This document shows positions 1 to 64,000 of a stretch of 64,000 nt of DNA, piece after piece. The position numbers and the translations under genes were made by a program. Where the stretch lies: the NCBI RefSeq assembly GCF_029589435.1, contig NZ_JARRAG010000001.1:486808-550807 (forward strand), read 5' to 3'. The notes below the pieces were generated by a model that was not told where the DNA came from, searched no databases, and worked only from the letters and a program-made list of their open reading frames with translations. Each line of letters opens with the position of its first letter. Positions within the stretch are counted from its first letter, which is position 1. The stretch is from Paludisphaera mucosa. Lineage in GTDB: Bacteria > Planctomycetota > Planctomycetia > Isosphaerales > Isosphaeraceae.

Positions 1-2
1 CC

Positions 3-182
3 GGCCTCCGGCTGATCGCCCTCAGCATCCACGACGAGCCCGCCGTCGCCGCCCGGATGCTCGACGCGGGCGTGGCGGGGTTCGTGCTGAAGCGCACCGC
101 GGCCGTCGACCTGATCCCGGCGGTCGAGGCCGTCCTCGAGGGCCGCTCGTTCGTCTCGCCGACGGTCGCCGGCCGCGCGTGA
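3..182 (+). CDS. response regulator, C-terminal end of receiver domain (partial)
   Basis: The gene starts before the window; only the last 59 residues are visible, ending at a TGA at 180-182. They read as the second half of a CheY-like receiver domain of the NarL/FixJ type. A hydrophobic strand (LIALSIHDE) is followed by a helix (AARMLDAG), then GVAGFVLKRT, where the lysine fits the conserved receiver lysine after beta-5, and a final helix (LIPAVEAVLEG). The usual NarL continuation 'SFVSPTVA' is present, but the protein stops there. No helix-turn-helix follows, so it is either a receiver-only regulator or a regulator truncated at the HTH linker. Which of the two it is cannot be decided from this window. 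Confidence 0.75.
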   Translation, partial: GLRLIALSIHDEPAVAARMLDAGVAGFVLKRTAAVDLIPAVEAVLEGRSFVSPTVAGRA

Positions 183-290
183 AAAGAACGTCCTAGGTTT
201 GCAACGGCCGTCGGCCCGGATTCTCCGCGCCGCACGGCCCATCCCCCTCAGCGAGGCTTCCGCCTCGGACCTTCCCAAGGAGCGACAGCG

Positions 291-1274
291 ATGAGACCGG
301 TCCCCCTCTGGTTCGGCGTGGCGGCATTCGCGATGGGGCAGGGCGTCACGGCCCAGGAGCCCGCCAAGGCCGTGCAGGCCGCCCCGGCCGCCGTCCGGAC
401 CCCGGCCGTCGCGGCGCGGGCGGCCGCCCCGGCGACGGCCCAGGCGGCCGACGCCAAGGCCATCGCCGCCCTGGCCGAAGCGTACGCCAAGGCCTTCAAC
501 GCGGGCGACGCCGAGGCCGCGGCCGCGACCTATGCCGAGGACGCCCTGGTCGTCGACGAGGACGGCGACCGCACCGAGGGCCGGGCCGCGATCCGCGACC
601 GACTCGCCGCGGGCTTCGCCGACGCCCCCGGCACGACGATCGCCATCGCCACCGAGGCGCTGCGGTTCCTCGGCCCCGACGCGGCCCTCGAAGAAGGCCG
701 GACGACGCTCACGCCCGCCGGGGCCGGCGAGTCGCCCGAGACCACGAACTTCACTGTCGTCTACGTCAGGCGCGACGGCCGATGGCTGCAGTCCGCCGTG
801 CGCGACGAGGCCACGCACGACCTCACGCCCCACGACCGCCTGAAGGAGCTGGAGTGGCTGACCGGCGACTGGGTCAACGAGAGCCAGGACGCGGTCGTCG
901 CCACCTCCTGCAAATGGGCCGACGACGGCAACTTCCTGGTCCGCGAATTCACCATGAAGATGCAGGGCCGGCCGGTCCTCTCGGGCACCCAGCGCATCGG
1001 CTGGGACCCGATCCGGCGCCAGTTCAAGACCTGGGTCTTCGACTCCGCGGGCGGCTTCGGCGAGGGCTACTGGACCCGTGACGGCGACCGGTGGGTGATC
1101 AAGGCCGAGGGCGTGCGGCAAGACGGCCGGCACGCGTCGGTCACCAACATCATCACGCGGCTCGGCAAGGATCGCGCGAGCTGGCAGTCGGTCGACCGGA
1201 CCCTCGGCGACGCCGCGGTCCCGGGCGTCGACGAGTTCACCATCGTGCGCAAGCCCCCCGAGGCCGGCAAGTGA
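291..1274 (+). CDS. secreted SnoaL-like (DUF4440/SgcJ-type) protein
   Basis: 327 aa. The start is ATG 291, preceded by AGGAG (278-282). An N-terminal signal peptide is likely: a short charged start, a hydrophobic stretch (PLWFGVAAFAMG) and a VTAQE cleavage area, followed by an Ala/Pro-rich linker. Residues about 55-155 (AIAALAEAYAKAFNAGD, YAEDALVVDEDGDRTEG) match the SnoaL/DUF4440 fold of the SgcJ/EcaC family, a cone-shaped alpha+beta barrel. The second half (about 180-320: LEWLTGDWVNES, GTQRIGWDP, SAGGFGEGYW) looks like a lipocalin-like or DUF1579-like beta-barrel domain. This two-domain secreted arrangement is common in planctomycetes, and its substrate is unknown. The next gene starts 49 bp downstream on the same strand, so co-transcription is possible. 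Confidence 0.8.
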   Translation: MRPVPLWFGVAAFAMGQGVTAQEPAKAVQAAPAAVRTPAVAARAAAPATAQAADAKAIAALAEAYAKAFNAGDAEAAAATYAEDALVVDEDGDRTEGRAAIRDRLAAGFADAPGTTIAIATEALRFLGPDAALEEGRTTLTPAGAGESPETTNFTVVYVRRDGRWLQSAVRDEATHDLTPHDRLKELEWLTGDWVNESQDAVVATSCKWADDGNFLVREFTMKMQGRPVLSGTQRIGWDPIRRQFKTWVFDSAGGFGEGYWTRDGDRWVIKAEGVRQDGRHASVTNIITRLGKDRASWQSVDRTLGDAAVPGVDEFTIVRKPPEAGK

Positions 1275-1323
1275 CCCCGGCCCCTTTCACCCCGACGAAA
1301 TCACCCCGACAAGGACCGACATC

Positions 1324-3189
1324 ATGAATCGCACCCTCTGGAAAACGGCCCTCGGAGTCGGCCTGACGCTCGCGGCGATCTCGGGCGAAGTCCTCGCAGG
1401 TCGAGGCGGCGGTCGCGGCGGCGGCCAGCGCGGCGGCGGCGGCGGGTATGGCGGAGGCGGCGGCGGATACGGCGGCGGCCAGCGCGGTGGAGGAGGCGGC
1501 GGCTCCATGGGCCACTCGCCGTCGTTCAGCTCGCCCCCTTCGGGCGGGTCGCGATCCCAATCCGGCTATCAGGGCGGGGCCTCGAATCGCAACCAGTCCA
1601 GCAACCCGAACGCCGGCGCCGCCGCGGGCGCGGGCTACGCGAATCGCAACCAGTCCGGCAATGCGGGAGCCGCCGCGGCGGGCGCGGGCTACTCCAACCG
1701 CAACCAGCCGAGCAATGCGGGGGCGGCCGCCGCGGGCGCGGGATACTCCAACCGCAACCAGTCCACCCTGCCCAACAACGGCGCCGCGGCCGCGGGCGCC
1801 GGCTATTCGAACCGGAATCAGCCGAGCACCGCAGGAGCGGCCGCCGCTGGCGCGGGCTACGCGAATCGCAACCAGTCGACGCTCCCGAACGGCGGTGCCG
1901 CGGCGGCGGGCGCGGGCTACGCCAACCGCAACCAGTCGACCCTGCCCAACAACGGGGCCGCCGTCGCGGGCGCGGGCTACGCCAACCGCAACCAGTCGAC
2001 CCTGCCCAACAACGGGGCCGCCCTTGCGGGCGCGGGGTACGCCAATCGCAACCAGTCGGTCCTCCCCAACAATGGGGCGGGAGCCATGGGTGCCGTGGCG
2101 GGTGCGGGTTACGCCAACAACCATAACGGCTACTCGAACATGGGCGCCGGCTACTGGAACGGCAACTACTCGGGCGCGGGCTACGGCATGGCCGCGACGG
2201 GCGTCGGCGCCTGGGGCGCGGGGTCGCCGATGTATGGCTGGGGCTATTCGAGCTATGCCAACCCCTACGCCGGCGGATATGCCGGCGGGTCCGGCGTGGC
2301 GGTGAACAACGCCGCGGCCCCCGTCCAGGGCGAGGCGCCCGCCCAGGCGGTCAACTACACGCAGCCGATCAGCACCACGTCCCCGCCTCCCGATCCGAGC
2401 GTCGCCGACCAGGCGGCCGCGGCCGTCGACCAGGCCCGCGAGGCGTTCAAGGCGGGCGCCTTCGACCAGGCCCAGCAATCCGTCCAGCAGGCGCTCGGGC
2501 AGACGCCCGACGACGCGAACCTGCACCAGTTCCTGGCCCTCATCCTCTTCGCGCAGGGGCAGTACGATCAGGCCGCCGCGCCGCTCTACGCGGTCCTGTC
2601 GATGGGCCCCGGCTGGGACTGGACGACCCTGAGCGGGATGTACCCCGACGTCGAGACCTACACGGGCCAGCTCCGCAAGCTGGAAACCTTCGTCAAGGCG
2701 AACGCCGACTCCCCCACCGGCCACTTCGTGCTGGCTTACCATTACCTCTGCGAGGGCCACGACGCGAACGCCGTCGCCGAGCTGAAGAAGGTCGTCGCCC
2801 TCCAGCCGGGCGACACGCTATCGGCCCAGCTCGTCGCCCGCTCCGAGCCCCCCGCGTCGGCCGCCCCGGCGCCCGCCCCCGCCCCCGCCCCGTCGGTCGC
2901 CGACGGCAAGCTGGCCGGCAGTTGGACCGCGGTTCCGGCCAAGGACGCGAGCGTCGCCCTGGCGATCCAGGACGACGGCCGCTTCACCTGGGCGACCTCG
3001 GCCGCGGGCAAGCCCCCGACGACGATCGCCGGGACGTCCAACCTCGCGGACGGCGTCTTGACCCTCGCCGACCAGGCGGGGCAGAACGGCGCCCTGGCCG
3101 GCAAGCTCACCTGGCAGGACGCCGATCACTTCAACTTCCGGATCGCCGGCGCCCCCCCGACCGACCCGGGCCTCAATTTCTCGCGGTGA
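1324..3189 (+). CDS. secreted Gly/Ala/Asn repeat protein with TPR region
   Basis: 621 aa, starting at ATG 1324. A signal peptide (TALGVGLTLAAISGEVLA) is followed by a Gly-rich stretch (residues about 27-65). Residues about 92-264 consist of eight to nine degenerate tandem copies of a 17-20-residue unit around 'GAGYANRNQS', several extended by 'TLPNN'. Residues about 360-510 contain TPR-like helices (AREAFKAGAFDQAQQSVQQAL; LILFAQGQYDQAAAPLYAVL). A Pro/Ala linker leads to a small C-terminal beta domain (about 530-621; LAGSWTAV, DDGRFTWAT) resembling a lipocalin-type module. TPR-plus-beta-domain secreted proteins with low-complexity fronts are common in planctomycetes and the role is unknown. 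The repeats make the length prone to change by slippage or recombination. Confidence 0.8.
   Translation: MNRTLWKTALGVGLTLAAISGEVLAGRGGGRGGGQRGGGGGYGGGGGGYGGGQRGGGGGGSMGHSPSFSSPPSGGSRSQSGYQGGASNRNQSSNPNAGAAAGAGYANRNQSGNAGAAAAGAGYSNRNQPSNAGAAAAGAGYSNRNQSTLPNNGAAAAGAGYSNRNQPSTAGAAAAGAGYANRNQSTLPNGGAAAAGAGYANRNQSTLPNNGAAVAGAGYANRNQSTLPNNGAALAGAGYANRNQSVLPNNGAGAMGAVAGAGYANNHNGYSNMGAGYWNGNYSGAGYGMAATGVGAWGAGSPMYGWGYSSYANPYAGGYAGGSGVAVNNAAAPVQGEAPAQAVNYTQPISTTSPPPDPSVADQAAAAVDQAREAFKAGAFDQAQQSVQQALGQTPDDANLHQFLALILFAQGQYDQAAAPLYAVLSMGPGWDWTTLSGMYPDVETYTGQLRKLETFVKANADSPTGHFVLAYHYLCEGHDANAVAELKKVVALQPGDTLSAQLVARSEPPASAAPAPAPAPAPSVADGKLAGSWTAVPAKDASVALAIQDDGRFTWATSAAGKPPTTIAGTSNLADGVLTLADQAGQNGALAGKLTWQDADHFNFRIAGAPPTDPGLNFSR
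1597..2115 (+). repeat. in-frame tandem repeat encoding GAGYANRNQS units
   Basis: Direct repeats of about 51-60 bp lie inside the preceding gene. The best-conserved copies, from about 1912 to 2035, are nearly identical at the nucleotide level, which indicates recent expansion. Units vary in whether they carry the TLPNN extension. Confidence 0.85.
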
Positions 3190-3307
3190 CGCGAGGCGGT
3201 GCGAGCCCGGTCCCCATCCGGTCCGGGCTCGCCGCAGCCGTAAAAGACGTCGCGACCGAGGCCGGAAGGCGTTTCGCAACCCTCCGGCCGTCATCAGGGA
3301 AGCCCGA

Positions 3308-5383
3308 ATGAGAGATGCGTCCCCGCCCTCGACCCTGACCTCCTGCCTGCTCGCGGCCTTGCTCTGGGCCTGTCCCGCGATCGTCGCGGCCCAGGGCGCG
3401 GCCTCGAAGGAGGGGACGCCGTCGCCCGCGGTCGAGTCGGCCGATCCCCGGTTCCGGACGCCCCGGGCGACCGTGCGGACCTTCCTGATCGCGATGAACC
3501 AGGCCGACGACGACCCGCAGCGGATCGAGGACGCCGCCGCCTGCCTCGACCTCTCGGAGATGCCCCCCGACCGCCGCGACGGCGGCCGGCTCGCCTTCGC
3601 GCTCGAGTTCATCCTGCGCTCGACCAACGTGCCGACGATCGTGATCCCCGAAATCGTCGACGGCCGCGTCTGCTCCGTCGGCGAGAGCAAGGACCTGAAG
3701 CTCACGCTGCATCGCATGCCGGACGGCCGATGGCTCTTCGACGGCGAGACCCTGCAGAACCTGCCGAAGATGCGGCTCTTCCTCTGGCAGCGGGACCTCG
3801 CGGCGGGGCAGGGGAAGGAGGCCGTCGACGTGCCGGCCGACTTCCGGTCGCCCTACGCCATGTTCCACACGTTCATCGACGCGCTGAAGAAGGGCGACCC
3901 CGACGCGGCCGCCGGATGCCTGGACCTGACCGACGTCCCCGACCCGGCGCGGCCGATCGTCGGCCGCGAGCTGGCGTACAAGCTCAAGGCGGTCCTCGAT
4001 CGGTCGATCTTCGTCATCTTCCAGGACCTCCCCGACACGTCGGCCGGCAGCCCTCTCGCGGCGGTCGTCCACAGGGAGGGCCGGATCACGATGGAGCGCA
4101 AGGTCGAGGGCGTGCGCAAGGGGCACTGGCTCTTCAACCGGGCCACCGCCCAGTCGCTGGATCGGCTCTACGAGGCCTTCGAGTCGAAGCCCCTGGTCCC
4201 CGAGCTGACGGCCGCCGGCCGGCCCCCCGAGCCGCCCGGATTCGGGCTCGCGCCCGGCCTTTGGGTGCGAAGCCGGACGCCCGCCTGGCTCCGAACTCGG
4301 CTCGACCTGTGGGGATGGTTCTCGCCGGCCCTCTACCAGGTCGTCGGGGCGGCCCTCCTCGTCGGGCTCGTCGTCCCGGCGTACTCGGTCGTCGTCGCCG
4401 CGCTCGACCGCCTGGCGCGGGCCTTGATGCGCCGACGGGGCGCCGAGGCGGACGACCGGGAGATCGCCGGGTGGGCCCGCGCGGCCGGCTGCGCGGCCGT
4501 GACCTGGCTCCTCATCCAGGGCGTGGCCGCGCTCGACCTGCGGATGGCCACCGCGGGCGCCCTGCTGGCGATCCTCATCCCCGCCTTCTGGGTCCTCGCG
4601 GCCTTCTCCGCCTACCAGCTCATCGACCCCGCCCTGCGCCTCGTCGCCAGTCCGAACGCGAACCTCGACGGTGCCTCGCCGCTGGCCGCGATGGGCCTCC
4701 CGGTGGTGGCGCTGGTGCTCAAGATTTTGGTGGGCGCGCTCGGCCTGGCCGCGGTGCTCAAGCTGTTCGACTTCGACGTGGCGACCGTGCTCGCGGGGCT
4801 GGGGATCGGCGGCCTCGCCGTGGCCCTGGCCGCGCAGGACACCCTCAAGAACTTCTTCGGCTCGCTGATGCTCATCGCCGACCGCACCTTCCACGTCGGC
4901 GACCTCGTCCAGATCGCCGGCAACGAGGGGGTCGTCGAATCGGTCGGCCTGCGCACGACGCGGATCCGCGGGCTCGACGGCTCGCTGCTGACGATCCCCA
5001 ACTCCGACCTGACGACCGCCCACATCGCCAACTTCGGCGCCCACAGCTACCGCAAGTTCCGGACCCGGATCACCGTCACCCACGGCACGCCGCCGGAACG
5101 CCTGGTCCAGTTCCGCGACGGGATTCTCGACCTGATGCGGAATCATCGAGAGGTGCGGCCTGAGAAGATCGAAGTCGTCGTGAACGCCCTGGCGACGTCC
5201 GGGATCGAGATCCTGGTCCAGGCGCAGCTCGACGCCCGCGACGGCCACGCCGAGCTGAAGACCCGCGACGAGCTGATCCTCGACATCCTGCGGCTGGCCG
5301 AGCGGCTCGGCGTCGCGTTCGACAGCCCGTCGATCGTCGTCGAACGCGAAGGCCGACCGCGACCGAACGCCGGAACGAACTGA
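3308..5383 (+). CDS. mechanosensitive ion channel, MscS family
   Basis: 691 aa with an N-terminal signal peptide (LAALLWACPAIVAAQ). The first about 310 residues are a large periplasmic region made of two similar halves (compare TVRTFLIAMNQADDDPQ with AMFHTFIDALKKGDPD). Several membrane helices follow from about residue 340. The MscS signature region lies at about residues 490-576: a Gly/Ala-rich pore helix (LAGLGIGGLAVALAAQDTLK) followed by the beta domain (FHVGDLVQIAGNEGVVESVG, TIPNSDL). It should act as a pressure-release channel in the cytoplasmic membrane. The duplicated periplasmic domain is unlike E. coli MscS and more like the large MscK/YnaI-type or planctomycete-specific forms. The next gene follows after 45 bp. 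Confidence 0.9.
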   Translation: MRDASPPSTLTSCLLAALLWACPAIVAAQGAASKEGTPSPAVESADPRFRTPRATVRTFLIAMNQADDDPQRIEDAAACLDLSEMPPDRRDGGRLAFALEFILRSTNVPTIVIPEIVDGRVCSVGESKDLKLTLHRMPDGRWLFDGETLQNLPKMRLFLWQRDLAAGQGKEAVDVPADFRSPYAMFHTFIDALKKGDPDAAAGCLDLTDVPDPARPIVGRELAYKLKAVLDRSIFVIFQDLPDTSAGSPLAAVVHREGRITMERKVEGVRKGHWLFNRATAQSLDRLYEAFESKPLVPELTAAGRPPEPPGFGLAPGLWVRSRTPAWLRTRLDLWGWFSPALYQVVGAALLVGLVVPAYSVVVAALDRLARALMRRRGAEADDREIAGWARAAGCAAVTWLLIQGVAALDLRMATAGALLAILIPAFWVLAAFSAYQLIDPALRLVASPNANLDGASPLAAMGLPVVALVLKILVGALGLAAVLKLFDFDVATVLAGLGIGGLAVALAAQDTLKNFFGSLMLIADRTFHVGDLVQIAGNEGVVESVGLRTTRIRGLDGSLLTIPNSDLTTAHIANFGAHSYRKFRTRITVTHGTPPERLVQFRDGILDLMRNHREVRPEKIEVVVNALATSGIEILVQAQLDARDGHAELKTRDELILDILRLAERLGVAFDSPSIVVEREGRPRPNAGTN

Positions 5384-5428
5384 GAGCGACGGACATCCCA
5401 TCCCGACGGACTTACGCGCAAGCCCATC

Positions 5429-5734
5429 ATGAGCACCCTTTCGAACAAGATCGCGCGCGGGATCACCCGCTTCGTCGACAGCCCCGTCACCAAGCTGGTG
5501 AAGGGGGTCGCGCTCCTCGTGATCGGCCTGTCCGAGGCCTCGAGGTCCTTCGCGGACGACCTCGTGCAGAAGCAGCTCCGCGTCGGCCACGGCCTGGTGA
5601 TCATCGGGGTGTTCGGCATCCTCGAAGCGCTCCCTCACTTCATCGACAGCCTTGAAGCGAGCCGGGACTACCTGCAACGCCGCGGCGGCGGGGCCGGGCC
5701 GGCGGACGACGGGCGCGAAGATCGACGGAGTTGA
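5429..5734 (+). CDS. small membrane protein of unknown function
   Basis: 101 aa, starting 45 bp after the MscS gene on the same strand. Two hydrophobic segments are visible (LVKGVALLVIGLSEA at about 26-40 and GLVIIGVFGILEALPHF at about 55-72), with a charged C-terminal tail. Placement suggests an accessory of the channel or simply co-transcription. No family is recognised. Confidence 0.65.
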   Translation: MSTLSNKIARGITRFVDSPVTKLVKGVALLVIGLSEASRSFADDLVQKQLRVGHGLVIIGVFGILEALPHFIDSLEASRDYLQRRGGGAGPADDGREDRRS

Positions 5735-5817
5735 GGTCGGGAACCCTTCATCCCCTCCGCGGGGAGGCTCCCGCGGTCGAGTGACGGATCGACGTACCAA
5801 CGGGAAGAGGTCGAATT

Positions 5818-8205
5818 ATGAATCGAAGAAGTGCATACGCGATGGTCATGTCCGCGGCCTGCGCCCTGCCGCTCGCCTGGGCGGGAGGCGCGGCGCCGAA
5901 TCCGCCGGCCGCCGAGGCCCCGGCCGAGAGGGCCGGCGACCCGCCCCGCGACGTCCTGCCGATCCCCGAGCCCAGGCTCGCGCCGATCACGACGCTCGAC
6001 GCCCGAAACGCGAAGGCCCCGCCGCGGTTCCAGGTCAAGGCCCCGGCCGGGGCGCCGAACGTGCTGGTCGTGCTGATCGACGACATGGGCTTCGGCCAGT
6101 CGAGCGCGTTCGGCGGGCCGATCCACATGCCGACGCTGGAACGCATGGCGAAGGGCGGCCTGCGGTACAACAAGTTCCACACCACGGCGCTCTGCTCGCC
6201 CACCCGGGCGGCCCTGCTCACCGGCCGCAACCATCACGTCTGCAACATGGGCTCGATCACCGAGACCGCCACCTCGTTCCCCGGCCAGACCGGCCAGCGC
6301 CCCGACAGCGTGGCCCCGCTGGCCGAGATGCTGCGGCTCAACGGCTACAGCACGGCCGCCTTCGGCAAGTCGCACGAGACCGCGGCCTGGGAAGTCAGCC
6401 CGTCGGGCCCGACCGACCGCTGGCCGACGCGCTCCGGCTTCGACAAGTTCTACGGCTTCATCGGCGGCGAGACCAACCAGTGGGCGCCGGCGCTCTATGA
6501 AGACATGAGCCGCGTCGAACTGCCCATGGATCCGAAGTACCACCTCATGACCGACCTGGCCGACCAGGCGATCAAATGGACGAGCGCCCAGAAGGCGCTG
6601 ACGCCGGACAAGCCGTTCTTCGCCTACTTCGCGCCGGGGGCCACCCACGCGCCGCACCACGCGCCGAAGGAATGGATCGACAGGTACAAGGGCAGGTTCG
6701 ACCAGGGCTGGGACAGGCTCCGCGAGGAGACGCTGGCCCGCCAGATCAAGCTCGGCGTCGTCCCTGCGGGGACCCGGCTCGCGCCCAAGCCCGAGGCCAT
6801 CAAGGACTGGGACGATCTGAGCGACGACGAGAAGCGGCTGTTCGCCCGCCAGATGGAGGTCTTCGCCGGCTACGGCGAATACGCCGACCACGAGGTCGGC
6901 CGCCTCATCCAGTCGATCGAGGACCTCGGCCACCTCGAAAATACGCTCGTCTTCTACATGGTCGGCGACAACGGGGCGAGCGGCGAAGGCACCATGAACG
7001 GGCTGCTCAACGAGGCGACCTACTTCAACGGGATCCCCGAATCGGTCCCGGAGATCCTCAAGCACATCGACGACCTGGGCGGCCCGAATTCGTACGGCCA
7101 CTACGCCGCCGGCTGGGCCGTGGCCGGCGACGCGCCGTTCGCGTGGACGAAGCAGGTCGCCGGCAGTTACGGCGGCACCCGCAACGGCATGGTCGTCCAC
7201 TGGCCGAGGCGGATCAAGGCCGCGGGCGAGCTGCGCTCCCAGTGGCACCACGTCATCGACGTCGCCCCCACGATCCTCGAGGCCGCCGGCCTGCCCGAGC
7301 CCAAGTCGGTGAACGGCACGCCGCAGACGCCCATCGAGGGCGTGAGCATGCTCTACACGTTCGACGACGCCGGGGCCAAGGACCGCCGCAAGACGCAGTA
7401 CTTCGAGATCTTCGGCAACCGCGGCGTCTACCACGACGGCTGGCTGGCCCACACCGTCCATCGCGCGGCCTGGGAAGGCAAGCCGCGACGTCCCCTCCTC
7501 GAAGACAAGTGGGAACTCTACCACGTCGACGAGGACTTCAGCTCGGCGAACGACCTGGCCGCGGCCCAGCCCGCCAAGCTCAAGGAATTGCAGGCGCTCT
7601 TCCTGGAAGAAGCCGCCAAGAACCAGGTCCTGCCCCTCGACGACCGGACCCTCGAACGGATGAACGGGGCCCTCGTCGGCCGCCCCGACCTGATGGCCGG
7701 CCGCACCTCGCTGACGGTCTACGAGGGCATGATCGGGATGACGGAGAACGTCTTCCTCAACCTCAAGAATCGGTCGCACGCGATCACCGCCGAGCTGCAG
7801 GTCCCCAAGGGCGGCGGCGACGGCGTGATCCTCGCCCAGGCGGGCCGGTTCGGCGGCTGGAGCCTGTACGTCAAGGACGGCAAGCCGACCTACGTCTACA
7901 ACTACCTCGGCCAGACCGCCTACAAGGTCGTCTCGCCGAAAGCCCTGCCCGAGGGCAGGGCGACGGTCCGCTTCGAGTTCGCTTACGACGGCGGCGGCGT
8001 CGCCAAGGGGGGCGCCGGCTCGATCTTCATCGATGGCGAAAAGGTCTCGGAGGGCCGGATCGAGAAGACGCAGGCATACGTCTTCTCGGCCGACGAAGGC
8101 GTGGACGTGGGCCTCGACGGCGAGACGCCGGTCACCGAAGAGTACAAGGAACGCGACAACGCCTTCACGGGCAGGATCCACAAGGTCGTCGTCGAGGTGA
8201 AATGA
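5818..8205 (+). CDS. secreted arylsulfatase
   Basis: 795 aa; ATG 5818 is preceded by a GGGAAGAGG ribosome site. The signal peptide (SAACALPLAWAGGAA) predicts export. The sulfatase domain (PF00884 type) starts near residue 80 with 'VLVVLIDDMGFG', whose aspartates bind calcium. The formylglycine motif C-T/S/A-x-R is present as CSPTRAALLTGR with catalytic Cys126. Further family blocks are GKSHE, HAPHHAPKEW and a DNG motif (VGDNGASGEG). The C-terminal about 180 residues are a beta-rich domain seen in long arylsulfatases of the PAS type. It probably removes sulfate from exogenous sulfated polysaccharides, a planctomycete hallmark. An anaerobic or FGE-type maturase is needed in trans and is not in this window. 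Confidence 0.92.
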   Translation: MNRRSAYAMVMSAACALPLAWAGGAAPNPPAAEAPAERAGDPPRDVLPIPEPRLAPITTLDARNAKAPPRFQVKAPAGAPNVLVVLIDDMGFGQSSAFGGPIHMPTLERMAKGGLRYNKFHTTALCSPTRAALLTGRNHHVCNMGSITETATSFPGQTGQRPDSVAPLAEMLRLNGYSTAAFGKSHETAAWEVSPSGPTDRWPTRSGFDKFYGFIGGETNQWAPALYEDMSRVELPMDPKYHLMTDLADQAIKWTSAQKALTPDKPFFAYFAPGATHAPHHAPKEWIDRYKGRFDQGWDRLREETLARQIKLGVVPAGTRLAPKPEAIKDWDDLSDDEKRLFARQMEVFAGYGEYADHEVGRLIQSIEDLGHLENTLVFYMVGDNGASGEGTMNGLLNEATYFNGIPESVPEILKHIDDLGGPNSYGHYAAGWAVAGDAPFAWTKQVAGSYGGTRNGMVVHWPRRIKAAGELRSQWHHVIDVAPTILEAAGLPEPKSVNGTPQTPIEGVSMLYTFDDAGAKDRRKTQYFEIFGNRGVYHDGWLAHTVHRAAWEGKPRRPLLEDKWELYHVDEDFSSANDLAAAQPAKLKELQALFLEEAAKNQVLPLDDRTLERMNGALVGRPDLMAGRTSLTVYEGMIGMTENVFLNLKNRSHAITAELQVPKGGGDGVILAQAGRFGGWSLYVKDGKPTYVYNYLGQTAYKVVSPKALPEGRATVRFEFAYDGGGVAKGGAGSIFIDGEKVSEGRIEKTQAYVFSADEGVDVGLDGETPVTEEYKERDNAFTGRIHKVVVEVK

Positions 8206-8308
8206 CCGCCCTCCCCGCGGCCGGGCGTCTCGCGACGTCCGGCCGACGGGGTCGTCTGGTCGACCGGACGTCGGGCTCGAACTCGCAGGCGGAGGCCGTT
8301 CTATCGCC

Positions 8309-8689
8309 ATGTTGAAAGCCCTCTTCGCCTTGAGCGCGGCGCTCGAGGTCGCGACCGGGATCGCGCTGCTGGCGAGGCCCTCGGAGGCGACCGTGCTCGC
8401 GCTCGGATCCCCGCTCCATACGCCGGCCGCCCTGACGATCGGCCGTGTCCTGGGGGCCGCGCTGCTCGCCCTCGGGGCCGCATGCGGCCTGGCGCATCGC
8501 GAAGCGTCGAGCCCGGCGGCCCGGGGACTCGTCGCGGCCATGACCCTCTACAACGTCGGAGTCGCCGCCGTCCTCGCGCAGGCCGGTCTCGTCGCCGGCC
8601 TGTTCGGCGTTGCCCTCTTGCCAGCGGTTGTGCTTCATGCCGCGCTGGCGGCCTGGTGCGTCTTCTGCCTTCGGGTCAAGGCTCCTTGA
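8309..8689 (+). CDS. small integral membrane protein of unknown function
   Basis: 126 aa with about four hydrophobic helices covering nearly the whole length (ALFALSAALEVATGIALLA; TIGRVLGAALLALGAACGLA; VAAMTLYNVGVAAVLAQAGL; VVLHAALAAWCVFCL). The pattern is typical of a four-helix membrane protein of the DoxX-like or DUF4345-like sort, but no diagnostic motif is visible. It follows the sulfatase gene by about 100 bp. Confidence 0.65.
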   Translation: MLKALFALSAALEVATGIALLARPSEATVLALGSPLHTPAALTIGRVLGAALLALGAACGLAHREASSPAARGLVAAMTLYNVGVAAVLAQAGLVAGLFGVALLPAVVLHAALAAWCVFCLRVKAP

Positions 8690-8852
8690 GGGATCGCGAT
8701 CGGGGATGGGGAAGCCGTCGGAGTTTGCTTCGAAGGCAGGGTTTGCGGGATTTTCGGAATGCGCCGGACCCGTGATTTATGCGGGGCCGCTCCTGCATCC
8801 GATAAATCCGTTGCAGAATCCCAATTCCAAATCTCGGTTCACGAGGACTCTT

Positions 8853-10301
8853 ATGATATTCGTCCGAACGGCCCTCGCGATGGGGCTCGTGGCCGTCGGC
8901 GTCTCTGCGGCCTCGGCGCAGGGGATCATCGCGCCCGGCGCGGGGCCGATCAACCGGTCGATGGCGGGGGCCTCCACGGCGGCCCCGATCGAGTTCGGAT
9001 CCAGCTACTGGAACCCCGCCAACTTGAGCGGCCTGGAGCGGGACGAGTTCCTGCTCGGATCCGAGCTGATCATCCCGAGCACCCACTTCACCACCAACCT
9101 GCCGGCGGGGGCCATCAACGGCGTCGTTCCGACCCAGGGCCGCTACGGCGTCTCGCGGAGCGACAGCGGGGTCATCCCCAACCTGGCGACGGGCCTGGCT
9201 TTCAAGCTCACGCCCGAGTCGCGGATGACGCTGGGCCTGGGGATCTTCGGCTTCGTCGGCGGCAACGTCAATTTCCAGGGGAATCCGTCGATCCCGATCC
9301 TGTCCGGTTACCAGCCGCCGGGTCGGTTCGGGGTCGGCTCGATCTACGCGAACGCGTCCTTCCTGTCCATCAACCCGATGGCGTCCTACCAGGTGAATGA
9401 TCGGCTCTCGATCGGCGGCGGGCCGGTGATCACCTCGGGGACGATGTCGCTCAGCCCGGCCTTCTTCGCGCCCGGGCCGAGGCAGGCGGACGGGATCCTG
9501 CCCACCTTCCCGGCGGCGACCAACTCCCGCCAGTTCTGGGGGGGCGGGTTCCAGCTCGGCACCCTTTATCAGGCCGAGAGCTGGAACTTCGGGTTCTCGT
9601 ACAAGAGCCCCGTCTGGCAGGAGCGCTGGGGGTTCAACGCGGTCAACCCCAACCTGACGAACCGCCGGATCGGCGTGCAGGCCCAGCTCCCGGCGATCTA
9701 CTCGTGGGGCGTGGCGTACAAGGGATTCGAAAAGGCCCTGATCGACGTCGACCTCCGCTACCTCGACTACGCGAACGCCGCCCTCTTCGGCCAGTCCGTC
9801 CGCGACGGCGGCCTGGGCTGGAACAGCGTCTTCGCCCTGGCGATCGGCGGGCAGTACGCCCTGACCGATCGCGTCACGCTCCGCGCCGGCTACCTGTTCA
9901 ACACCAACCCGATCCCCACGCCGGCCACCCTGTTCAACGTCCAGCTGCCGGGCATCATCCAGCACACGCTGTCGTTCGGCGCCTCCTACAAGCTCACGGA
10001 GGACATCACGGTGACGTCGGCCTGGGTGCACGGGTTCCGCAACGCGATCCAGGGCGATATCGTCGAGGAGACCGGGGCGTTCACGAAGATCGACAGCCAG
10101 CTCGACTCGATCGTATTGGGCCTGAACGTCCAGTTCGGGGCGAGGCGCAAGAAGGCCCTGCCGTCCGCCGCGCTCGCGGCCGATCCCGCCCTCGGGCCGG
10201 GCCCGGCGTTCGAGGCGTTCGAGGCGCCCGCGACGGCGGCGGCGCCCACGATCCCGCCCCCCGCGACCGCCGCGGCCCCGACGGCGCCCGCTCCCCAGTA
10301 A
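8853..10301 (+). CDS. FadL/OmpP1-type outer membrane transport protein
   Basis: 482 aa. The start is placed at ATG 8853 because a clean signal peptide follows (TALAMGLVAVGVSAASAQG); the open frame extends further upstream but reads as noise. The mature N-terminus has the family feature of a conserved opening followed by 'STAAPIEFGSSYWNPANLSGL', comparable to the FadL 'AATVFYNPAGL' block. The remainder is alternating amphipathic strands of an outer membrane barrel (ALAIGGQYALTDRVTLRAGYLF; IIQHTLSFGASYKL). The C-terminus is an Ala/Pro tail beyond the barrel. Likely substrates are hydrophobic compounds such as fatty acids. The last gene of its strand group; gltX has its own promoter downstream. 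Confidence 0.85.
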   Translation: MIFVRTALAMGLVAVGVSAASAQGIIAPGAGPINRSMAGASTAAPIEFGSSYWNPANLSGLERDEFLLGSELIIPSTHFTTNLPAGAINGVVPTQGRYGVSRSDSGVIPNLATGLAFKLTPESRMTLGLGIFGFVGGNVNFQGNPSIPILSGYQPPGRFGVGSIYANASFLSINPMASYQVNDRLSIGGGPVITSGTMSLSPAFFAPGPRQADGILPTFPAATNSRQFWGGGFQLGTLYQAESWNFGFSYKSPVWQERWGFNAVNPNLTNRRIGVQAQLPAIYSWGVAYKGFEKALIDVDLRYLDYANAALFGQSVRDGGLGWNSVFALAIGGQYALTDRVTLRAGYLFNTNPIPTPATLFNVQLPGIIQHTLSFGASYKLTEDITVTSAWVHGFRNAIQGDIVEETGAFTKIDSQLDSIVLGLNVQFGARRKKALPSAALAADPALGPGPAFEAFEAPATAAAPTIPPPATAAAPTAPAPQ

Positions 10302-10348
10302 GGCCCGCGCCGGACCTCGCCGCCGGCCCGGTCCCTCGCCGCCGGCGG

Positions 10349-10377
10349 TTGACAGTCGCGGGCGCAGGCCCTATCGT
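10349..10377 (+). promoter_or_regulatory. sigma70-type promoter for gltX
   Basis: TTGACA at 10349-10354 is separated by exactly 17 bp from TATCGT at 10372-10377. Transcription would begin near 10384, giving a leader of about 98 nt before gltX. A perfect -35 box with optimal spacing is rare in DNA this GC-rich. Confidence 0.65.
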
Positions 10378-10481
10378 GGACCCAATTCGTTCGCGTCCAA
10401 GCTGTTCGAGCGATCGCCGAGGCCGAGGGAGCGTCGCGGCGGTCGCCTCGCCGTTTCGTCGCCTCCCACCGATCGAGATCC

Positions 10482-11969
10482 ATGACCGTACGCACCCGAT
10501 TCGCGCCCAGTCCCACCGGCTTCCTGCACATCGGCGGCGTCCGCACGGCGCTCTTCAACTGGCTCTTCGCCCGGCATCACGGCGGCAAGTTCATCCTGCG
10601 CATCGACGACACCGACCAGGAGCGGAACGTCGAGGACGCGGTGAAGAAGATCCTCGACGGCTTCCGCTGGCTGGGCCTGAACTGGGACGAGGGCCCCGAG
10701 GTCGGCGGGCCGTTCGGTCCCTACTACCAGTCCCAGCGCGGCGACCATTACCAGGCCGCGATCGACAAGCTCGTCGCCGAGGGCAAGGTCTACCGCGACT
10801 ACAGCACCGACGCCGAGCGCAACGTCGACCGCGAGGCCGCCAAGAAGTCGAAGCGCCCCTACCGCTTCCGCCGCATCGAATACCCCGACTCCGAGGTCGC
10901 CCGGTTCGAGGCCGAGGGCCGCCCGTACGCGCTGCGGTTCGAGGTGCCCTCGGGCCGGACTCTCGTCCTGAACGACCTGGTCAAGGGGCCCGTCACGTTC
11001 GCCACCGACGAGATCGGCGACTTCGTCATCGTCCGGCCCGGCGGCCAGCCGCTGTACAACTTCGCCAGCGTCGTCGACGACGTGGACATGCAGATCACCC
11101 ACGTCGTCCGCGCCGAGGAGCACCTGTCGAACACCTTCCCGCAGCTCCTGATTTTGGAGGCCCTGGGCGCGACCCCGCCGGGCTTCGCGCACATCCCGTA
11201 CGTCGCCGAGCCGGGCTCGCGCGAGAAGATGTCCAAGCGCAAGACCGAGGACTACGAGAAGCGCGGGATCCTCGTCTACCTCCACCAGTACGTCCAGAAG
11301 GGCTACCTGCCCGACGCGATGGTCAACTACCTGTCGCGGCTGGGCTGGAGCTTCGACGCCTCGCAGGAGATCTTCACCCGCGCCGAGCTGATCGAGAAGT
11401 TCACGCTCGAACGGGTCAACAGCTCGCCCGCCAGCCACGACCAGGACAAGCTCTTCTGGATCGAGGGCGAGTGGATGAAGTCGGCGCCGCTGGGGGACAA
11501 GGTCGCCGGCGCGATCCCCTACCTGGTCGCCGAGGGCCTGGCGACCGAGCCGATCGACGACGCGACGCGGGCGCAGCTCGAGGCCGTGATCCTGGCCCTG
11601 GGCGACCGCATGAAGGTCTTCTCCGACGTCGTCAAGATGGGCCGGTTCTTCTTCAGCGCCGACGTCGCGTTCGACCCCGACGCGGTGAAGAAGCGGCTCC
11701 GCAAGCCGGGCGTGCCGGAGATGCTCCGCGAGCTCGACGCCCTGCTCGCCGCGACCGAGCCCTACGACGTCGCGACCCTGGAGAAGGCCGTCCACGACTA
11801 CGCCGAGAAGTCCGGCCGGAAGATGGGCGACGTCGTCAATCCGCTGCGGGTCGCGACCACCGGCCAGGGCGTCGGCCCCGGCCTGTACGACTGCCTCTAC
11901 CTCGTCGGCCGCGACGCCTGCCGCGCCCGCATCGCGCGGGCGCTCGAGATGCTCGAAGCGGCCCCCTGA
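10482..11969 (+). CDS. gltX: glutamyl-tRNA synthetase
   Basis: 495 aa class I synthetase that charges tRNA-Glu in the cytoplasm. The HIGH signature is present near the N-terminus (APSPTGFLHIGG, residues about 7-18), and the KMSKR loop is intact at residues 249-253. The catalytic core also shows 'HVVRAEEHLSNT' and 'IDDTDQERN' as in bacterial GluRS. Length is normal for a discriminating or non-discriminating bacterial enzyme. Which of the two cannot be told here; that depends on whether the genome encodes GatCAB and GlnRS. Confidence 0.97.
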   Translation: MTVRTRFAPSPTGFLHIGGVRTALFNWLFARHHGGKFILRIDDTDQERNVEDAVKKILDGFRWLGLNWDEGPEVGGPFGPYYQSQRGDHYQAAIDKLVAEGKVYRDYSTDAERNVDREAAKKSKRPYRFRRIEYPDSEVARFEAEGRPYALRFEVPSGRTLVLNDLVKGPVTFATDEIGDFVIVRPGGQPLYNFASVVDDVDMQITHVVRAEEHLSNTFPQLLILEALGATPPGFAHIPYVAEPGSREKMSKRKTEDYEKRGILVYLHQYVQKGYLPDAMVNYLSRLGWSFDASQEIFTRAELIEKFTLERVNSSPASHDQDKLFWIEGEWMKSAPLGDKVAGAIPYLVAEGLATEPIDDATRAQLEAVILALGDRMKVFSDVVKMGRFFFSADVAFDPDAVKKRLRKPGVPEMLRELDALLAATEPYDVATLEKAVHDYAEKSGRKMGDVVNPLRVATTGQGVGPGLYDCLYLVGRDACRARIARALEMLEAAP

Positions 11970-12029
11970 CCGATCCTCCCGACCGCCGCCCGCGTGTCTT
12001 CCAACCCGAGTGAGAGCGAGAAAGTATTC

Positions 12030-13001
12030 ATGCGCGTCTTCGTCACCGGCTCGATCGCCTACGACTACATCATGGTCTTCCCCGGCAAGTTCCGGGACCA
12101 CATCCTCGCCGACAAGGTGCACGTCCTGAGCGTGTCGTTCCTGGTGGACTCGCTGACCCGGCGGCGGGGCGGGACCGGGGCGAACATCGCCTACAACCTG
12201 GCGCTGCTGGGCGAGAAGCCGGTTCTGGTCGGCACGGTGGGCGAGGACTTCGAAGACTACCGCGCGTGGCTGACGGGCAAGGGGGTCGACGACGGCGGCG
12301 TCCGCGTCATCAAGGACGAGCACACCGCGAGCTGCTTCATCAACACCGACCTGGAAGACAACCAGATCACGGCCTTCTACCCCGGCGCCATGTCGAAGGC
12401 GTCGACGATCTCGCCCAAGGACCTGGGCGCGACCCCGGACGACCTTGTGGTGATCGCCCCGAACGATCCGGCGGCGATGTCGCGCGCCGCGGCCGAGTGC
12501 ACCCTGGCCGGCGTCCCCTACCTGTACGACCCGTCGATGCAGCTCCCCCGTATGGACAAGGCCCAGCTCGAGGAGGGCCGCAAGGGCGCCAAGATCCTCG
12601 CCGGCAACGACTACGAGTTCGGCATGATGGCCGAGAAGCTGGGGATCACCGAGGACGCCCTGCGCAAGAGCCTGCCGATCACGGTGATGACCCTGGGCGA
12701 GAAGGGGGCCCTGATCACGGTCGACGGCCAGGAGTTCGAGATCCCGCCGGCCAAGCCCGCGAAGGTCGTCGACCCGACCGGCGCCGGCGACGCCTTCCGC
12801 GCCGGGTTCGTCGCCGGGATGAGCCGGAAGCTCCCGTGGCCGGTCGTCGGCCGGATGGCCTCCTTGACGGCGGTCTACGCGATCGAACATCCTGGAACCC
12901 AGGAACACGCGTATTCGCTCGACGAGTTCATCGCGCGGTACCGGTCGAATTACGGCCCGGCCGAGGAACTGGAAGTCCTGAAGCGCGGCGCCTCGGCCTG
13001 A
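12030..13001 (+). CDS. PfkB-family carbohydrate/nucleoside kinase
   Basis: 323 aa. The start is set at ATG 12030, preceded by GAGAGCGAG and followed by the family's usual opening MRVFVTGSIAYDYI. An upstream in-frame GTG (11994) is less likely. The ribokinase fold shows 'GGTGANIAYNLALLG' for substrate binding and the PfkB signature 2 (DPTGAGDAFRAGF), with Asp254 as catalytic base. The sequence is closest in flavour to the adenosine-kinase-like branch, but the substrate cannot be fixed. It lies 60 bp after gltX. Confidence 0.9.
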   Translation: MRVFVTGSIAYDYIMVFPGKFRDHILADKVHVLSVSFLVDSLTRRRGGTGANIAYNLALLGEKPVLVGTVGEDFEDYRAWLTGKGVDDGGVRVIKDEHTASCFINTDLEDNQITAFYPGAMSKASTISPKDLGATPDDLVVIAPNDPAAMSRAAAECTLAGVPYLYDPSMQLPRMDKAQLEEGRKGAKILAGNDYEFGMMAEKLGITEDALRKSLPITVMTLGEKGALITVDGQEFEIPPAKPAKVVDPTGAGDAFRAGFVAGMSRKLPWPVVGRMASLTAVYAIEHPGTQEHAYSLDEFIARYRSNYGPAEELEVLKRGASA

Positions 13002-13058
13002 TCGGCCGGACCAGGCCCGCGCCCGCGATCGAAGGCCGGGCTCAGCGAGAGTAGGCTT

Positions 13059-13799
13059 ATGGCTCTCTTCCGACTCGGCCCCGACCCGATCTTCCCGCCG
13101 CCCCACCTGGCCGAGCCGGAGGGGCTGCTGGCGATCGGCGGCGACCTGACGCCCGACCGGCTGGTCGCGGCCTATCGCCAGGGGATCTTCCCCTGGTACG
13201 AGGCGGGGGGGCCGATCCTCTGGTGGTCGCCCGACCCCCGCCTGGTCCTCTTCCCGGCCGAGCTGCAGGTCTCGCGGCGGCTCCGCCGCACCCTCCGCTC
13301 GGGCCGGTTCGAGATCCGCTGGGACACCGCCTTCGACCGCGTCGTCCACGCCTGCGCCGAGACCCCGCGCGACCACGAGGACGGCACCTGGATCACGCCC
13401 GAGATGCGAACGGCCTACGGCGCGCTGCACCGGCTGGGGGTCGCCCGCAGCGTCGAGGCCTGGTGCGACGGCGAGCTGGCGGGCGGGGTCTACGGCGTGC
13501 TCGCCGGCCGCTGCTTCTCGGGCGAGTCGATGTTCCACCACCAGACCGACGCCTCCAAGGTCGCCCTGGTCGCCCTGGTCGAGCGACTGGAGGCCGAGGG
13601 GGTCGAGATGCTCGACTGCCAGGTCCGCAGCGAGCACATGGTCGCCTTCGGCGCGCGCGAGATCCCCCGCGACGAGTACCTCATGCGCCTCGCCCGCGGC
13701 CTCCGCGACGAACCGTCGGCGTCCCGGAACGGCTCCCAACTCGCCGGCTCGGCGTCGACCCGCACCGCCGGACGACTGCTCTCGCGCGAGCGGCCCTGA
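13059..13799 (+). CDS. aat: leucyl/phenylalanyl-tRNA--protein transferase
   Basis: 246 aa. This enzyme adds Leu or Phe from aminoacyl-tRNA to the N-terminus of proteins beginning with Arg or Lys, marking them for ClpS/ClpAP (N-degron pathway). Diagnostic blocks are all present: FPPPHLAEPEGLLAIGG, YRQGIFPWY, WWSPDPRLVL, EAWCDGELAGGVYG and GRCFSGESMF. It lies 57 bp after the PfkB kinase and 27 bp before the next gene, so it may be part of a run of co-directional genes. Confidence 0.95.
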   Translation: MALFRLGPDPIFPPPHLAEPEGLLAIGGDLTPDRLVAAYRQGIFPWYEAGGPILWWSPDPRLVLFPAELQVSRRLRRTLRSGRFEIRWDTAFDRVVHACAETPRDHEDGTWITPEMRTAYGALHRLGVARSVEAWCDGELAGGVYGVLAGRCFSGESMFHHQTDASKVALVALVERLEAEGVEMLDCQVRSEHMVAFGAREIPRDEYLMRLARGLRDEPSASRNGSQLAGSASTRTAGRLLSRERP

Positions 13800-13826
13800 G
13801 CCGCCCGTCGCATCCAGGGGACGAAG

Positions 13827-14978
13827 ATGGCAGAGCATCGCATCGGCGTCGTCATGCACGGCGTCACCGGCCGCATGGGGATGAACCAGCACCTGGTCCG
13901 CTCGATCGCGGCGATCCAGGCCCAGGGGGGCGTCGCGCTGGCGAACGGCGACCGCCTCGTCCCCGACCCGCTCCTGGTCGGCCGCGACGCCGACAAGGTC
14001 GCCGCGCTGGCGCGACGGGTCGGCGTGCCGCGCTGGACGACCGACCTCGACGCCGCGCTGGCCGACCCGAACGACGCGATCCTCTTCGACGCCGCGACCA
14101 CGCAGGGCCGGCCCGACGTGCTCCGCCGCGGCCTCGCCGCGGGCAAGCACGTCTACTGCGAGAAACCCGTCGCCGCCGACCTCGCTTCGGCCCTCGACCT
14201 CGTCCGCCTGGCCCGCAAGGCCGGGGTCAAGCACGGCGTCGTCCAGGACAAGCTCTGGCTCCCGGGCGTCCGCAAGCTCAAGCACCTGCGCGACGCCGGC
14301 TTCTTCGGCCGGATGCTCTCGGTCCGCGGCGAGTTCGGCTACTGGGTCTTCGAGGGCGACCTCCAGCCCGCGCAGAGGCCCTCGTGGAACTACCGGGCCG
14401 AGGACGGCGGCGGCATCATCCTCGACATGCTCTGCCATTGGCGCTACCTGATCGACGGCGTCTTCGGCCCGATCAGGAGCGTCTCGTGCCTGGGGGCGAC
14501 CCACATCCCCGAGCGCCGGGACGAGCGCGGGCGGCCGTACTCCGCCACGGCCGACGACGCCGCCTACGCCACGTTCGAGCTGCACAACGGGGTGATCGTC
14601 CACATCAACAGCTCGTGGACCGTCCGCGTCCGCCGCGACGATTTGCTGACGCTGCAGGTCGACGGCGTGCTCGGCTCGGCCGTCGCCGGCCTGACCGACT
14701 GCCGCACCCAGTCGCGCGTGAACACCCCCAGGCCCGTCTGGAACCCCGACGTCCGAAACGCCCACGACTTCCTCGCCGACTGGGCGCTCGTCCCGGACAC
14801 GATCTCGTATGAGAACGCGTTCAAAACCCAGTGGGAGCTGTTCCTGAAGCACGTGCACGGCGAGGGCGAGTTCCCCTGGGACCTCGTCGAGGGCGCCAAG
14901 GGCGTCCAGCTCGTCGAGCTGGGCCTGCAATCCTGGCGCGAACGCCGCTGGGTCGACGTGCCGGAGCTGGAGTTGTGA
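13827..14978 (+). CDS. Gfo/Idh/MocA-family oxidoreductase
   Basis: 383 aa NAD(P)-dependent dehydrogenase. The N-terminal Rossmann region opens with GVVMHGVTGRMGMNQH. The family's EKP motif appears as 'HVYCEKPVAADL', whose lysine lies in the active site. The C-terminal alpha/beta domain includes 'GGGIILDMLCHWRY', matching the usual G-G-G-x-x-x-D-x-x-x-H substrate site. The two downstream genes, a DUF993 aldolase-fold enzyme and a sugar isomerase, make a sugar or polyol degradation pathway likely, with this enzyme as the oxidising step. Confidence 0.92.
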   Translation: MAEHRIGVVMHGVTGRMGMNQHLVRSIAAIQAQGGVALANGDRLVPDPLLVGRDADKVAALARRVGVPRWTTDLDAALADPNDAILFDAATTQGRPDVLRRGLAAGKHVYCEKPVAADLASALDLVRLARKAGVKHGVVQDKLWLPGVRKLKHLRDAGFFGRMLSVRGEFGYWVFEGDLQPAQRPSWNYRAEDGGGIILDMLCHWRYLIDGVFGPIRSVSCLGATHIPERRDERGRPYSATADDAAYATFELHNGVIVHINSSWTVRVRRDDLLTLQVDGVLGSAVAGLTDCRTQSRVNTPRPVWNPDVRNAHDFLADWALVPDTISYENAFKTQWELFLKHVHGEGEFPWDLVEGAKGVQLVELGLQSWRERRWVDVPELEL

Positions 14979-14990
14979 GGGGGAGCGTCT

Positions 14991-15133
14991 TCCCTTCTCC
15001 CGCCGGGAGAAGGTGCCGCGCAGCGGCGGATGAGGGTCGTCGGACTTCGGAAGACATGCCGGGTAGAAGGCTTATCCGAATCGCCGCGACCCTCATCCGG
15101 CCCTCCGGGCCACCTTCTCCCGGGGGGAGAAGG
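14991..15133. repeat. composite REP-like inverted repeat (copy 1)
   Basis: Two units face each other: 14991-15040 and, reversed, 15088-15133. Each unit holds a CTTCTCCC/GGGAGAAG hairpin followed by a GC palindrome and GGATGAGGG. The pair fills the gap between the oxidoreductase and the DUF993 gene and would form a strong stem in RNA. Related copies lie at 43794-43946 and 47888-47987. Confidence 0.85.
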
Positions 15134-15159
15134 CGATTACGGCTCAACGGAGATTCTCG

Positions 15160-16326
15160 ATGCCCCGCGTCGACCTGCTGACCGCTTCCGGATCGGTCGA
15201 GGCTTACGCCGTGAGAGGCGTTCGATCGTGGTCGCCGCCGGCGCGGCCGGCGTTCGGCCGGATCGCCTACTCGGCGGCGCACGTGGTCGCCGACGCCCGA
15301 AGCGCCGTGGATCCGTGGGTCGGGGCGGCCGTCGACTGGGATGCCACGCTCCGGTATCGCGAGCATTTGCTCTCCCTCGGCCTGGGCGTGGCCGAGGCGA
15401 TGGACACCGCCCAGCGCGGCATGGGCCTGGACTGGCCGACGGCGCTTGAACTCATCGAGCGGACCGTCGCCCTGGCGAAAAACCGGCCCGGCGCGCGGGT
15501 CGCCTCGGGCGTGGGGACCGACCAGCTCGCGCCTCGACCGGGCCTGACCACGGCCGACGTGATCGCCGCGTACGAGGAGCAGGCCGCGGCCGTCGAGGCC
15601 GTCGGCGGCCGGATCATCCTCATGGCCAGCCGGGCGCTCGCCGCCGCGGCCCGCTCGCCCGAGGACTACGAGCAGGCCTACGGCGTCATCCTGAGACAGG
15701 TCCGCGAGCCGGTCATCCTCCACTGGCTCGGCCCCATGTTCGACCCCGCGCTCGCCGGCTACTGGGGCTCGGACGACCTCGACGCGGCGATGGACGTCTG
15801 CCTGCGGATCATCGGCGACCACGCCGCGAAGGTCGACGGCATCAAGATATCCCTTCTCGACAAGGAGAAAGAAATCGCCATGCGTCGCCGCCTTCCCGAA
15901 GGCGTGAAGATGTACACGGGCGACGATTTCCACTACCCCGAGCTGATCGAGGGGGACGGACGGGGCTTCTCGCACGCCCTGCTAGGGATCTTCGACGCGA
16001 TCGCGCCGGCGGCCTCGGCCGCGCTCCAGGCGATGGCGACGGGGGACGTCGCCGAGTATCGCCGGATCCTGGAGCCGACGGTTCCGCTGTCGCGCCACGT
16101 CTTCGCCGCCCCGACGCGGTTCTACAAGTCGGGCGTCGTCTTCCTCGCCTGGCTGAACGGCTGGCAGGACCACTTCGTCATGGTCGGCGGCCAGCAGAGC
16201 GCCCGCAGCGCCTTGCACTACTGCGAGCTGTTCCGCCTGGCCGACGCCGCGGGCCTGCTCGACGACCCCGACCGGGCGGCCTCGCGGATGCACACCTTCC
16301 TCACGGTTCAGGGGGTGAGTTCATGA
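15160..16326 (+). CDS. DUF993 protein, dihydrodipicolinate synthase-like
   Basis: 388 aa, starting 'MPRVDLLTASGSVEAY'. The overall pattern fits DUF993, a TIM-barrel branch of the DHDPS/N-acetylneuraminate lyase superfamily. 'DGIKIS' places Lys229 where the Schiff-base lysine of this superfamily sits (GIK context), and 'GVKMYTGDDFHYPELI' follows in the position of the next barrel strands. The 3' end overlaps the next gene by four bases (ATGA), so the two are translationally coupled. A retro-aldol or aldol step on a keto-sugar acid is a reasonable guess. Confidence 0.85.
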   Translation: MPRVDLLTASGSVEAYAVRGVRSWSPPARPAFGRIAYSAAHVVADARSAVDPWVGAAVDWDATLRYREHLLSLGLGVAEAMDTAQRGMGLDWPTALELIERTVALAKNRPGARVASGVGTDQLAPRPGLTTADVIAAYEEQAAAVEAVGGRIILMASRALAAAARSPEDYEQAYGVILRQVREPVILHWLGPMFDPALAGYWGSDDLDAAMDVCLRIIGDHAAKVDGIKISLLDKEKEIAMRRRLPEGVKMYTGDDFHYPELIEGDGRGFSHALLGIFDAIAPAASAALQAMATGDVAEYRRILEPTVPLSRHVFAAPTRFYKSGVVFLAWLNGWQDHFVMVGGQQSARSALHYCELFRLADAAGLLDDPDRAASRMHTFLTVQGVSS

Positions 16327-17162
16327 GCACGAGCCCCCCCGACCCCGGGCGGTTGTCGATCAACACGGCGACCGTCCGCGCCCTCTGGGACCTCGGGCAG
16401 ATCCTCGACGGCTGCGCCCGGCACGGCATCCGGGGCGTCTCCCCCTGGCGCGATCAGGTGCGGGAGATGGGGCTCAAGGCGGCCGCCGCCCGGATTCACG
16501 GCCACGGCTTCGCGGTGACGGGCTATTGTCGCGGCGGCATGTTCCCTGGCGCGACCCCGGCCGAGCGCCTGGCCGCGCGCGACGACAACCGCCGTGCCGT
16601 CGACGAGGCCCTCGAACTCGGCGCCCGCTGCCTGGTGCTCGTCGTCGGCGGCCTGCCCAGGGGGTCGAAGGACGTCGCCGGCGCGCGCGGGCAGGTCCGC
16701 GACGGGATCGGCGAGTTGCTCGACTTCGCCCGCCCGCGCGAGATGCCGCTGGCGATCGAGCCCCTGCACCCGATGTACGCCGCCGATCGCGCGTGCGTCA
16801 ACACGATCGGCCACGCCAACGACCTCTGCGACGAGCTGGGCGACGCCGGCCTGGGGATCGCGCTCGACGTCTATCACGTCTGGTGGGATCCGCACCTGGA
16901 GCGGGAGATCGCACGCGCCGGCGCGAAGCGGCTGCTGGCCTTCCACGTCTGCGACTGGCTCGTCCCCACCCGCGACCTGTTGCTCGACCGCGGCATGATG
17001 GGCGACGGCGTGATCGACGTCCCCGCGATCCGCGCCGCCGTCGAGGCCCAGGGCTACGGCGGCTTCCACGAGGTGGAGATCTTCTCCGCCGAGGACTGGT
17101 GGAAGCGACCCCCCGACGAAGTGTTGCAAACCTGCATCGAGCGGCATCAGACGAGCTGCTGA
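16323..17162 (+). CDS. sugar phosphate isomerase/epimerase (xylose isomerase-like TIM barrel)
   Basis: 279 aa. It starts inside the stop of the DUF993 gene (ATGA at 16323-16326). The sequence has the features of the AP endonuclease 2-like TIM barrels used as sugar isomerases or epimerases: 'PLAIEPLHPMY' with the metal-binding Glu, 'GIALDVYHVWWDP' with Asp/His ligands, 'LLAFHVCDW', and a final 'GYGGFHEVEIFS' carrying the last Glu. All expected metal ligands appear present. It acts with the two preceding enzymes, probably on the same sugar-derived substrate. Confidence 0.9.
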   Translation: MSTSPPDPGRLSINTATVRALWDLGQILDGCARHGIRGVSPWRDQVREMGLKAAAARIHGHGFAVTGYCRGGMFPGATPAERLAARDDNRRAVDEALELGARCLVLVVGGLPRGSKDVAGARGQVRDGIGELLDFARPREMPLAIEPLHPMYAADRACVNTIGHANDLCDELGDAGLGIALDVYHVWWDPHLEREIARAGAKRLLAFHVCDWLVPTRDLLLDRGMMGDGVIDVPAIRAAVEAQGYGGFHEVEIFSAEDWWKRPPDEVLQTCIERHQTSC

Positions 17163-17166
17163 GCCG

Positions 17167-18306
17167 TCACTCCGCGGGCCGACGGCTCGCACGCGGGTCC
17201 GGGAGCTTCGGGTCCAGCCTCAGGTCGCCCTTGGCGGCGTCGACGAAATGCGGCTCGACGCCGTACACGCCGCCGGCCTCGGGGACGGGGAGCTTGGGGC
17301 GGCTGTGGGCGGGGTCGTCGAGCGCGTACCAGGCGTTGCCGGCGAGCGTGAAGGTCTCGGGAGCGGCGCCCGAGCCCACGTTGACGGCCGTCCGCAGCTC
17401 GTCGCTGCGATAGACGATCAGGTTGTCGACGAACTTGCCCCCGCGCGACAGGACGAAGCCCGGCGAGCGGTTCTCCTGGAGGATGCGGAAGGCCCAGTAG
17501 CGGGGCCGGTAGAGCGTGTTGCGCCGGACCGTCGCGCCGTCGACGCCGACGAAGGCGACGGGGGACGCCGAGCCGACGAACGTGCAGTCCTCGACGAGCA
17601 GGTCTTTGCCCTCGAAGCCCTCGGGCTTCGGCCGGAAGAAGGGGAGGCCGGTACTGCCGCCGAGGTTGACCGCACGCTGGCCGGCGTGCTCGAAACGGCA
17701 GCGACGGACGGCCACGTCGCGCGTGCCTCCCTTCATCTGCACGCCGCTGGAGCCGACCTCGTCGCCGTGGCGGAACGTGCTGTCGACGACCTCGCCCCTG
17801 CGGCAGCCGACCATGTCGATCCCCGACCCGTTGGCCCCCCAGCGCTCCAGCGTGCAGCCCTCGACCCGGAAGTCGGCCAGGCCCGAGAGCTTGACGCCGT
17901 CGTGGTTCCCCTCGGGGCCGATGTCGCGGATCGTCAGGTTCCGCAGCACGACGTGGTGCGACGGGGTCTCCAACTCGCCGCCGTCGTCGATGTTGATCCC
18001 GTTGTCGGACGCCCCCGCCACGATCAGGTCGCGCAGCTCGACGTGGGCGACCCGCGACAACTGGAGCCCGAACGTCCCCCCCTGGATGACCGGCGGCCGC
18101 TTTGGGTCGGCCCCTCGGATCAGAATGGGCGCGTTCGGCTCGCCGCGCAGCTCGCGGACGAACCCGCCCCCCGCGTACCGGCCGGGCGCGATCCGGATCG
18201 TCGTCCCAGGCCTGGCCTCGGCGAGCGCCTTGCGGAGCTGGGCGTCGTCGGCGACGTCGACCTCGACGGCCAGGCACGTGATCAGGGAGAGAAGCATTCG
18301 CATCAT
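17167..18306 (-). CDS. secreted right-handed beta-helix protein
   Basis: 379 aa. The start at 18306 (MMRMLLSLITCLAVEVDV) is preceded by GGAG at a good distance and gives a short signal peptide; the frame is open further upstream but without such support. After 'LRKALAEARPGTTIRIAPGRY', typical of DUF1565/pectate-lyase-like proteins, come repeated coils (HVVLRNLTIRDIG, FRVEGCTLERWGANGSGID, VAVRRCRFEHAG). These form a parallel beta-helix as in polysaccharide lyases and chondroitinase B-like proteins. The substrate is unknown. The gene ends 4 bp from the convergent isomerase gene, and the VOC gene lies 17 bp upstream on the same strand. Confidence 0.82.
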   Translation of the reverse strand: MMRMLLSLITCLAVEVDVADDAQLRKALAEARPGTTIRIAPGRYAGGGFVRELRGEPNAPILIRGADPKRPPVIQGGTFGLQLSRVAHVELRDLIVAGASDNGINIDDGGELETPSHHVVLRNLTIRDIGPEGNHDGVKLSGLADFRVEGCTLERWGANGSGIDMVGCRRGEVVDSTFRHGDEVGSSGVQMKGGTRDVAVRRCRFEHAGQRAVNLGGSTGLPFFRPKPEGFEGKDLLVEDCTFVGSASPVAFVGVDGATVRRNTLYRPRYWAFRILQENRSPGFVLSRGGKFVDNLIVYRSDELRTAVNVGSGAAPETFTLAGNAWYALDDPAHSRPKLPVPEAGGVYGVEPHFVDAAKGDLRLDPKLPDPRASRRPAE

Positions 18307-18323
18307 CGCATCTCCGGGAAAAT

Positions 18324-18725
18324 TCAAGCGAACGGCAGGTTCAACTGCCACGAGACGCCGTAGCGGTCGTTGAGCCAGGCGAAGGCCGCGCTGAAGCCGT
18401 ATTCGCCGAGCGGCATGAGCGCCATTCCCCCCTCGGACAGCCGGGCGACCACGGCCTCCAGCTCCTCGCGGCTCTCGCAGTCGACGAACAGGCTGATCGC
18501 CGGCGTGAAGCCGAACGCGTGCTTCACCGGGCTGTCGATCGCCATGTACTCGCGTCCGGCCAGCGTGAACCGCATCATCTGCACCGAACCCTCGGTCCCC
18601 ATCTCGCCCGCGCCGTAGCGCGCGAGCAAGACGACCTCCGAGCCCGGGAAGAGCGAGACGTAGAAATTCACCGCCTCCTCGGCCGCCCCCTCGAACATCA
18701 GGAACGTCGTGACGTTTCTGGCCAT
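18324..18725 (-). CDS. VOC-family protein (PhnB/YjdN-like)
   Basis: 133 aa; the start 'MARNVTTFLMFEG' is the family's usual beginning, chosen over an upstream in-frame codon. The vicinal oxygen chelate fold is indicated by 'AVNFYVSLFPGSEV', 'FTLAGREYMAID', 'PAISLFVDCES' and the ending 'YGVSWQLN', the typical PhnB-like closing 'FGVxWQ(I/L)'. Family members were once annotated as 3-demethylubiquinone methyltransferases, but the true function is generally unknown. It is 17 bp upstream of the beta-helix gene, probably co-transcribed. Confidence 0.88.
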   Translation of the reverse strand: MARNVTTFLMFEGAAEEAVNFYVSLFPGSEVVLLARYGAGEMGTEGSVQMMRFTLAGREYMAIDSPVKHAFGFTPAISLFVDCESREELEAVVARLSEGGMALMPLGEYGFSAAFAWLNDRYGVSWQLNLPFA

Positions 18726-18908
18726 CGCGATTCGACTCCGCCCGTTGAGATTGATCCGTCGCACCCAGACCGGGACAGGATGCCCGGCCGGAGCCTTCTG
18801 GTCAAGCGTTCATCTCGCGGGGCGAGGTCGATTTGTCGTAGGCGTTTGAGGGAGAGCAAGCGCAAAGCCTTGGGACGAGGGCTTTTCACCACACTCCGGT
18901 CTTCTGCG

Positions 18909-20150
18909 TCAGCCGATGAGCTCGGGGATGGCGTGGCCCTCGCTGAGCTTGACGGGGCGGCCGGTGAGGGGGGCGATGTTCTCGCGGGCGGGGTCGAGGC
19001 CCAGGGCGGTGAGGATGGTGGCGTGGACGTCGGCGACGGGCGTGGGGCGTACGGGATCCTTGACGCCTTCGGGGTCGGTCTCGCCGAGTGCGAAGCCGGG
19101 GCGGATCCCGCCGCCGGCGAGGGCCAGGCTGAAGCCGTTGGTCCAGTGGTCGCGGCCGGCGAATGGGTTGATGTGGGGCGTGCGGCCGAACTCGCCGCAG
19201 CAGAGGACGACCGTCCGGTCGAGCAGCTTGCGACGCCGCAGGTCGCGGATCAGGGCCGCGAACGCCGGGTCGAGCCAGCCCGCCTGGCGGCGGTGGATCT
19301 CATGGTTGTTGACGTGCGTGTCCCAGCCGTCGAGGGTGACCTCGACGCAGCGCACGCCGACCTCGATGAGCCGGCGGGCGGCCAGGCATCCCCGTCCGAA
19401 GGGGGTGTCGCCGTACTCGGCCAGGGTCGCGGCCGGCTCCTGCGAGACGTCGAACGCCTTGAGCTGCTCGGACGACATCATCACGCGGGCGGCCGCCACG
19501 GCCTGGCGGTGCAGCGTCGCCTCCACCCGCACGGCGCGGCGGCGGCCGAACGCCCGGTCGACCACGTCCAGGTCCAGGGCCCGCCGCGCGTCCCGCGCCG
19601 CGGGGACCGGCGCGACGACGTCGGGGAGGTTCCCCTTGGGGTCGTCGACCTGGAAGGCGTCGTACTCGCCGCCCAGATACCCGCCCCGGCCCGGCCACTG
19701 GGCCGACAGGATCGAGACGTGGCGCGGGACGTCGGTCGGCCCGACGGGCAGCTCGTGGCAGCAGATCGCGCCGATGGAGGGGTGGACGACCGTGGGGTCG
19801 GGGCGGTACCCGGTCTTCAGCATGTACGTCCCGCGCTCGTGGTCGCCCTCCTTGCTGGTCATCGACCGCACCAGCGAGACCGAGCCCATCTCCTCGGCCA
19901 GCCGCTCGTAGCCGGAGGCGAGCTGGATCCCCTTCACGGCCGTGTCGACGGCTTTCGTGCCGCCGGCCGCCCTGGCGTCGGGGTGGGGGTCGAAGGTTTC
20001 GAGCTGGCTGGGGCCGCCCGCGAGCCAGAGCAGGATGATCGAGCCGGCCGGCCCGTCGGTCTTCTCCGCCTGCTGCGCCAGGAGTTGCGCCGCGGGCGTC
20101 AGCCAGCTCAGCCCGGCGAACGTCAGGAAGCCTCGGCGGTCGAGGTGCAT
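18909..20150 (-). CDS. DUF1501 protein, exported
   Basis: 413 aa. The N-terminus 'MHLDRRGFLTFAGLSW' is a twin-arginine-type signal. The start at 20150 has GGGGGGA upstream; an alternative ATG at 20165 overlaps the previous stop (TGATG). The body has DUF1501 (sulfatase-like fold) blocks: 'LLWLAGGPSQLETFDPHPDA', 'WDTHVNNHEIH', 'VVLCCGEFGRTPHIN' and 'GRDHWTNGFSLALAGGG'. DUF1501 proteins occur nearly always next to DUF1549/DUF1553 proteins in planctomycetes, as here. They are thought to take part in periplasmic polysaccharide breakdown. Confidence 0.92.
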   Translation of the reverse strand: MHLDRRGFLTFAGLSWLTPAAQLLAQQAEKTDGPAGSIILLWLAGGPSQLETFDPHPDARAAGGTKAVDTAVKGIQLASGYERLAEEMGSVSLVRSMTSKEGDHERGTYMLKTGYRPDPTVVHPSIGAICCHELPVGPTDVPRHVSILSAQWPGRGGYLGGEYDAFQVDDPKGNLPDVVAPVPAARDARRALDLDVVDRAFGRRRAVRVEATLHRQAVAAARVMMSSEQLKAFDVSQEPAATLAEYGDTPFGRGCLAARRLIEVGVRCVEVTLDGWDTHVNNHEIHRRQAGWLDPAFAALIRDLRRRKLLDRTVVLCCGEFGRTPHINPFAGRDHWTNGFSLALAGGGIRPGFALGETDPEGVKDPVRPTPVADVHATILTALGLDPARENIAPLTGRPVKLSEGHAIPELIG

Positions 20151-20164
20151 CGTCGATCCCCCCA

Positions 20165-21763
20165 TCAATGGTTCCACGAGAACTCGGCCGAGTTGAGCAG
20201 CGTCCAGAACAGGTCGGAGATCAGGTCGATGCGGGCCTCGCCCGAGGTCCCCTTGAGACGCGGCGTGAAGTGCGCGTTCTCCTCGGGGGTGGGGCGGCGG
20301 GTCAGGACGCAGAGGTAGGCCAGCTCGACGGCCTTCTCGTCGTCGGGGGCGAGGCGGGCGATGCGGTTGGAGGCGTTCCACATCTCGCCTCCGGTCCGCT
20401 TCTGCACCAGCTCGCCGTTCATGAGCAGCAGCCGCTGGGGGATGGTGCCGCCGCGCGGGGCGAACTCGTCCTCGCCGGCGTCGCCGTAGCGGCGGACGAA
20501 GTCGTTGCCCTCGTTGTAGGCGATGAAGCGGGCGACCCAGGGCGTGCGAGGGCCGAGCGTCGCCAGCGACGCCGACTGCCCCACCGCGCCCGAGACCTGC
20601 TCGGGCCGCAGCCGGGACATCGGGAAGGCCGCCCAGGTCTCGTCGTTGGGGGCCGCGGACTCCTCGGGCAGGTCGATGCTGTCGAGCCGGTACGCCTCGG
20701 TCGCGACGATCGCGCGGATGAGCCGGCGGAGGTCGTAGCCGTGGGCGACGAAGTCGGCGGCGAGAAGGTCGAGGGCGGCGGGGGCCTCGGCGACGGACGG
20801 GATGTCGTCGATCGGGTCGACGAGCGGCCGGCCGACGAGGATCGCCCAGACGCGGTTGACGGCCGCCTTGGCGAAGTACGGGTTGCGGGGGTCGACCACC
20901 CACGCCGCCAGCCGGTCGCGGGGCGGGCCCTCGGCCGGCAGCAGTTCGGGATTGGAGGGAACCGCCGCCGCGACGTCGGTCGGCTCCTTGGTCTTGCGGT
21001 CGAGCGGGTGGTAGTCGATCTCGCCGTCGGAAACGCCCCGCAGGTTGGAACGGATCCCGCCGAAGAACGCGGCGAGGCCCCGGAAGTCGCCCTGCTTCCA
21101 GGGCTGGAAGGGGTGGTCGTGGCACTGGGCGCAGTCGATCCGGACGCCCAAAAAGGCCCGCGTCACCCGCGCGGCGAGGCGTTCGGGGTCGGGACGCTCG
21201 GTCTTCTCGTCGCGGGTGACGGAGACGAAGTTCACGGCCGGGCGGTCTGTCCAGATGCCGCGATCGGCGATCAGGTCGCGGACGATGGCCGAATAGGGCC
21301 GGTTCGCCATCAGGGCGTCGCTCAGCCAGGTGGTGAACCGCCGCCGCCGGAAGACCACGAACGGCCCGTCCTCCACCCCCACGAAGGCCCGCGCGAACCG
21401 CTCGGCCAGGTAGTCCGCCGAGCGGCGGTCGCGGAGCAGCTCCTCCAGCCAGGCGTCGACGCGCGTCGAGGGCTCGGCCGCCTCGAACCGCCGGATCTCC
21501 TCCAGCGACGGGACGGTCCCTGTCAGCCCCAAGGTCAGGCGCCGCATCAGGGCCAGGTCGGGCGCCTTCGCGGCCGGCTCGACCTCGCGTTTCCGCCATT
21601 CCTCGCGAAACGCCGCGTCCACCCTGGCCGCGACCTCCGGCCTGGCGACGACCGGCGCGGCTTCCACCCCCCGCGTCGGCGAGGCCGACCGGATCACGCC
21701 GCGGCCCATCGCCAGCACGCAGGCGATCAGCACGCAAAGGAATCCCGCGTCGCGCAGCCGCAT
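20165..21763 (-). CDS. DUF1549/DUF1553 protein, exported
   Basis: 532 aa from the ATG at 21763 (MRLRDAGFLCVLIACVL, a signal anchor or signal peptide). DUF1549 (about 40-240) includes 'LMRRLTLGLTGTVPSLEEI' and the block 'DCAQCHDHPFQPWKQGDF', in which C-x2-C-H resembles a cytochrome c haem site conserved in this family. DUF1553 (about 270-500) includes 'NPYFAKAAVNRVWAILVGR' and 'TEAYRLDS'. This form is shorter than the common 800-1000 aa proteins because it lacks the N-terminal cytochrome domain and a carbohydrate-binding insert. The stop overlaps the next gene's possible start, so they form a two-gene unit. Confidence 0.92.
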   Translation of the reverse strand: MRLRDAGFLCVLIACVLAMGRGVIRSASPTRGVEAAPVVARPEVAARVDAAFREEWRKREVEPAAKAPDLALMRRLTLGLTGTVPSLEEIRRFEAAEPSTRVDAWLEELLRDRRSADYLAERFARAFVGVEDGPFVVFRRRRFTTWLSDALMANRPYSAIVRDLIADRGIWTDRPAVNFVSVTRDEKTERPDPERLAARVTRAFLGVRIDCAQCHDHPFQPWKQGDFRGLAAFFGGIRSNLRGVSDGEIDYHPLDRKTKEPTDVAAAVPSNPELLPAEGPPRDRLAAWVVDPRNPYFAKAAVNRVWAILVGRPLVDPIDDIPSVAEAPAALDLLAADFVAHGYDLRRLIRAIVATEAYRLDSIDLPEESAAPNDETWAAFPMSRLRPEQVSGAVGQSASLATLGPRTPWVARFIAYNEGNDFVRRYGDAGEDEFAPRGGTIPQRLLLMNGELVQKRTGGEMWNASNRIARLAPDDEKAVELAYLCVLTRRPTPEENAHFTPRLKGTSGEARIDLISDLFWTLLNSAEFSWNH

Positions 21764-21992
21764 GGGCGATTCTCCCTGGCCTCGTCCCGTCCCGAGCATC
21801 CCTCGAAGCGATCCGAGAGTTGTTACCCTGGATCCGGCCCGCGCGTTTCAGGATATGCGAATGGCTGTCGGAACCGCCACGGCCGATCGGGAGATCGCGC
21901 CCGCGACCGGGCCGGACGGGGCGGCCTCCTCGTCCGCCCGATCCCGTTGGCGGCGCTGAAACCGACGCCCCCGGGCGCGGGTAATCCCTCTC

Positions 21993-23177
21993 ATGGAAAA
22001 CACCATCATGCTCGAAGAAGCCCCGGTGGAGGTCGCACGCGAGGAAGCCCCGCCGAGGCGCTCGCGGCCGGTTCGTCGGGTGTTGATGCGGCTGGCGCGA
22101 GGGCTGGCGTCGTGGGTGGGGTGGATGTTCGGGCTGGCCTCGCTGGTGGCGGGGCTGGCGGTGCTGTCGTCGACGCCGGTCCTGCAGTTCCTGAGCCTGG
22201 GCTACCTGCTCGAATCGTCGGCCCGGGTCGCTCGCAGCGGGCGGTTGCGGGATGGGATGTTCGGGGTGAGGCTGGCGGGGCGGGTGGGGGGGATGGTCGT
22301 CGGCACGGTCGTCTCGCTGATCCCGCTCTGGGTGGCCGGCTCGTACGCGAGGTCGGCCGCGGTGATCGACCCGGGAGGCTCGGTAGAGCGCGGTTGGTGG
22401 GTCGTCGCGGTCGCCGTCTGGGCCCTGACGTGCCTGCACCTGCTGACGGCGTTCCTCCGGGGCGGCCAACTCCGGCGCTTCCTCTGGCCGTTCGGCGGAC
22501 CTTTCTGGCTGCGACGGCGACTTCGCGAGGGCGGGCTGTACGCCGCCTCGCGCGACGGGTTCTGGGAATTCGTGGGGCGGTTCCGGCCGTGGCATTACCT
22601 CCGGCTGGGGTTCGTGGGATTCGTGGGGACCCTGGCCTGGCTGGTCGTCCCGACCTCGATGATCGCCGCGACGACGCGGTTCCCCATCCTGGGGCCGATC
22701 GGCATGCTCGGCCTGGCCTGCGTCGCCCCCGTGCTGCCGTTCCTGCAGACGGGCTATGCGGTCGAGGGGCGGTGGTCGGCCCTCTTCGGGCTGAGATCGG
22801 CCCGCGAGCGGTTCCGGCACGCCCCCTGGGCCTTCGCGTTCGCCCTGCTCGTCCTGCTGGCGGCGTCGATCCCGCTCTACCTGCTGAAGATCGAGATGAT
22901 CCCGCGTGAGGCCGCATGGCTGCCGGGCCTGGTCTTCGTCGTCTTCCTGGCCCCGGCCCGACTACTCGTCGGCTGGGCCTACGCACGATCGCTGCGCCGA
23001 GAGCGGCGGAGCCACTGGTTCTTCCGACTGGTGGGCCGGATCGCCATCGTGGCCGTCGCCCTGGTCTACGTCGTGGTGGTCTTCCTCTCGCAGTACATCT
23101 CGTGGGGAGGCGTCTGGAGCCTCTACGAGCAGCACGCCTTCCTGGCCCCCGCGCCGTTCCTCTACTTCGAGAGATGA
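21993..23177 (+). CDS. multi-pass membrane protein; 3' end is the integration target
   Basis: 394 aa with about seven hydrophobic helices (GWMFGLASLVAGLAVL; VVGTVVSLIPLWVAG; WVVAVAVWALTCLHLL; LGFVGFVGTLAWLVV; FAFALLVLLAASIPL; LVFVVFLAPARLLVG; IAIVAVALVYVVVVFL) and an Arg-rich N-terminus. It resembles DUF4013-type membrane proteins but I cannot place it firmly. Its last 90 bp (23088-23177, ending exactly at the stop codon) occur again at 39459-39548, so a mobile element integrated here and restored the reading frame. The gene therefore remains intact. Confidence 0.8.
   Translation: MENTIMLEEAPVEVAREEAPPRRSRPVRRVLMRLARGLASWVGWMFGLASLVAGLAVLSSTPVLQFLSLGYLLESSARVARSGRLRDGMFGVRLAGRVGGMVVGTVVSLIPLWVAGSYARSAAVIDPGGSVERGWWVVAVAVWALTCLHLLTAFLRGGQLRRFLWPFGGPFWLRRRLREGGLYAASRDGFWEFVGRFRPWHYLRLGFVGFVGTLAWLVVPTSMIAATTRFPILGPIGMLGLACVAPVLPFLQTGYAVEGRWSALFGLRSARERFRHAPWAFAFALLVLLAASIPLYLLKIEMIPREAAWLPGLVFVVFLAPARLLVGWAYARSLRRERRSHWFFRLVGRIAIVAVALVYVVVVFLSQYISWGGVWSLYEQHAFLAPAPFLYFER
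23088..23177 (+). other. attL: left 90-bp direct repeat of the integrated element
   Basis: This block is identical, base for base, to 39459-39548. It covers the last 29 codons plus stop of the membrane protein gene, and identity ends right after the TGA. Tyrosine recombinases that use 3' gene ends leave exactly this kind of repeat. Confidence 0.93.
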
Positions 23178-23707
23178 CCGTCGCCGGCCTCTCGACGGCC
23201 CGTGGAACGGGGCCGACCAAGGCCATCCGCGAGCCCCCGCAGCCTTGAAAGTCGTCCCGCGAGAGAGGCTTCGACGTCGACGCCCCACGGCCGGGATCGC
23301 GATTCAGTCCGCCTGCCGATTCGCACTGGATTCGCCCCGAATTGTCAAGGAACCCCTAATAACGGGTACGAATAACAGGTAGAGTGTACATCCATTTCGT
23401 AGGGGAGTCCAGTGGCGTCGATCGGCCCCTTCGCGTCCATGCGACGCGGTCAACCGTAGACCCCCGATCCCTCGCAGGGTTTCCCCGGGGGTGGGATGGG
23501 GCGGGCTCCACGCGAACTCGAAGAGTAGCAGGGGGTGCAAGGCTAACTCTGCGAGATGGTTCTCCGCTGTGTGGTGGACCTCGTCCAGGGCCTGCCACCT
23601 CCCGTGAGGGTCGTCCCCCCTGGAGCAGCGGGCCTGGCGAAGCATCCCTACTGAACGATCGATCTCCTTCCCCGCTGCTCCCCCGCTCTCAGGCGATGAC
23701 CGCCCAG
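23178..23707. other. gene-free left end of the element
   Basis: No credible gene in 530 bp. It contains one GTAGCAGGGGGTG repeat (23525-23537) and the start of a longer palindromic copy near 23668. Arm-type binding sites for the recombinase could lie here but none is obvious. Confidence 0.5.
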
Positions 23708-23736
23708 TCAATTCAAGACTGTAGCAGGGAGTAGGC
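23668..23736. repeat. element-specific palindromic repeat, long form (copy A)
   Basis: CCCCGCTGCTCCCCC is followed by an 'AGGCGATGACCGCCC' centre and the inverted arm CTGTAGCAGGGAGT. It is closely similar to 27195-27271, including the centre. It overlaps the last codons and stop of the SWIM-like gene. Confidence 0.75.
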
Positions 23737-23998
23737 CGACCGCCCTCATCGCCCGGATGTGGATGCAGCCGAGGGGGTCCAGCCCCTCCCGCTTCCAGAT
23801 GAAGTCGGGGCAGTCGCAGGTGACCCCGTAGGAGTGTTCGGCGATGTCGTAGATGGGGCCGGAACCACGACGGTTCTTTGCCTTGATCAGACGGAAGGCC
23901 CGAATCAGGTCGGGGTCGTCCGTCCGGATGGGCCTGACTACGTAGCCGGTGCCATCGATAGTGAGAATCAGGGTGAGTCGGGCACGATGGTCTGCCAT
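23708..23998 (-). CDS. SWIM-zinc-finger-like small protein
   Basis: 96 aa. A short beta-rich N-terminal part (LTLILTIDGTGYVVRPI) is followed by 'GVTCDCPDFIW' and, after 13 residues, 'GCIHIRAM'. This is the C-x-C-x(n)-C-x-H spacing of SWIM zinc fingers. Stand-alone small SWIM proteins occur in planctomycete mobile elements and phages and probably bind DNA or protein. It is the first gene inside the left end, reading outward toward attL. Confidence 0.65.
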   Translation of the reverse strand: MADHRARLTLILTIDGTGYVVRPIRTDDPDLIRAFRLIKAKNRRGSGPIYDIAEHSYGVTCDCPDFIWKREGLDPLGCIHIRAMRAVGLLPATVLN

Positions 23999-24339
23999 GA
24001 CTCCAACAAAATAGCCGCCTTGAGCCTTTTGGGTAAGTCAGCTTTCCACTGGTCTTTCGGATCAGCTTTGCGGACAGGCCGGGGCAAGTCTCTAGAGTGT
24101 TGGCGTCTTAATCTGGGAGAATGAACCAAATGCTTAACTTGCGATCAAAGCTCAGCTAAACTTGTTTCGATCGACACGCGTAACTCAACCACGCATCCAC
24201 GCGATTTCCTTCCAAGAAGAGCGTCTCATACGTGTTGAAAAAGCACGGCGAACAGGTTGCTTGTCCCGGAGAGTAATCGGCATGATAGGCGAGGGGCTTC
24301 AGTCGCCTCCTGAAGTCATCAGATGGAGTCGCAAGTCCA
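23999..24339. other. AT-richer intergenic region upstream of the defence pair
   Basis: No gene is seen in 341 bp. GC content falls visibly here and remains low through the next two genes, marking the edge of a foreign segment. No reverse transcriptase or clear retron-like RNA was recognised, although an RNA cannot be excluded. Confidence 0.5.
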
Positions 24340-25854
24340 ATGGCTGTGAGACTGATAAGTGCGAAATTTCAAGGTAGAGACATACCACTATCGATTGACG
24401 GACCCGGAATCGACCCAAAGTCAAACATCTTCACGGTCTTAATAGGTAGGAATGGCGTCGGCAAAAGTCGATTACTAGCTTCCATCTGCGACGCATTCAA
24501 CTGGCCGGCACCAAGCCAACGGCTTAATCCAGGTGGTCCGCCGAAGATTAACAAACGAATCACTATTAGATACATAAAAGACGATCGTGTCATTAGCATT
24601 GACCATAAACGAGTATTGACTGACGCTTCTGGGGGGGTCCTCCGGAAGGAATCGGTGAAATCGGCAAAACCAATGAAAGTTATTGCTACTACCATCACGC
24701 CATTCGACAGATTTCCGATTTTTGAAGTAGATGGTCTTGACCGTGACAATCTTGACCCCAGATTCGATACCAAGGATAACGTATATATTTATCTAGGTGC
24801 AAAAGATAGAAATGGTGGGTTTTCGCCTTTCTATCGGTCCAAACAAATCATCAGATCACTTCTAGGGGTAGCTGCCGCCGCCGATGATCGAAGAGGTGGA
24901 TTGGCACACGTGTTTGATTTGCTGGACTATCATCCAATTGTTCGCCTTAGCTACATGTTTACTGAGATGGAAGAGGAGAGCCGGTCGGCGTATGAGACTC
25001 TCGATACATTTATTTCGAACATGAAGGATAAGAGCGGTAAGCCCAGGCTAGTCGGCAGTAATGTTGGTGAACGCATGGATGATTATATGAATAAATTTCC
25101 CGACAGGGAGGCGGACGTTCGCCTAGCGTGGCATAGCATGTTTGTCGACTCGGCCGCCGGAACCGGGCCGGTTGAACTTGAATATGATTTCAGTAATTCG
25201 AATTTCACGATTGGTTCCGCACTAATGTACGAACAGATTTCTCTATTAGAGGCGGCAGGCATGCGAACGCATTTTGAAGTCGCGTTAAGCAAGCGTCGGC
25301 ATGAGAATAAATACCTGGGTGTCGATGATGCAAGCTCTGGTGAACAGGCAGTCGTGTTGGTAGTCCTTGGCATCGCAAGCCAGATTTCGGACGACAGTTT
25401 GATAATAATTGACGAGCCCGAGATCGGTCTACATCCGGAATGGCAGGCGAGGTATTTGGATTTACTCAACAATACTTTCATGGGTTACAAGGGCTGTCAT
25501 TTTCTCCTGGCCACCCACTCGCCGCAAATCGTAGCTCAGATAAGGGGAAATGGCTTCGTGGTGAGCATGGACGACGTTCCGTCCATTGAATCCTCAAAGG
25601 AGTATTCGAAGAGGTCGGCGGACTTCCAACTCGCCAGGCTGTTCGATGCACCGGGGTTCCGCAATGAATATTTGGCCAGAGAGGCGATGACGGCATTGAT
25701 GCAAATTAATCGCAATCAGAGTGAAACGACGGACTTCGAGTCAAGATTCGAGATACTGAGTAACGTCAGAGGTCTGCTTTCGGACGACGATCCCGTGGCC
25801 GAAATGATAGATGCAGTCACGACCGCTTACGAGCTTCGGAAGGATCGAGGATGA
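24340..25854 (+). CDS. AAA/ABC-type ATPase, PtuA-like (Septu defence)
   Basis: 504 aa ABC/SMC-type ATPase. Walker A is GRNGVGKS near residue 37 ('TVLIGRNGVGKSRLLASI'). An ABC-like signature 'SSGEQAVVLVVLGIA' lies about residue 330, Walker B with catalytic glutamate is 'LIIIDEPEIGLHPEW', and the H-loop is 'FLLATHSPQIV'. The middle part lacks a long coiled coil, unlike SMC or RecN. The gene overlaps the HNH nuclease gene by four bases (ATGA). That pairing is the architecture of Septu (PtuA/PtuB) and of the retron Ec78 effector module. No retron reverse transcriptase is nearby, so a stand-alone Septu-like anti-phage system is the best reading. Codon use is AT-richer than the chromosome. Confidence 0.82.
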   Translation: MAVRLISAKFQGRDIPLSIDGPGIDPKSNIFTVLIGRNGVGKSRLLASICDAFNWPAPSQRLNPGGPPKINKRITIRYIKDDRVISIDHKRVLTDASGGVLRKESVKSAKPMKVIATTITPFDRFPIFEVDGLDRDNLDPRFDTKDNVYIYLGAKDRNGGFSPFYRSKQIIRSLLGVAAAADDRRGGLAHVFDLLDYHPIVRLSYMFTEMEEESRSAYETLDTFISNMKDKSGKPRLVGSNVGERMDDYMNKFPDREADVRLAWHSMFVDSAAGTGPVELEYDFSNSNFTIGSALMYEQISLLEAAGMRTHFEVALSKRRHENKYLGVDDASSGEQAVVLVVLGIASQISDDSLIIIDEPEIGLHPEWQARYLDLLNNTFMGYKGCHFLLATHSPQIVAQIRGNGFVVSMDDVPSIESSKEYSKRSADFQLARLFDAPGFRNEYLAREAMTALMQINRNQSETTDFESRFEILSNVRGLLSDDDPVAEMIDAVTTAYELRKDRG

Positions 25855-26549
25855 CCCCGATAGCTTATCAGGGCGAAGAACGAGCAATCGTCGAGAAGTA
25901 CAACGCCACCCGGCCTCAAGACCCAAGGTTTTGGGACTGCGACGAGGCCAAGCGGGTCAATCAACGCGTTAAGAAGCACTACGTTCAGGAACAGGGGAGG
26001 CTGTGCTGCTACTGCCGAAAGCCGATCGCATCAGGCCATGGAAGGCTATGGGACACAGACCATATTATTCCAAAGTCTAAGCATCCCGAGTTTATGTTTG
26101 AACCAGCGAATCTGGCCATTTCATGCATAGATTGCAATTCTGCCAAGTCGGACAAGCTCGTCACAAAGGAGCCATTCGTTCGGCAATTCCCTAAACACGC
26201 GAGTTTGTATTCGATAGTCCATCCACACTTCGACGACTACGGTGCCCATATATTAATTTACCTAGGCAAAATTTATGCCTCGATTACACCTAAGGGTTCT
26301 TTCACAATTCTGACTTGCAAGCTGGAGAGGTATAACGCCGAGGCTCAGGGTTGGAGGCCCGACTTCATCGATGACGACGCGGGGATTCAGTATCTTAATT
26401 CGATTATGAATGGAGATCCAAAGGAGAAAAATTATGTGTACATGGAGATGCTGCTTCGAGCCGGCATCACAGTCACCGACACATTGGCCGCCAAGATGAA
26501 AAGCGGTCCAACTCCAGGCCAGGCCTCCGCTTCATCACCGAGCAAATAA
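25851..26549 (+). CDS. HNH endonuclease, PtuB-like (Septu defence)
   Basis: 232 aa, coupled to the ATPase gene by an ATGA overlap. The HNH core is clear: two zinc-binding pairs (CCYC near residue 50; 'CIDC' near 98) frame 'WDTDHIIPKSKHP' with the catalytic His and 'EPANLAISCIDCNSAKSDK' with the Asn. The later 'VHPHFDDYGAHI' block is also found in PtuB-like HNH proteins. The N-terminal helical part includes 'KKHYVQEQGRLC', typical of the retron/Septu HNH group. It is expected to cut DNA or tRNA when the ATPase partner is released by a phage trigger. The 3' end overlaps the convergent membrane protein gene by 15 bp. Confidence 0.82.
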   Translation: MTPIAYQGEERAIVEKYNATRPQDPRFWDCDEAKRVNQRVKKHYVQEQGRLCCYCRKPIASGHGRLWDTDHIIPKSKHPEFMFEPANLAISCIDCNSAKSDKLVTKEPFVRQFPKHASLYSIVHPHFDDYGAHILIYLGKIYASITPKGSFTILTCKLERYNAEAQGWRPDFIDDDAGIQYLNSIMNGDPKEKNYVYMEMLLRAGITVTDTLAAKMKSGPTPGQASASSPSK

Positions 26550-27062
26550 TAGATAGAGACCGGCCGTGAGTGCCACCGGCACCAGCACGACCAAGGCACC
26601 GACGCCGTACAACTGCAAGTCGCTGTACCCGCCGTTCTCCTCGATCTTCCCCTTCCGCCTTTCCGCCTTCGCCAGTCGCACCTCCTCGCGAAAGGCATCC
26701 TCGACGACTCTACGTCGGCGAGCCTCCTCCGTTTCCTGGGCCTGCTTTCTGAGCCATTCCTCCCTCGCAGTCCGTTGTCTCGCCTGGCTGTCGGCCACCT
26801 CGGACTTCGAGGTCAGGTCGAGCAAGGGTCTGCCTGTCATCAGACTAGCCCCGCATGCCCGGCAGTTCGGGCGGGAAGCCTTCAGGGAGATTTGTCGGCC
26901 GCACTGGGGGCAGCAGGGAACCCCGTTCTTCCTGATGAATTGCTTGGAGGGTTGGAACAAGTAGATCAGGAGGACGACCGCGATCCCGAGCAGGGTCAGG
27001 ACGGCCTCAATGCCCGACGGATCTTGTTTGTGTCTAGCGGCGAACAGGATGAAGTCGACCAT
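26535..27062 (-). CDS. membrane protein with zinc ribbon and charged coiled coil
   Basis: 175 aa. A first membrane helix (VLTLLGIAVVLLIYLF, about 21-36) precedes a zinc ribbon (CCPQCGRQ ... CRACGAS). A highly charged predicted coiled coil follows (about 90-140; EEWLRKQAQETEEARRRR), then a second membrane helix at the C-terminus (GVGALVVLVPVALTAGLYLLF). No family is recognised. It is convergent with the HNH gene, which it overlaps slightly. A membrane accessory to defence is possible but unproven. Confidence 0.65.
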   Translation of the reverse strand: MVDFILFAARHKQDPSGIEAVLTLLGIAVVLLIYLFQPSKQFIRKNGVPCCPQCGRQISLKASRPNCRACGASLMTGRPLLDLTSKSEVADSQARQRTAREEWLRKQAQETEEARRRRVVEDAFREEVRLAKAERRKGKIEENGGYSDLQLYGVGALVVLVPVALTAGLYLLFAR

Positions 27063-27475
27063 CGGTCATGTCCACGAAGACCACAGTCAAGCAACCATGC
27101 CCTCTTCTATCACATCCAGTCCTTCTGTAAACGGAAAACCCAGCCTCCCACGAAGGAGAAGTCGGGCGGCCAAGCATGGGTTTTTGGAGAGACTTCCCTG
27201 CTACTCCCCCTCTCCCAGGCGACGACCGCCCGGTCCGATCGATTCAATGCGAATACTGTAGCAGGGGGTGGTGAAGGGATTCACCTCAACTCATGTGCGT
27301 TGCACCCACGGGTCGACCCGGACGCCCATGAGAAGGTCGCCCGCCGTCGTATTGACGTCGGTCGCCTAGTGGACGCCCAGCAGCGGAGGATTCTCGGGTG
27401 CGACCGGCTGCGTCCTGTCCGTCAGGTGTACTCCCAGTTCCGTCTTCATTCCAGCGATGCTAGCCTACAGGCCTT
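27063..27475. other. intergenic region with long-form repeat
   Basis: No convincing gene in 413 bp. It includes the long palindromic repeat at 27195-27271. An open stretch after it has no start codon with a ribosome site. Confidence 0.5.
27195..27271. repeat. element-specific palindromic repeat, long form (copy B)
   Basis: CCCTGCTACTCCCCC is followed by a CAGGCGACGACCGCCC centre and the inverted arm CTGTAGCAGGGGGTGG. Arms and centre match copy A at 23668-23736. Confidence 0.8.
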
Positions 27476-27673
27476 CTACGGGGTATAGAGCTGGACCAAC
27501 ATGTTGTCACGTCCCACGGATTTGGTGAGCGGCTTATTGTCGCCGAATTCAGTGGCCTGGAGGACTACCTCGGCGTCGAATTCTTCGGCCAGCATCTTGA
27601 AGAAATCCACCGTTAGCAGCCGGTCGGTCCGTCGATACGAATGAGCAGCAAGGACGTGATGCGTCCAGTGCAT
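27476..27673 (-). CDS. hypothetical protein, 65 aa
   Basis: A short frame reading 'MHWTHHVLAAHSYRRTDR' then 'VDFFKMLAEEFDAEVVLQAT'. It has an ordinary amino-acid balance and an AT-rich, promoter-like region directly upstream. No family is recognised and no strong ribosome site is seen. It may be the remnant of a larger gene. Confidence 0.35.
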   Translation of the reverse strand: MHWTHHVLAAHSYRRTDRLLTVDFFKMLAEEFDAEVVLQATEFGDNKPLTKSVGRDNMLVQLYTP

Positions 27674-28020
27674 GATGTCAAAATTATCGACTTATTGGTC
27701 TTTTAAGACCGAAATCTGAGAACCGATTATATGAATTGAACAAAATCGAGCACGATATAATTTATCTATATTCTCTATTTGCCTCGTCTTTACATTTACT
27801 CAACGGTTTATAAGCGTCATATTATACGGCCTTAACTAAATTAGTGGCGACGATCTATGGTTCCAATTCTACGCAAGCGAGTCCCTTAATCTCTCACTTA
27901 ATCTATGTTTCATATTTTCTTAGTTAAACGAGGCGATTTACTTGAGTTAGATCACCTAAAGTACCTAAGTATCGCATTTTGACAAATCTTTTTCCAGCAG
28001 GCTCGGTTTTAAATGCATGA
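27674..28020. other. strongly AT-rich island within the element
   Basis: About 350 bp of low-GC DNA in a GC-rich genome, with no gene. It holds a perfect 14-bp palindrome GGTCTTTTAAGACC (about 27700) and many TATA-like stretches. Possible roles are a promoter cluster, a silencing (H-NS-like) target or a DNA-unwinding element. Confidence 0.6.
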
Positions 28021-29302
28021 CCTGCGATAGTAAATCGCACTCGTGCCACCACCTAAGGATCATAAAAACCCCCCGCCTTCAGGCTGGTTCTCCGCGTCGT
28101 CAGAAGAACGACGGCTCCAAACTTGATGCAGTCGAGGCCCCCGTACCTCGTTCACCAGGATGCGATGGCTACGAGACCGGAATCGCCCCAATAGTGGAGG
28201 TATCCGGTTACCAAGTCCTGACATGTCATTTGATCGTTCTCATGTCTTCGGCAGGATCTCGCGGGTCCGCGAAGGCGAGGTTCGCTCACCGTGGATAATG
28301 CTTCATCGATCCTCCTGAAGTCCAACATATCAGCCCTCCTTGGTCGGGGACCTCAAAGGCAACCTGACGCTCACCCGTTCGCCCAACTCGTCCTGTCCTG
28401 CTGCACGCCGGGGCGACGCACTCGGTGCGGATTGGTGGCAGGACCACCCAACTCCCAGGTTCACCCGGACCGGCACTCCCATTGGTCATGAAGAGGAGCA
28501 GGGGGTAAGGGACGCGGAGGACTTCGCGGGCAAGGGCTCCTACCCCTATCGACCCCTTTGCTCGCCGGTGAAGTAGGCCTCCGCCCAACCGACAACGTCC
28601 GGGGAGGGCGTGTCGGCCGATCGTTCGTGGATCGGGTCGTTATATAGTCATTCCACCACCAGGTCACCCGGGGGTATTCAAGGCCGTCGCGATCCTCCAC
28701 GTCTGGTTGAGACGCAGTCTACCGCCGCCCACACCAACCAAGTCCGACAGATATGGAGCCAGGACATGGCATTCGAGGAGTAGAAGGCCGCCGAAATCGA
28801 ACGAGGCATGTCAACGACCTCAATGGACCGCCCGACGTAGCCCAAGGCCAAGCGGAAGCCAAAGACTCCCTATAACTTCACGCCCCAAGACTTTTCCGCC
28901 TCGAAGTACGGGATCGACTCTGCCCCCTGGAGGGCGGCGTCCGCTGGCTAATCTCCACCTGTTACTTCAATTGAGTCGCCGTGTTGTGGGGATTGGTAGA
29001 GAACGGGAACCAGGTCGTCATCGGCCCTGGTCGGTCGTCCCCCGTCTGATCCTCGACCCCCTGCTACAGCCTTTGGAGCGAATGCCCCGGCCCTTCCTCC
29101 GAGTCGGGTCGACGACATTCGCAAAAATTCGTTCAACTCGTGATGCGGCCGTTCTACAACAACCTGGCGGTCGGACCTCTCCAACTCATTCGGTTCGCCG
29201 GGTACGGCGACCAAGACCGTAGCAGGGGGGTGGGAAGGGAAGAATCCCCGACGGTGTACCCGTAGATGTGCGAACCAATATCTCCCCATCGGAGACGCCG
29301 TC
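28021..29302. other. degenerate region without intact genes
   Basis: About 1.3 kb in which all frames are broken or lack plausible starts. It contains a recognisable polymerase gene fragment (28842-28995) and repeats near 29057-29069 and 29219-29234. It looks like decayed element DNA. Confidence 0.55.
28842..28995 (+). pseudogene. remnant of a second polymerase gene, 5' part
   Basis: Nucleotides 28926-28990 are clearly similar to 29673-29738 in the intact polymerase gene. In the matching frame they read 'GGVRWLISTCYFN', a stop, then 'VAVLWG', versus 'DGVRWLISTCYFYEVAVWRG' in the intact gene. Upstream, 'KRKPKTPYNFTP' parallels 'KKKRLPYIYEP', but a frameshift separates the two pieces. It is a decayed paralogue, not a functional gene. 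Confidence 0.75.
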
Positions 29303-29377
29303 ATGGGCTGGATCGACATCATCGGATTTCCGTTCTTCGCAGTCGTCCTCTGGATCGACGGCCGCCGCAACCGTTGA
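29303..29377 (+). CDS. 24-aa hydrophobic peptide at head of replication operon
   Basis: An ATG with GGAG 8 bp upstream opens a 24-codon frame reading 'MGWIDIIGFPFFAVVLWIDG' and a basic end (RRNR). It is one membrane helix with a positive tail. The CsrA-like gene starts 17 bp after its stop. It could be a real small membrane protein or a leader peptide that controls the genes below. Confidence 0.45.
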   Translation: MGWIDIIGFPFFAVVLWIDGRRNR

Positions 29378-29394
29378 ATCACACAGGAGATATC

Positions 29395-29565
29395 ATGCTC
29401 AAGCTTTATCGAGGGACCGGCCAGATAATCAACCTGTACCTCCCGGACGGCCGGATGGTCGTCCTTGAGGTCGGCGAGCTTCGTCGGAACACCGTTGAAT
29501 TATGGATGGCCGCTCCCCCTGACGTCCGCTTCGAAAAGGGCGAGACAGACCCCGCCCGCAATTGA
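29395..29565 (+). CDS. CsrA-like small RNA-binding protein
   Basis: 56 aa; ATG 29395 has AGGAG (29385-29389) upstream, which rules out the longer open frame. The sequence follows the CsrA/RsmA pattern: 'MLKLYRGTGQII' parallels CsrA 'MLILTRRVGETL' with Leu2, Leu4, Arg6 and Gly9 kept. 'RNTVELWMAAPPDV' parallels 'GNQVRIGVNAPKEV' with the Ala-Pro pair kept. The second RNA-binding arginine (CsrA Arg44) appears replaced by Lys in 'RFEKGE'. It probably folds as the CsrA strand-swapped dimer and may control translation of the element's genes. It sits 28 bp before the polymerase gene. Confidence 0.65.
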   Translation: MLKLYRGTGQIINLYLPDGRMVVLEVGELRRNTVELWMAAPPDVRFEKGETDPARN

Positions 29566-29593
29566 GTTGAAAACAACCACAGGAGCCTATGCC

Positions 29594-30802
29594 ATGATCG
29601 CGAAGAAGAAGAGACTTCCTTACATCTACGAGCCCGTCGGCTACGACGACTTCGAGATTCCTCCGGAGAACAAGGATGGGGTCCGGTGGCTGATCTCCAC
29701 CTGCTACTTCTATGAGGTCGCCGTGTGGCGGGGGGACGACGAGGATCGCTGGGCCTACCTGTCGGCCGGCTTGCTGGGCAAGGTGGTCGGGCGGAACATC
29801 AAGCCCATACGCGACGCCGCCGTCCGGGCGGGGCTTATCGAATGCGACAACCACTACATCGTGGGGTCGAAGCCCATGGGATATCGCCTCGGAGCTTCCC
29901 TCGACGGGGCCCAGTGGCGGAGATGGTCCGGCGACGGGCAGATGTTCCTCAACCGCTACAAGAAGTTCAAGGCCCATTGGAACACCACGAAAGATCTCGA
30001 CGACCTCGGACTCTACATGCGGAGGTGGATCATGAAGGCCAAGTTCGGGGCGGGGCTGAAAGCGGTCCTGGCGGGGATGCCGGACGGCAAGAAGCGTGAC
30101 CTCGCCCTGAGGCAGGTCGAATTGATCAAGGCCGGGATCATCAAGACGAAGTATTGCGACTTCGGCCGTTTCCATTCGAACATGACCCGCATGTGCTCGG
30201 AAATCCGGGCGTTGCTGGAAATCGACGGCGAACCTCTCGTAGAGATCGACATCGTATCCAGCCAGGTCTTGTTCTTGGCGGACCTCCTGAAATCCAACGG
30301 CCTGGAATATTCTCCTTCTTCTCACTCATTTCCATCCTCTTCTTCTCTCTCCTATCCCTCTCTCCCTTATGATCGCAGTATTCATGACGAGTTCTTCGTA
30401 GACCTAGAAGGGGGAAGGACTTACGAACGATTTATGCGTCATTTCGACTACCCCTCCCGATCGGAGACGAAAGATGAGTTCTTCGGCGTGATCTATGGGG
30501 GGATGAGACGGACCAAGCTCCTCGCCCAGGTCTGGCCGAAAGCCGCCGCCGTCCTCCAGCGGATCAAGCGAGCCAATCCCTTCGGCTGGATTCCCCAGGA
30601 GATGCAGAGGCGTGAATCCCATCGCATCCTTCGGGGAGCCGTGGATCATTTGAGACTCAACCACCCCGAGATCCCGATCATCACCGTCCACGACTCGATC
30701 ATGACCACGCAGCGTCACGTCGAGACCGTCAAGGCCGCCCTGCTCGACGCCTTCTCGGATTTCCCGTTCACCCCTCGTTTACGAATCAAGGAGGCCGCAT
30801 GA
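29594..30802 (+). CDS. minimal family-A DNA polymerase-like replication protein
   Basis: 402 aa; ATG 29594 is 8 bp after AGGAG. The N-terminal about 100 residues look like a winged-helix region (LSAGLLGKVVGRNIKPIRDA ... LIECDNHYIVG). The rest carries the three palm/finger motifs of Pol I-type enzymes. Motif A is 'EIDIVSSQ' (Asp219). Motif B is 'RSETKDEFFGVIYGG', whose R289-K293-F297-Y301-G302 spacing equals that of the E. coli Pol I O-helix (R754, K758, F762, Y766, G767). Motif C is 'TVHDS' (His366-Asp367). No 3'-5' exonuclease or 5' nuclease domain is present, and it is far shorter than Pol I. A Ser/Pro/Tyr-rich insert encoded by a polypyrimidine tract lies between motifs A and B. With the neighbouring iterons it is the likely replication protein of the element. 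Confidence 0.8.
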   Translation: MIAKKKRLPYIYEPVGYDDFEIPPENKDGVRWLISTCYFYEVAVWRGDDEDRWAYLSAGLLGKVVGRNIKPIRDAAVRAGLIECDNHYIVGSKPMGYRLGASLDGAQWRRWSGDGQMFLNRYKKFKAHWNTTKDLDDLGLYMRRWIMKAKFGAGLKAVLAGMPDGKKRDLALRQVELIKAGIIKTKYCDFGRFHSNMTRMCSEIRALLEIDGEPLVEIDIVSSQVLFLADLLKSNGLEYSPSSHSFPSSSSLSYPSLPYDRSIHDEFFVDLEGGRTYERFMRHFDYPSRSETKDEFFGVIYGGMRRTKLLAQVWPKAAAVLQRIKRANPFGWIPQEMQRRESHRILRGAVDHLRLNHPEIPIITVHDSIMTTQRHVETVKAALLDAFSDFPFTPRLRIKEAA

Positions 30803-30972
30803 ACAACAAGAAGAAGATCGCCGCCGTGTACGCCATCTACGCTGAAATCCGCCGCAGGCACCCTGGAGAGCCCGTGGGTGAGCATTGGGAGGGGAGAGGT
30901 GCATACCTGGGGGAGGGAGTTTACGCCGATCCTGAGTGGTGTGGGGTGCCCGGCGAGCTTGAGTTCGCATGA
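30799..30972 (+). CDS. 57-aa protein overlapping the polymerase gene
   Basis: Starts within the polymerase stop (ATGA at 30799-30802), so it is translationally coupled. It reads 'MNNKKKIAAVYAIYAEIRRR' and then an acidic, aromatic C-terminal half ending 'VPGELEFA'. No family is recognised. Its position suggests a replication accessory. Confidence 0.55.
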   Translation: MNNKKKIAAVYAIYAEIRRRHPGEPVGEHWEGRGAYLGEGVYADPEWCGVPGELEFA

Positions 30973-31275
30973 GGGGGGGCTGGGAGGCCCCAGGACGCAC
31001 GCACAGCGTCGGCGGTGGGGATTTCCTGCTCGGGCCGTTGGCGTGCCGAGGGCGATGCCAGGGCCGTCAGGCGGGCGATGGCGAATAAATACTGTAGCAG
31101 GGAGGTGGGGATGAGGTCGGCCGACGCACAACTTTGACAACCGACGGCCGACACGCCATAGAATGCCATCTCATGTATTTCGCCCCCTCCCTGCTTAAGT
31201 ACCCGCCGTACGGTGTCGCCGTACTCCGACGCGGTGGGGCCTTGTCCAGCCTGCGTGGCTTGCCTAATGTGAAGC
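30973..31275. other. intergenic region before the iterons
   Basis: No gene. It holds a CTGTAGCAGGGAGGTGGGG repeat (31092-31110) and a possible promoter, TTGACA at 31134-31139 and TAGAAT at 31159-31164, with a long 19-bp spacer, pointing into the iteron array. Confidence 0.45.
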
Positions 31276-31428
31276 CCCATGCAAGACGTCTCACTTCCTA
31301 TGCATGATGACTCAACTTCCTATGCGTGACGCCCACTTTCCTATGCTTGATGACTCAAGTCGCCCCTATGTCTGGTGACGCATCCCCTATGCTTGATGAC
31401 ACAGATCCCTATGCGAAACATCACGCCG
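31276..31428. repeat. iteron-like array, putative replication origin
   Basis: Seven direct repeats begin at about 31276, 31297, 31319, 31340, 31365, 31386 and 31408. The core is CCTATGC followed in the best copies by (a/t)TGATGAC(t/a)CA; the first copy begins CCCATGC. Spacings are 21, 22, 21, 25, 21 and 22 bp, about two helical turns, which places bound proteins on one face of the DNA. This is the arrangement of plasmid iterons. The array lies about 300 bp downstream of the polymerase operon. Confidence 0.75.
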
Positions 31429-31572
31429 GTGCTTTCTTAGAGTAGGCACGAGACATCCCGAGTACGGGAGGCTGGGCTCCACTTTGAAGCAACCTCCTAC
31501 CCCTGTTTCCATCCGTTGAACGTCGTAGAATGGGTCGAGTCACGCACGCAACCACGCCGCTGGAGTCCTTCG

Positions 31573-32460
31573 ATGCTCCCTGCCCTACTAGCCGTCTCAA
31601 TGCTCGCCCAATCGGGAGATCCGGTGCCCGGGAACTCGATGTATATCCCGAGACTCGGCGAGAAGGCGATCATGTACCGCTATGATCCTCTGGGCGAAGA
31701 GTCCGGAAACCCATATATAGCTTTCGTCGACTTGAATGCATTGATCGAATTCGAGGACAAGCGGAAGGCGTACGCCGACGAGCACATGCACCTGATGTTC
31801 GACAAGAAGTCGGACGTCGAGTTGCGGAAGCTCCTCAAGCCGTACGAAGCCACGAAACAAGTCGTTTACCTCAAGCCCAAGACAGGAGTGGAGATTCTTG
31901 GGTACGGTAATTTCGACAAGACGGGGGAGGGATTGAGACCCAAGGTGAACTTCGTCTATTTCCCGAACCCCAGCGACTACTTAGTCAAGGTCTTGGACGG
32001 CCAGTACAAGGACAGGATCGTATGGGTGCACGCCTCCTCGGTTAGGGTACCCGATTCCAAGCCGTTCGTCCCATTCCCGGCGATCGAGGCCGCCAAGGCC
32101 GATGGCGAGGAGTTATTCGGCAGCAAGCTGAAGAAGCCCGCCGATGACGAAGCCGCCCAGGACAAGATCACGCTGATCGACACCGACTGGGAACTGGACG
32201 ACGGCTACACGAAGGTCCACGCACGGGTGAAGAACACCACGGATCGCAAGATCACCTTCCTCAGGGCCACCGCGACCTTCGAGGATGCGAAGAATCGGTT
32301 GGTGAGGACCGAGTTCACATATGGGAACCCGAGCACCCTGGAACCGGGCGACGTCGCCACCTTCGAGATCTCGACCAAGGCCGACGAACGGATCGACCAT
32401 TACGGATTGAAGTTCGAGTCCAAGGACAAGAACATCCCGTTCAACCGCCCGAGGAAGTGA
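31573..32460 (+). CDS. secreted protein with FxLYD-like C-terminal domain
   Basis: 295 aa from ATG 31573, which has GGAG 7 bp upstream and begins a short signal peptide (MLPALLAVSMLAQSGD); the open frame extends 19 codons further without a ribosome site. The central region is unassigned. The C-terminal about 95 residues (KITLIDTDWELDDGYTKVHA ... NTTDRKITFLRATATFEDAK) look like an FxLYD/DUF3426-type immunoglobulin-like domain found in secreted proteins. It is the first of four cargo genes on the plus strand. Confidence 0.6.
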   Translation: MLPALLAVSMLAQSGDPVPGNSMYIPRLGEKAIMYRYDPLGEESGNPYIAFVDLNALIEFEDKRKAYADEHMHLMFDKKSDVELRKLLKPYEATKQVVYLKPKTGVEILGYGNFDKTGEGLRPKVNFVYFPNPSDYLVKVLDGQYKDRIVWVHASSVRVPDSKPFVPFPAIEAAKADGEELFGSKLKKPADDEAAQDKITLIDTDWELDDGYTKVHARVKNTTDRKITFLRATATFEDAKNRLVRTEFTYGNPSTLEPGDVATFEISTKADERIDHYGLKFESKDKNIPFNRPRK

Positions 32461-32548
32461 GGGAGGTCGACGCTCGGGGTAGTTTCCGCCGCCGAAGACC
32501 GCGATCGCGGGCCATTGCTTCGTCGAGCAGTGGGCCCTGGTCGTCGAC

Positions 32549-32746
32549 ATGCTGGGAGGGTGGGGGCATCCGGCCGTGAGGTTGGTGTCCGAGGACGACG
32601 AGGTCGTTCTCAGCCCCGTGAACGAGGGCGTTGTTCAATGGTGGAGGGTGTCGACGAACAGCGAAGCGGCCGAAGTCTCGAGGCCCGACCTTCGCTCGGC
32701 GTTGGAAGTCGCTGAGACTCTGAGGGCATCTGGAGCCCCCTTTTAA
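32549..32746 (+). CDS. possible small protein, 65 aa
   Basis: The frame reads 'MLGGWGHPAVRLVSEDDEVV', then 'VVQWWRVSTN' and a helical end 'LRSALEVAETLRASG'. Its composition looks protein-like and it fits the gap between two genes. No ribosome site is seen and the open frame extends upstream without a start, so it may be the tail of a lost gene. Confidence 0.35.
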   Translation: MLGGWGHPAVRLVSEDDEVVLSPVNEGVVQWWRVSTNSEAAEVSRPDLRSALEVAETLRASGAPF

Positions 32747-32784
32747 CCTCCGCCTTGAACTCCACACTCCATGGAGGTGACGTC

Positions 32785-33651
32785 GTGACAGAACAACTCT
32801 CACCCCTGGACATCTCCCATGATGAGATGCGAAGCATCGTGTTGGAGACGCTCGATCATAGGAAGAACACACCTGCTGCGGACATGCAGGTTGGCCCGCT
32901 GTCTGAGTGGATCGCCACCATCGCGGCGAAGCGTCATTTCAAGATCGATCCGGTGAAAGAACCGGACAGATGGAACGAGTTCTGGAGGACGACGTATGTG
33001 CTCGACCCCCATGACATCGTGCGGGTGCAAGACGTCCTGTGGGACTTGATAGTGGAAGGGATCATCAGGCCGGGATACGCCCTGCTACCCGCCTCAACCT
33101 GGCCGCACATCCACCTGACCGACAAGGGGAGGGAGCGAGTCCAGGTGAGGGACTTCTCGCCCTACGATCCCGACGGCTATTTCGGGAGGCTCAGTAAGGC
33201 CATGCCCGACCTGGACGAGGTCGTCGTGACATACCTTCGAGAGTGCCTGGTCACCTTCCGGGCCGGCTGCTTCCTGTCATCCACCGTCACCCTGGGATGT
33301 GCCTCCGAGCGTGCGTTTCTCCTGCTCGTCGACGCCTACGCTGACTCGCTCGACGAGGAGAAGAAGATCCAGTTCAAGCGGGATACCGATGGTCGTCCGA
33401 TCAAGCGGGTGCGTGACGAGTTCATGAGGGGGTTCGACGGACGAGTCCGGCCGAGGCTCTCCGGCGACCTAAAGGACCACCTCGACGTCACGTTGGACGG
33501 CGTCTTCACGCTGCTCCGCACGATGAGGAATGAAGCCGGCCACCCGACGGGGAGATCCTGCCCGGAGGAGGAGATACACGCCTCTATTATCCTCTTCCCC
33601 ACATACTTGAAGAAGATATACGCCCTCATCGCACACTTGAAGTCTCCTTGA
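32785..33651 (+). CDS. hypothetical protein with C-terminal HEPN-type motif
   Basis: 288 aa from GTG 32785, chosen because GGAGGTGA lies just upstream. The N-terminal third includes a possible winged-helix segment (DVLWDLIVEGIIRPGY ... HIHLTDKGRERV). The C-terminal part is helical and contains 'TMRNEAGHPTG', an R-x4-H motif (R-N-E-A-G-H) as in HEPN ribonucleases, preceded by a long helix. HEPN proteins of mobile elements often act as toxins or in abortive infection. No cognate MNT antitoxin gene is visible next to it. Confidence 0.55.
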   Translation: MTEQLSPLDISHDEMRSIVLETLDHRKNTPAADMQVGPLSEWIATIAAKRHFKIDPVKEPDRWNEFWRTTYVLDPHDIVRVQDVLWDLIVEGIIRPGYALLPASTWPHIHLTDKGRERVQVRDFSPYDPDGYFGRLSKAMPDLDEVVVTYLRECLVTFRAGCFLSSTVTLGCASERAFLLLVDAYADSLDEEKKIQFKRDTDGRPIKRVRDEFMRGFDGRVRPRLSGDLKDHLDVTLDGVFTLLRTMRNEAGHPTGRSCPEEEIHASIILFPTYLKKIYALIAHLKSP

Positions 33652-33676
33652 TCCGAGGGGGTAGGGCTTGTACACT
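33648..33676 (+). promoter_or_regulatory. probable sigma70 promoter for the 33715 gene
   Basis: TTGATC (33648-33653), a 17-bp spacer and TACACT (33671-33676) overlap the end of the previous gene. The start codon of the next gene lies 38 bp further on. Confidence 0.5.
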
Positions 33677-33714
33677 ATCGAGGTGCGTGCACCCACCCTA
33701 CGAGAGATTCAGCC

Positions 33715-34584
33715 ATGCTTTCGCTCGTATTCTCCGTCGCACTGATGGGCCAGGTCGGCGATTACGCCGTGCGATACGACGAGGTCCGCGACGCCACGGC
33801 GGAGTCGCTCGACGTGAGGGGCGTACACTATGGAAACGAGAACGACTTGCAGATCGGGCTGTCGTTCCACCGCTACTACCGGGGACGCTCGCGGCCGCCC
33901 CTCCGGGACGAGGACGACGTCGACTTCATGGTGTTCTCGCGGTCGACGACGTGGCAATTCCTCAAGTTCAACGACGCCGCCCTCCTGTACGACGACGTCC
34001 GGATGCCCCTCAGGGCGACCGACAAGGACCAGGAGGTCGTGAACGGGGGCGTCAGCGAGATCTTCGTGTACCGGATGACGCTCGGGCGGCTCAAGGAGAT
34101 AGCCGCCTCCAGGACCGTCAAGCTCGCGATCGGGACGACGTCGTTCACGATCCCGGAGGCTTCCAAGGCCCTGCTCCGCGAATACCTCGACCATCTCGGG
34201 GTGTCGTCGGAGGCCGCGAGGGCGTTGGAGGAGCGGAAGGCCAGGGCGAAGGCGGAGATGCGGGCCGAGGAGGAGCGGCGGCGTGACGAGCAGGTCCGGG
34301 CCCAACGCGAGGCGGCCCGCCGGCTGGCGGAGGCCGACAGGGAGGAGGCCCGACGGCAGGTCGAGGCCGAAGAGGCGGAGGTCCGACGGCGGGCCGAGGC
34401 CGAGAAGGCGAAGCACGACGACGACGCCGCCCGCAAGGACATCGCGATGGCCGAGCGATTCATCAAGATCAAGAAGCCGAAGGCGGCTGAGGAATACCTC
34501 AAGAAGGCCCTCGATCGGAAGCCCTCGGACGAAGTCCGAAAGAAGGCCGAGGAGCTATCCAAGAAGATCAGCCAACAGAAATAA
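33715..34584 (+). CDS. secreted or anchored protein with long charged coiled coil
   Basis: 289 aa. A short hydrophobic start (MLSLVFSVALMGQVGD) suggests export. A beta-rich domain (about 20-150) precedes a very long Glu/Arg/Ala-rich coiled coil (about 165-245; EERKARAKAEMRAEEERRRD), resembling TolA-type stalks. A TPR-like tail (AERFIKIKKPKAAEEYLKKA) follows. No family is recognised. The next gene begins 9 bp downstream. Confidence 0.6.
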   Translation: MLSLVFSVALMGQVGDYAVRYDEVRDATAESLDVRGVHYGNENDLQIGLSFHRYYRGRSRPPLRDEDDVDFMVFSRSTTWQFLKFNDAALLYDDVRMPLRATDKDQEVVNGGVSEIFVYRMTLGRLKEIAASRTVKLAIGTTSFTIPEASKALLREYLDHLGVSSEAARALEERKARAKAEMRAEEERRRDEQVRAQREAARRLAEADREEARRQVEAEEAEVRRRAEAEKAKHDDDAARKDIAMAERFIKIKKPKAAEEYLKKALDRKPSDEVRKKAEELSKKISQQK

Positions 34585-34593
34585 CACCATGCG

Positions 34594-35193
34594 ATGAGGC
34601 GGCTCGTGGACGACAACAGTCTTGTCAGGATCGCGAAGAAGCGAACCGTCGTAACCTACGTGGAGTTCTGGGGGGTTTCCCGCTTCCTACTCCAAGAGGG
34701 GGTCGAGCGCGAGGAAGGCAGCCTCCTCAACTTCATGGCGAGCCTCACGTACACCGCGTTCAGCTTCGAAGCGTGCTTGAACCACGTCGGCCAGGAGATC
34801 TTCCCCGATCTAGCATGGAAGGCGATCGAGCGACTGAGCCCCAGATCCAAGCTTGAAGTGATCGCCGAGAAGCTGGAACTCAAGCTGGATTTCGGTCGCA
34901 AGCCGTGGAGCGTGATGATCGACCTTTTCAGGTTCAGGGACCAGATCGCCCACGGCAAGTCGGAGATCCTGGAGGATACGAGCGAGGTGCCCCTCGTCGA
35001 CCACCAGGAGCATGCTTGGACGTTCACGCCTGCGAAATGGGAGAAGTACCGCACGCGAGAGCACGCCGAGGATGCGAGGGCCCAGGTCGAGGAGATGGTG
35101 AAGCTGATCCATGAGAAGTGGGGCCACCCCCACCACTTCCCGTTCGTCGGTGGATTTCAGATAGCGAGCGTGACGCAGGTTCCAACTACTTGA
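34594..35193 (+). CDS. HEPN-type helical protein
   Basis: 199 aa, mostly helical. The key motif is 'FRFRDQIAHGKSE', where R-D-Q-I-A-H is an R-x4-H HEPN signature and 'AHGK' is typical of the family's RiboL-PSP/MAE_28990-like branch. An upstream helix (FMASLTYTAFSFEACLNHVG) fits the first HEPN helices, where a bulky-residue-E pattern is common. A role as RNase or sensor in stress or defence is plausible. It begins 9 bp after the coiled-coil gene. Confidence 0.6.
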   Translation: MRRLVDDNSLVRIAKKRTVVTYVEFWGVSRFLLQEGVEREEGSLLNFMASLTYTAFSFEACLNHVGQEIFPDLAWKAIERLSPRSKLEVIAEKLELKLDFGRKPWSVMIDLFRFRDQIAHGKSEILEDTSEVPLVDHQEHAWTFTPAKWEKYRTREHAEDARAQVEEMVKLIHEKWGHPHHFPFVGGFQIASVTQVPTT

Positions 35194-35290
35194 GAGATGA
35201 GAGTTGACCTGCACCACGACAGGAACCAGGAGGGGAGTAGCAGGGAAGGTAGAGGGGCCACCTCTCCATATCGTCTGAGGACATATTCGG

Positions 35291-36031
35291 GTGTTACTAA
35301 CCTCGAGATGGGTGCGTCGGGTCGGGGTCTGGTCGATCTCCATCCTGGTGGGGACGACCTCCATCCTTCATCCCGCAGAGACCTGGATCTTCGCCAGCAC
35401 CGCACTCGGCGAGGCCGCCCGCTTCGTAACCGCGAACGCATGGCCCTTGATCGCCGTGTGGTTGATCTGGACCTTCAAGGATGAGTTGCAGTCCATCCTG
35501 AAGCGTGTCGAGTCGGGAGATCTGGGAGGGGTGAAGTTCAAGGTGAGGGAGGTCGTCGAGGAAGCCGAGAAGGCGACCCAGGAAGCCCGAGATGCGACGG
35601 ACGAACTCAGGAAGTTGGCCGTAACCATCTCGATCCCGCTCGCCACGGTCATCTCGAAGCAAGGGAATCCACGCGATCACATGAATCTGATCCTGAAGAT
35701 GGAGTTCATCCACAGGCTCCAGCACTTCCTACGAAGCCTCAACGCCACGGAGGAGCAGATCGCGGCGGCCGGCGGCAGCGTGCTGGCGGAAGCCATCTAC
35801 AGGCACGCCAACGCCGTGTTCAACGTGTTGGCCGCAGTGAACGCCGCGAAGTCCGAGATGATCTTGAAGTCCAGGGATGATCGGGGCGGGGTCTGGGATC
35901 GGGCGAGGTTCGAGCGGTTCATCACCGAGAACACCCTGGAGACTGGCGACGAGGTCGACGCCGCCCTGCTGGATCTGGAGCATGTCATGGCCAACGGCAC
36001 GCTTCGACGACCGGAGAAGTGGCAATTCTGA
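35291..36031 (+). CDS. membrane-anchored coiled-coil protein of unknown function
   Basis: 246 aa. Two N-terminal hydrophobic segments (VGVWSISILVGTTSIL; ANAWPLIAVWLIWTF) precede a heptad-rich linker (about 70-105; VREVVEEAEKATQEARDATD). A helical cytoplasmic domain follows (LNATEEQIAAAGGSVLAEAI). No family is recognised. A hairpin made from the element-specific repeat follows at 36034-36080. Confidence 0.6.
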   Translation: MLLTSRWVRRVGVWSISILVGTTSILHPAETWIFASTALGEAARFVTANAWPLIAVWLIWTFKDELQSILKRVESGDLGGVKFKVREVVEEAEKATQEARDATDELRKLAVTISIPLATVISKQGNPRDHMNLILKMEFIHRLQHFLRSLNATEEQIAAAGGSVLAEAIYRHANAVFNVLAAVNAAKSEMILKSRDDRGGVWDRARFERFITENTLETGDEVDAALLDLEHVMANGTLRRPEKWQF

Positions 36032-36033
36032 GG

Positions 36034-36080
36034 CTGTAGCAGGGAGTGGGATGTCTCCTCACCTTCCCTGCTACTCCCCC
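36034..36080. terminator. repeat-derived hairpin between convergent genes
   Basis: GTAGCAGGGA (36036-36045) pairs perfectly with TCCCTGCTAC (36065-36074) across a 19-nt loop. No T-run follows on either strand, so a terminator role is inferred only from its place between convergent genes. Confidence 0.45.
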
Positions 36081-36138
36081 TCGGCGAACTGGGTGATTCG
36101 GATCGGCTCCCCTCGCCCGCACGTGCTTGCGGAGGGAG

Positions 36139-37224
36139 TTATTCCGAGAAGCGGGTGAACGATCCTCCAGCATAGCGATATAAGCCCGTGTTCCGGGTCC
36201 CCACCCAGATGTCGCCGTCACGGTCTTCGAACATGCACCAGACCCCATACTTCCCCGGACCCTCCTTCGCGGAGAAGTTCCGGAACGACTTCCCGTCGTA
36301 TCGCCATATGCCCGTGCTGTTTCCCAGGCCATCCTCGCCTTCCACGCCGCTGAACCAGACGTTCCCCGATCGGTCCACCAGCAGGGGCATGCCGAGCCCC
36401 TCCTGTTCCAAGCAGCGGGAGAACGTCTTTCCATCGTATCGCCATACCCCCTTGTGCCGGGTGCCCAACCAGAGGTCCCCCTTGGGATCTTCGACCACGG
36501 TTCGAATCCACTCCTCTCCCCCGGGGTTGAAGCGGGTGAGCGAGGTTCCATCGAAACGGCACAGGCCCTCCCGCCCGGGAGGCATCCCGGAGGCGAGCCA
36601 GAGAATCCCTCGCCGGTCTTCCAGGATGTCGTCCACCATCTTCAGATGCAGCCCGCTCGGGTTCCGGACCTGGCCCTTCTCCAGGAAGGGGACGATCACT
36701 TCCCCCTCGCAGCGGAACACGCCCTCGCTCGTGCCGAACCAGATGGTCCCTTTCCGGTCCTCCAGCATGCTCCACACGGTCTGTGCGGCGAGGGCCTGCT
36801 TTGGGGAGGCCGTTGCGGAACCGGACGATTCCGAGGCGGGGGGGATGGGGACGCTGCGGATGCCCTTGCCGTCCCACCGAGAAAGGCCGGAGTCCGTCCC
36901 GAACCAGATCCTACCTTTCTTGTCCTCCAGGATGGACCATACGATGTTGCTGTTCAGCCCATCCTCGACGGTGTACTGAGTAAAGCCTTTTCCATCGTAG
37001 CGATACACGCCTTCGCCGGTCGTGCCGAACCAGTGGTTCCCGACCCCATCCTGGAGCCCGCATCGGACTTGCATGTATTCCGTGCCGCCTTGCGTCCTGG
37101 TCAGCTTCGGCTTGCTGGCACGCGGGGTGACGCCGAGATCCTGCACCGTCGCCCTCACGCCCCCGCTGGAGTTGGTGAGCAGCAACGCAGTGAACGCCAG
37201 GCAGAGCGTCGGAACATTCTTCAT
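36139..37224 (-). CDS. secreted two-component-regulator-propeller protein
   Basis: 361 aa with a signal peptide (VPTLCLAFTALLLTNSS). The protein consists of tandem Reg_prop-type blades, e.g. 'VWSILEDKKGRIWFGTDSGL', 'SRWDGKGI', 'GVYRYDGKGFTQYT'. About eight to nine blades are visible. These usually form the periplasmic sensor half of hybrid two-component systems, yet here no membrane helix, kinase or HTH follows. It therefore works as a free sensor or binding propeller, or is a domain captured by the element. It is convergent with the previous gene. Confidence 0.8.
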   Translation of the reverse strand: MKNVPTLCLAFTALLLTNSSGGVRATVQDLGVTPRASKPKLTRTQGGTEYMQVRCGLQDGVGNHWFGTTGEGVYRYDGKGFTQYTVEDGLNSNIVWSILEDKKGRIWFGTDSGLSRWDGKGIRSVPIPPASESSGSATASPKQALAAQTVWSMLEDRKGTIWFGTSEGVFRCEGEVIVPFLEKGQVRNPSGLHLKMVDDILEDRRGILWLASGMPPGREGLCRFDGTSLTRFNPGGEEWIRTVVEDPKGDLWLGTRHKGVWRYDGKTFSRCLEQEGLGMPLLVDRSGNVWFSGVEGEDGLGNSTGIWRYDGKSFRNFSAKEGPGKYGVWCMFEDRDGDIWVGTRNTGLYRYAGGSFTRFSE

Positions 37225-37817
37225 GGAGGATTCCGTCGAGGATTCGGGGGCACGGGGCTCTGTAAACGTGATGTGGAGAGGGTGGGGGCGACGGTTTGCG
37301 GATTCGTCCTGAGCACTCCGCCTGGCACGATCCTGACTTGAAAGGGGCTGCGGCCTGACGCCCCGAGCGGAGCTGGCCTACGATGACATCCTGGCATCCG
37401 AGGCCCGCCCCGTGCCAGTGACTCGCCTTCCCGGTCTTGAAATCGCCCGGCATGGTCCGGCTCCTCCATCGGACGTCCGGCCCGGAATAAGAGGAGCAGG
37501 GAGGGGTCTTCAAATAGTCGGCCTCGGGTCTCCGCGATTCGTTCGAATTCGTCCAATAATGATCTGACATCACCCTTCCGGAAGACCTCTTCAAATCTTA
37601 ACTTGCCACCGACTTCCCGAATCGATACAAGTGAAGTACCGCCCCTCCGGTCTCGTCCGGCCGCTCCCTCTCCAGGAGCACGACGTCCCCCCGTCGAGGG
37701 AGTCCACAATGATCATCTTCGCGATCACCGTTCTCCGCTATCGGCTCAGAAGAAGACGAGACCGCAAGTCCTGAGCAGGACGAATCAAGAGCGGCGGGAA
37801 GGCTGACAGTGGAGCCC
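37225..37817. other. intergenic region with weak coding signs
   Basis: No firm gene in 593 bp. On the minus strand, about 37490-37660 reads like protein ('VGGKLRFEEVFRKGDVRSLL', 'DEFERIAETRGRLFEDPS'), then meets a GAGCAGGGAGGGG repeat variant (about 37491) and loses character, as if a gene were truncated there. On the plus strand a 21-codon frame at 37709-37774 (MIIFAITVLRYRLRRRRDRKS) has a GGGAG upstream. Confidence 0.4.
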
Positions 37818-38072
37818 TCACCACCCTCTGGTGCTGATCACGCCGACGAAATCGAGTCCTCGCTCCTCGCACATCGCAAAAATTTTGAGGGCGTCGTCGG
37901 ACTCGCAGTACGCCCAGAAGACGCCGCCGTTTCGATGGGTCTGAACCCGGCATAAAACCGGAGATCGTTGGTCGGCGGGTGGAAGAAATCCTTGGCTCGC
38001 GATCTCGTCCAGGTCGATGAGGCCGATGTCCTTGATCTTGAGCAAGGCCCCGAGCGACTTGAGTTGAGTCAT
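37818..38072 (-). CDS. hypothetical protein, 84 aa
   Basis: Reads 'MTQLKSLGALLKIKDIGLID' then 'RVQTHRNGGVFWAYCESDDA' and 'CEERGLDFVGVISTRGW'. The composition is that of a small alpha/beta domain. GAGAGG lies a few bases upstream of the start at 38072. No family is recognised. Confidence 0.5.
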   Translation of the reverse strand: MTQLKSLGALLKIKDIGLIDLDEIASQGFLPPADQRSPVLCRVQTHRNGGVFWAYCESDDALKIFAMCEERGLDFVGVISTRGW

Positions 38073-38275
38073 AATAAACCTCTCGCGTGAACACTAGAAC
38101 GCAAAAGGCGAAGAAGAAGCTGGGATAATGAACATGAATTCACACCCCCCTCACAGGACCCCGTCCAGGGCCCCGACAGGATAGGGGATGAGATTCGTGA
38201 ATTCAACATTATTTATGCTTTATTCGTGTTCCACGAACTCTCCATTCCCGTAGACGTTCCAAGGCGGATTCCCTG

Positions 38276-39373
38276 CTACTCCTTCGCCCTCTGGGGCGAA
38301 TCCTCTCCGCGTCGCAGGGCCCTCATCGCATCGACTCGCGACATCGCATCGCGGAAGGCGTCCGTCCGCCAGTGTGCGTAGACCTTCATGATGACGTCCG
38401 GGGACGTGCCCAGCATCTTTCCCACCAAGGCCGAGTCGAGCCCCGCCTGGAGGCAGTCGGTGACGAAGAGGTGACGAAAGGAGTACGGCGTGATGTGGTC
38501 GCGGACGCCCGCCCTGCGTCGGAGGTTCTGGAAGCGGTTGGCGATCACCTGGGGGCGATAGGGACGCTTCCATCCGCTGAGGATGACGGGCTCGTGGGGG
38601 CCACGCCCCGCCGTCAGGCGTCGCAGCACGGCGTCCGCCTCCTCGTTCAACGTGATGATGCGGGGCACCGGGTCCTTCATCGTCATGGACCGCTTGTGCC
38701 TCCCCAGCACGACCGTCCGCGTGGCCGGCTGATAGTCGCCCACAGTCATCTCGGCGACCTCGATCGTGCGGGCCCCCGTGTGCAGGAACAGCGTGAGCAT
38801 GTCGCGGAGCGAGCCGTCGGCGTGCTCGAACAGCCGGCGGACCTCGTCGGCCGTGGGCAGGTCGGCCTCGCGGAGCACCCGGGCGGGGAGTCGGATCGCC
38901 TCCACCCTGACGAAGGGATCGACCGACGCGTCCAGCCAGCCCATCTTGACGCCCTTCCTGAACATCGCCCGGACGCTCGTGAAGAACTTCTCGATGTAGA
39001 CGACGTGGTAGCCCTGCGAGCGGAGCCCGGCGATGAATTGCTCGACGTCCTCGCCCCGGATGCTCTCGGCGTGTCGGCCCGGGAACCTCGCCGCGAACCT
39101 CTGGAGATGGAGCCGACGGCCCTTCACCGTCTTGGGGGAGCGGTGCTCGGTCAGCCAGGCCAGGAAAAGGTCCCTCAACGCTTCCACCGTGATCCCGGAG
39201 GCGTGACGGCGGACGGGCCCACGATCCTCGGAGAGCCCGGCCAGGGCCGTCCACAGCCTCGCGGTGGCCTCCTGCTCGGGCACCTCGTCGCACCGCCCCA
39301 GGTAGCGGGCCTTCCCGCCCGCCTGCGAATACCAATACCCCGCCTTCCTCGTGACCTTCGGCTTGCGGCCCAT
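38276..39373 (-). CDS. tyrosine recombinase/integrase of the element
   Basis: 365 aa phage-type integrase. An N-terminal AP2-like or arm-binding part (MGRKPKVTRKAGYWYSQAGG) precedes a SAM-like core-binding domain (about 60-165). The catalytic domain has Arg202 in 'HTGARTIEV', 'YSFRHLFVTD' with the second Arg/His pair, and the nucleophile Tyr332 in 'MKVYAHW'. It starts 86 bp from the right att repeat, the normal position for the enzyme that integrates and excises the element at the membrane-protein gene end. The 3' end carries a CCCTGCTACTCC copy of the element repeat. Confidence 0.93.
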   Translation of the reverse strand: MGRKPKVTRKAGYWYSQAGGKARYLGRCDEVPEQEATARLWTALAGLSEDRGPVRRHASGITVEALRDLFLAWLTEHRSPKTVKGRRLHLQRFAARFPGRHAESIRGEDVEQFIAGLRSQGYHVVYIEKFFTSVRAMFRKGVKMGWLDASVDPFVRVEAIRLPARVLREADLPTADEVRRLFEHADGSLRDMLTLFLHTGARTIEVAEMTVGDYQPATRTVVLGRHKRSMTMKDPVPRIITLNEEADAVLRRLTAGRGPHEPVILSGWKRPYRPQVIANRFQNLRRRAGVRDHITPYSFRHLFVTDCLQAGLDSALVGKMLGTSPDVIMKVYAHWRTDAFRDAMSRVDAMRALRRGEDSPQRAKE

Positions 39374-39458
39374 GGCGACCCCCTAGAGAGGGGGCGAATC
39401 AGGTACGATATCGGGTATAAGTGGTGGTTGATGTGGGGAAAACCGCCGGAAAACCGCG

Positions 39459-39548
39459 TCGCAGTACATCTCGTGGGGAGGCGTCTGGAGCCTCTACGAG
39501 CAGCACGCCTTCCTGGCCCCCGCGCCGTTCCTCTACTTCGAGAGATGA
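39459..39548 (+). other. attR: right 90-bp direct repeat, displaced gene end
   Basis: Identical to 23088-23177. Under the usual logic this is the original 3' end of the membrane protein gene, pushed 16.4 kb away from its 5' part, with the original downstream DNA following from 39549. Confidence 0.92.
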
Positions 39549-39645
39549 GGACGGTCGGATCCGGGGCCGGGCGTATGAACGCCGGGGGCGAGGCCGCGGT
39601 CCGCGCCCTCGCCCCCGAGAGTTACGTCCCTCACGTCGCGGTCGA

Positions 39646-42594
39646 TCAGGAAATGTAGACGACGCCGCTCGACCCGGTCAGGTCGACGGAGCCCAGGGCG
39701 TTGTCGGCGATCGAGACGTCATGGATGACGGTGCCGGTGGAGACGCCCCGGGCCTGGACGCCGTACCCCTGGTTGGCATCGATCCGGTCGCCCACGATCC
39801 GGTTGTTCTTGGAACACTGCACGGTCACGCCGTTGCCCCGGTTATTGGCGATCCGGACCCCCAGGGCCACCGACGTCCCGCCGATGGTGGTGGACGAGGT
39901 GCCCGCGCCCAGGTAGACGCCCCCGAGGCCGTTGCCCAGGTTCCCGGCCCCGGCGCCGCCCTCGGCGTTCGTGCCGATGGCCGTGTGATACACGGCGTTG
40001 TCGCGGGCCGACCCGACGACCTCGACGCCGTACCGGCCGTTGGCCGATAGGGTCACCTGGGGCACCACCGAGGGCTGGAAGCCGCCGATGACGTTGCCGT
40101 GGGCCCGCCCCGAGATCTTGATTCCGCTCCCCCCGTTCGGGATGGCCGCCTGGATCGACGTGTCCATGCCGGCCGCGACCTCGGTGATCTGCACGCCGGT
40201 GGCCGCGCCCCCCAGCTCGATCCCGTTCCCCAGGTTGCCCGAGATGATGCTGGTCCGGACCACGTTGTCGCCGCCGCTCGACGTGATGAGGATGCCGTTC
40301 TGCCGGTTCGGGGCCGCCCCGCCGAACGCGTAGACCCCGCCGAACGTGTTGAACGAGATGAAGCCGCTGGCCTTGTCCTTCACCTCGATGCCGTTGCGGT
40401 TGTTGCCCGAGATCACGTTGCCCAGCGGGATCACGCCGCCCACCTGGGTGTTTCGCGACGTGCCCGAGATTAGCAGGCCGTCGCCGCCGTTGGCGACGAT
40501 CGTCGCGTTGTTCGCGCCGACGCCCATGAAGTTGGCCTGGACCGTGGTATTGTTCGAGTTCGTGATCCGCAGGCCGTTGCCGCCGTTGCCGCTGAGCACG
40601 TTGTAGAAGACGAACGGGCTCTGCTGGAAGGTGCAGCCGAGCAGCGAGTTGCCGTCGGCGCGGTCGATGGCGACGCCGTCGAGCCGGTTCCCCAGGGCCG
40701 AGTTGCCCGAGGCCGACGTGCCGACGAAGTTGCCGCTCAGGACGTTCCTCGTCGCCCTGCCGGTGATCAGCACGCCGTTGCCCCGGTTGCCCGAGATCAG
40801 GTTCCCCTGGGGCGGGCGGACGAACGTGCCGGCCGTCGGGTCGTTGCCGTTGGTCGCCTGGCCGCCGACGAGGTTCCCCGCCGCGCCGTTGGTGATGAGC
40901 ACGCCGTTGCCGCGGTTGCCCCGGTTGAGAGTCCCCGAGGCGTCGGTGCCGATGAAGTTCATGCCGATCCGGTTGTCGTTGGAACCGTAGATCCCGACGC
41001 CGTTGCCGCCGTTGCCGGCGATCACGTTGGAGAGCTGGAAGGCGGAGTTCACCGTCGCCTGGTACGAGACGACGCCCGCGTCGGTGAACGCGATGCCGAC
41101 GACCTGGTTGCCGATCACGGAGTCGGACGTCGTCAGGCCCGAGGCGCCGGGGACGGCGAGGTCGACCCAGGCCGCGTCGCCGAAGCTGCCGTCGGTGTTG
41201 CGCCGGACGGTCGCGAACGAGCCCTGCTCGAAGGTCGCGGTGTTGGTCTGGGCCGAGCCCGCGCTCAGCGTGTAGACGCCCTTCTCGACGCTGCTGATCC
41301 CCTCGAAGTGGGTGTCGAACTCGACCCCCTTGGCGCCGTTGGCGTAGTCGAACGCCTTCCAGTTCGTGAAGGCTCCGGTGGCCGAGTCGTAGTCGACGAG
41401 GTAGCCCTGGCCGATCGGCTGGCCGCCCGCGAGCCGGACGAACCCGCCGCAGATCGTGTAGCTCGCGCCGCCGTTGGCCCAGATGCCGTACGCCGTGTTG
41501 CTGATCGAGCCCGGGAAGGCGATGTCGGCGACGAACGAGGCCGACGCGATGTTGTAGAGGAAGGCGTGGCCCGTGCCGACGGGCGGGCCGCTGGAGGTCG
41601 TGCTGTCGTAGTTGCCCACCGCGAAGCCGCCCATCGTGCTGTGGACGTAGGTGAACGTCGCCCCGGAGTGGGCGATCGTCCGGTAGTTCGCGGCGTTCGT
41701 CAGGTCGGCGGTCGTGCCTTCGAAGAGGAAGCCGTTCACGGTGTCGGAGCCGGTCCGGTAGCTGCCGACCAGGCGCACGCGGTCGCCGTCGAGGTTGTCG
41801 GGGCCGTAGACGCTCGTGGTCGCGGCGCCCGGGTAGTTCACCGCGTAGCTCGTGCCGCCCACGCCCGTGATCGGCCCGACGTAGAGGAGCCCGGCGCTGT
41901 TGGACGTGCCGCTGATGAGGTACTGGCCGGCCGCGTCGGCGGCGCGGATGCCCTGCCAGCCCGAGACCGGCTGGGTGCTCACGGAGTCGGTGTTGTAATA
42001 GCTGACGCTCGTCACCGGATCCTCGTGGCCGATCAGGTTGCCGCGCGACGAGGCCTCGACCCGCACGCCGTCGCCGCGGTTGCCGGCGATCGTCGAACCG
42101 TCGGCGAGCAGGCCGATCAGGTTGCCCGCGACCATGACGTGCGAGGCGACGAGGGTGACGCCGGCGTTGCCCGCCCGCACGACCGAGAGCCCCACCAGGC
42201 TCGACCCGTCGCTCCCCCGATCGAACCGGAACCCCTTCGAGTTCTGGAAGTCGACCGTGACGACGGGCGCGCCCGCGTACGAGGGGGCCGACGAGCCGTC
42301 GATCGCCACCGCGTCGGTGATCGCAGGCAGCGAGTTCCGGCCCACGTTGATCGTGCCGGCGACGCCGAAGTCGATGGCGTCGGCCCCCGGGGTCGTGTTG
42401 GACTGGACGATCGCCCACCGCAGCGAGCCGGTCCCGGTCGGCTGGAGGTTCGTCACCGTGAAGGTCGAGAGGAGCTGGCGGTCCTCCAGCGCCTCGATCC
42501 CGCGCACGTCCGCACGGCGGGACGATCGGCGGTCGGGGCTGGCAGGCCTGTGAGACGACGCCGACGCGGGGCGGAGCACGGGACGGAACGCCAT
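39646..42594 (-). CDS. very large secreted beta-helix repeat protein
   Basis: 982 aa. The N-terminus lacks a classical hydrophobic signal but carries 'GIEALEDRQLLSTFTV', the LEPR-x-LLS-like motif found at the start of many planctomycete extracellular proteins. 'GSLRWAIVQSN' follows, as in CSLREA-type and NosD-like proteins. Most of the protein is parallel beta-helix with dozens of coils of the form 'NRGNGVLITNGAAGNLVGGQ'. An about 300-residue insert (about 190-490; VGGTSYAVNYPGAA ... YDSTTSSGPPVGTG) resembles a beta-propeller or HAF-like segment. It probably sits on the cell surface or is released; ligand unknown. Confidence 0.82.
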   Translation of the reverse strand: MAFRPVLRPASASSHRPASPDRRSSRRADVRGIEALEDRQLLSTFTVTNLQPTGTGSLRWAIVQSNTTPGADAIDFGVAGTINVGRNSLPAITDAVAIDGSSAPSYAGAPVVTVDFQNSKGFRFDRGSDGSSLVGLSVVRAGNAGVTLVASHVMVAGNLIGLLADGSTIAGNRGDGVRVEASSRGNLIGHEDPVTSVSYYNTDSVSTQPVSGWQGIRAADAAGQYLISGTSNSAGLLYVGPITGVGGTSYAVNYPGAATTSVYGPDNLDGDRVRLVGSYRTGSDTVNGFLFEGTTADLTNAANYRTIAHSGATFTYVHSTMGGFAVGNYDSTTSSGPPVGTGHAFLYNIASASFVADIAFPGSISNTAYGIWANGGASYTICGGFVRLAGGQPIGQGYLVDYDSATGAFTNWKAFDYANGAKGVEFDTHFEGISSVEKGVYTLSAGSAQTNTATFEQGSFATVRRNTDGSFGDAAWVDLAVPGASGLTTSDSVIGNQVVGIAFTDAGVVSYQATVNSAFQLSNVIAGNGGNGVGIYGSNDNRIGMNFIGTDASGTLNRGNRGNGVLITNGAAGNLVGGQATNGNDPTAGTFVRPPQGNLISGNRGNGVLITGRATRNVLSGNFVGTSASGNSALGNRLDGVAIDRADGNSLLGCTFQQSPFVFYNVLSGNGGNGLRITNSNNTTVQANFMGVGANNATIVANGGDGLLISGTSRNTQVGGVIPLGNVISGNNRNGIEVKDKASGFISFNTFGGVYAFGGAAPNRQNGILITSSGGDNVVRTSIISGNLGNGIELGGAATGVQITEVAAGMDTSIQAAIPNGGSGIKISGRAHGNVIGGFQPSVVPQVTLSANGRYGVEVVGSARDNAVYHTAIGTNAEGGAGAGNLGNGLGGVYLGAGTSSTTIGGTSVALGVRIANNRGNGVTVQCSKNNRIVGDRIDANQGYGVQARGVSTGTVIHDVSIADNALGSVDLTGSSGVVYIS

Positions 42595-42930
42595 GGCGGA
42601 TCTTCCTTCTGGTTGAACACGGCGCGCGCCGGGGCTGCCCGGCTGGACGCGGTGGATTTCGCCGAGCGGCTTCGCCCGGGGGTGCGGTCGACGCGCGCCT
42701 CTCGCCGAGGGCGCGGCCGCGCGCGGTCGGGCGGCGACTCGACCGAGACGTTTTGCGACACGCCCCTCAAATGACCATAGGACGTGGGTGTGGGGACGTC
42801 GCGGGATTTGAGGAAATTACGATCGTGGATCGACGTAAGGCCGCGCCTCATGGGCGCGCACCGGACCCGGCCTCCTCGCCCGGAGGCGTCGAGAGCGGGG
42901 GCCGACGAGGACGGCGATTCGGACGAAGGG
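42595..42930. other. gene-free spacer
   Basis: 336 bp upstream of the beta-helix gene and downstream of nagB, GC-rich. An 8-bp inverted pair CCTCAAAT/ATTTGAGG flanks about 42765-42815. Nothing else is recognised. Confidence 0.5.
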
Positions 42931-43734
42931 TCAGCCCAGCTCGGCGGCCGCCGGCTCGTCGACGAGCCAGACGACCTTGTCGGCGACCGTCCGCAGCAGC
43001 GAGGCGGGGACGTTCGCGGTGAGAGGGCCCTTCAGGGCCCGGGCCACGATCGGGGCCTTGTGGGGGCCGGTGGCGAGCATGAGGATCGTGCGGGCGGCCA
43101 GGATCTGGCGGACGCCCATCGTCAGGGCGCGGGGGATGACGGCTTCGAGGCTGCCGAACTCGCGGATGGCGTCGGTCTTGGTGATGGGGTGCAGGCCCAC
43201 GACGCGGGTCGGCTGCGAGGCGAACGCCTCGACGGCCAGCTCGGACGGCTCGTTGAAGCCGATATGGCCGTTGCGGCCGATGCCCAAAAGCTGCAGGTCC
43301 AGGCCGCCGTCGGCGTCGATCCAGCGGTCGAACTCCGCGGCGTGCGCGGCCGTGGCGGCCTCGGGGACGGTGCCGTCGAGGACGTGGGCGCGGTTCGGGG
43401 CCAGGTCGACGCGGTCGAAGAGGAATCGCTGCATGTACGACCGGTAGCTCCGCGGGTCGACGGGCTGGATCGGGTAGTACTCGTCGAGGTTGTAGGTGGT
43501 GACGTCGCGGAAGGAGAGCGTCCCGGCCCGGACGCGGGCGGCGAGGTCGTCGTAGACCTTCTCGGGCGTCGCGCCGGTGGCCAGGCCGAGGACCGCCTTG
43601 CCGCGGGCGGCGACGGACTCGGCGACGATCCGGGCGATCCGCTCGGCGGCCGACCGGACGGCGGCTGCGGCGTCCGGGAAGACGATGACGTCCACGTTCG
43701 ACTCGGACACGTGCAAGGTGCGTTCGGCGGGCAT
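42931..43734 (-). CDS. nagB: glucosamine-6-phosphate deaminase
   Basis: 267 aa from ATG 43734 (MPAERTLHVSESNVDVIVF); the frame remains open upstream into a repeat but without coding character. It converts glucosamine-6-phosphate to fructose-6-phosphate and ammonia. Family blocks are intact: 'LGLATGATPEKVYDDL', 'TTYNLDEYYPIQP' with the catalytic Asp, 'LLGIGRNGHIGFNEP' and 'ITMGVRQILAA'-like 'LTMGVRQILAAR'. It lies near a PIG-L deacetylase gene on the same strand, so both may serve amino-sugar catabolism. A composite repeat separates the two. Confidence 0.93.
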   Translation of the reverse strand: MPAERTLHVSESNVDVIVFPDAAAAVRSAAERIARIVAESVAARGKAVLGLATGATPEKVYDDLAARVRAGTLSFRDVTTYNLDEYYPIQPVDPRSYRSYMQRFLFDRVDLAPNRAHVLDGTVPEAATAAHAAEFDRWIDADGGLDLQLLGIGRNGHIGFNEPSELAVEAFASQPTRVVGLHPITKTDAIREFGSLEAVIPRALTMGVRQILAARTILMLATGPHKAPIVARALKGPLTANVPASLLRTVADKVVWLVDEPAAAELG

Positions 43735-43793
43735 CGGCGGCGGGCTCGCTACGGGGAAAGGCGGTGGTGATTCCAGGCGATGAAAACGCGTCG

Positions 43794-43946
43794 TCCCTTC
43801 TCCCCCCGGGAGAAGGCGGCCCGAAGGGCCGGATGAGGGGCCAGGCGCTTCGAGCCGGCCCACGCCTCTCGAACCGCAGACTCCCTCTTCACTCCGGCGA
43901 CCCTCATCCGCCGCTGCGCGGCATTTTCTCCCGGAGGGAGAAGGGA
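43794..43946. repeat. composite REP-like inverted repeat (copy 2)
   Basis: The left unit is CCTTCTCC/GGGAGAAGG plus GGCCCGAAGGGCC and GGATGAGGG. The reversed unit ends at 43946. Same structure as 14991-15133. Located between nagB and the PIG-L deacetylase gene. Confidence 0.85.
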
Positions 43947-43954
43947 AGGCCGGG

Positions 43955-44944
43955 TCAGGCCGAGGCGGTCCCGGACGACGCGGTCCCGGACGACGCCTTG
44001 ACGTTGTTGCTCCCGGAGGCGGGGCTGCGGGGCGGCTCGGCGGGCGCGGGGCCGGCCTGGTCGCGGAGCAGCCCGAGGGCCTTGTGGATCGGGTCGCCCG
44101 GGTCGTTGCTCGCGCGGCAGGGGTTGTAGGTCTCCAGCTCGAACAGCTCGACGCCCACGAACCGCTCGTCGGTGCGGTGGGCCCGGCCGGCCAGGCTGTG
44201 GCCCTCGGCCCATTCGCGGGTCAGGGCGGCGTAGGCCCGGCCCAGGTGGGAGCAGTACTGGGTGTAGTCGGTCAGCAGGATCTGCGAGGCGTGGCAGTGG
44301 ATGGCCCACTCCTTGGTGCGCTCGGCCTCGCCGTCGTAGCTGAAGTAGGCGTTGGGCTGGGGCAGGGGGCCCCAGGGGGTCCAGCCGGTCATGACCAGCG
44401 TGTCGTGGAGGCCGGCCCCGAGGAGGCCGATGGCCGCCAGGGCGCGGGTGACGCGGTGGGCGGCGTGGGCGTCGTTGGCCGGGGGGACGATGATCGCGCC
44501 GGGGCGGCGCTTGGCGAACCACTCGACGACCTTCTGGACGTCGCCGTCGGTCGGCTGGTAGCCGGGCTGGCGGTAGCCTTCGAGGTTCCAGCAGACGGCC
44601 TCGGCGCCCAGGACGTTGCACTCGAGGCGGAACTCGGCCTCGCGCATCGTGATCTTCTTCTGGTCGTTGAGCCAGGGCGCGGCGACGTTGCGCTCGCCGG
44701 CGAAGACCAGGACCTCGATCACCGGCAGGCCGCGGCGGACGGCGTACTCGTGCAGCAGGCAGGCCGCCGTGATGGCCCCGTCGTCGGCGTGGGGGCAGAG
44801 CATGACCAGCGGGCGGTTCGGGCCCAGCACGGCGCGGAGCGTCTCGCGGACGTCGACCAGGTGCCCGTGCGCCCCGGCCCCGGAGGCCGACCGCAGCAGG
44901 CCCTCGAACTCCGGATGCCGCGTCGGCGGGGGTGAATCATTCAT
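43955..44944 (-). CDS. PIG-L family (LmbE-like) deacetylase
   Basis: 329 aa, starting 'MNDSPPPTRHPEFEGLL'. The metal site appears as 'VMLCPHADDGAITAAC', a variant of the family's HPDDE. 'DAHAAHRVT' supplies the second His motif (H-x2-H), and 'VIEVLVFAGERNV' is the typical second strand. Members remove acetyl groups from N-acetylglucosaminyl compounds. Since nagB lies just downstream, a GlcNAc-derived substrate is a reasonable inference. The C-terminal tail is low-complexity (SSGTASSGTASA). Confidence 0.85.
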   Translation of the reverse strand: MNDSPPPTRHPEFEGLLRSASGAGAHGHLVDVRETLRAVLGPNRPLVMLCPHADDGAITAACLLHEYAVRRGLPVIEVLVFAGERNVAAPWLNDQKKITMREAEFRLECNVLGAEAVCWNLEGYRQPGYQPTDGDVQKVVEWFAKRRPGAIIVPPANDAHAAHRVTRALAAIGLLGAGLHDTLVMTGWTPWGPLPQPNAYFSYDGEAERTKEWAIHCHASQILLTDYTQYCSHLGRAYAALTREWAEGHSLAGRAHRTDERFVGVELFELETYNPCRASNDPGDPIHKALGLLRDQAGPAPAEPPRSPASGSNNVKASSGTASSGTASA

Positions 44945-45252
44945 GAGTGCGTCTTGAAAGGATTCCGTCAGGATTCTCTTGCGTGGAAAGCGGCGGCCGA
45001 CGGCGGAGGGGCTGGTCGTCGATCGGGCCGGGGGGGCTCGGGCGACGGGCGGGGATGCGTCGCGGGGGGGCGACCGGGCGTATCGCGAGGCGGTCGTCGG
45101 GGACGGGGCGTCGCGCCGGCCCGCGCCCGTCGAGGGGGGCGGATCCCGGCCTTGAGGCGCGTCGCGATCCGCTCCTCCCCTCCCATTGTGCAATCCACTT
45201 CGGGCGGCGTCAACCGGCGTCTCGCGAGGGCGGCGTCGCCCGGCGGGTCGGC
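44945..45252. other. gene-free spacer
   Basis: 308 bp of GC-rich sequence upstream of the deacetylase gene. No RNA gene or clear promoter is seen. Confidence 0.4.
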
Positions 45253-45789
45253 TCAGATCGCGTGCTCTTCGAACAGCCGGGCGCGGAAGCGCGACCATTC
45301 GGAGATGGCGTCGGAGGGGGCGTGGGGGTGCTTCTGGATGTAGTCGGCGAAGAGCTTGTCGATCAGGTCGAACCGCTCGGAGACGGCCCGCAGCACGGCG
45401 ACTGCCAGCGCCTCGGCGGCGCGGGGGTGGTCGCGGCGGAGGGTCTCATAGGCCGGGTGATGGAGGGTCAGGAGCCAGACGTCCGAGGTCGCCCGCACCG
45501 TGGCCTGGGGCGGGTTGGGCCGGAAGAACGAGGTGGTGCCGAAGACCGCCGGGGCCTTGAGGGTCGTGATCAGGTCGTTGCGGCCGCCGTCGGACCGCCT
45601 CTCGATTTCGGCGGCGCCCTCGATCAGGAACGCAAGGTGGTCGTTGGGCTGGCCTTGCGCCAGCAGGATCGTCCCCTTGGCGGCGCGCTCCTCGGCGAGC
45701 GAGCCCAGGAGCTGCTGCTTGGCCTCGCGGTCCGTCGATTCGAGCCAGGGGGCGGCCATGAACCGGTCTGCGGCTTCGGCGTTGATCAT
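45253..45789 (-). CDS. cyclic nucleotide-binding (CAP-like) domain protein
   Basis: 178 aa from ATG 45789 (MINAEAADRFMAAPWLES). The cNMP-binding beta-roll is visible: 'EERAAKGTILLAQGQPNDHL', 'AFLIEGAAEI', 'TLKAPAVFGTTSFF' and 'VRATSDVWLLTL'. The C-terminal helix ends without a helix-turn-helix, so it is a ligand-binding domain alone rather than a Crp-type regulator. The usual phosphate-binding R-x-A is not obvious, which leaves cAMP binding uncertain. Confidence 0.82.
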   Translation of the reverse strand: MINAEAADRFMAAPWLESTDREAKQQLLGSLAEERAAKGTILLAQGQPNDHLAFLIEGAAEIERRSDGGRNDLITTLKAPAVFGTTSFFRPNPPQATVRATSDVWLLTLHHPAYETLRRDHPRAAEALAVAVLRAVSERFDLIDKLFADYIQKHPHAPSDAISEWSRFRARLFEEHAI

Positions 45790-46120
45790 CGTCCACCCTT
45801 GGGAATACCGGCGAAGGCCCGCGGGATCGACCCGCGTGCGACCCTCCATCGGATTGCGGATGCCTCGCGTTCGGGGAGGTCCAGAGTAGCGTCTCGGGCC
45901 GGTTTGTTCAAACCGTCGGCGTCCCGGCGAGTTTGCCGGTCGCGGCGACTTTCCCCGAGGGCGCGGTCGCGCCCTCGGCGCGGGGTCCCGCGGGGCGGAA
46001 TGGCCCGAGCCGGCGGTTCGGGAATGCCGATGCAACCAGCGGATGAATCCGGAGTGGTCCGGCAAGGATGCAAGGGCCGCGGTCGCGGGGATCGCGCCGC
46101 TCCAGGCGGGAGGATACGCC
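45790..46120. other. spacer between divergent genes
   Basis: 331 bp; must hold the promoters of both flanking genes, but no confident boxes are seen. Confidence 0.4.
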
Positions 46121-47863
46121 ATGAGGACGTCGCGCGGTTTGGTGGTGATGGCGGCGGGATTGCTGCTCGGCGGCGCCGGCTGCGCGGGGATCCAGCAACG
46201 AGGGCCGTCCGCGGCCGTCGAAGGGCCCGTCGTCGAGGCCGCGGCGCCGTCCGGGCTGCGCGGCTGGTGGTCGCGGCGGTTCGGCGGCCGTGGCGCGTAT
46301 CAGCCGACGACCCAGACCGCCCCCGGCGTCGCGCCGGCCGCGAACATCTGGCCCGGATACTCCGGCGGCGGCTGGCCCGGCGTCTTCCAGTTCTCGAAGC
46401 CCCCGTGGGTCACGCGGCAGCCCCAGCGCGCCCCGATCTTCAGCCGCAACGACGCCCGGCCGCCGGCGCAGCCGAAGATGACCCCGGCCGAGGTCAACGA
46501 GGCCATCGCCCGCATGGCCCGGACCCGCAAGGACGACGACCTGGTCCTCCCCGTCCGGGGCGTCGACGGCCCGCAAGACCCGCCCCCGGCCGACGACCAC
46601 GCCGAGCCCTCGCTGCTCGCCCAGCCGATCCGCCTGCCGGAATCGCTCTCGACCGAGGCCGCCCACCAGGCCCCCAGCGAGCCGGCCGCCGCCGCCGAGC
46701 CCGAACTCCGCGTCGTCGAGGCCGGCCCGAGCCTGCTCCGCGAGGCGAGCGAGGACCTCGTCGTCGAGGTCCCCACGGCCCCGCCGCCGGCGTCCGAGCC
46801 CGTCGAACCGCCCGCGCGGCTCGCCATGACGGTCCCGGAAGTCGACGAGCCCCGCCGCGACGCGCCCGACGACGAACTCGTCCGGTCGTCCCAACTGCCG
46901 CCGCCGCCGCCGATCCGGCCGACGCCCGGCTCGAACCCGCCGGCCGGCAAGCCCGACGCGGCCGTCCCGCTCGATCCTCCGAGGGACGATGCGACGAAGC
47001 CCGCCGAGGCCCCCAAGCCCGCCGAACCCCCGAAGCCGGCCGAGCCGCCCAGGGTCGAGGAGGCCCCCAAGCCCGCCGAGGCGCCGAAGCCCGTCGAGGC
47101 CCCCAGGCCCGAGCCCCCCGCGCCGGCTTTGCCGAAGCCCGAGGAGCCGGCCCCGGCCCCGAAGCCGGTCGAGACGCCCAAACCCGTCGCCGCCTCCGAG
47201 CCCGCCGCGCCGGCCACGCCCTCGACGCCTTCGCCCGTGACGCCCCCGGCCCAGGCCCCGGCGGTCGCCTCGACCGTCGCCGAGCCCCAGGCCCCGCCGC
47301 AGGCCCCGGCGATCGCCCAGCCGCCGATGCCGGCCGCGCAGACGCCGATCTTCGCGGCATCCACCGTCGCAGCCGCCCCGGCCTCGACGCACCGCCGCTG
47401 GTCGTTCTGGAACTGGAAGGCGCCGCACGGCCACGCGGCGCAGGCGTCGGCCCAGAGCCCGCCCGCGCAGCTCCCGCCCGTCGTCTTCCCGACGTCCTAC
47501 GAGTCGGTCTGGGCCAAGCCGATCGCCCCCTGCCCGGACCACGCCAGGGTGCCGCTCGCCTCGCCGCAGTCGCCCGTCGCCCCCTCGCCCCAGGGCGTGG
47601 CGACGGCCGCCGCCAAGCCCCCGTGCTGGCTGGTCGAGCGGCTCAAGGGCCGGCTCCACGACGTCAAGGCCTGGAAGCATGAGCACCTCTGCAAGCACAT
47701 CCAGAGCTTCAAGGCCGCCCTCAAGGGCGAGCACTGCCACGCCTGCACCGTGACCGCCAGCCCCCAGGCCGCACCCTCGCCGCAGGCCGCTCCGTCCCCC
47801 CAGGCCCAGCCGACGCCCCAGGGCCTCCCGGTCATCGGCGGCTCCCGCTTCGGCCTCTATTGA
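46121..47863 (+). CDS. proline/alanine-rich lipoprotein
   Basis: 580 aa from ATG 46121, with AGGCGGGAGG upstream. A lipobox ends the signal peptide (VMAAGLLLGGAGC), so the mature protein should be lipid-anchored. After a short globular part ('RGAYQPTTQTAPGVAPAAN', 'GYSGGGWPGVFQFSKPPW') comes a long Pro/Ala/Glu/Lys region (about 290-410) built from 'PAEAPKPAEPPKP' repeats, like TonB or periplasm-spanning linkers. The C-terminal part has Cys/His-rich patches (CPDHARV, HEHLCKHIQ, HCHACTV). It may span the periplasm as a structural linker. Confidence 0.72.
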   Translation: MRTSRGLVVMAAGLLLGGAGCAGIQQRGPSAAVEGPVVEAAAPSGLRGWWSRRFGGRGAYQPTTQTAPGVAPAANIWPGYSGGGWPGVFQFSKPPWVTRQPQRAPIFSRNDARPPAQPKMTPAEVNEAIARMARTRKDDDLVLPVRGVDGPQDPPPADDHAEPSLLAQPIRLPESLSTEAAHQAPSEPAAAAEPELRVVEAGPSLLREASEDLVVEVPTAPPPASEPVEPPARLAMTVPEVDEPRRDAPDDELVRSSQLPPPPPIRPTPGSNPPAGKPDAAVPLDPPRDDATKPAEAPKPAEPPKPAEPPRVEEAPKPAEAPKPVEAPRPEPPAPALPKPEEPAPAPKPVETPKPVAASEPAAPATPSTPSPVTPPAQAPAVASTVAEPQAPPQAPAIAQPPMPAAQTPIFAASTVAAAPASTHRRWSFWNWKAPHGHAAQASAQSPPAQLPPVVFPTSYESVWAKPIAPCPDHARVPLASPQSPVAPSPQGVATAAAKPPCWLVERLKGRLHDVKAWKHEHLCKHIQSFKAALKGEHCHACTVTASPQAAPSPQAAPSPQAQPTPQGLPVIGGSRFGLY

Positions 47864-47887
47864 CCGGAAGTCGGAACATAGGAAAAG

Positions 47888-47987
47888 CCTTCCCCCCTCG
47901 CGGGGGAAGGCGGCCCGAAGGGCCGGATGAGGGGGAGACGAGCCTGTAAGCCGTTGCCCCTCCATCCGGCCCGTTCGCATCCCGCCG
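47888..47987. repeat. composite REP-like repeat (copy 3, right unit degenerate)
   Basis: CCTTCCCCC/GGGGGAAGG plus GGCCCGAAGGGCC and GGATGAGGG form an intact left unit (47888-47935). The reversed unit is recognisable only as CCCCTCCATCCGGCCC. Lies in the gap between convergent genes. Confidence 0.75.
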
Positions 47988-47989
47988 GC

Positions 47990-48973
47990 TCAGCCCGCCT
48001 CCGGCCGCCGACCCCAGCGACCGGCCAGGACCCCGCAGATCAAGAGCTGCATCGGGTGGTAGATCATGATCGGCAGGAGGATGAGGCCCAGCTCGGGGGT
48101 CTCGCCGAACATGATCTGCGCCATGGGCACGCCCGAGGCCAGCGTCTTCTTGGAGCCGCAGAAGACGGCGGTGATGCGGTCCTCGGTCGAGAATCCGAGC
48201 AGGTCGCAGGTCGCCCAGATCAGGCCCATGACGGCGAAGAAGAGGAGCAAGGTGCCGACGAACGTCCAGGCCGCGTCGGCCCCGTGGCCGCTCCAGACGT
48301 TCATGGCCACCGAGTCGCAGAACGACGTGTAGACCAGCAGCAGGATCGTCCCCTTGTCGACGGCGTCGATCGTCCGCTTGTTGCGCGAGGCCCACCCCGC
48401 GAGCCATCGCCGCGCGAGCTGGCCGACGACCAGCGGCAAAACGAGCCAGACGACCATGTCCAGGATCACCCCGCCCAGGGGCTGGCGGCTCGTGCCGGAA
48501 CCGCCCAGGTACCAGGCCGTCAGGGCCGGCGTGACCGCGACCCCGATCAGGCTGGAGAGCGTGGCGTTGAACACCGCCGCCGGCACGTTCCCCCGCGCCG
48601 CCGAGGTCATCGCGACCGACGACGAGACGGTCGACGGCAGCGCGCAGAGGTAGAAGAACCCCAGCCGCAGGCTCGGCGAGATCAGCCCTCCGGCGACCGC
48701 CAGCATCAGCAGGCCGAGCATCGGGAAGAGCTGGAACGTCGCGAGCTGCACGAGCAGGTGCAGCCGCCACCGGAAGGCCCCGGCCTTGAGCGCGTCGAAC
48801 GACATCGCCACGCCGTGCAGGAAGAAGATCAAGGCCACGCCCGCCTTGGTCAGCAGCTCGGGATGCAGCCAGCCGCCGTCCGCGCCGGGGCCGGGGAAGG
48901 CGAAGGCCAGCGCGACCGAGACGCCCATGCCCGGCAGGAACCAGTCGAACCGCCTTCTCGTTCTCGTCGTCAC
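47990..48973 (-). CDS. bile acid:sodium symporter family protein (YfeH-like)
   Basis: 327 aa with about nine to ten membrane helices. The sequence fits the SBF-like branch (PF13593, YfeH type): 'FDWFLPGMGVSVALAFAFPG' at the start, 'FFLHGVAMSFDALKAG', 'CALPSTVSSSVAMTSAARGN', which is the family's conserved crossing region, and 'VFCGSKKTLASGVPMA'. It probably imports an organic anion with sodium. Its ATG overlaps the aquaporin stop (ATGA at 48970-48973), so the two are one operon. Confidence 0.88.
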   Translation of the reverse strand: MTTRTRRRFDWFLPGMGVSVALAFAFPGPGADGGWLHPELLTKAGVALIFFLHGVAMSFDALKAGAFRWRLHLLVQLATFQLFPMLGLLMLAVAGGLISPSLRLGFFYLCALPSTVSSSVAMTSAARGNVPAAVFNATLSSLIGVAVTPALTAWYLGGSGTSRQPLGGVILDMVVWLVLPLVVGQLARRWLAGWASRNKRTIDAVDKGTILLLVYTSFCDSVAMNVWSGHGADAAWTFVGTLLLFFAVMGLIWATCDLLGFSTEDRITAVFCGSKKTLASGVPMAQIMFGETPELGLILLPIMIYHPMQLLICGVLAGRWGRRPEAG

Positions 48974-49839
48974 GCGGCGGGCCCCGCGGCGTCGTGCGGC
49001 CTCAGCACGCGGTCGTACAGGGCCGCGCCGAGGACGGCGCCCAGGATGGGGGCGACGACGTAGACCGTGACCGCGCCCGTCCCTCGGGGCAGGGCCGCGG
49101 CTCCCCAGCCGGCGAGGACCGCGAAGAGCCGCGGCCCGACGTCGCGCGCGGGGTTGAAGCAGGCCTGGGTCAGCGGCCCGAAGATCGAGATCAGGGCCGC
49201 GACCGTCAGGCCGATGAACGCCGGCGCCAGGCCGGCCGGCGGCGCGCCCGGGTTGCGGGCGTCGGTCGCGGCGAAGACCACGATCGCCAGGACCATCGTC
49301 GCCGCGACCTCGGCCAGGAACGCCGACGACTCGGGCACGAGCGCGTTGATCCGTTGATGCTCATCGAGCGAGTAGGGCCCCTCCGAGTTCGAGAGCGGCC
49401 CCGGGCTGGGGAAGAACTCGCCGTAGCACATCGCCGTGACCTCGCTCCCCGGCCCGCCCCGCACGACCCCCTTGGCCCGCTCGCGCTCCTTCAAGTAGGG
49501 GCTGAACAGGACGAAAAGCAAGGCCGCCGCAACGAACGCCCCGGCCGTCTGCGCCGCGACGTACGGGACGACCTCGCGCCAGGGGAATCGGCCCCGCGTC
49601 GCGAGCGCCGCCGTGATCGCCGGGTTGATGTGCGCGCCGCTGACGCCGCCCACGGCGTACACCGCCAGGGTCACCGCCGCCCCCCAGACCACGGCCACCT
49701 GCCAGAGGCCGCTCTGCGCGCCGGTCAGGACCGAGGCGTGCACGACGCCCAGGCCCAGGAAGATCAGGATCGACGTCCCCAGGAACTCGGCGACGCACCG
49801 CTTGCCCAGGGAGTGCTGTTCGACGCTCACGGTGGTCAC
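48970..49839 (-). CDS. MIP-family aquaporin/aquaglyceroporin
   Basis: 289 aa using GTG 49839; an upstream ATG at 49866 is possible. Both NPA motifs are present (SGAHINPAITAAL and ACFNPARDVGPR), with the Arg of the selectivity filter after the second. The second NPA context with Asp (NPARD) and the long extracellular loop 'KERERAKGVVRGG' fit the glycerol-conducting GlpF-like branch. The membrane channel passes water and small neutral solutes. Translationally coupled to the symporter gene. Confidence 0.9.
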   Translation of the reverse strand: MTTVSVEQHSLGKRCVAEFLGTSILIFLGLGVVHASVLTGAQSGLWQVAVVWGAAVTLAVYAVGGVSGAHINPAITAALATRGRFPWREVVPYVAAQTAGAFVAAALLFVLFSPYLKERERAKGVVRGGPGSEVTAMCYGEFFPSPGPLSNSEGPYSLDEHQRINALVPESSAFLAEVAATMVLAIVVFAATDARNPGAPPAGLAPAFIGLTVAALISIFGPLTQACFNPARDVGPRLFAVLAGWGAAALPRGTGAVTVYVVAPILGAVLGAALYDRVLRPHDAAGPAA

Positions 49840-49929
49840 CTTGCTGGAACGGGGCCGGCCTCGCACGACAGGGAGGTCCCATTCTGGCGGGGCCCGGCCC
49901 GGCCCGCAAGCGTCCCGCGTCTTCGGCGG

Positions 49930-51378
49930 TCAGCCCGTCGCGGCCGCCTCGGGCAGGCGGATGGTGAAGCACGACCCGGCCCCCGGGACGCTCTCGACGC
50001 CGATCGACCCGCGCGAGGCGCGGACGATCCGCTGGACGACCGAGAGCCCCAGGCCCACCCCGCCGCGGCCCAGCAGCCTCGCGCGGGGGGCCCGGTAGAA
50101 GGGCTCGAAGACGGCCGCGCGCTCCGCCTCGGTCAGGCCGCAGCCGCGGTCCTCGACCGAGAGCGCCGCGGTCCCCGGCTCGCGACGCAGGCGGACCGTG
50201 ACGGGCGAGCCGGCCTCGCTGTATTTCAGGGCGTTGTCGACGAGGTTCTCGACGGCCTGCGCCAGCAGCGGGGGGTGGGCCCGGACCCACGCCGAGGGCG
50301 GATCGCCCACGAAGTGCAGGTCGGCCGCACGGGGCCGGCCCTCCCAGCGTTTGAGCAGCTCGGGGACCCAGGCGGCCAGGTCGACCGGCTCCTGGCGCAG
50401 GGGCTCCGACTCGGATTCGGCCCGGGCCAGGAACAGGAGCGATTCGACGATCCGGTGCAGGCGGACGGCCTCGCCGCGGATCTGGTCGAGCGCCTGCTCG
50501 TAATCCTCGGCGGGCCGGGGCCGGCGGCGGACGACGTCGATGAGGCTCAGCACGCCGGCGATCGGCGTCCGCAGCTGGTGCGAGGCGTCGCCGGTGAACC
50601 TCCGCTGCCGCTCCAGCGCCTCGCGGCGGCGATCCAGAAGCGCGTTGAAGGCCCGCCCCAGGTCTTCCAGCTCGTCGCCGGTCTCGGGCGTGGGCAGGCC
50701 GTTCTCGTCGTCGGCCGCCGCCTTGGCGCGGGCCGCCGCCGCCAGGCTCGCGATCGGCGCGAGGGCGCGGCGGCAGAGCCAGCCCCCCAGCGCGGCGCAG
50801 AGCAGCCAGGTCGTCGCCGAGGCCGCCGCGAGCGTCATCCCCAGGCGGGCGAGGTTGGCGTCGACGGGCTCGGGCGAGACCGCCGCCATGAGGTTCAGCT
50901 CCCCGTACTCGTCGGCGTCCCGCTCGCCGGGCTCCGGCCCATGCTTGCCGAGCCGGAGCATGTCCGCCAGCAGCAGGCGGCGGCGGCCGACCCGCCAGCC
51001 GGGGACGTCGCTCAACACCGTGGCGTCGCCCCGGGCGACGGCCGCGGGCTCGGGCGCGACGGCCGGCGGCGTGGGCCCGGCCCCCCAGTTCGCCGAGCGG
51101 TCCACCGCCTGGCCGTCCTCGTCCTCGATCGACCAGCGGATCTGGTCGACGCCGGGGTCGAGCCCGATCGTGATCCGCCTTTCCTGGGGCTTCCATTCCA
51201 GGCCGTCGGGCTCGACGTGAACGGCCGCCTCGAGCGCCGCCAGGGTCTTCTCCAGGCGTTCGTCGAGCCGGCGGTGGAGGTACGACCAGCCCAGCGCGTA
51301 CATGGTCGCCGAGAACCCCAGCAGCACGACGGCGAGGGTCCCCAGGAAGTACAGCAGCAGCCGGGCGGCGAGCCTCAT
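49930..51378 (-). CDS. sensor histidine kinase
   Basis: 482 aa from ATG 51378, which overlaps the regulator's stop (ATGA). An N-terminal membrane helix (LLLYFLGTLAVVLLGFSATM), a periplasmic domain of about 150 residues and a second helix (LAAASATTWLLCAALGGWL) come first. A HAMP-like linker follows ('ARAKAAADDENGLPTPETGDE'). The HisKA dimerisation domain carries His267 in 'DASHQLRTPIAG'. The ATPase domain has the N-box (LAQAVENLVDNALKYS), G1 (VEDRGCGL), F-box and G2 (GVGLGLSVV) motifs. A complete CusS/QseC-like kinase that phosphorylates the partner regulator. The signal is unknown. Confidence 0.93.
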   Translation of the reverse strand: MRLAARLLLYFLGTLAVVLLGFSATMYALGWSYLHRRLDERLEKTLAALEAAVHVEPDGLEWKPQERRITIGLDPGVDQIRWSIEDEDGQAVDRSANWGAGPTPPAVAPEPAAVARGDATVLSDVPGWRVGRRRLLLADMLRLGKHGPEPGERDADEYGELNLMAAVSPEPVDANLARLGMTLAAASATTWLLCAALGGWLCRRALAPIASLAAAARAKAAADDENGLPTPETGDELEDLGRAFNALLDRRREALERQRRFTGDASHQLRTPIAGVLSLIDVVRRRPRPAEDYEQALDQIRGEAVRLHRIVESLLFLARAESESEPLRQEPVDLAAWVPELLKRWEGRPRAADLHFVGDPPSAWVRAHPPLLAQAVENLVDNALKYSEAGSPVTVRLRREPGTAALSVEDRGCGLTEAERAAVFEPFYRAPRARLLGRGGVGLGLSVVQRIVRASRGSIGVESVPGAGSCFTIRLPEAAATG

Positions 51379-52076
51379 GGGGCGTCGCCCGGGGTCGTCC
51401 CCGGCGGCAGGCCGAACGAGTAGCCCCGCCCCCGAAGCGTGTGGATCAGCCGCGCCCCGTGCGCCTCCAGCCGGCGGCGGAGGTCGAAGACGTGGACCTC
51501 CAGCGTGTTCGACAGCCCGTCGTAGCGTTCGTCCCAGACGTGCTCGTAGATCCGCGTCCGCGAGAGCACCTGGTCCGCGTTCCGCAGGAAGTAGACCAGC
51601 AGGGCGTACTCCTTGGCCGTCAGGTCGATCGCCTTGCCGGCGCGGGCCACCCGCTGCGTGGCCAGGTCCAGCTCGACGTCGGCGTAGGCCAGCCGCGTCC
51701 CGCCCCGGCCCTCGCGGCGGCGGACCAGGGCGTGGACCCGCGCCAGCAATTCGTCGAAGGCGAACGGCTTGCACAGGTAGTCGTCGGCGCCGCCGTTGAG
51801 CCCCTTGACGCGGTCGGGCACCGAGTCGCGGGCGGTCAGGAACAGCACCGACGTCTCCTGATCGCGCTCGCGAAGCCGCCGCACGATCGACAGGCCGTCC
51901 TGCGCCGGCAGCCACCAGTCGAGGATCACGACGTCCCAGCCACCCGACTGGAGCGCCCGCCAGGCCGAGTCGCCGTCGGCCTCCCGTTCGACGGTGAAGG
52001 CCTCCTCGCGCAGGCCTCGCACCAGCGAGCCGGCGATCAGCTCGTCGTCCTCGACCACCAGGATGCGAATGCCCAT
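51375..52076 (-). CDS. OmpR-family response regulator
   Basis: 233 aa from ATG 52076 (MGIRILVVEDDELIAGS). Receiver domain with acidic pair Asp10/Asp11, phosphoacceptor Asp53 (VVILDWWLPAQDG), 'FLTARDS' and Lys in 'DDYLCKPFAF'. The C-terminal winged helix shows 'LDLATQRVARAGKAIDLTAK', 'RTRIYEHVWDE', 'SNTLEVHVFDLRRRL' and 'IHTLRGRGYSFG'. Coupled to the kinase by a four-base overlap. Its nearest potential targets are the aquaporin/symporter operon and itself. Confidence 0.95.
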   Translation of the reverse strand: MGIRILVVEDDELIAGSLVRGLREEAFTVEREADGDSAWRALQSGGWDVVILDWWLPAQDGLSIVRRLRERDQETSVLFLTARDSVPDRVKGLNGGADDYLCKPFAFDELLARVHALVRRREGRGGTRLAYADVELDLATQRVARAGKAIDLTAKEYALLVYFLRNADQVLSRTRIYEHVWDERYDGLSNTLEVHVFDLRRRLEAHGARLIHTLRGRGYSFGLPPGTTPGDAP

Positions 52077-52150
52077 GTTTTGATCCCATCCGGGGTCGAT
52101 CGATGGCGGAGGGACGCCGCTCCGACCGGGAATTCTAGCGGACCCGGCCC

Positions 52151-52513
52151 TCACATCCAGGGAAGCGTCCCGATCGCCGCGTCCGAGGGCCCCGGCAGGA
52201 AACCCATCTCGTCCCGGCGCCCGGGCCCGTCCGGCCCGTCGCAGAGCGAGATCCACGACGGCTCGCCGGCCCCGCCCGCGCGGCACGCCGCAGCGGGCTC
52301 GGTCGCAGCCGCTCGCGCCGTCTCCTCGCGCCTCGCGACCATCGCGAGCCCTCGCACCGACTCGCCGGCCGGATGGACCATCGAAGTCTGAGGCTGGGCC
52401 AGCAACGCGTCGAGGCCGTGGATCAACCCGACCAGGCCGAACCCCAGCGCCAGCCCGACCGACACGGCCTCGCAGACCGGCAGCAGCAACATCGTGAACG
52501 CGGTGGACTCCAT
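52151..52513 (-). CDS. small membrane protein of unknown function
   Basis: 120 aa; the start has AGGAGGGG a few bases upstream. One or two hydrophobic helices at the N-terminus (AFTMLLLPVCEAVSVGLALG, FGLVGLIHGLDALL) precede an Ala/Gly/Glu-rich tail. It lies 74 bp upstream of the regulator gene on the same strand and may belong to the same transcript. No family is recognised. Confidence 0.6.
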   Translation of the reverse strand: MESTAFTMLLLPVCEAVSVGLALGFGLVGLIHGLDALLAQPQTSMVHPAGESVRGLAMVARREETARAAATEPAAACRAGGAGEPSWISLCDGPDGPGRRDEMGFLPGPSDAAIGTLPWM

Positions 52514-53112
52514 GGCTTCCCCTCCTCAAGGTGCGCCGTCCGGGGGCGGATACGTTCGCCCCGGCCGACGTGAGGAAAGATAGGGTGGGAAGCTTAGGCC
52601 ACGGTTATCCCGAAATAAGTTCGTCTTAATGTTTCGCAAGTGCTATTTGGATATTGGGTTGTGTCTGGTTCGGCGCGCCTGGAATGGGCCCGTCGCCCTC
52701 GCGGCCTTGCAGGGAGTCTCGAGCGCGCAGGTCATGATCCGACTCGAAAAATTCTTCGATGATGCAAATCGATCGCCCGCTAAGATGTCTTGCAAGAGTT
52801 CATGCGGGATCGCATCGTTACGATCTCGTAGGCAAATCTTTGTCATGTATCCCGATCGCGAGCGTCTAATTCCTTCTGCAGGAATAACTTGAACAGAGGC
52901 ATGGAGTGTCGTGAAAGATGACTTCACCCTCGCAATCCGGCTGAAACGCAAGGATGCGTGTTTACTTTTCGCAACACAAACGTGCAAATATTGGGGCCAA
53001 CTGTTGCGATTCAGCGGGCGAGATGCTCGAATGCGTCGCAGAGTTGCAGCCTGTGAGGGCCGAGCCGCCCTCGTCATCGCGTTGGACGAGCACCTTCAAC
53101 GGAGGCTTCGGA
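52514..53112. other. long AT-richer leader region
   Basis: 599 bp without a credible gene, separating divergent genes. GC falls visibly around 52600-52990. An open minus-strand frame exists here but its amino-acid composition is not protein-like. It could hold long promoter or regulatory regions for the PEP-CTERM gene. Confidence 0.5.
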
Positions 53113-53655
53113 ATGAGTGGTTTTCGCATGGGTCGTATGGGCGCACTGAGCGGGCGCCTCGCCGTCGCCGTCGCGCTGACCGTCGCCCTGGGTGCGGCCG
53201 AGGCTCGCGCCGACCACATTTTCACGCTGTCGGGCGTGACATTCGACGACGGCACGACGGCCACCGGGACGTTCACGACCAACGACGCCCTCACGAGCCT
53301 GGTCGACTACGACATCACGACCGTGAACGGGGCGATCACCGGCTTCAACTACACGCCCCTGACCGCCGGCGCCGGGTCGTCCTCGCTGCCTGGGATCATC
53401 GTGCTGGAGCCGGCGAGCCTCGATCACATCATCCAGATCACGTTCAACGGCGGGCTGACCCTGGCCGGGGCGTCGATCAAGCTCGGCCAGTTCGACAGCT
53501 TCGAACAGGACTCCGCCAACACCCATCGTCAGATCACCGGGGGATCGGTCGTCGCCGCCCGCGGCGCCGTGCCCGAGCCGCACTCGTTCGTCCTGGCCGC
53601 ATCCGCCGCCCTGGCGGGGCTGGGGCTCGTGGCGCGGAGGCGTCGGGTCGGCTGA
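53113..53655 (+). CDS. PEP-CTERM sorted surface protein
   Basis: 180 aa from ATG 53113 with GGAGG upstream. The N-terminal signal peptide (LAVAVALTVALGAAEARA) is followed by a beta-rich domain (HIFTLSGVTFDDGTTATGTF). The C-terminus has the PEP-CTERM triad: 'VPEPHSFVLAASAALAGLGL', a helix, then RRRR. Such proteins are handled by an exosortase and end up at the surface or in extracellular polymer. No exosortase is in the window. Confidence 0.88.
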   Translation: MSGFRMGRMGALSGRLAVAVALTVALGAAEARADHIFTLSGVTFDDGTTATGTFTTNDALTSLVDYDITTVNGAITGFNYTPLTAGAGSSSLPGIIVLEPASLDHIIQITFNGGLTLAGASIKLGQFDSFEQDSANTHRQITGGSVVAARGAVPEPHSFVLAASAALAGLGLVARRRRVG

Positions 53656-53958
53656 GCCGGAGGCTCCTCGAATTCGAGTTCTTCGCGGCCCCCGTCCGCG
53701 CCGTGCGGGCGGGAGCGCGCTTCCGGATCGGCCGCCTCGACGCAGGTGAACCGGCCGCTCGATCATGACGTCGGGCTCGATCTGCGAGATCAGCTCGAGG
53801 GCGTCGAGGGCGAGGCTGTAGCATCGTTGCATTTGCCATCGACGACGGACGCGGCTTCGCCTATCTCGTTCAGACGCCGCCGTCCCTGACGCCGGACCGA
53901 CGTCGGTCCTCCGGCGGGCCCGCGACCCTGGGGCCGCGAACCGACCAGGAGGGTCGTG
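53656..53958. other. spacer holding a gene fragment
   Basis: 303 bp between two PEP-CTERM genes. It contains the fragment at 53745-53825; nothing else is recognised. Confidence 0.5.
53745..53825 (-). pseudogene. C-terminal fragment of a UDPGP-family pyrophosphorylase
   Basis: About 75 bp closely resemble the last bases of the intact gene at 55343. The minus strand reads 'YSLALDALELISQIEP' and 'DVMIERPVHLR', against 'LFALDAHELKSKIEP' and 'GLVIERPIYLR' in the intact gene. The stop codon is lost (CGA where TGA should be) and nothing of the rest of the gene remains. Confidence 0.7.
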
Positions 53959-55050
53959 ATGAGCCTCGTCCATCGTCCATGGCGTCTTCTCCTCGCATGC
54001 TCGTTCGGCCTCACGCTCGCGGCGCTCATGGGACCGTCGGCCTGGGCCTCGCCGAAGTACGCGATCCGCGACCTGGGGACGCTCCCCGGGACGACCAGCA
54101 GCGCGGCCACCGCGATCAACGACCAGGGCCAGGTCGTCGGCGTCTCGTACAACGCCGAAGACGGGAGATTCCGCTACGGTCGCGACGGCTCCGTGGAGGC
54201 GCCTCGGTTCCAGTCGGAGGGCGGCGGCCGATCGTTCCTCTACCAGGGCGGCTCCATGGGGCCGGCGACCTCCCTGGGGGGGATCGCCATGGACATCAAC
54301 GACCGTGGGCAGGTCGTCGGCGGCGAGTACCGCACGTCGATCAACGAGTCCGGCCGGTACGTCGGCGCGACCCTGAGCAGCATCGGTTCCTATTCGGACG
54401 CGACGACCGGGTCGAGCCCCACCCACATGTCCATGGCCTACGGCATCAACGACCAGGGGACCGTGGTGGGCGGCCAGGTCGTCGACAACCCCTTCACGGG
54501 CTATTCGGTCTTTCCCTCCGTCCTGCGGGACGGCAAGCTCACCTACCTGTACAGGAGCCCGGACCCGTCGTCGAGAGCGGGCTCCTTCGACGGTCGCGCG
54601 GTCGACGTCAATAACAAGGATCAAGCGCTCGTGAACGTCGTCACCGACGCCACAGGGCTGCGCTCGTCCTACCTATACGACATCAACGCGAAGTCGCGCG
54701 TCGACCTGACCGCCCTGCCCGGGGGGGCGGGGAAATTCGGCGTCGCGTTGAACGACTTCGGGCAGGTGGTCGGCAACGGCTTCCTCTACGACGGATCCAC
54801 CATACGCATGCTGACCGACCTGCTGGGAACCCCCGGCGGCTGGAGCAGCTTGAACGCGACGGACGTCAACGACTCGGGCTGGATCGTCGGCCAGGGTACG
54901 ATCGACGGCCAGCAGCACGCCTTTCTGATGACGCCCGAAGGCGCGTCAGTCCCCGAGCCGGCGACCGTCCTGATCTGGGCGGCGATGGGATCGGTGGCGG
55001 CCCGCAAGCTCCTCCGCCGTTCGCGCCCCGGCGGTTCGACGGCGGCTTGA
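53959..55050 (+). CDS. HAF-repeat PEP-CTERM surface protein
   Basis: 363 aa; ATG 53959 chosen, with AGGAGGG upstream (a GTG directly before it is an alternative). Signal peptide (LLLACSFGLTLAALMGPSAW). The body has HAF repeats, each with an 'AINDQGQVVG'-like centre (AINDQGQVVGVSYN; DINDRGQVVGGEYR; GINDQGTVVGGQV; ALNDFGQVVGNGF; DVNDSGWIVGQGT), forming a predicted beta-propeller. The end carries a PEP-CTERM signal (SVPEPATVLIWAAMGSVAAR, then RRSR). Likely surface-sorted by exosortase. Confidence 0.9.
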   Translation: MSLVHRPWRLLLACSFGLTLAALMGPSAWASPKYAIRDLGTLPGTTSSAATAINDQGQVVGVSYNAEDGRFRYGRDGSVEAPRFQSEGGGRSFLYQGGSMGPATSLGGIAMDINDRGQVVGGEYRTSINESGRYVGATLSSIGSYSDATTGSSPTHMSMAYGINDQGTVVGGQVVDNPFTGYSVFPSVLRDGKLTYLYRSPDPSSRAGSFDGRAVDVNNKDQALVNVVTDATGLRSSYLYDINAKSRVDLTALPGGAGKFGVALNDFGQVVGNGFLYDGSTIRMLTDLLGTPGGWSSLNATDVNDSGWIVGQGTIDGQQHAFLMTPEGASVPEPATVLIWAAMGSVAARKLLRRSRPGGSTAA

Positions 55051-55342
55051 GAAGCCGCCGTCGGCGAGAGGCAATCGCCCTCAGGGGTCGAAATCGCCGT
55101 GCGCATTCGCCGGTCGTGAACCATCCTCTATACAGGTCTCTCCACGCGCGGAGGGGGCCGAGGAGTCGTCCGGTTCGATCGAGTCGGGGGATCGAGGAGA
55201 GAAAATTCATACGGCGCAAACGACGAAAAGAGCCGAAAAACGATCCCTAAAGCCATTGTAGAATAGACCTTCAGTCCGATGGCTTCGATGGTCGGCGGGA
55301 CGAATGGAGCCGATTCGAAGCCGATCGCCGGCGGGCGGATCC

Positions 55343-56773
55343 TCAGCGGAGGTAGATCGGCCGTTCGATGACCAGGCCGGGCTCGATCTTCGATTTCAGC
55401 TCGTGGGCGTCGAGGGCGAAGAGGGGGCTGATCTCGATGGCGAAGGGGACGGTGCCGTCGCCGCGGCGGGGGACGACCGCGCCGGCCTGTTCGAGCCAGC
55501 CGCCGAAGAGGTCGCTCATCCGCTGGTGGACGGTGGCCGGCGAGTCGGGGCCGACGGCGTTCTTGAGGGGCTCGAACTCGACGGCCCGCTCGGTCTCGAC
55601 GACCACGAACCGAGAAGCCTCGGGCAGGGCGTCGAAGATGAACTGCTCGAACTTGACCGCGTTGGGCTCGGCCGGCTTGACGACCTCGCCCGTCGGCCCG
55701 ACATGGGGGACCTTCTTGATCGCCCGGTGGAACGGCAGCCGGTGGACCCCCACCAGCCGCTCGATGAACGCGGTCTCCAGGGCGTGGATGGCGATGCTGC
55801 CGGCCCAGTAGGCGAGCTGGCCGTCCTCGCCGCGCTTCTCGGCCAGGGGCTTCGGGAGGTCGGAGTATTCGATGACCTGGGGCCGGCCGTCGACCAGCAC
55901 GACCACGCCCACCTTCTCGTCGGGGGTCATCTTCTCGACGACCTTGAACGACATCTCGGCCTCGGCCTGGCGGTGCAGGCCGATGAAGGTCGGGTCGGCG
56001 ATCTCGACCATCGGGTTGTCGACCTGGAAGTAGAAGAGCGTCCGCACGCCGCGATCGCCCATCTCGGCCAGGCAGCTCGGCGTGCAGCCGGCGTCGCCGG
56101 GCCCGGCCAGGGCGGTCAGCGTGCCGCCGTGGCCGTCGGGGCTCATGGCGATGCGGCCCGGGCCGGCGAGCAGCACCTTGCCGGTGGCCAGGTCGACGGC
56201 CGGCATCTGGCCCTGGACGAAGAACCGGACGTGGTCGAGCCCGAACCGGTCGTGCTGTTCGAAGTACCGGACCGTGACGTCGTGGTTCTCGGGGCTGGTC
56301 ATCACGTACAGCGGCGGCTGCTTGCCGTAGCGGCTGCCCAGCGCGACGATCTTCTCGGCGTGGATCTGGAAGAGGCTTGCGGACGAGACCGGGCCGATGG
56401 GGAAGGTCCCCTTGGGCCCGGCGAACCCCAGCCGCGTCCCCGACCCGCCGGCGACCAAAACGACCCCCACCTCGCCGGCGGACAGGGCCTCCTCGCCGGC
56501 CTCGGTCGCCCGCCGCCGCGCGGCGCGCTCGCCGTCGGTCTGGGGCATGCGGACGACGTCGATCGGCCGGACCAGGTCGTCGTTCAGGTCGGTCGCGGCC
56601 GCGTCGCCCCGCACGTGCTCGGCGATCAGGCGGTCGAGCTGGTCGAAGTCGATCGACTCGATCTCCTCCGCCAGCACCTTGCGCGCCTCCTCGTCGAGGT
56701 CGTCCCAGGACCGCAGCAGATGCTCCTGACCGTGCCGCCCCAACCGTTCCGCCAGTTCCTGCTTGAGAGCCAT
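55343..56773 (-). CDS. UDPGP-family nucleotidyltransferase (UDP-HexNAc/glucose pyrophosphorylase-like)
   Basis: 476 aa. The nucleotide-binding loop 'VVLVAGGSGTRLGFAGPKG' is the UDPGP signature, here in the form found in eukaryote-like UDP-N-acetylglucosamine pyrophosphorylases. 'FPIGPVSSASLFQIHAEKI', 'VMTSPENHDVT', 'FFVQGQMPAVD' and 'PDGHGGTLTAL' follow the same family. The reaction is UTP plus sugar-1-phosphate to UDP-sugar plus pyrophosphate. Whether GlcNAc-1-P or glucose-1-P is preferred is not clear. A decayed C-terminal copy lies 1.5 kb upstream in window coordinates. Confidence 0.9.
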   Translation of the reverse strand: MALKQELAERLGRHGQEHLLRSWDDLDEEARKVLAEEIESIDFDQLDRLIAEHVRGDAAATDLNDDLVRPIDVVRMPQTDGERAARRRATEAGEEALSAGEVGVVLVAGGSGTRLGFAGPKGTFPIGPVSSASLFQIHAEKIVALGSRYGKQPPLYVMTSPENHDVTVRYFEQHDRFGLDHVRFFVQGQMPAVDLATGKVLLAGPGRIAMSPDGHGGTLTALAGPGDAGCTPSCLAEMGDRGVRTLFYFQVDNPMVEIADPTFIGLHRQAEAEMSFKVVEKMTPDEKVGVVVLVDGRPQVIEYSDLPKPLAEKRGEDGQLAYWAGSIAIHALETAFIERLVGVHRLPFHRAIKKVPHVGPTGEVVKPAEPNAVKFEQFIFDALPEASRFVVVETERAVEFEPLKNAVGPDSPATVHQRMSDLFGGWLEQAGAVVPRRGDGTVPFAIEISPLFALDAHELKSKIEPGLVIERPIYLR

Positions 56774-56887
56774 CGCGTGGCACGCTCCTGATAGGTCGCC
56801 TCCGGGGCGCCCGACGCCTCTACCGGTCGACGCGCCCTGCTCCCGACGATCGTACCATGTCGCGTTGGCGTGGGCACCATCGAGGGG

Positions 56888-58078
56888 TCAGCCCGGGGGG
56901 AGGCCGCGGTTCGCGGCCGGCGTCGAGGCGGACCTGACGGGGCCGCTTCGGAGCAACGCGGCCATGGCCTCGGCGATCCTCCGGTTGGCCTCGTGGGTGA
57001 TGTGGCCGTCCGGCAGGAAGTTCGCCGATTCGGACGTGGGGCAGACGGCGTCGGTGTTCAGGCCGAGGGCCCCGCGGCCGGCGATCGTCGGCCCGAGCAC
57101 GGCCTGGAGACGGGAGCCGGAAGTCCCATCCTGGATCATGAGCACGAACGGCCGCTTGCCGTCGGCCTGGGCCTGGACGATGAACCGATCGACGATCCCC
57201 TGGAGGCACCGCACCGGCTCGGATCCTTCGATGAACCGGCCGCCGGCCAGGTAGTAGCCCTCGATCGATTTTCGGCCGCCGGTCGCCAGGGCGCGGCGGA
57301 GCAGCCGCACGACGGTGGACTCGTCCAGAAGGCTCTTGTGGAACAGGAAGGGGGTGTAATACAGGTCCCACTTCCGGATGTCGTCGATCACGCGGGCCCT
57401 CCCCTCCGGGTCGTACCAGAGGGTGCGAAACTCGGCCAGCGACCGGGCGGGGGGCTCATGCGATCCGAGGCCCCGAGGGCCGATGTAGTAGCGAGGGAAC
57501 ATGTAGGGCAGGGGCCCGTCGAAGTTGCGGCAGAAGCCGTTGGTGGCGAGGAGGGCCGCCACGGCCGAGTCCAGAACCGAGAGGACGACGACGTCGCCCT
57601 CGTGGCGGCCCCGGTCGGCCTCGTACAGGGCGAGAACCTGGCTCGCCGGGGCCGACGGCCCGGCGATGTTCCGGATCGTGAAGCTCGGCTCGGCCTCCTT
57701 GAGGGCCTCGCCGACATGGCCGCTGAACGACATGCCGTAGAAGGCGACCATCAGGTCGGAGCCCGCGGCCCTCGTCCTGGGCTGGCCCTCGCCCTGGGGC
57801 GGATCGATCCAGCCGGCGAACGCGATCGGCGCGGTCTCCGAATCGGTCCGCCCGACCAGGCGGTCGAGCTTGTCCTCGATCGATCGCCCGTACTGGAAGT
57901 ACGATTGGAGCGCCGAAGGCCGCTCTTTCGGGTCGCCGGGCGGCGGGAACGCGACGCTCGCCCCCACGTCGATCACCGCGAGCCACGCGAGCGTCCAGGC
58001 CAGGACGCGAGCCGAATCGCCCCACCCCAGCCCGGCGGGGGGCTCAGAACTGGAAATAGATGAATTGAGTCGCGACAT
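56888..58078 (-). CDS. SGNH-hydrolase-like partner of MBOAT acyltransferase
   Basis: 396 aa. One N-terminal membrane helix (VLAWTLAWLAVIDVGASVAF) anchors an extracytoplasmic domain. 'LMVAFYGMSFSGHVGEAL' occupies the place of the GDS block with a serine, and 'FLPDGHITHEANRRIAEAM' supplies the D-x-H pair near the C-terminus, as in SGNH/AlgX-like O-acetyltransferases. The gene overlaps the 3' end of the MBOAT gene by 35 bp. The pair is arranged like alginate or cellulose acetylation systems (AlgI with AlgJ/AlgX), so it likely helps to acetylate an exported polysaccharide. Confidence 0.72.
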   Translation of the reverse strand: MSRLNSSISSSEPPAGLGWGDSARVLAWTLAWLAVIDVGASVAFPPPGDPKERPSALQSYFQYGRSIEDKLDRLVGRTDSETAPIAFAGWIDPPQGEGQPRTRAAGSDLMVAFYGMSFSGHVGEALKEAEPSFTIRNIAGPSAPASQVLALYEADRGRHEGDVVVLSVLDSAVAALLATNGFCRNFDGPLPYMFPRYYIGPRGLGSHEPPARSLAEFRTLWYDPEGRARVIDDIRKWDLYYTPFLFHKSLLDESTVVRLLRRALATGGRKSIEGYYLAGGRFIEGSEPVRCLQGIVDRFIVQAQADGKRPFVLMIQDGTSGSRLQAVLGPTIAGRGALGLNTDAVCPTSESANFLPDGHITHEANRRIAEAMAALLRSGPVRSASTPAANRGLPPG

Positions 58079-59744
58079 TCGACGTTCCCAAGATCAGGAT
58101 GAACAGGAGGGTCGCGTACAACGCGGCCCGGATCGGGACGGGGAGCGATCGGTAGAAGACCCGCGTCCCGTACGCGTATTCCAGGCATTCGAACGCGACG
58201 AGGAGCGGCAGGCCGAAGACGCCCGCCGTCGTCGGCTTGGCGATGTTGAAGTGCAGGTCCGACGGGCCGGCGAGCAGGATCCGCGTGAACTCGACCACCT
58301 GGTTCAGCGAGCCGGCCCGGAAGAGCATCCAGCCGTAACAGGTCAGGGCGAAGAACAGCGCCGTGGCGAGGATCGCGCCGAGCCGCCGGCCGAGCCCTGC
58401 GTCGTCGGCGGACGCCTCGTCGGCGACGGGCCGCGGTTCCCGAGTCGAGAAGAGCCGATAGATGCAGAGGATCGCCCCCTGGAACGCGCCCCAGAGGACG
58501 AAGTTCCAGGCCGCCCCGTGCCAGAGGCCGCCCAGCAGCATCGTGAGCATCAGGTTGCGATAGGTCGCCGACTCGCCGTGACGGCTCCCCCCCAGGGGGA
58601 TGTACAGGTAGTCGCGAAGCCAGCTGGAGAGGCTGATATGCCAGCGCGTCCAGAATTCGCTCGGCGTCCGCGAGAAGTAGGGCAGGTTGAAGTTGAGCAT
58701 CAGGTCGATGCCGAGGACCTTCCCCACCCCCCTCGCCACGTCGGTGTAGCCGGAGAAGTCGCAATAGATCTGGAACGCGAAGGCGACGGACGCCAGCACC
58801 ACGTCGGCCCACGTCGCCGTATGGGAGTTGAACACCGAGTTGACCGACACCGCCAAGCTGTCGGCGACCGCCATCTTCTTGAAGAGGCCGAACAGGATCA
58901 GGAAAAGCCCCCGCGTCGTCTGGTCGAGGTTCAGGCGACGCGGCGTCATCAGCCTGGGCATCATGTGCCCCACGCGTTCGATCGGCCCGGCCACGAGCAC
59001 CGGGAAGAACGTCACGAACAGCGCGTAGTCCTCGAAATCGCGGATCGCCTCCGCCTTGCCCCGATACACGTCGATCGTGTAGCTCATCGACTGGAAGGTG
59101 TAGAACGAGATCCCCGCGGGCAGGATCACGTGCAGGTGCATCGCCTCGACGGGGAACCCCATCGGCTCGAGCACCCGGGTGAAGCTGTCGATGAAGAAGT
59201 TGAAGTACTTGAAGAAGCCTAGCAGCAAGAGGTTGGCCCCGACCGTCAGGATGATCCCGACTCGCCGCCGGCGCTTCGTCGTCATCCGAGACAGCGGCCC
59301 GTACACCAGGTTCGCCGCCGCGACCGTCGCGATCGTCCCGATCGGGACCCAGACGCCGATCCAGTCGGGGCTCGCGAGCCGCCCCCAGTCGATCGAAGGC
59401 TCGGCCCAGCTCGAGGCCGCCGACTCGCCGAGCGTCGGCATGGCCCCGCCCCAGCTCATCGCCGACCAATTCAAGGTCACGAACAGCACCGACGCCAGGA
59501 TCGTCAGCACCGAGACCTTGGCGCGGTCGGAAGCCGGGATCCGGCCCGGTCCCAGGATCAGGCCGCAACAGTAGTCCAACCCCGTCGAGAGGACCACGAG
59601 ATACAGGAAACGGACGTCCCACCAGCCATAGAAGATGTAGCTGGCGGCCAGCAGCATCCGGTTCTGGCCCCGCATGCCCAGCAGCCGGTAGAGCGCATAG
59701 ACGATGAGGAAGAAGACGAAGAATTCCGGCGAATTGAACAACAC
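58044..59744 (-). CDS. MBOAT-family O-acyltransferase (AlgI-like)
   Basis: 566 aa from GTG 59744 (reading (M)LFNSPEFFVFFLIVYA, the family's usual start, with GGGGG upstream); another GTG at 59765 is possible. Around ten membrane helices. The conserved region contains 'GYTDVARGVGKVLGIDLMLN', 'FWTRWHISLSSWLRDYLYIP' and the catalytic-His block 'GLWHGAAWNFVLWGAFQG'. AlgI-type MBOATs pass acyl groups across the membrane for polysaccharide O-acetylation. The SGNH-like protein downstream is its presumed partner. Confidence 0.93.
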   Translation of the reverse strand: MLFNSPEFFVFFLIVYALYRLLGMRGQNRMLLAASYIFYGWWDVRFLYLVVLSTGLDYCCGLILGPGRIPASDRAKVSVLTILASVLFVTLNWSAMSWGGAMPTLGESAASSWAEPSIDWGRLASPDWIGVWVPIGTIATVAAANLVYGPLSRMTTKRRRRVGIILTVGANLLLLGFFKYFNFFIDSFTRVLEPMGFPVEAMHLHVILPAGISFYTFQSMSYTIDVYRGKAEAIRDFEDYALFVTFFPVLVAGPIERVGHMMPRLMTPRRLNLDQTTRGLFLILFGLFKKMAVADSLAVSVNSVFNSHTATWADVVLASVAFAFQIYCDFSGYTDVARGVGKVLGIDLMLNFNLPYFSRTPSEFWTRWHISLSSWLRDYLYIPLGGSRHGESATYRNLMLTMLLGGLWHGAAWNFVLWGAFQGAILCIYRLFSTREPRPVADEASADDAGLGRRLGAILATALFFALTCYGWMLFRAGSLNQVVEFTRILLAGPSDLHFNIAKPTTAGVFGLPLLVAFECLEYAYGTRVFYRSLPVPIRAALYATLLFILILGTSNVATQFIYFQF

Positions 59745-60194
59745 TGATCGGCCCCCGACGCCCACCCGTGTTCGACGCCTCCGCTCACCGGCCGTCCCCA
59801 GACCGTCCGGCGTCTTCGCCGCGCGGTCGGTCGAGACGAGATCGGCGCGCCCGGGGGCACTGTCGACGCGCGAAGGCCCCCAAGGCCGGCGACGTCGTCG
59901 TCACCGACCGAACGCCGGCCGTAGTTCGCGGTTTTCGGAAGGCTGCGGTCCGGACCTCAGGACGAACGGCTCGTCGAAACGGCTCCACGTCGATTCGTCG
60001 CGCGTCCCCAGGAAGTCCGGGATCCAGAGCCGGGAGCGGTGGGTCGACCCATGCCTCCAGGCTACAATGATCCTAGGTCATCCATTTCGAGATGCGATCC
60101 CTCGCGGATGATTTTTTCGGCCTCTCGTTGCTTTCTTGGGGAGGCTGATCATGGTCGCCAAGACTGGCCGCTGGTCGGCCAAGCCCGATCCGGC
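59745..60194. other. gene-free spacer
   Basis: 450 bp between the MBOAT gene start and the hydrolase gene end. A 15-codon frame at 60151-60198 (MVAKTGRWSAKPDPA) has GGGAGG upstream but is too short to judge. Nothing else is recognised. Confidence 0.45.
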
Positions 60195-61004
60195 CTAAAA
60201 GGGGAAGGCCAGCCCGTCGTAGGCGAGCCGCACGTTCGGCGGTAGGATCGCCTCGACCCGCGCGTGGTCGAATTCGTGCGAGATGTGCGTGAAGTACGCC
60301 TGCCGGGGCCTGAGCCGCTCGACGACCTTCAACGCCTCGTCGAGCGAGAAGTGGGTGGGGTGGGGGTCGAACCGCAGGGCGTCGAGGATCAGGACGTCGA
60401 GGCCCTCGAGCGCCTCGAAGGTCTCCTCCGGGATTCGGTTGACGTCGGTGCAGTACGCCAGGTCGCCGACGCGGAAGCCCAGCACCGTGAATCGGCCGTG
60501 GTGGAGCCGCACCGGCAGGATCGTCTGACCCAGGGCCTCGAACGCCCGGTAAGGCTCGATCCGCTGGAACTCGATCTTGGGGACGAACCCCGCGGGCCAG
60601 TTCCGGCTCTCCTCGCGGAAGGCGTACGAGAAGACGCGCTTGATGTAGTCCTCCGTGTCGGCCTCGCAGTAGACCGGGACGGCCCCGCCGATCCACTTGG
60701 GGAACATGCGGGCGTCGTCGAGGCCGAAGAGGTGGTCGGCGTGGTGGTGCGTGTAGGCGATCGCGTGCACCCGTCGCACCCGCTCGCGAAGGAGCTGGAT
60801 GCGCATCTCGGGCGTGGTGTCGATCAGGAGGTCGCCCGCGGGGAACGTCATCAGGACGCTGGGGCGGGTCCGGTTGTTGCGCGGGTCGTCCGACGTGCAG
60901 ACCGAGCAGTCGCAGCCCAGGACGGGGACGCCCGACGAGGTCCCGGTCCCCAGGAAGGTCAGTCGCCGTTCGGGCGCGTGGGGGCTCTCGATCACCCGGC
61001 TCAA
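60195..61004 (-). CDS. MBL-fold hydrolase, PhnP-like
   Basis: 269 aa metallo-beta-lactamase fold. 'RLTFLGTGTSSGVPVLGCDC' is the PhnP-type opening with Cys residues (GCDCSVC) that bind a structural zinc. The active-site motif is 'YTHHHADHLFGLDD' (H-x-H-x-D-H), with further ligands in 'YCTDVNRIP', 'LILDALRFDPHPTHFS' and 'YFTHISHEFDH'. The family are phosphodiesterases such as PhnP, which opens cyclic ribose phosphates. The exact substrate is unknown. Sequence and length are complete. Confidence 0.9.
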   Translation of the reverse strand: MSRVIESPHAPERRLTFLGTGTSSGVPVLGCDCSVCTSDDPRNNRTRPSVLMTFPAGDLLIDTTPEMRIQLLRERVRRVHAIAYTHHHADHLFGLDDARMFPKWIGGAVPVYCEADTEDYIKRVFSYAFREESRNWPAGFVPKIEFQRIEPYRAFEALGQTILPVRLHHGRFTVLGFRVGDLAYCTDVNRIPEETFEALEGLDVLILDALRFDPHPTHFSLDEALKVVERLRPRQAYFTHISHEFDHARVEAILPPNVRLAYDGLAFPF

Positions 61005-61118
61005 GCTCCGTAGAAGTCGCGTCGCTCACCCGACGCCGGCCGAGCGCCGCGAGCAGGATTCATTCTACAGCGCCCCCCCACGGCGACGCGACCCGAACCC
61101 CGATCCGCCGCCGGCGTC

Positions 61119-61147
61119 TTGACAAAGCCGACCTCCCACGCTGGAAT
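61119..61147 (+). promoter_or_regulatory. sigma70-type promoter for tRNA-Arg
   Basis: TTGACA (61119-61124), a 17-bp spacer and TGGAAT (61142-61147). Transcription would begin near 61154, a few bases before the tRNA. Confidence 0.65.
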
Positions 61148-61160
61148 GAGTCCCATCGAG

Positions 61161-61234
61161 GCGCCCGTAGCTCAATTGGATAGAGCGTTAGCCTCCGGAG
61201 CTAAAGGTTGCAGGTTCAAATCCTGCCGGGCGTA
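61161..61234 (+). tRNA. tRNA-Arg (anticodon CCG)
   Basis: A full cloverleaf: acceptor GCGCCCG pairing with CGGGCGT (a G-U closing pair), D stem GCTC/GAGC, anticodon stem TTAGC/GCTAA around CTCCGGA, and T stem GCAGG/CCTGC around TTCAAAT. The anticodon is CCG, reading CGG. The CCA end is not encoded. The first 13 bases equal those of E. coli tRNA-Arg(CCG). Confidence 0.96.
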
Positions 61235-61296
61235 CTAGGTGGTGTAAGGACTTACGGCGAGACACCCTAAAGCACTGCACGGAATGCTGCACGGAA

Positions 61297-61319
61297 CCCC
61301 GGCTCTCGCCGGGGTTTTT
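61297..61319 (+). terminator. intrinsic terminator downstream of tRNA-Arg
   Basis: CCCCGGC, a TCTC loop, GCCGGGG and then TTTTT. A perfect 7-bp GC stem with a T-run, the clearest intrinsic terminator in the window. Confidence 0.9.
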
Positions 61320-61482
61320 CGTTGCGCCTGGCGCGCCCGGGCGGAGGCCCCACGCCGCGCCCCGAGGACGACGCAGGCCGTCGACCGGCCGGGGAACGGG
61401 GGACCGCCCGCTCCGGCCCTCCGTCCGGACACGGCCCACCCTCGCCCGGCGGTGGGGCATACTCCCTCGGGAGGGCTCCGAC

Positions 61483-61695
61483 ATGACCACGGACCGAGCG
61501 ACGAAGACGCCGGCCGCCATCTACCCGACCGGGAAGGCGGACGTCCGCACGGAGCGGGCCGCAGAAATCCACCTTTGGGACGCGGACGAGCGGGTCGAGG
61601 CGGCGGACTGGGGGCTGGTCGATGACTCGCTGGAGGCCGCCTGCCGCGCCCTCGGGGCCGAGCCGCCGGAGACGACGGCGGACGACTTCGGATGA
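61483..61695 (+). CDS. hypothetical protein, 70 aa
   Basis: The ATG at 61483 follows GGGAGGG by a good distance. The acidic small protein reads 'MTTDRATKTPAAIYPTGKAD' and ends 'EPPETTADDFG'. No family is recognised. Just downstream a different frame also looks protein-like (ADIPKQVEADRRWMEMLGEV), so this may be half of a frame-shifted or overlapping pair. Confidence 0.45.
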   Translation: MTTDRATKTPAAIYPTGKADVRTERAAEIHLWDADERVEAADWGLVDDSLEAACRALGAEPPETTADDFG

Positions 61696-61909
61696 GGCGG
61701 ACATTCCGAAACAGGTCGAGGCCGATCGGCGGTGGATGGAGATGTTGGGGGAGGTGCGAGCGGCGGCGGCTCGACGCAGATCTTCGCCGCCGCCGCCTCC
61801 AGCTTGGGAACGTGCGGCGATGTTCAACGGGCCGACGCTCGATCAAGTCGTCGGTCGACCCGCAATTTCCGCCTCGCCGCAGCCCTCATCGGCAGTTTAG
61901 AATGCCCCC

Positions 61910-62242
61910 ATGGCCTACGACGTCATCCTCGAATCGGTCTCGCCCGGCTTCCACGGGCCGGTGGTCGCCGCCCTCCTCACCGCCCGCATCCCGAGCCGGA
62001 CGAAGTGGACCGAAGTCGCGGGCTTCCGCAACGCCACCACGGTCGGCCTGGGCCTGGATCCAGCCAAGGCCGAGCGACTCGCCACCTCGGCTCCCGTCGT
62101 CGTGGCGAAGGGCGTGACGGTCGAGGACGCCGAGCACATCAAGGCGTATCTCGAGGCAGGCCACTATCCTGAGAAGAAGGAGTGGCCGCGCCCGGAGCCG
62201 GGCCAGACTTGCTGCGTGGTCGGCGTCCGGGCTTCCGGCTGA
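61910..62242 (+). CDS. stand-alone ribosomal protein L7/L12 C-terminal-like protein
   Basis: 110 aa. The core follows the L7/L12 C-terminal domain: 'AYDVILESV' (L7/L12 FDVILKAAG), 'VGLGLDPAKAERLATSAPVV' (TGLGLKEAKDLVESAPAAL) and 'KGVTVEDAEHIKAYLEAG' (EGVSKDDAEALKKALEEAG). It lacks the N-terminal dimerisation domain and hinge of the ribosomal protein and has an insert of about 15 residues (RIPSRTKWTEVAGFR). It cannot dimerise like the stalk protein. It may bind translation factors or be a recruited domain. The last 15-20 residues (QTCCVVGVRASG) are unusual. Confidence 0.7.
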   Translation: MAYDVILESVSPGFHGPVVAALLTARIPSRTKWTEVAGFRNATTVGLGLDPAKAERLATSAPVVVAKGVTVEDAEHIKAYLEAGHYPEKKEWPRPEPGQTCCVVGVRASG

Positions 62243-62491
62243 CGACAATCGCCCGCCCGCCGAAGCCCCACCTTCTCCGCCTCCTCGGCCGGCTCGAACT
62301 CCACCCGGTTCCGCTTGTTCATCCTGGCCGCGCCGCCGCAGTGGGGTGCGTGGTAAACCCTGCTGCTGCGGTTTCGCACCACTCCGGCCGTGACGGGCAC
62401 TCCCTCGACCTTACGCCAGTTCCACGGCGATACCGCTCCAGGCTGACTCCATAGGTCGCGTTTCGCCTCATGAGCCACGGCCTGCAGCCTA
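62164..62491 (-). pseudogene. C-terminal remnant of a thermonuclease (SNase-like) with Ada-type zinc tail
   Basis: The minus-strand frame runs up to the insertion sequence and reads 'RLQAVAHEAKRDLWSQPGAV', then 'SPWNWRKVEG', matching the end of SNase domains ('EARAARRGLW', 'PWEWR'). 'VVRNRSSRVYHAPHCGG' and 'NRVEFEPAEEAEKVGLRRAG' match the small Cys/His tail often fused to such nucleases. Across the insertion the frame continues (63394-63416 reads 'YTNKKKWA'), directly after the stop of the next gene. All of the catalytic N-terminal part is missing. The frame's own end overlaps the L7/L12-like gene. Confidence 0.7.
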
Positions 62492-63391
62492 GGTTCTGTC
62501 TGACGGCTCGCAAAGCGTTACGATGGCGGCTTCTCCATGGAGGCCGGGATGTCGCGTCGCTATGAGCTGAAGGACGAGGAATACGCCTCGATCGCCGACC
62601 TGCTCCCGCCGGTCGGCAGGCCGGGCGGGAGATGGAACGACCACCGGAGGACCCTCGACGGCGTCTTCTGGATCCTCCATACAGGGGCCCAGTGGCGGGG
62701 GCTGCCGGAGCGATACGGCAGGTGGAAGAGCGTCTACGACCGCTTCGACCGATGGGCCCGCGACGGGACCATCGACCCATCCTGGAGCGTCTGCACCTGA
62801 AGCTCGACGCGTCGGGGCGGATCGACTTCGGCCTCTGGTGCATCGACGGGACATCCATCCGGGCCAGCCGCGCGGCCGCCGGGGCCGGGGGGGAAAAGGG
62901 GGGATGCCGAGCCGGCCGACCACGCCCTCGGCCGCTCCCGCGGCGGCTTCGGGACGAAGCTGCACCTGGTCGTCGACTCCGGAGGCGTCCCGCTCTCGGC
63001 CGTCGTCACGGCGGGCCAGGCCCACGAGTCGAGGTCGCTGGAGCCGGCCCTGGAGGCGGTGCGGATCAAGCGGCCGGGCCGCGGCCGCCCGCGACGCCGG
63101 CCCCGCCGACTGGCCGGCGACAAGGGGTATAGCTACCGCCGGATCCGCCGCTACTTGCGGCGTCGAGGCATCAAGGCGGTGATCCCGACCCGCAAGGACC
63201 AGCGGCGGAACCCGAAGTTCGACGCCGAGGCCTACCGGCGACGCAACATCGTCGAGCGGTGCATCCTCTGGCTCAAGGAGAACCGCCGACTTGCCACCCG
63301 CTTCGAGAAGCTCGCGGTGAACTTCCTGGCCATGGTGAAGCTGGCCATGATCCGCCGTTGCTTCCGACTCATCGAGCCGTCAGACAGAACC
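62492..63391 (+). mobile_element. IS5-type insertion sequence, 900 bp
   Basis: Perfect 19-bp terminal inverted repeats GGTTCTGTCTGACGGCTCG are present at both ends, flanked by TA duplications (62490-62491 and 63392-63393). TIR sequence, size, TA target and transposase identify an IS5-family element of the IS427-like group. It interrupts the thermonuclease remnant. The TAG stop of its transposase frame extends past the right TIR. Confidence 0.9.
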
Positions 63392-63394
63392 TAG
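62550..63394 (+). pseudogene. IS5-family transposase with frameshifts
   Basis: The first part (62550-62800) reads 'MSRRYELKDEEYASIADLLP', 'WILHTGAQWRGLPERYG' and 'DGTIDPS'. A single-base loss near 62780 shifts the frame ('ILERLHLKLDASGRID', 'WCIDGTSIRASRAAAGAG'). A second shift in a G7A4G6-type run (about 62888-62904) is needed to reach 'EPADHALGRSRGGFGTK', the DDE region 'AGDKGYSYRR' and 'IVERCILWLKENRRL'. The second site is where this IS group uses programmed frameshifting. The first is a true lesion, so the transposase is probably inactive. DDE aspartates and glutamate are otherwise kept. Confidence 0.85.
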
Positions 63395-63416
63395 CCCATT
63401 TTTTCTTGTTGGTGTA

Positions 63417-64000
63417 TCACGGAGATGCGAAGGGGTCGGCCGGGAAGTCGGCGTCGAGGACGGCCGCGGTGGCCGGGTCGGTCCCCAGTTTCGCCCTCCA
63501 GGCGGCCGCCTCCCCGGGCCTGGCCCACGACTCATACAGCGCGACGATTGACCGGACGGTCTCCGCGATGTTGTGCCGGGACTGGGGCGGGATCCGGTCC
63601 GCGCTAGCCCTGAGGCCCTCATATCCCCGGAGCAGCAGGGGTTCCGCCTCGAGATACTTGCCCTGCTTCCGAAAGGCGGCGCCCAAGCTCGCCCGGATCA
63701 CCGAGGTCCTCCAGTGGTCGGGTATCTTCCGCTCCGCGATTTCCAGCGACTCCCGGAGGATCGGCTCGGCATCGGCGTAATTCTCCTGCCCTATCAAATT
63801 GTTCGATAACGCGCCTAGCGCGCCGCCGTATGCATCCGAGTCGCGATCGTGCCGCTCGCGCAGGGCGGCGAGCACCTCTCGGAGGTTCGGCTCGCTGAGC
63901 TGCGGCTTGCCCAGCCTGCTGTGGACGAGCGCCAGGTGGTTGACGACCTGCTGGGTGACGGCCGTGTCGCCCATCCCGAACGCCTTCCGCGCCCCGGCGA
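63417..64000 (-). CDS. TPR-repeat protein (C-terminal part; continues beyond window)
   Basis: The visible 194 residues end at 63417, and the 5' end lies outside the window. Tetratricopeptide repeats of about 42 residues of the kinesin-light-chain type are visible: 'LSEPNLREVLAALRERHDRD', 'NYADAEPILRESLEIAERKI' and 'KYLEAEPLLLRGYEGLRASA', then a final helix (VALYESWARPGEAAAWRAKL). In planctomycetes this pattern forms the C-terminal half of large Ser/Thr kinase proteins, which is likely here. The stop is followed directly by the thermonuclease remnant in the same frame. Confidence 0.8.
   Translation of the reverse strand, partial: AGARKAFGMGDTAVTQQVVNHLALVHSRLGKPQLSEPNLREVLAALRERHDRDSDAYGGALGALSNNLIGQENYADAEPILRESLEIAERKIPDHWRTSVIRASLGAAFRKQGKYLEAEPLLLRGYEGLRASADRIPPQSRHNIAETVRSIVALYESWARPGEAAAWRAKLGTDPATAAVLDADFPADPFASP

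Follow-up and report, generated by a model that had tools for sequence, protein, structure and literature searches.

The window analysed here, a stretch of 64,000 nucleotides of the Paludisphaera mucosa genome, encodes a 402-aa protein that almost certainly has the fold of a family-A DNA polymerase. It is cautiously favoured here as an initiator-polymerase, the replication protein of the 16.3-kb integrative element that surrounds its gene (Table 1). The family of this mini-polymerase is widespread and nearly unlabelled; giant phages carry members of it, as do islands of a similar kind. Pfam and NCBIfam contain no model of the family and PHROGs lists it without a name, and the analysis now supplies a fold, a likely role and a genomic context for it. 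Mobile-element family-A polymerases as a kind are already known (TV-Pol 2008, CcPol 2020, divPolA2 2024); new are the resemblance of the N-terminal domain to initiators, a genome-unique array of repeats, a set of delimited elements that carry defence genes, and the occurrence of the family in giant phages. If the initiator-polymerase reading is true, it would represent a new way to start DNA replication, and the protein, as a minimal enzyme for strand synthesis, would be of practical interest.

Table 1. Features of the mini-polymerase gene and of the surrounding island (positions in the window).
Feature	Position	Strand	Details and basis
Mini family-A polymerase gene	29594..30802	+	402 aa; motifs, predicted fold, profile comparison, conservation
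Likely ribosome-binding site AGGAG	29581..29585	+	8 nt 5' of ATG 29594 (sequence)
N-terminal domain, residues 1-118, predicted winged-helix, RepA_N-initiator-like	29594..29947	+	AlphaFold, Foldseek, VIA
GRxHxNxT beta-hairpin with R192	30164..30187	+	R in 47/47 relatives
Motif A EIDIVSSQVL, residues 217-226, including D219 and Q224	30242..30271	+	conservation
Motif B / O-helix RSETKDEFFGVIYG, residues 289-302	30458..30499	+	sequence, AlphaFold, conservation
Motif C TVHDS, residues 364-368	30683..30697	+	sequence, AlphaFold, conservation
Iteron-like array, candidate origin	31276..31422	+	seven direct repeats, CCTATGCNTGATGAC-like; spacing 21, 22, 21, 25, 21, 22 bp
attL, 90-bp repeat	23088..23177	+	last 90 bp of CDS 21993-23177
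attR, identical 90-bp repeat	39459..39548	+	adjoins integrase gene
Body of integrated element	23178..39458	.	flanking repeats, GC
Tyrosine integrase (PF00589), 365 aa	38276..39373	-	E 7e-18
Septu PtuA ATPase, cargo	24340..25854	+	PADLOC 2.6e-101
Septu PtuB HNH nuclease, cargo	25851..26549	+	PADLOC 2.4e-61

Sequence motifs and predicted fold of the mini-polymerase

The preliminary description, made from the sequence, had proposed a very small family-A polymerase with Pol I spacing in motif B, an unusual motif A and neither exonuclease domain, and these readings were borne out. The translation of 29594-30802 agrees with a length of 402 aa, motif B is spaced exactly as in Pol I (R289-x3-K293-x3-F297-x3-Y301-G302), motif C reads V365-H366-D367-S368, and exonuclease domains are absent, residues 1-118 forming a separate small domain. 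The motif A described as atypical indeed reads D219-I-V-S-S-Q224; judging from the aligned relatives, it is a conserved signature of the family, DIxNSQP, a point that the earlier description overlooked. The reading frame stays open upstream of ATG 29594 as far as TTG 29465, and a longer form starting upstream of this ATG is possible but less likely. No model in Pfam, NCBIfam or PADLOC matched the protein, its sole match in PHROGs was phrog_4756 (function unknown, E 2e-4), and sequence searches of the PDB returned nothing useful. The gene is present as a single copy in the 8.2-Mb host genome, which carries PF00476 Pol I-type genes at other loci. The main Pol I-like gene of the host lies at C1:1241759, and three further PF00476 loci were located at G000:C2:1732040, 2482182 and 4579288.

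Conservation was assessed in 47 divergent relatives, most of which were 15-30% identical. Four residues were invariant (47/47), namely, R192 in the hairpin before motif A, D219 in motif A, E341 after the fingers and D367 in motif C. K293, Y277 and P315 were kept in 46 of the 47 relatives, Q224, P225 and Q338 in 44, H366 in 42 and R289 in 40. The motif match is not due to chance because it is conserved across relatives of such divergence. Q224 occupies sequence position D+5, the slot of the steric-gate residue Glu710 of Pol I (placed by spacing rather than by superposition), and the steric-gate role of Glu710 is cited in PMC7581432. With a near-invariant Gln replacing the steric-gate Glu, the sugar selectivity of the enzyme is directly testable.

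An AlphaFold2 model of the 402-aa protein, built from an alignment with 37 relatives (37 rows), had a mean pLDDT of 82, and exceeded 90 over most of residues 280-400. The best Foldseek rows were family-A DNA polymerases (probability 1.00, with an E-value of merely 4e-5), and whole-chain TM-scores were low because the N-terminal part differs. The superposition on the Klenow fragment that had been proposed earlier was obtained: the predicted fold superposes on the Klenow, Taq and T7 polymerases. In VIA-align 2, comparison with the Pol I, Taq, Pol theta and T7 DNA polymerases gave Z 14-16 at about 3.0-3.7 Å; the alignments covered 234-246 residues and ran from model residue ~130 to 402. Individual Z values were 15.9 for apPOL, 14.4 for Klenow and 14.9 for T7 DNAP (238-244 residues), and the closest viral model was a 403-aa "putative DNA polymerase I" of an uncultured marine phage (TM 0.71). 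In the predicted fold, Asp219, Lys293, Tyr301 and Asp367 do not appear to lie far apart, as read from the secondary structure, the aligner printing no residue pairs: D219 ends the predicted strand 213-220, K293 and Y301 share one O-like helix (289-301), and D367 falls between strands 363-365 and 368-372 in a strand-turn-strand arrangement. The C-terminal two thirds of the protein is therefore strongly predicted to be a minimal family-A polymerase with palm, fingers and a short thumb, in which the catalytic residues are complete and a nuclease is lacking. The hallmarks of the family-A superfamily were all present (motif A Asp, motif B R-x3-K and motif C Asp). On the other hand, the protein falls outside Pol I proper (PF00476, PolA1-3), as there was no Pfam match in 37 family members (PF00476 and RepA_N both absent), the N-terminal domain is winged-helix-like and there is no exonuclease. 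In its main text, a 2026 survey of bacterial polymerases distinguishes the groups PolA1, PolA2 and PolA3, together with a minor group resembling PolA1 (PMC12926913).

Two alternatives bear on the catalytic core itself. The protein could be an RNA primase or an RNA polymerase of the single-subunit type, since T7 RNA polymerase likewise has HDS in motif C, the steric-gate Glu is replaced, by sequence position, by Gln, and an RNA polymerase role has been suggested for the phage variant divPolA2 (PMC11348598). This is considered quite improbable: the profile comparison with T7 RNAP gave 0.5% (from a single-sequence profile and hence weak), and the best 50 VIA structure matches were DNA polymerases throughout, with no RNA polymerase among them, an absence that would still be compatible with an RNA polymerase. 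An inactive polymerase-like scaffold or regulator, for which the loss of catalytic residues in some mobile-element Pol homologues would be a precedent (PMC10061031), is the least credible of the readings weighed here, because both catalytic Asp residues and the template Arg are conserved in all 47 relatives.

The island, its repeat array and the N-terminal domain

The mini-polymerase gene lies within an island bounded by a perfect 90-bp direct repeat that occurs only twice in the genome. GC content is about 0.42-0.65 across most of the island, compared with 0.65-0.74 in the left flank, and the tyrosine integrase gene at the right end is located 7.5 kb from the polymerase gene. The proposal of a divergent family-A branch tied to mobile elements is thus supported by the predicted fold and by an island that has 90-bp repeats and a tyrosine integrase. 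Within the window, neither an SSB-like partner nor a helicase partner was recognised. The anti-phage Septu pair (24340-26549) appears complete, and its GC3 of 0.51-0.58 differs from that of the polymerase gene (0.78) and the integrase gene (0.92); Septu may therefore have joined the element later. A row of ORFs at 31516-35193 (starting at 31516, 32755, 33715 and 34594; 199-314 aa each), which had no Pfam match, is possibly further cargo. The island also contains an ORF at 36139-37224 (-) whose product has propeller repeats of the two-component regulator type (PF07494, E 9e-32).

Between the end of the polymerase gene (30802) and the next ORF (31516), seven direct repeats were identified, starting at 31276, 31297, 31319, 31340, 31365, 31386 and 31408 (units of ~21 bp). 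The sequence CCTATGCNTGATGAC is exact in three of the seven; outside the array, the whole genome contains no perfect copy and one copy with a single mismatch, and none of the shuffles of the window attained the observed repeat count. Units of about 21 bp, which correspond to two helical turns, are typical of initiator-bound iterons. The array resembles an iteron origin, and its recognition by the mini-polymerase is inferred. A second repeat, CTGTAGCAGGG, is less likely to represent iterons, as its copies are dispersed at gene borders across 12 kb. Its five copies in the 8.2-Mb genome are all within the island (23719, 27256, 29059 on the minus strand, 31092 and 36034) and lie near the borders of gene blocks, and CCCTGCTAC counterparts occur at 27196, 36066 and 38271; CTGTAGCAGGG and CCCTGCTAC are perhaps cassette ends or regulatory sites.

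Residues 1-118 were also modelled alone by AlphaFold (33 rows, pLDDT 79). The first six Foldseek rows were chains of 5kbj, 4pql and 4pt7 (probability 0.89-0.99, E 0.02-0.08), and in VIA the entries 4pql (Z 8.5), 4pt7 (8.2), 5kbj (7.6) and 4pta (6.6) ranked first, followed by MarR/ArsR-type winged helices at Z about 6. These four entries, whose titles refer to an initiator or a Rep-DNA complex, are RepA_N plasmid initiators. A Z of about 8 is near the stated background of the tool, yet the four best entries share one functional family. The predicted N-terminal domain thus resembles the origin-binding winged-helix domains of RepA_N plasmid initiators, a likeness that is suggestive and not proof; HMM search against Pfam did not recover RepA_N similarity in the family. 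RepA_N initiators likewise have direct repeats beside the gene; they differ in having no polymerase domain and no sequence-level match to the mini-polymerase.

In the favoured initiator-polymerase reading, the element would excise, and the N-terminal domain would bind the seven ~21-bp repeats at 31276-31422 and so position the polymerase at the array. The polymerase would then prime or extend DNA, copying the circular element ahead of reintegration, with helicase, clamp and main polymerase supplied by the cell and with defence genes, in this case Septu, riding as cargo. A bolder form of this reading is put forward only tentatively. It holds that one protein combines a plasmid-type origin-binding domain with a minimal family-A polymerase, recognises iterons and starts synthesis with no other initiator or primase; together with the tyrosine integrase, it would constitute the whole mobility core of unnamed 6-17-kb defence-carrying integrative elements, a family-A counterpart of pipolins. 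Pipolins are self-synthesising elements with a primer-independent PolB (PMC7385651, PMC9710591). They resemble the present island in being integrative elements with a tyrosine recombinase and their own polymerase, whereas their polymerase is the family-B piPolB and the fold and motifs found here are those of family A; the life style is similar and the families are separate.

Relatives in other elements and on a plasmid

Relatives of the mini-polymerase were found by tblastn on one Hymenobacter plasmid and in phages whose records measure 595-735 kb, and a single-sequence search of IMG/VR with the window protein (P0001) gave no matches. Since an alignment of nine members was too diverse for scanning, sub-alignments were used, and these recovered two overlapping sets of viral loci, numbering 68 and 53, as well as bacterial contigs of Chlorobiota, Prevotella and Hanstruepera. 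In profile searches, members were present in 4 of 392 Planctomycetota genomes and in 16 of 395 genomes of the phylum Bacteroidota, a sporadic distribution that fits mobile genes, as expected. In the phylogenetic tree, element and phage members were interleaved, with seven changes, at least three of which were forced. No direction of transfer is claimed because the deep forks were weak and P0001 formed a long branch.

Five more elements of 6-17 kb were delimited, each with tRNA-overlapping repeats, an integrase and a mini-polymerase: L131 from Chlorobiota (6.0 kb, tRNA-Arg), L132 from Prevotella (11.9 kb, tRNA-Asp), L135 from a planctomycete (6.4 kb, tRNA-Leu), L165 (10.8 kb, tRNA-Arg) and L176 (17.0 kb, tRNA-Asn). 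A tyrosine integrase was located within 6 kb of the polymerase in 11 of 25 bacterial loci, or in 12 loci when the integrase of the window, at 7.5 kb, is added, which is a count and not a tested enrichment. In L133, from which no repeats were delimited, the integrase and polymerase are 472 bp apart and a type III restriction-modification system is nearby. Other restriction-type neighbours include a type II pair (L165), a type I system (L177) and a methyltransferase (L176), and a weak ZorA match (Zorya-like) was found among the neighbours in L135. The mini-polymerase offers a marker gene by which integrative elements that transfer Septu, restriction-modification and Zorya-like genes between Bacteroidota, Chlorobiota and Planctomycetota can be found, and through it these elements are connected with giant phages. 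The elements L131 and L135 contained no further recognisable replication gene, and no convincing iteron array was observed around the polymerase in L131, L132, L133 or L135. An HTH_17-like gene is located immediately 5' of the polymerase in several loci.

In some Bacteroidota elements, genes for an AAA_24 ATPase and/or DUF3871 adjoin the polymerase (L165, 7149-9006; L132, 9341-10387; L167, 11622-13521) and are possibly replication helpers. Two loci (L168:5068-8872 and L179:1795-6860) have in common a pair of large proteins near the mini-polymerase (283/992 and 402/1278 aa), which is a candidate defence system of a new type; PADLOC gave no match for the 992-aa protein of this pair. The Hymenobacter plasmid NZ_CP060788.1 (L136) has a separate annotated replication initiation gene, and the mini-polymerase is thus unsupported as its sole initiator. 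Of the two ParA-like genes on the plasmid, one is 1.6 kb away from the mini-polymerase and the other is next to the separate initiator; the plasmid is perhaps a fusion of two replicons.

Relation to known polymerases and occurrence in giant phages

The closest known systems are divPolA2, TV-Pol and CcPol. Profile comparison gave 98.1% (E 1e-13) for divPolA2 over nearly the full length (hhalign columns 72-421 to 80-422 of about 430), 60% (E 9e-5) for PolA over palm and fingers, and a weak 44% (E 2e-4) for the probable TV-Pol of Ma-LMM01 (MAP_030, a guessed gene choice), whereas reversed and shuffled controls did not exceed 0.3% (E 0.2 or worse). Because of these scores, the mini-polymerase family is placed as a putative sister to divPolA2 in a branch that resembles the TV-Pols. 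divPolA2, a PolA variant of phages, has an N-terminal domain that resembles no known one (PMC11348598, Virol J 2024). It shares with the mini-polymerase a small size (about 430 aa), an intact palm, the lack of an exonuclease, an own N-terminal domain replacing the normal thumb, occurrence in phages alongside another polymerase, and homology across the palm and N-terminal domain. In its representative AUR84708, D-F-K-A-F-E and F-D-E stand where the mini-polymerase family has DIxNSQP and HDS, and the matches of this sequence were confined to phages of a few gammaproteobacterial genera, among them Vibrio, Rheinheimera and Aeromonas, whereas the mini-polymerase family is hosted by giant phages and by integrative elements of Planctomycetota, Bacteroidota and Chlorobiota.

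The TV-Pols, which occur in mobile elements that have integrases and restriction islands, are family-A polymerases in minimal form, for which both priming and polymerising have been predicted (Iyer, Abhiman and Aravind 2008, PMC2579912). The likeness includes a family-A core of 400-600 aa without nucleases, the invariant template Arg in a beta-hairpin, the two Asp residues and RxxxK fingers, a location in mobile elements with an integrase or resolvase near restriction systems, and hosts among Bacteroidetes and planctomycetes. In contrast, no D5-type helicase was recognised in the delimited mini-polymerase elements examined, the N-terminal domain is predicted to be winged-helix and not all-helical, and columns 272-279 read G-x-x-Y without the conserved fingers Asp that precedes RxxxK in TV-Pols. 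The mini-polymerase is not filed as a TV-Pol because this Asp is missing.

CcPol, a family-A polymerase of SCCmec, primes DNA solely when bound to its partner MP (PMC7581432, PMC10061031), and PolA-SSB pairs extend this type in Bacillota (PMC10061031), the phylum from which both have been described. These are also mobile-element family-A polymerases with reduced N-terminal parts and with recombinase and restriction genes nearby. Unlike the mini-polymerase, they keep the 3'-5' exonuclease fold partly or wholly, and CcPol has been shown to keep Glu710; an SSB partner and a helicase gene accompany them. A plain primase-polymerase of the CcPol kind would make DNA primers with the help of a partner, while the origin would be found by another factor and not by the N-terminal domain. 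The small ORFs 5' of the polymerase gene in several elements would suit such a partner, but they are of HTH_17 type or unassigned, and a candidate OB-fold protein is absent from those assigned. Furthermore, the N-terminal domain is predicted to be initiator-like rather than an exonuclease remnant, and the helicase gene of all Rice 2023 examples was unseen in the 6-kb elements, none being recognised by reading in L131 and L135. This explanation is accordingly regarded as unlikely, though the most serious of the rivals.

The mini-polymerase is conserved in phages up to 735 kb, where its neighbours are conserved genes of unknown role and a glycosyltransferase-like gene, with no recognisable replication genes among them. 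PolB-type matches (PF00136) were found in 10 of 11 phage records tested, and the eleventh, LR756511, had PolIII alpha instead; the mini-polymerase is therefore rejected as the main replicase of giant phages, and in large phages it is probably auxiliary to a separate main polymerase. Such an arrangement would suit an auxiliary repair or gap-filling polymerase that is cargo and not the replication protein of the element, and a repair role was proposed for the cousin divPolA2 by its authors (PMC11348598). Yet the polymerase recurs with the integrase across unrelated elements while the cargo varies, and the iteron-like array adjoins its gene, so that this role is considered improbable for the integrative elements. 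In LR756511, a second Pol I-like gene (L005:6008-7294, 428 aa; PF00476, E 1e-20) lies directly downstream of the mini-polymerase and overlaps its stop codon. The PolB-like matches of L191 (LR756502) and L194 (an IMG/VR phage) contain in-frame TAG or TAA, which may reflect recoding, introns or sequence error.
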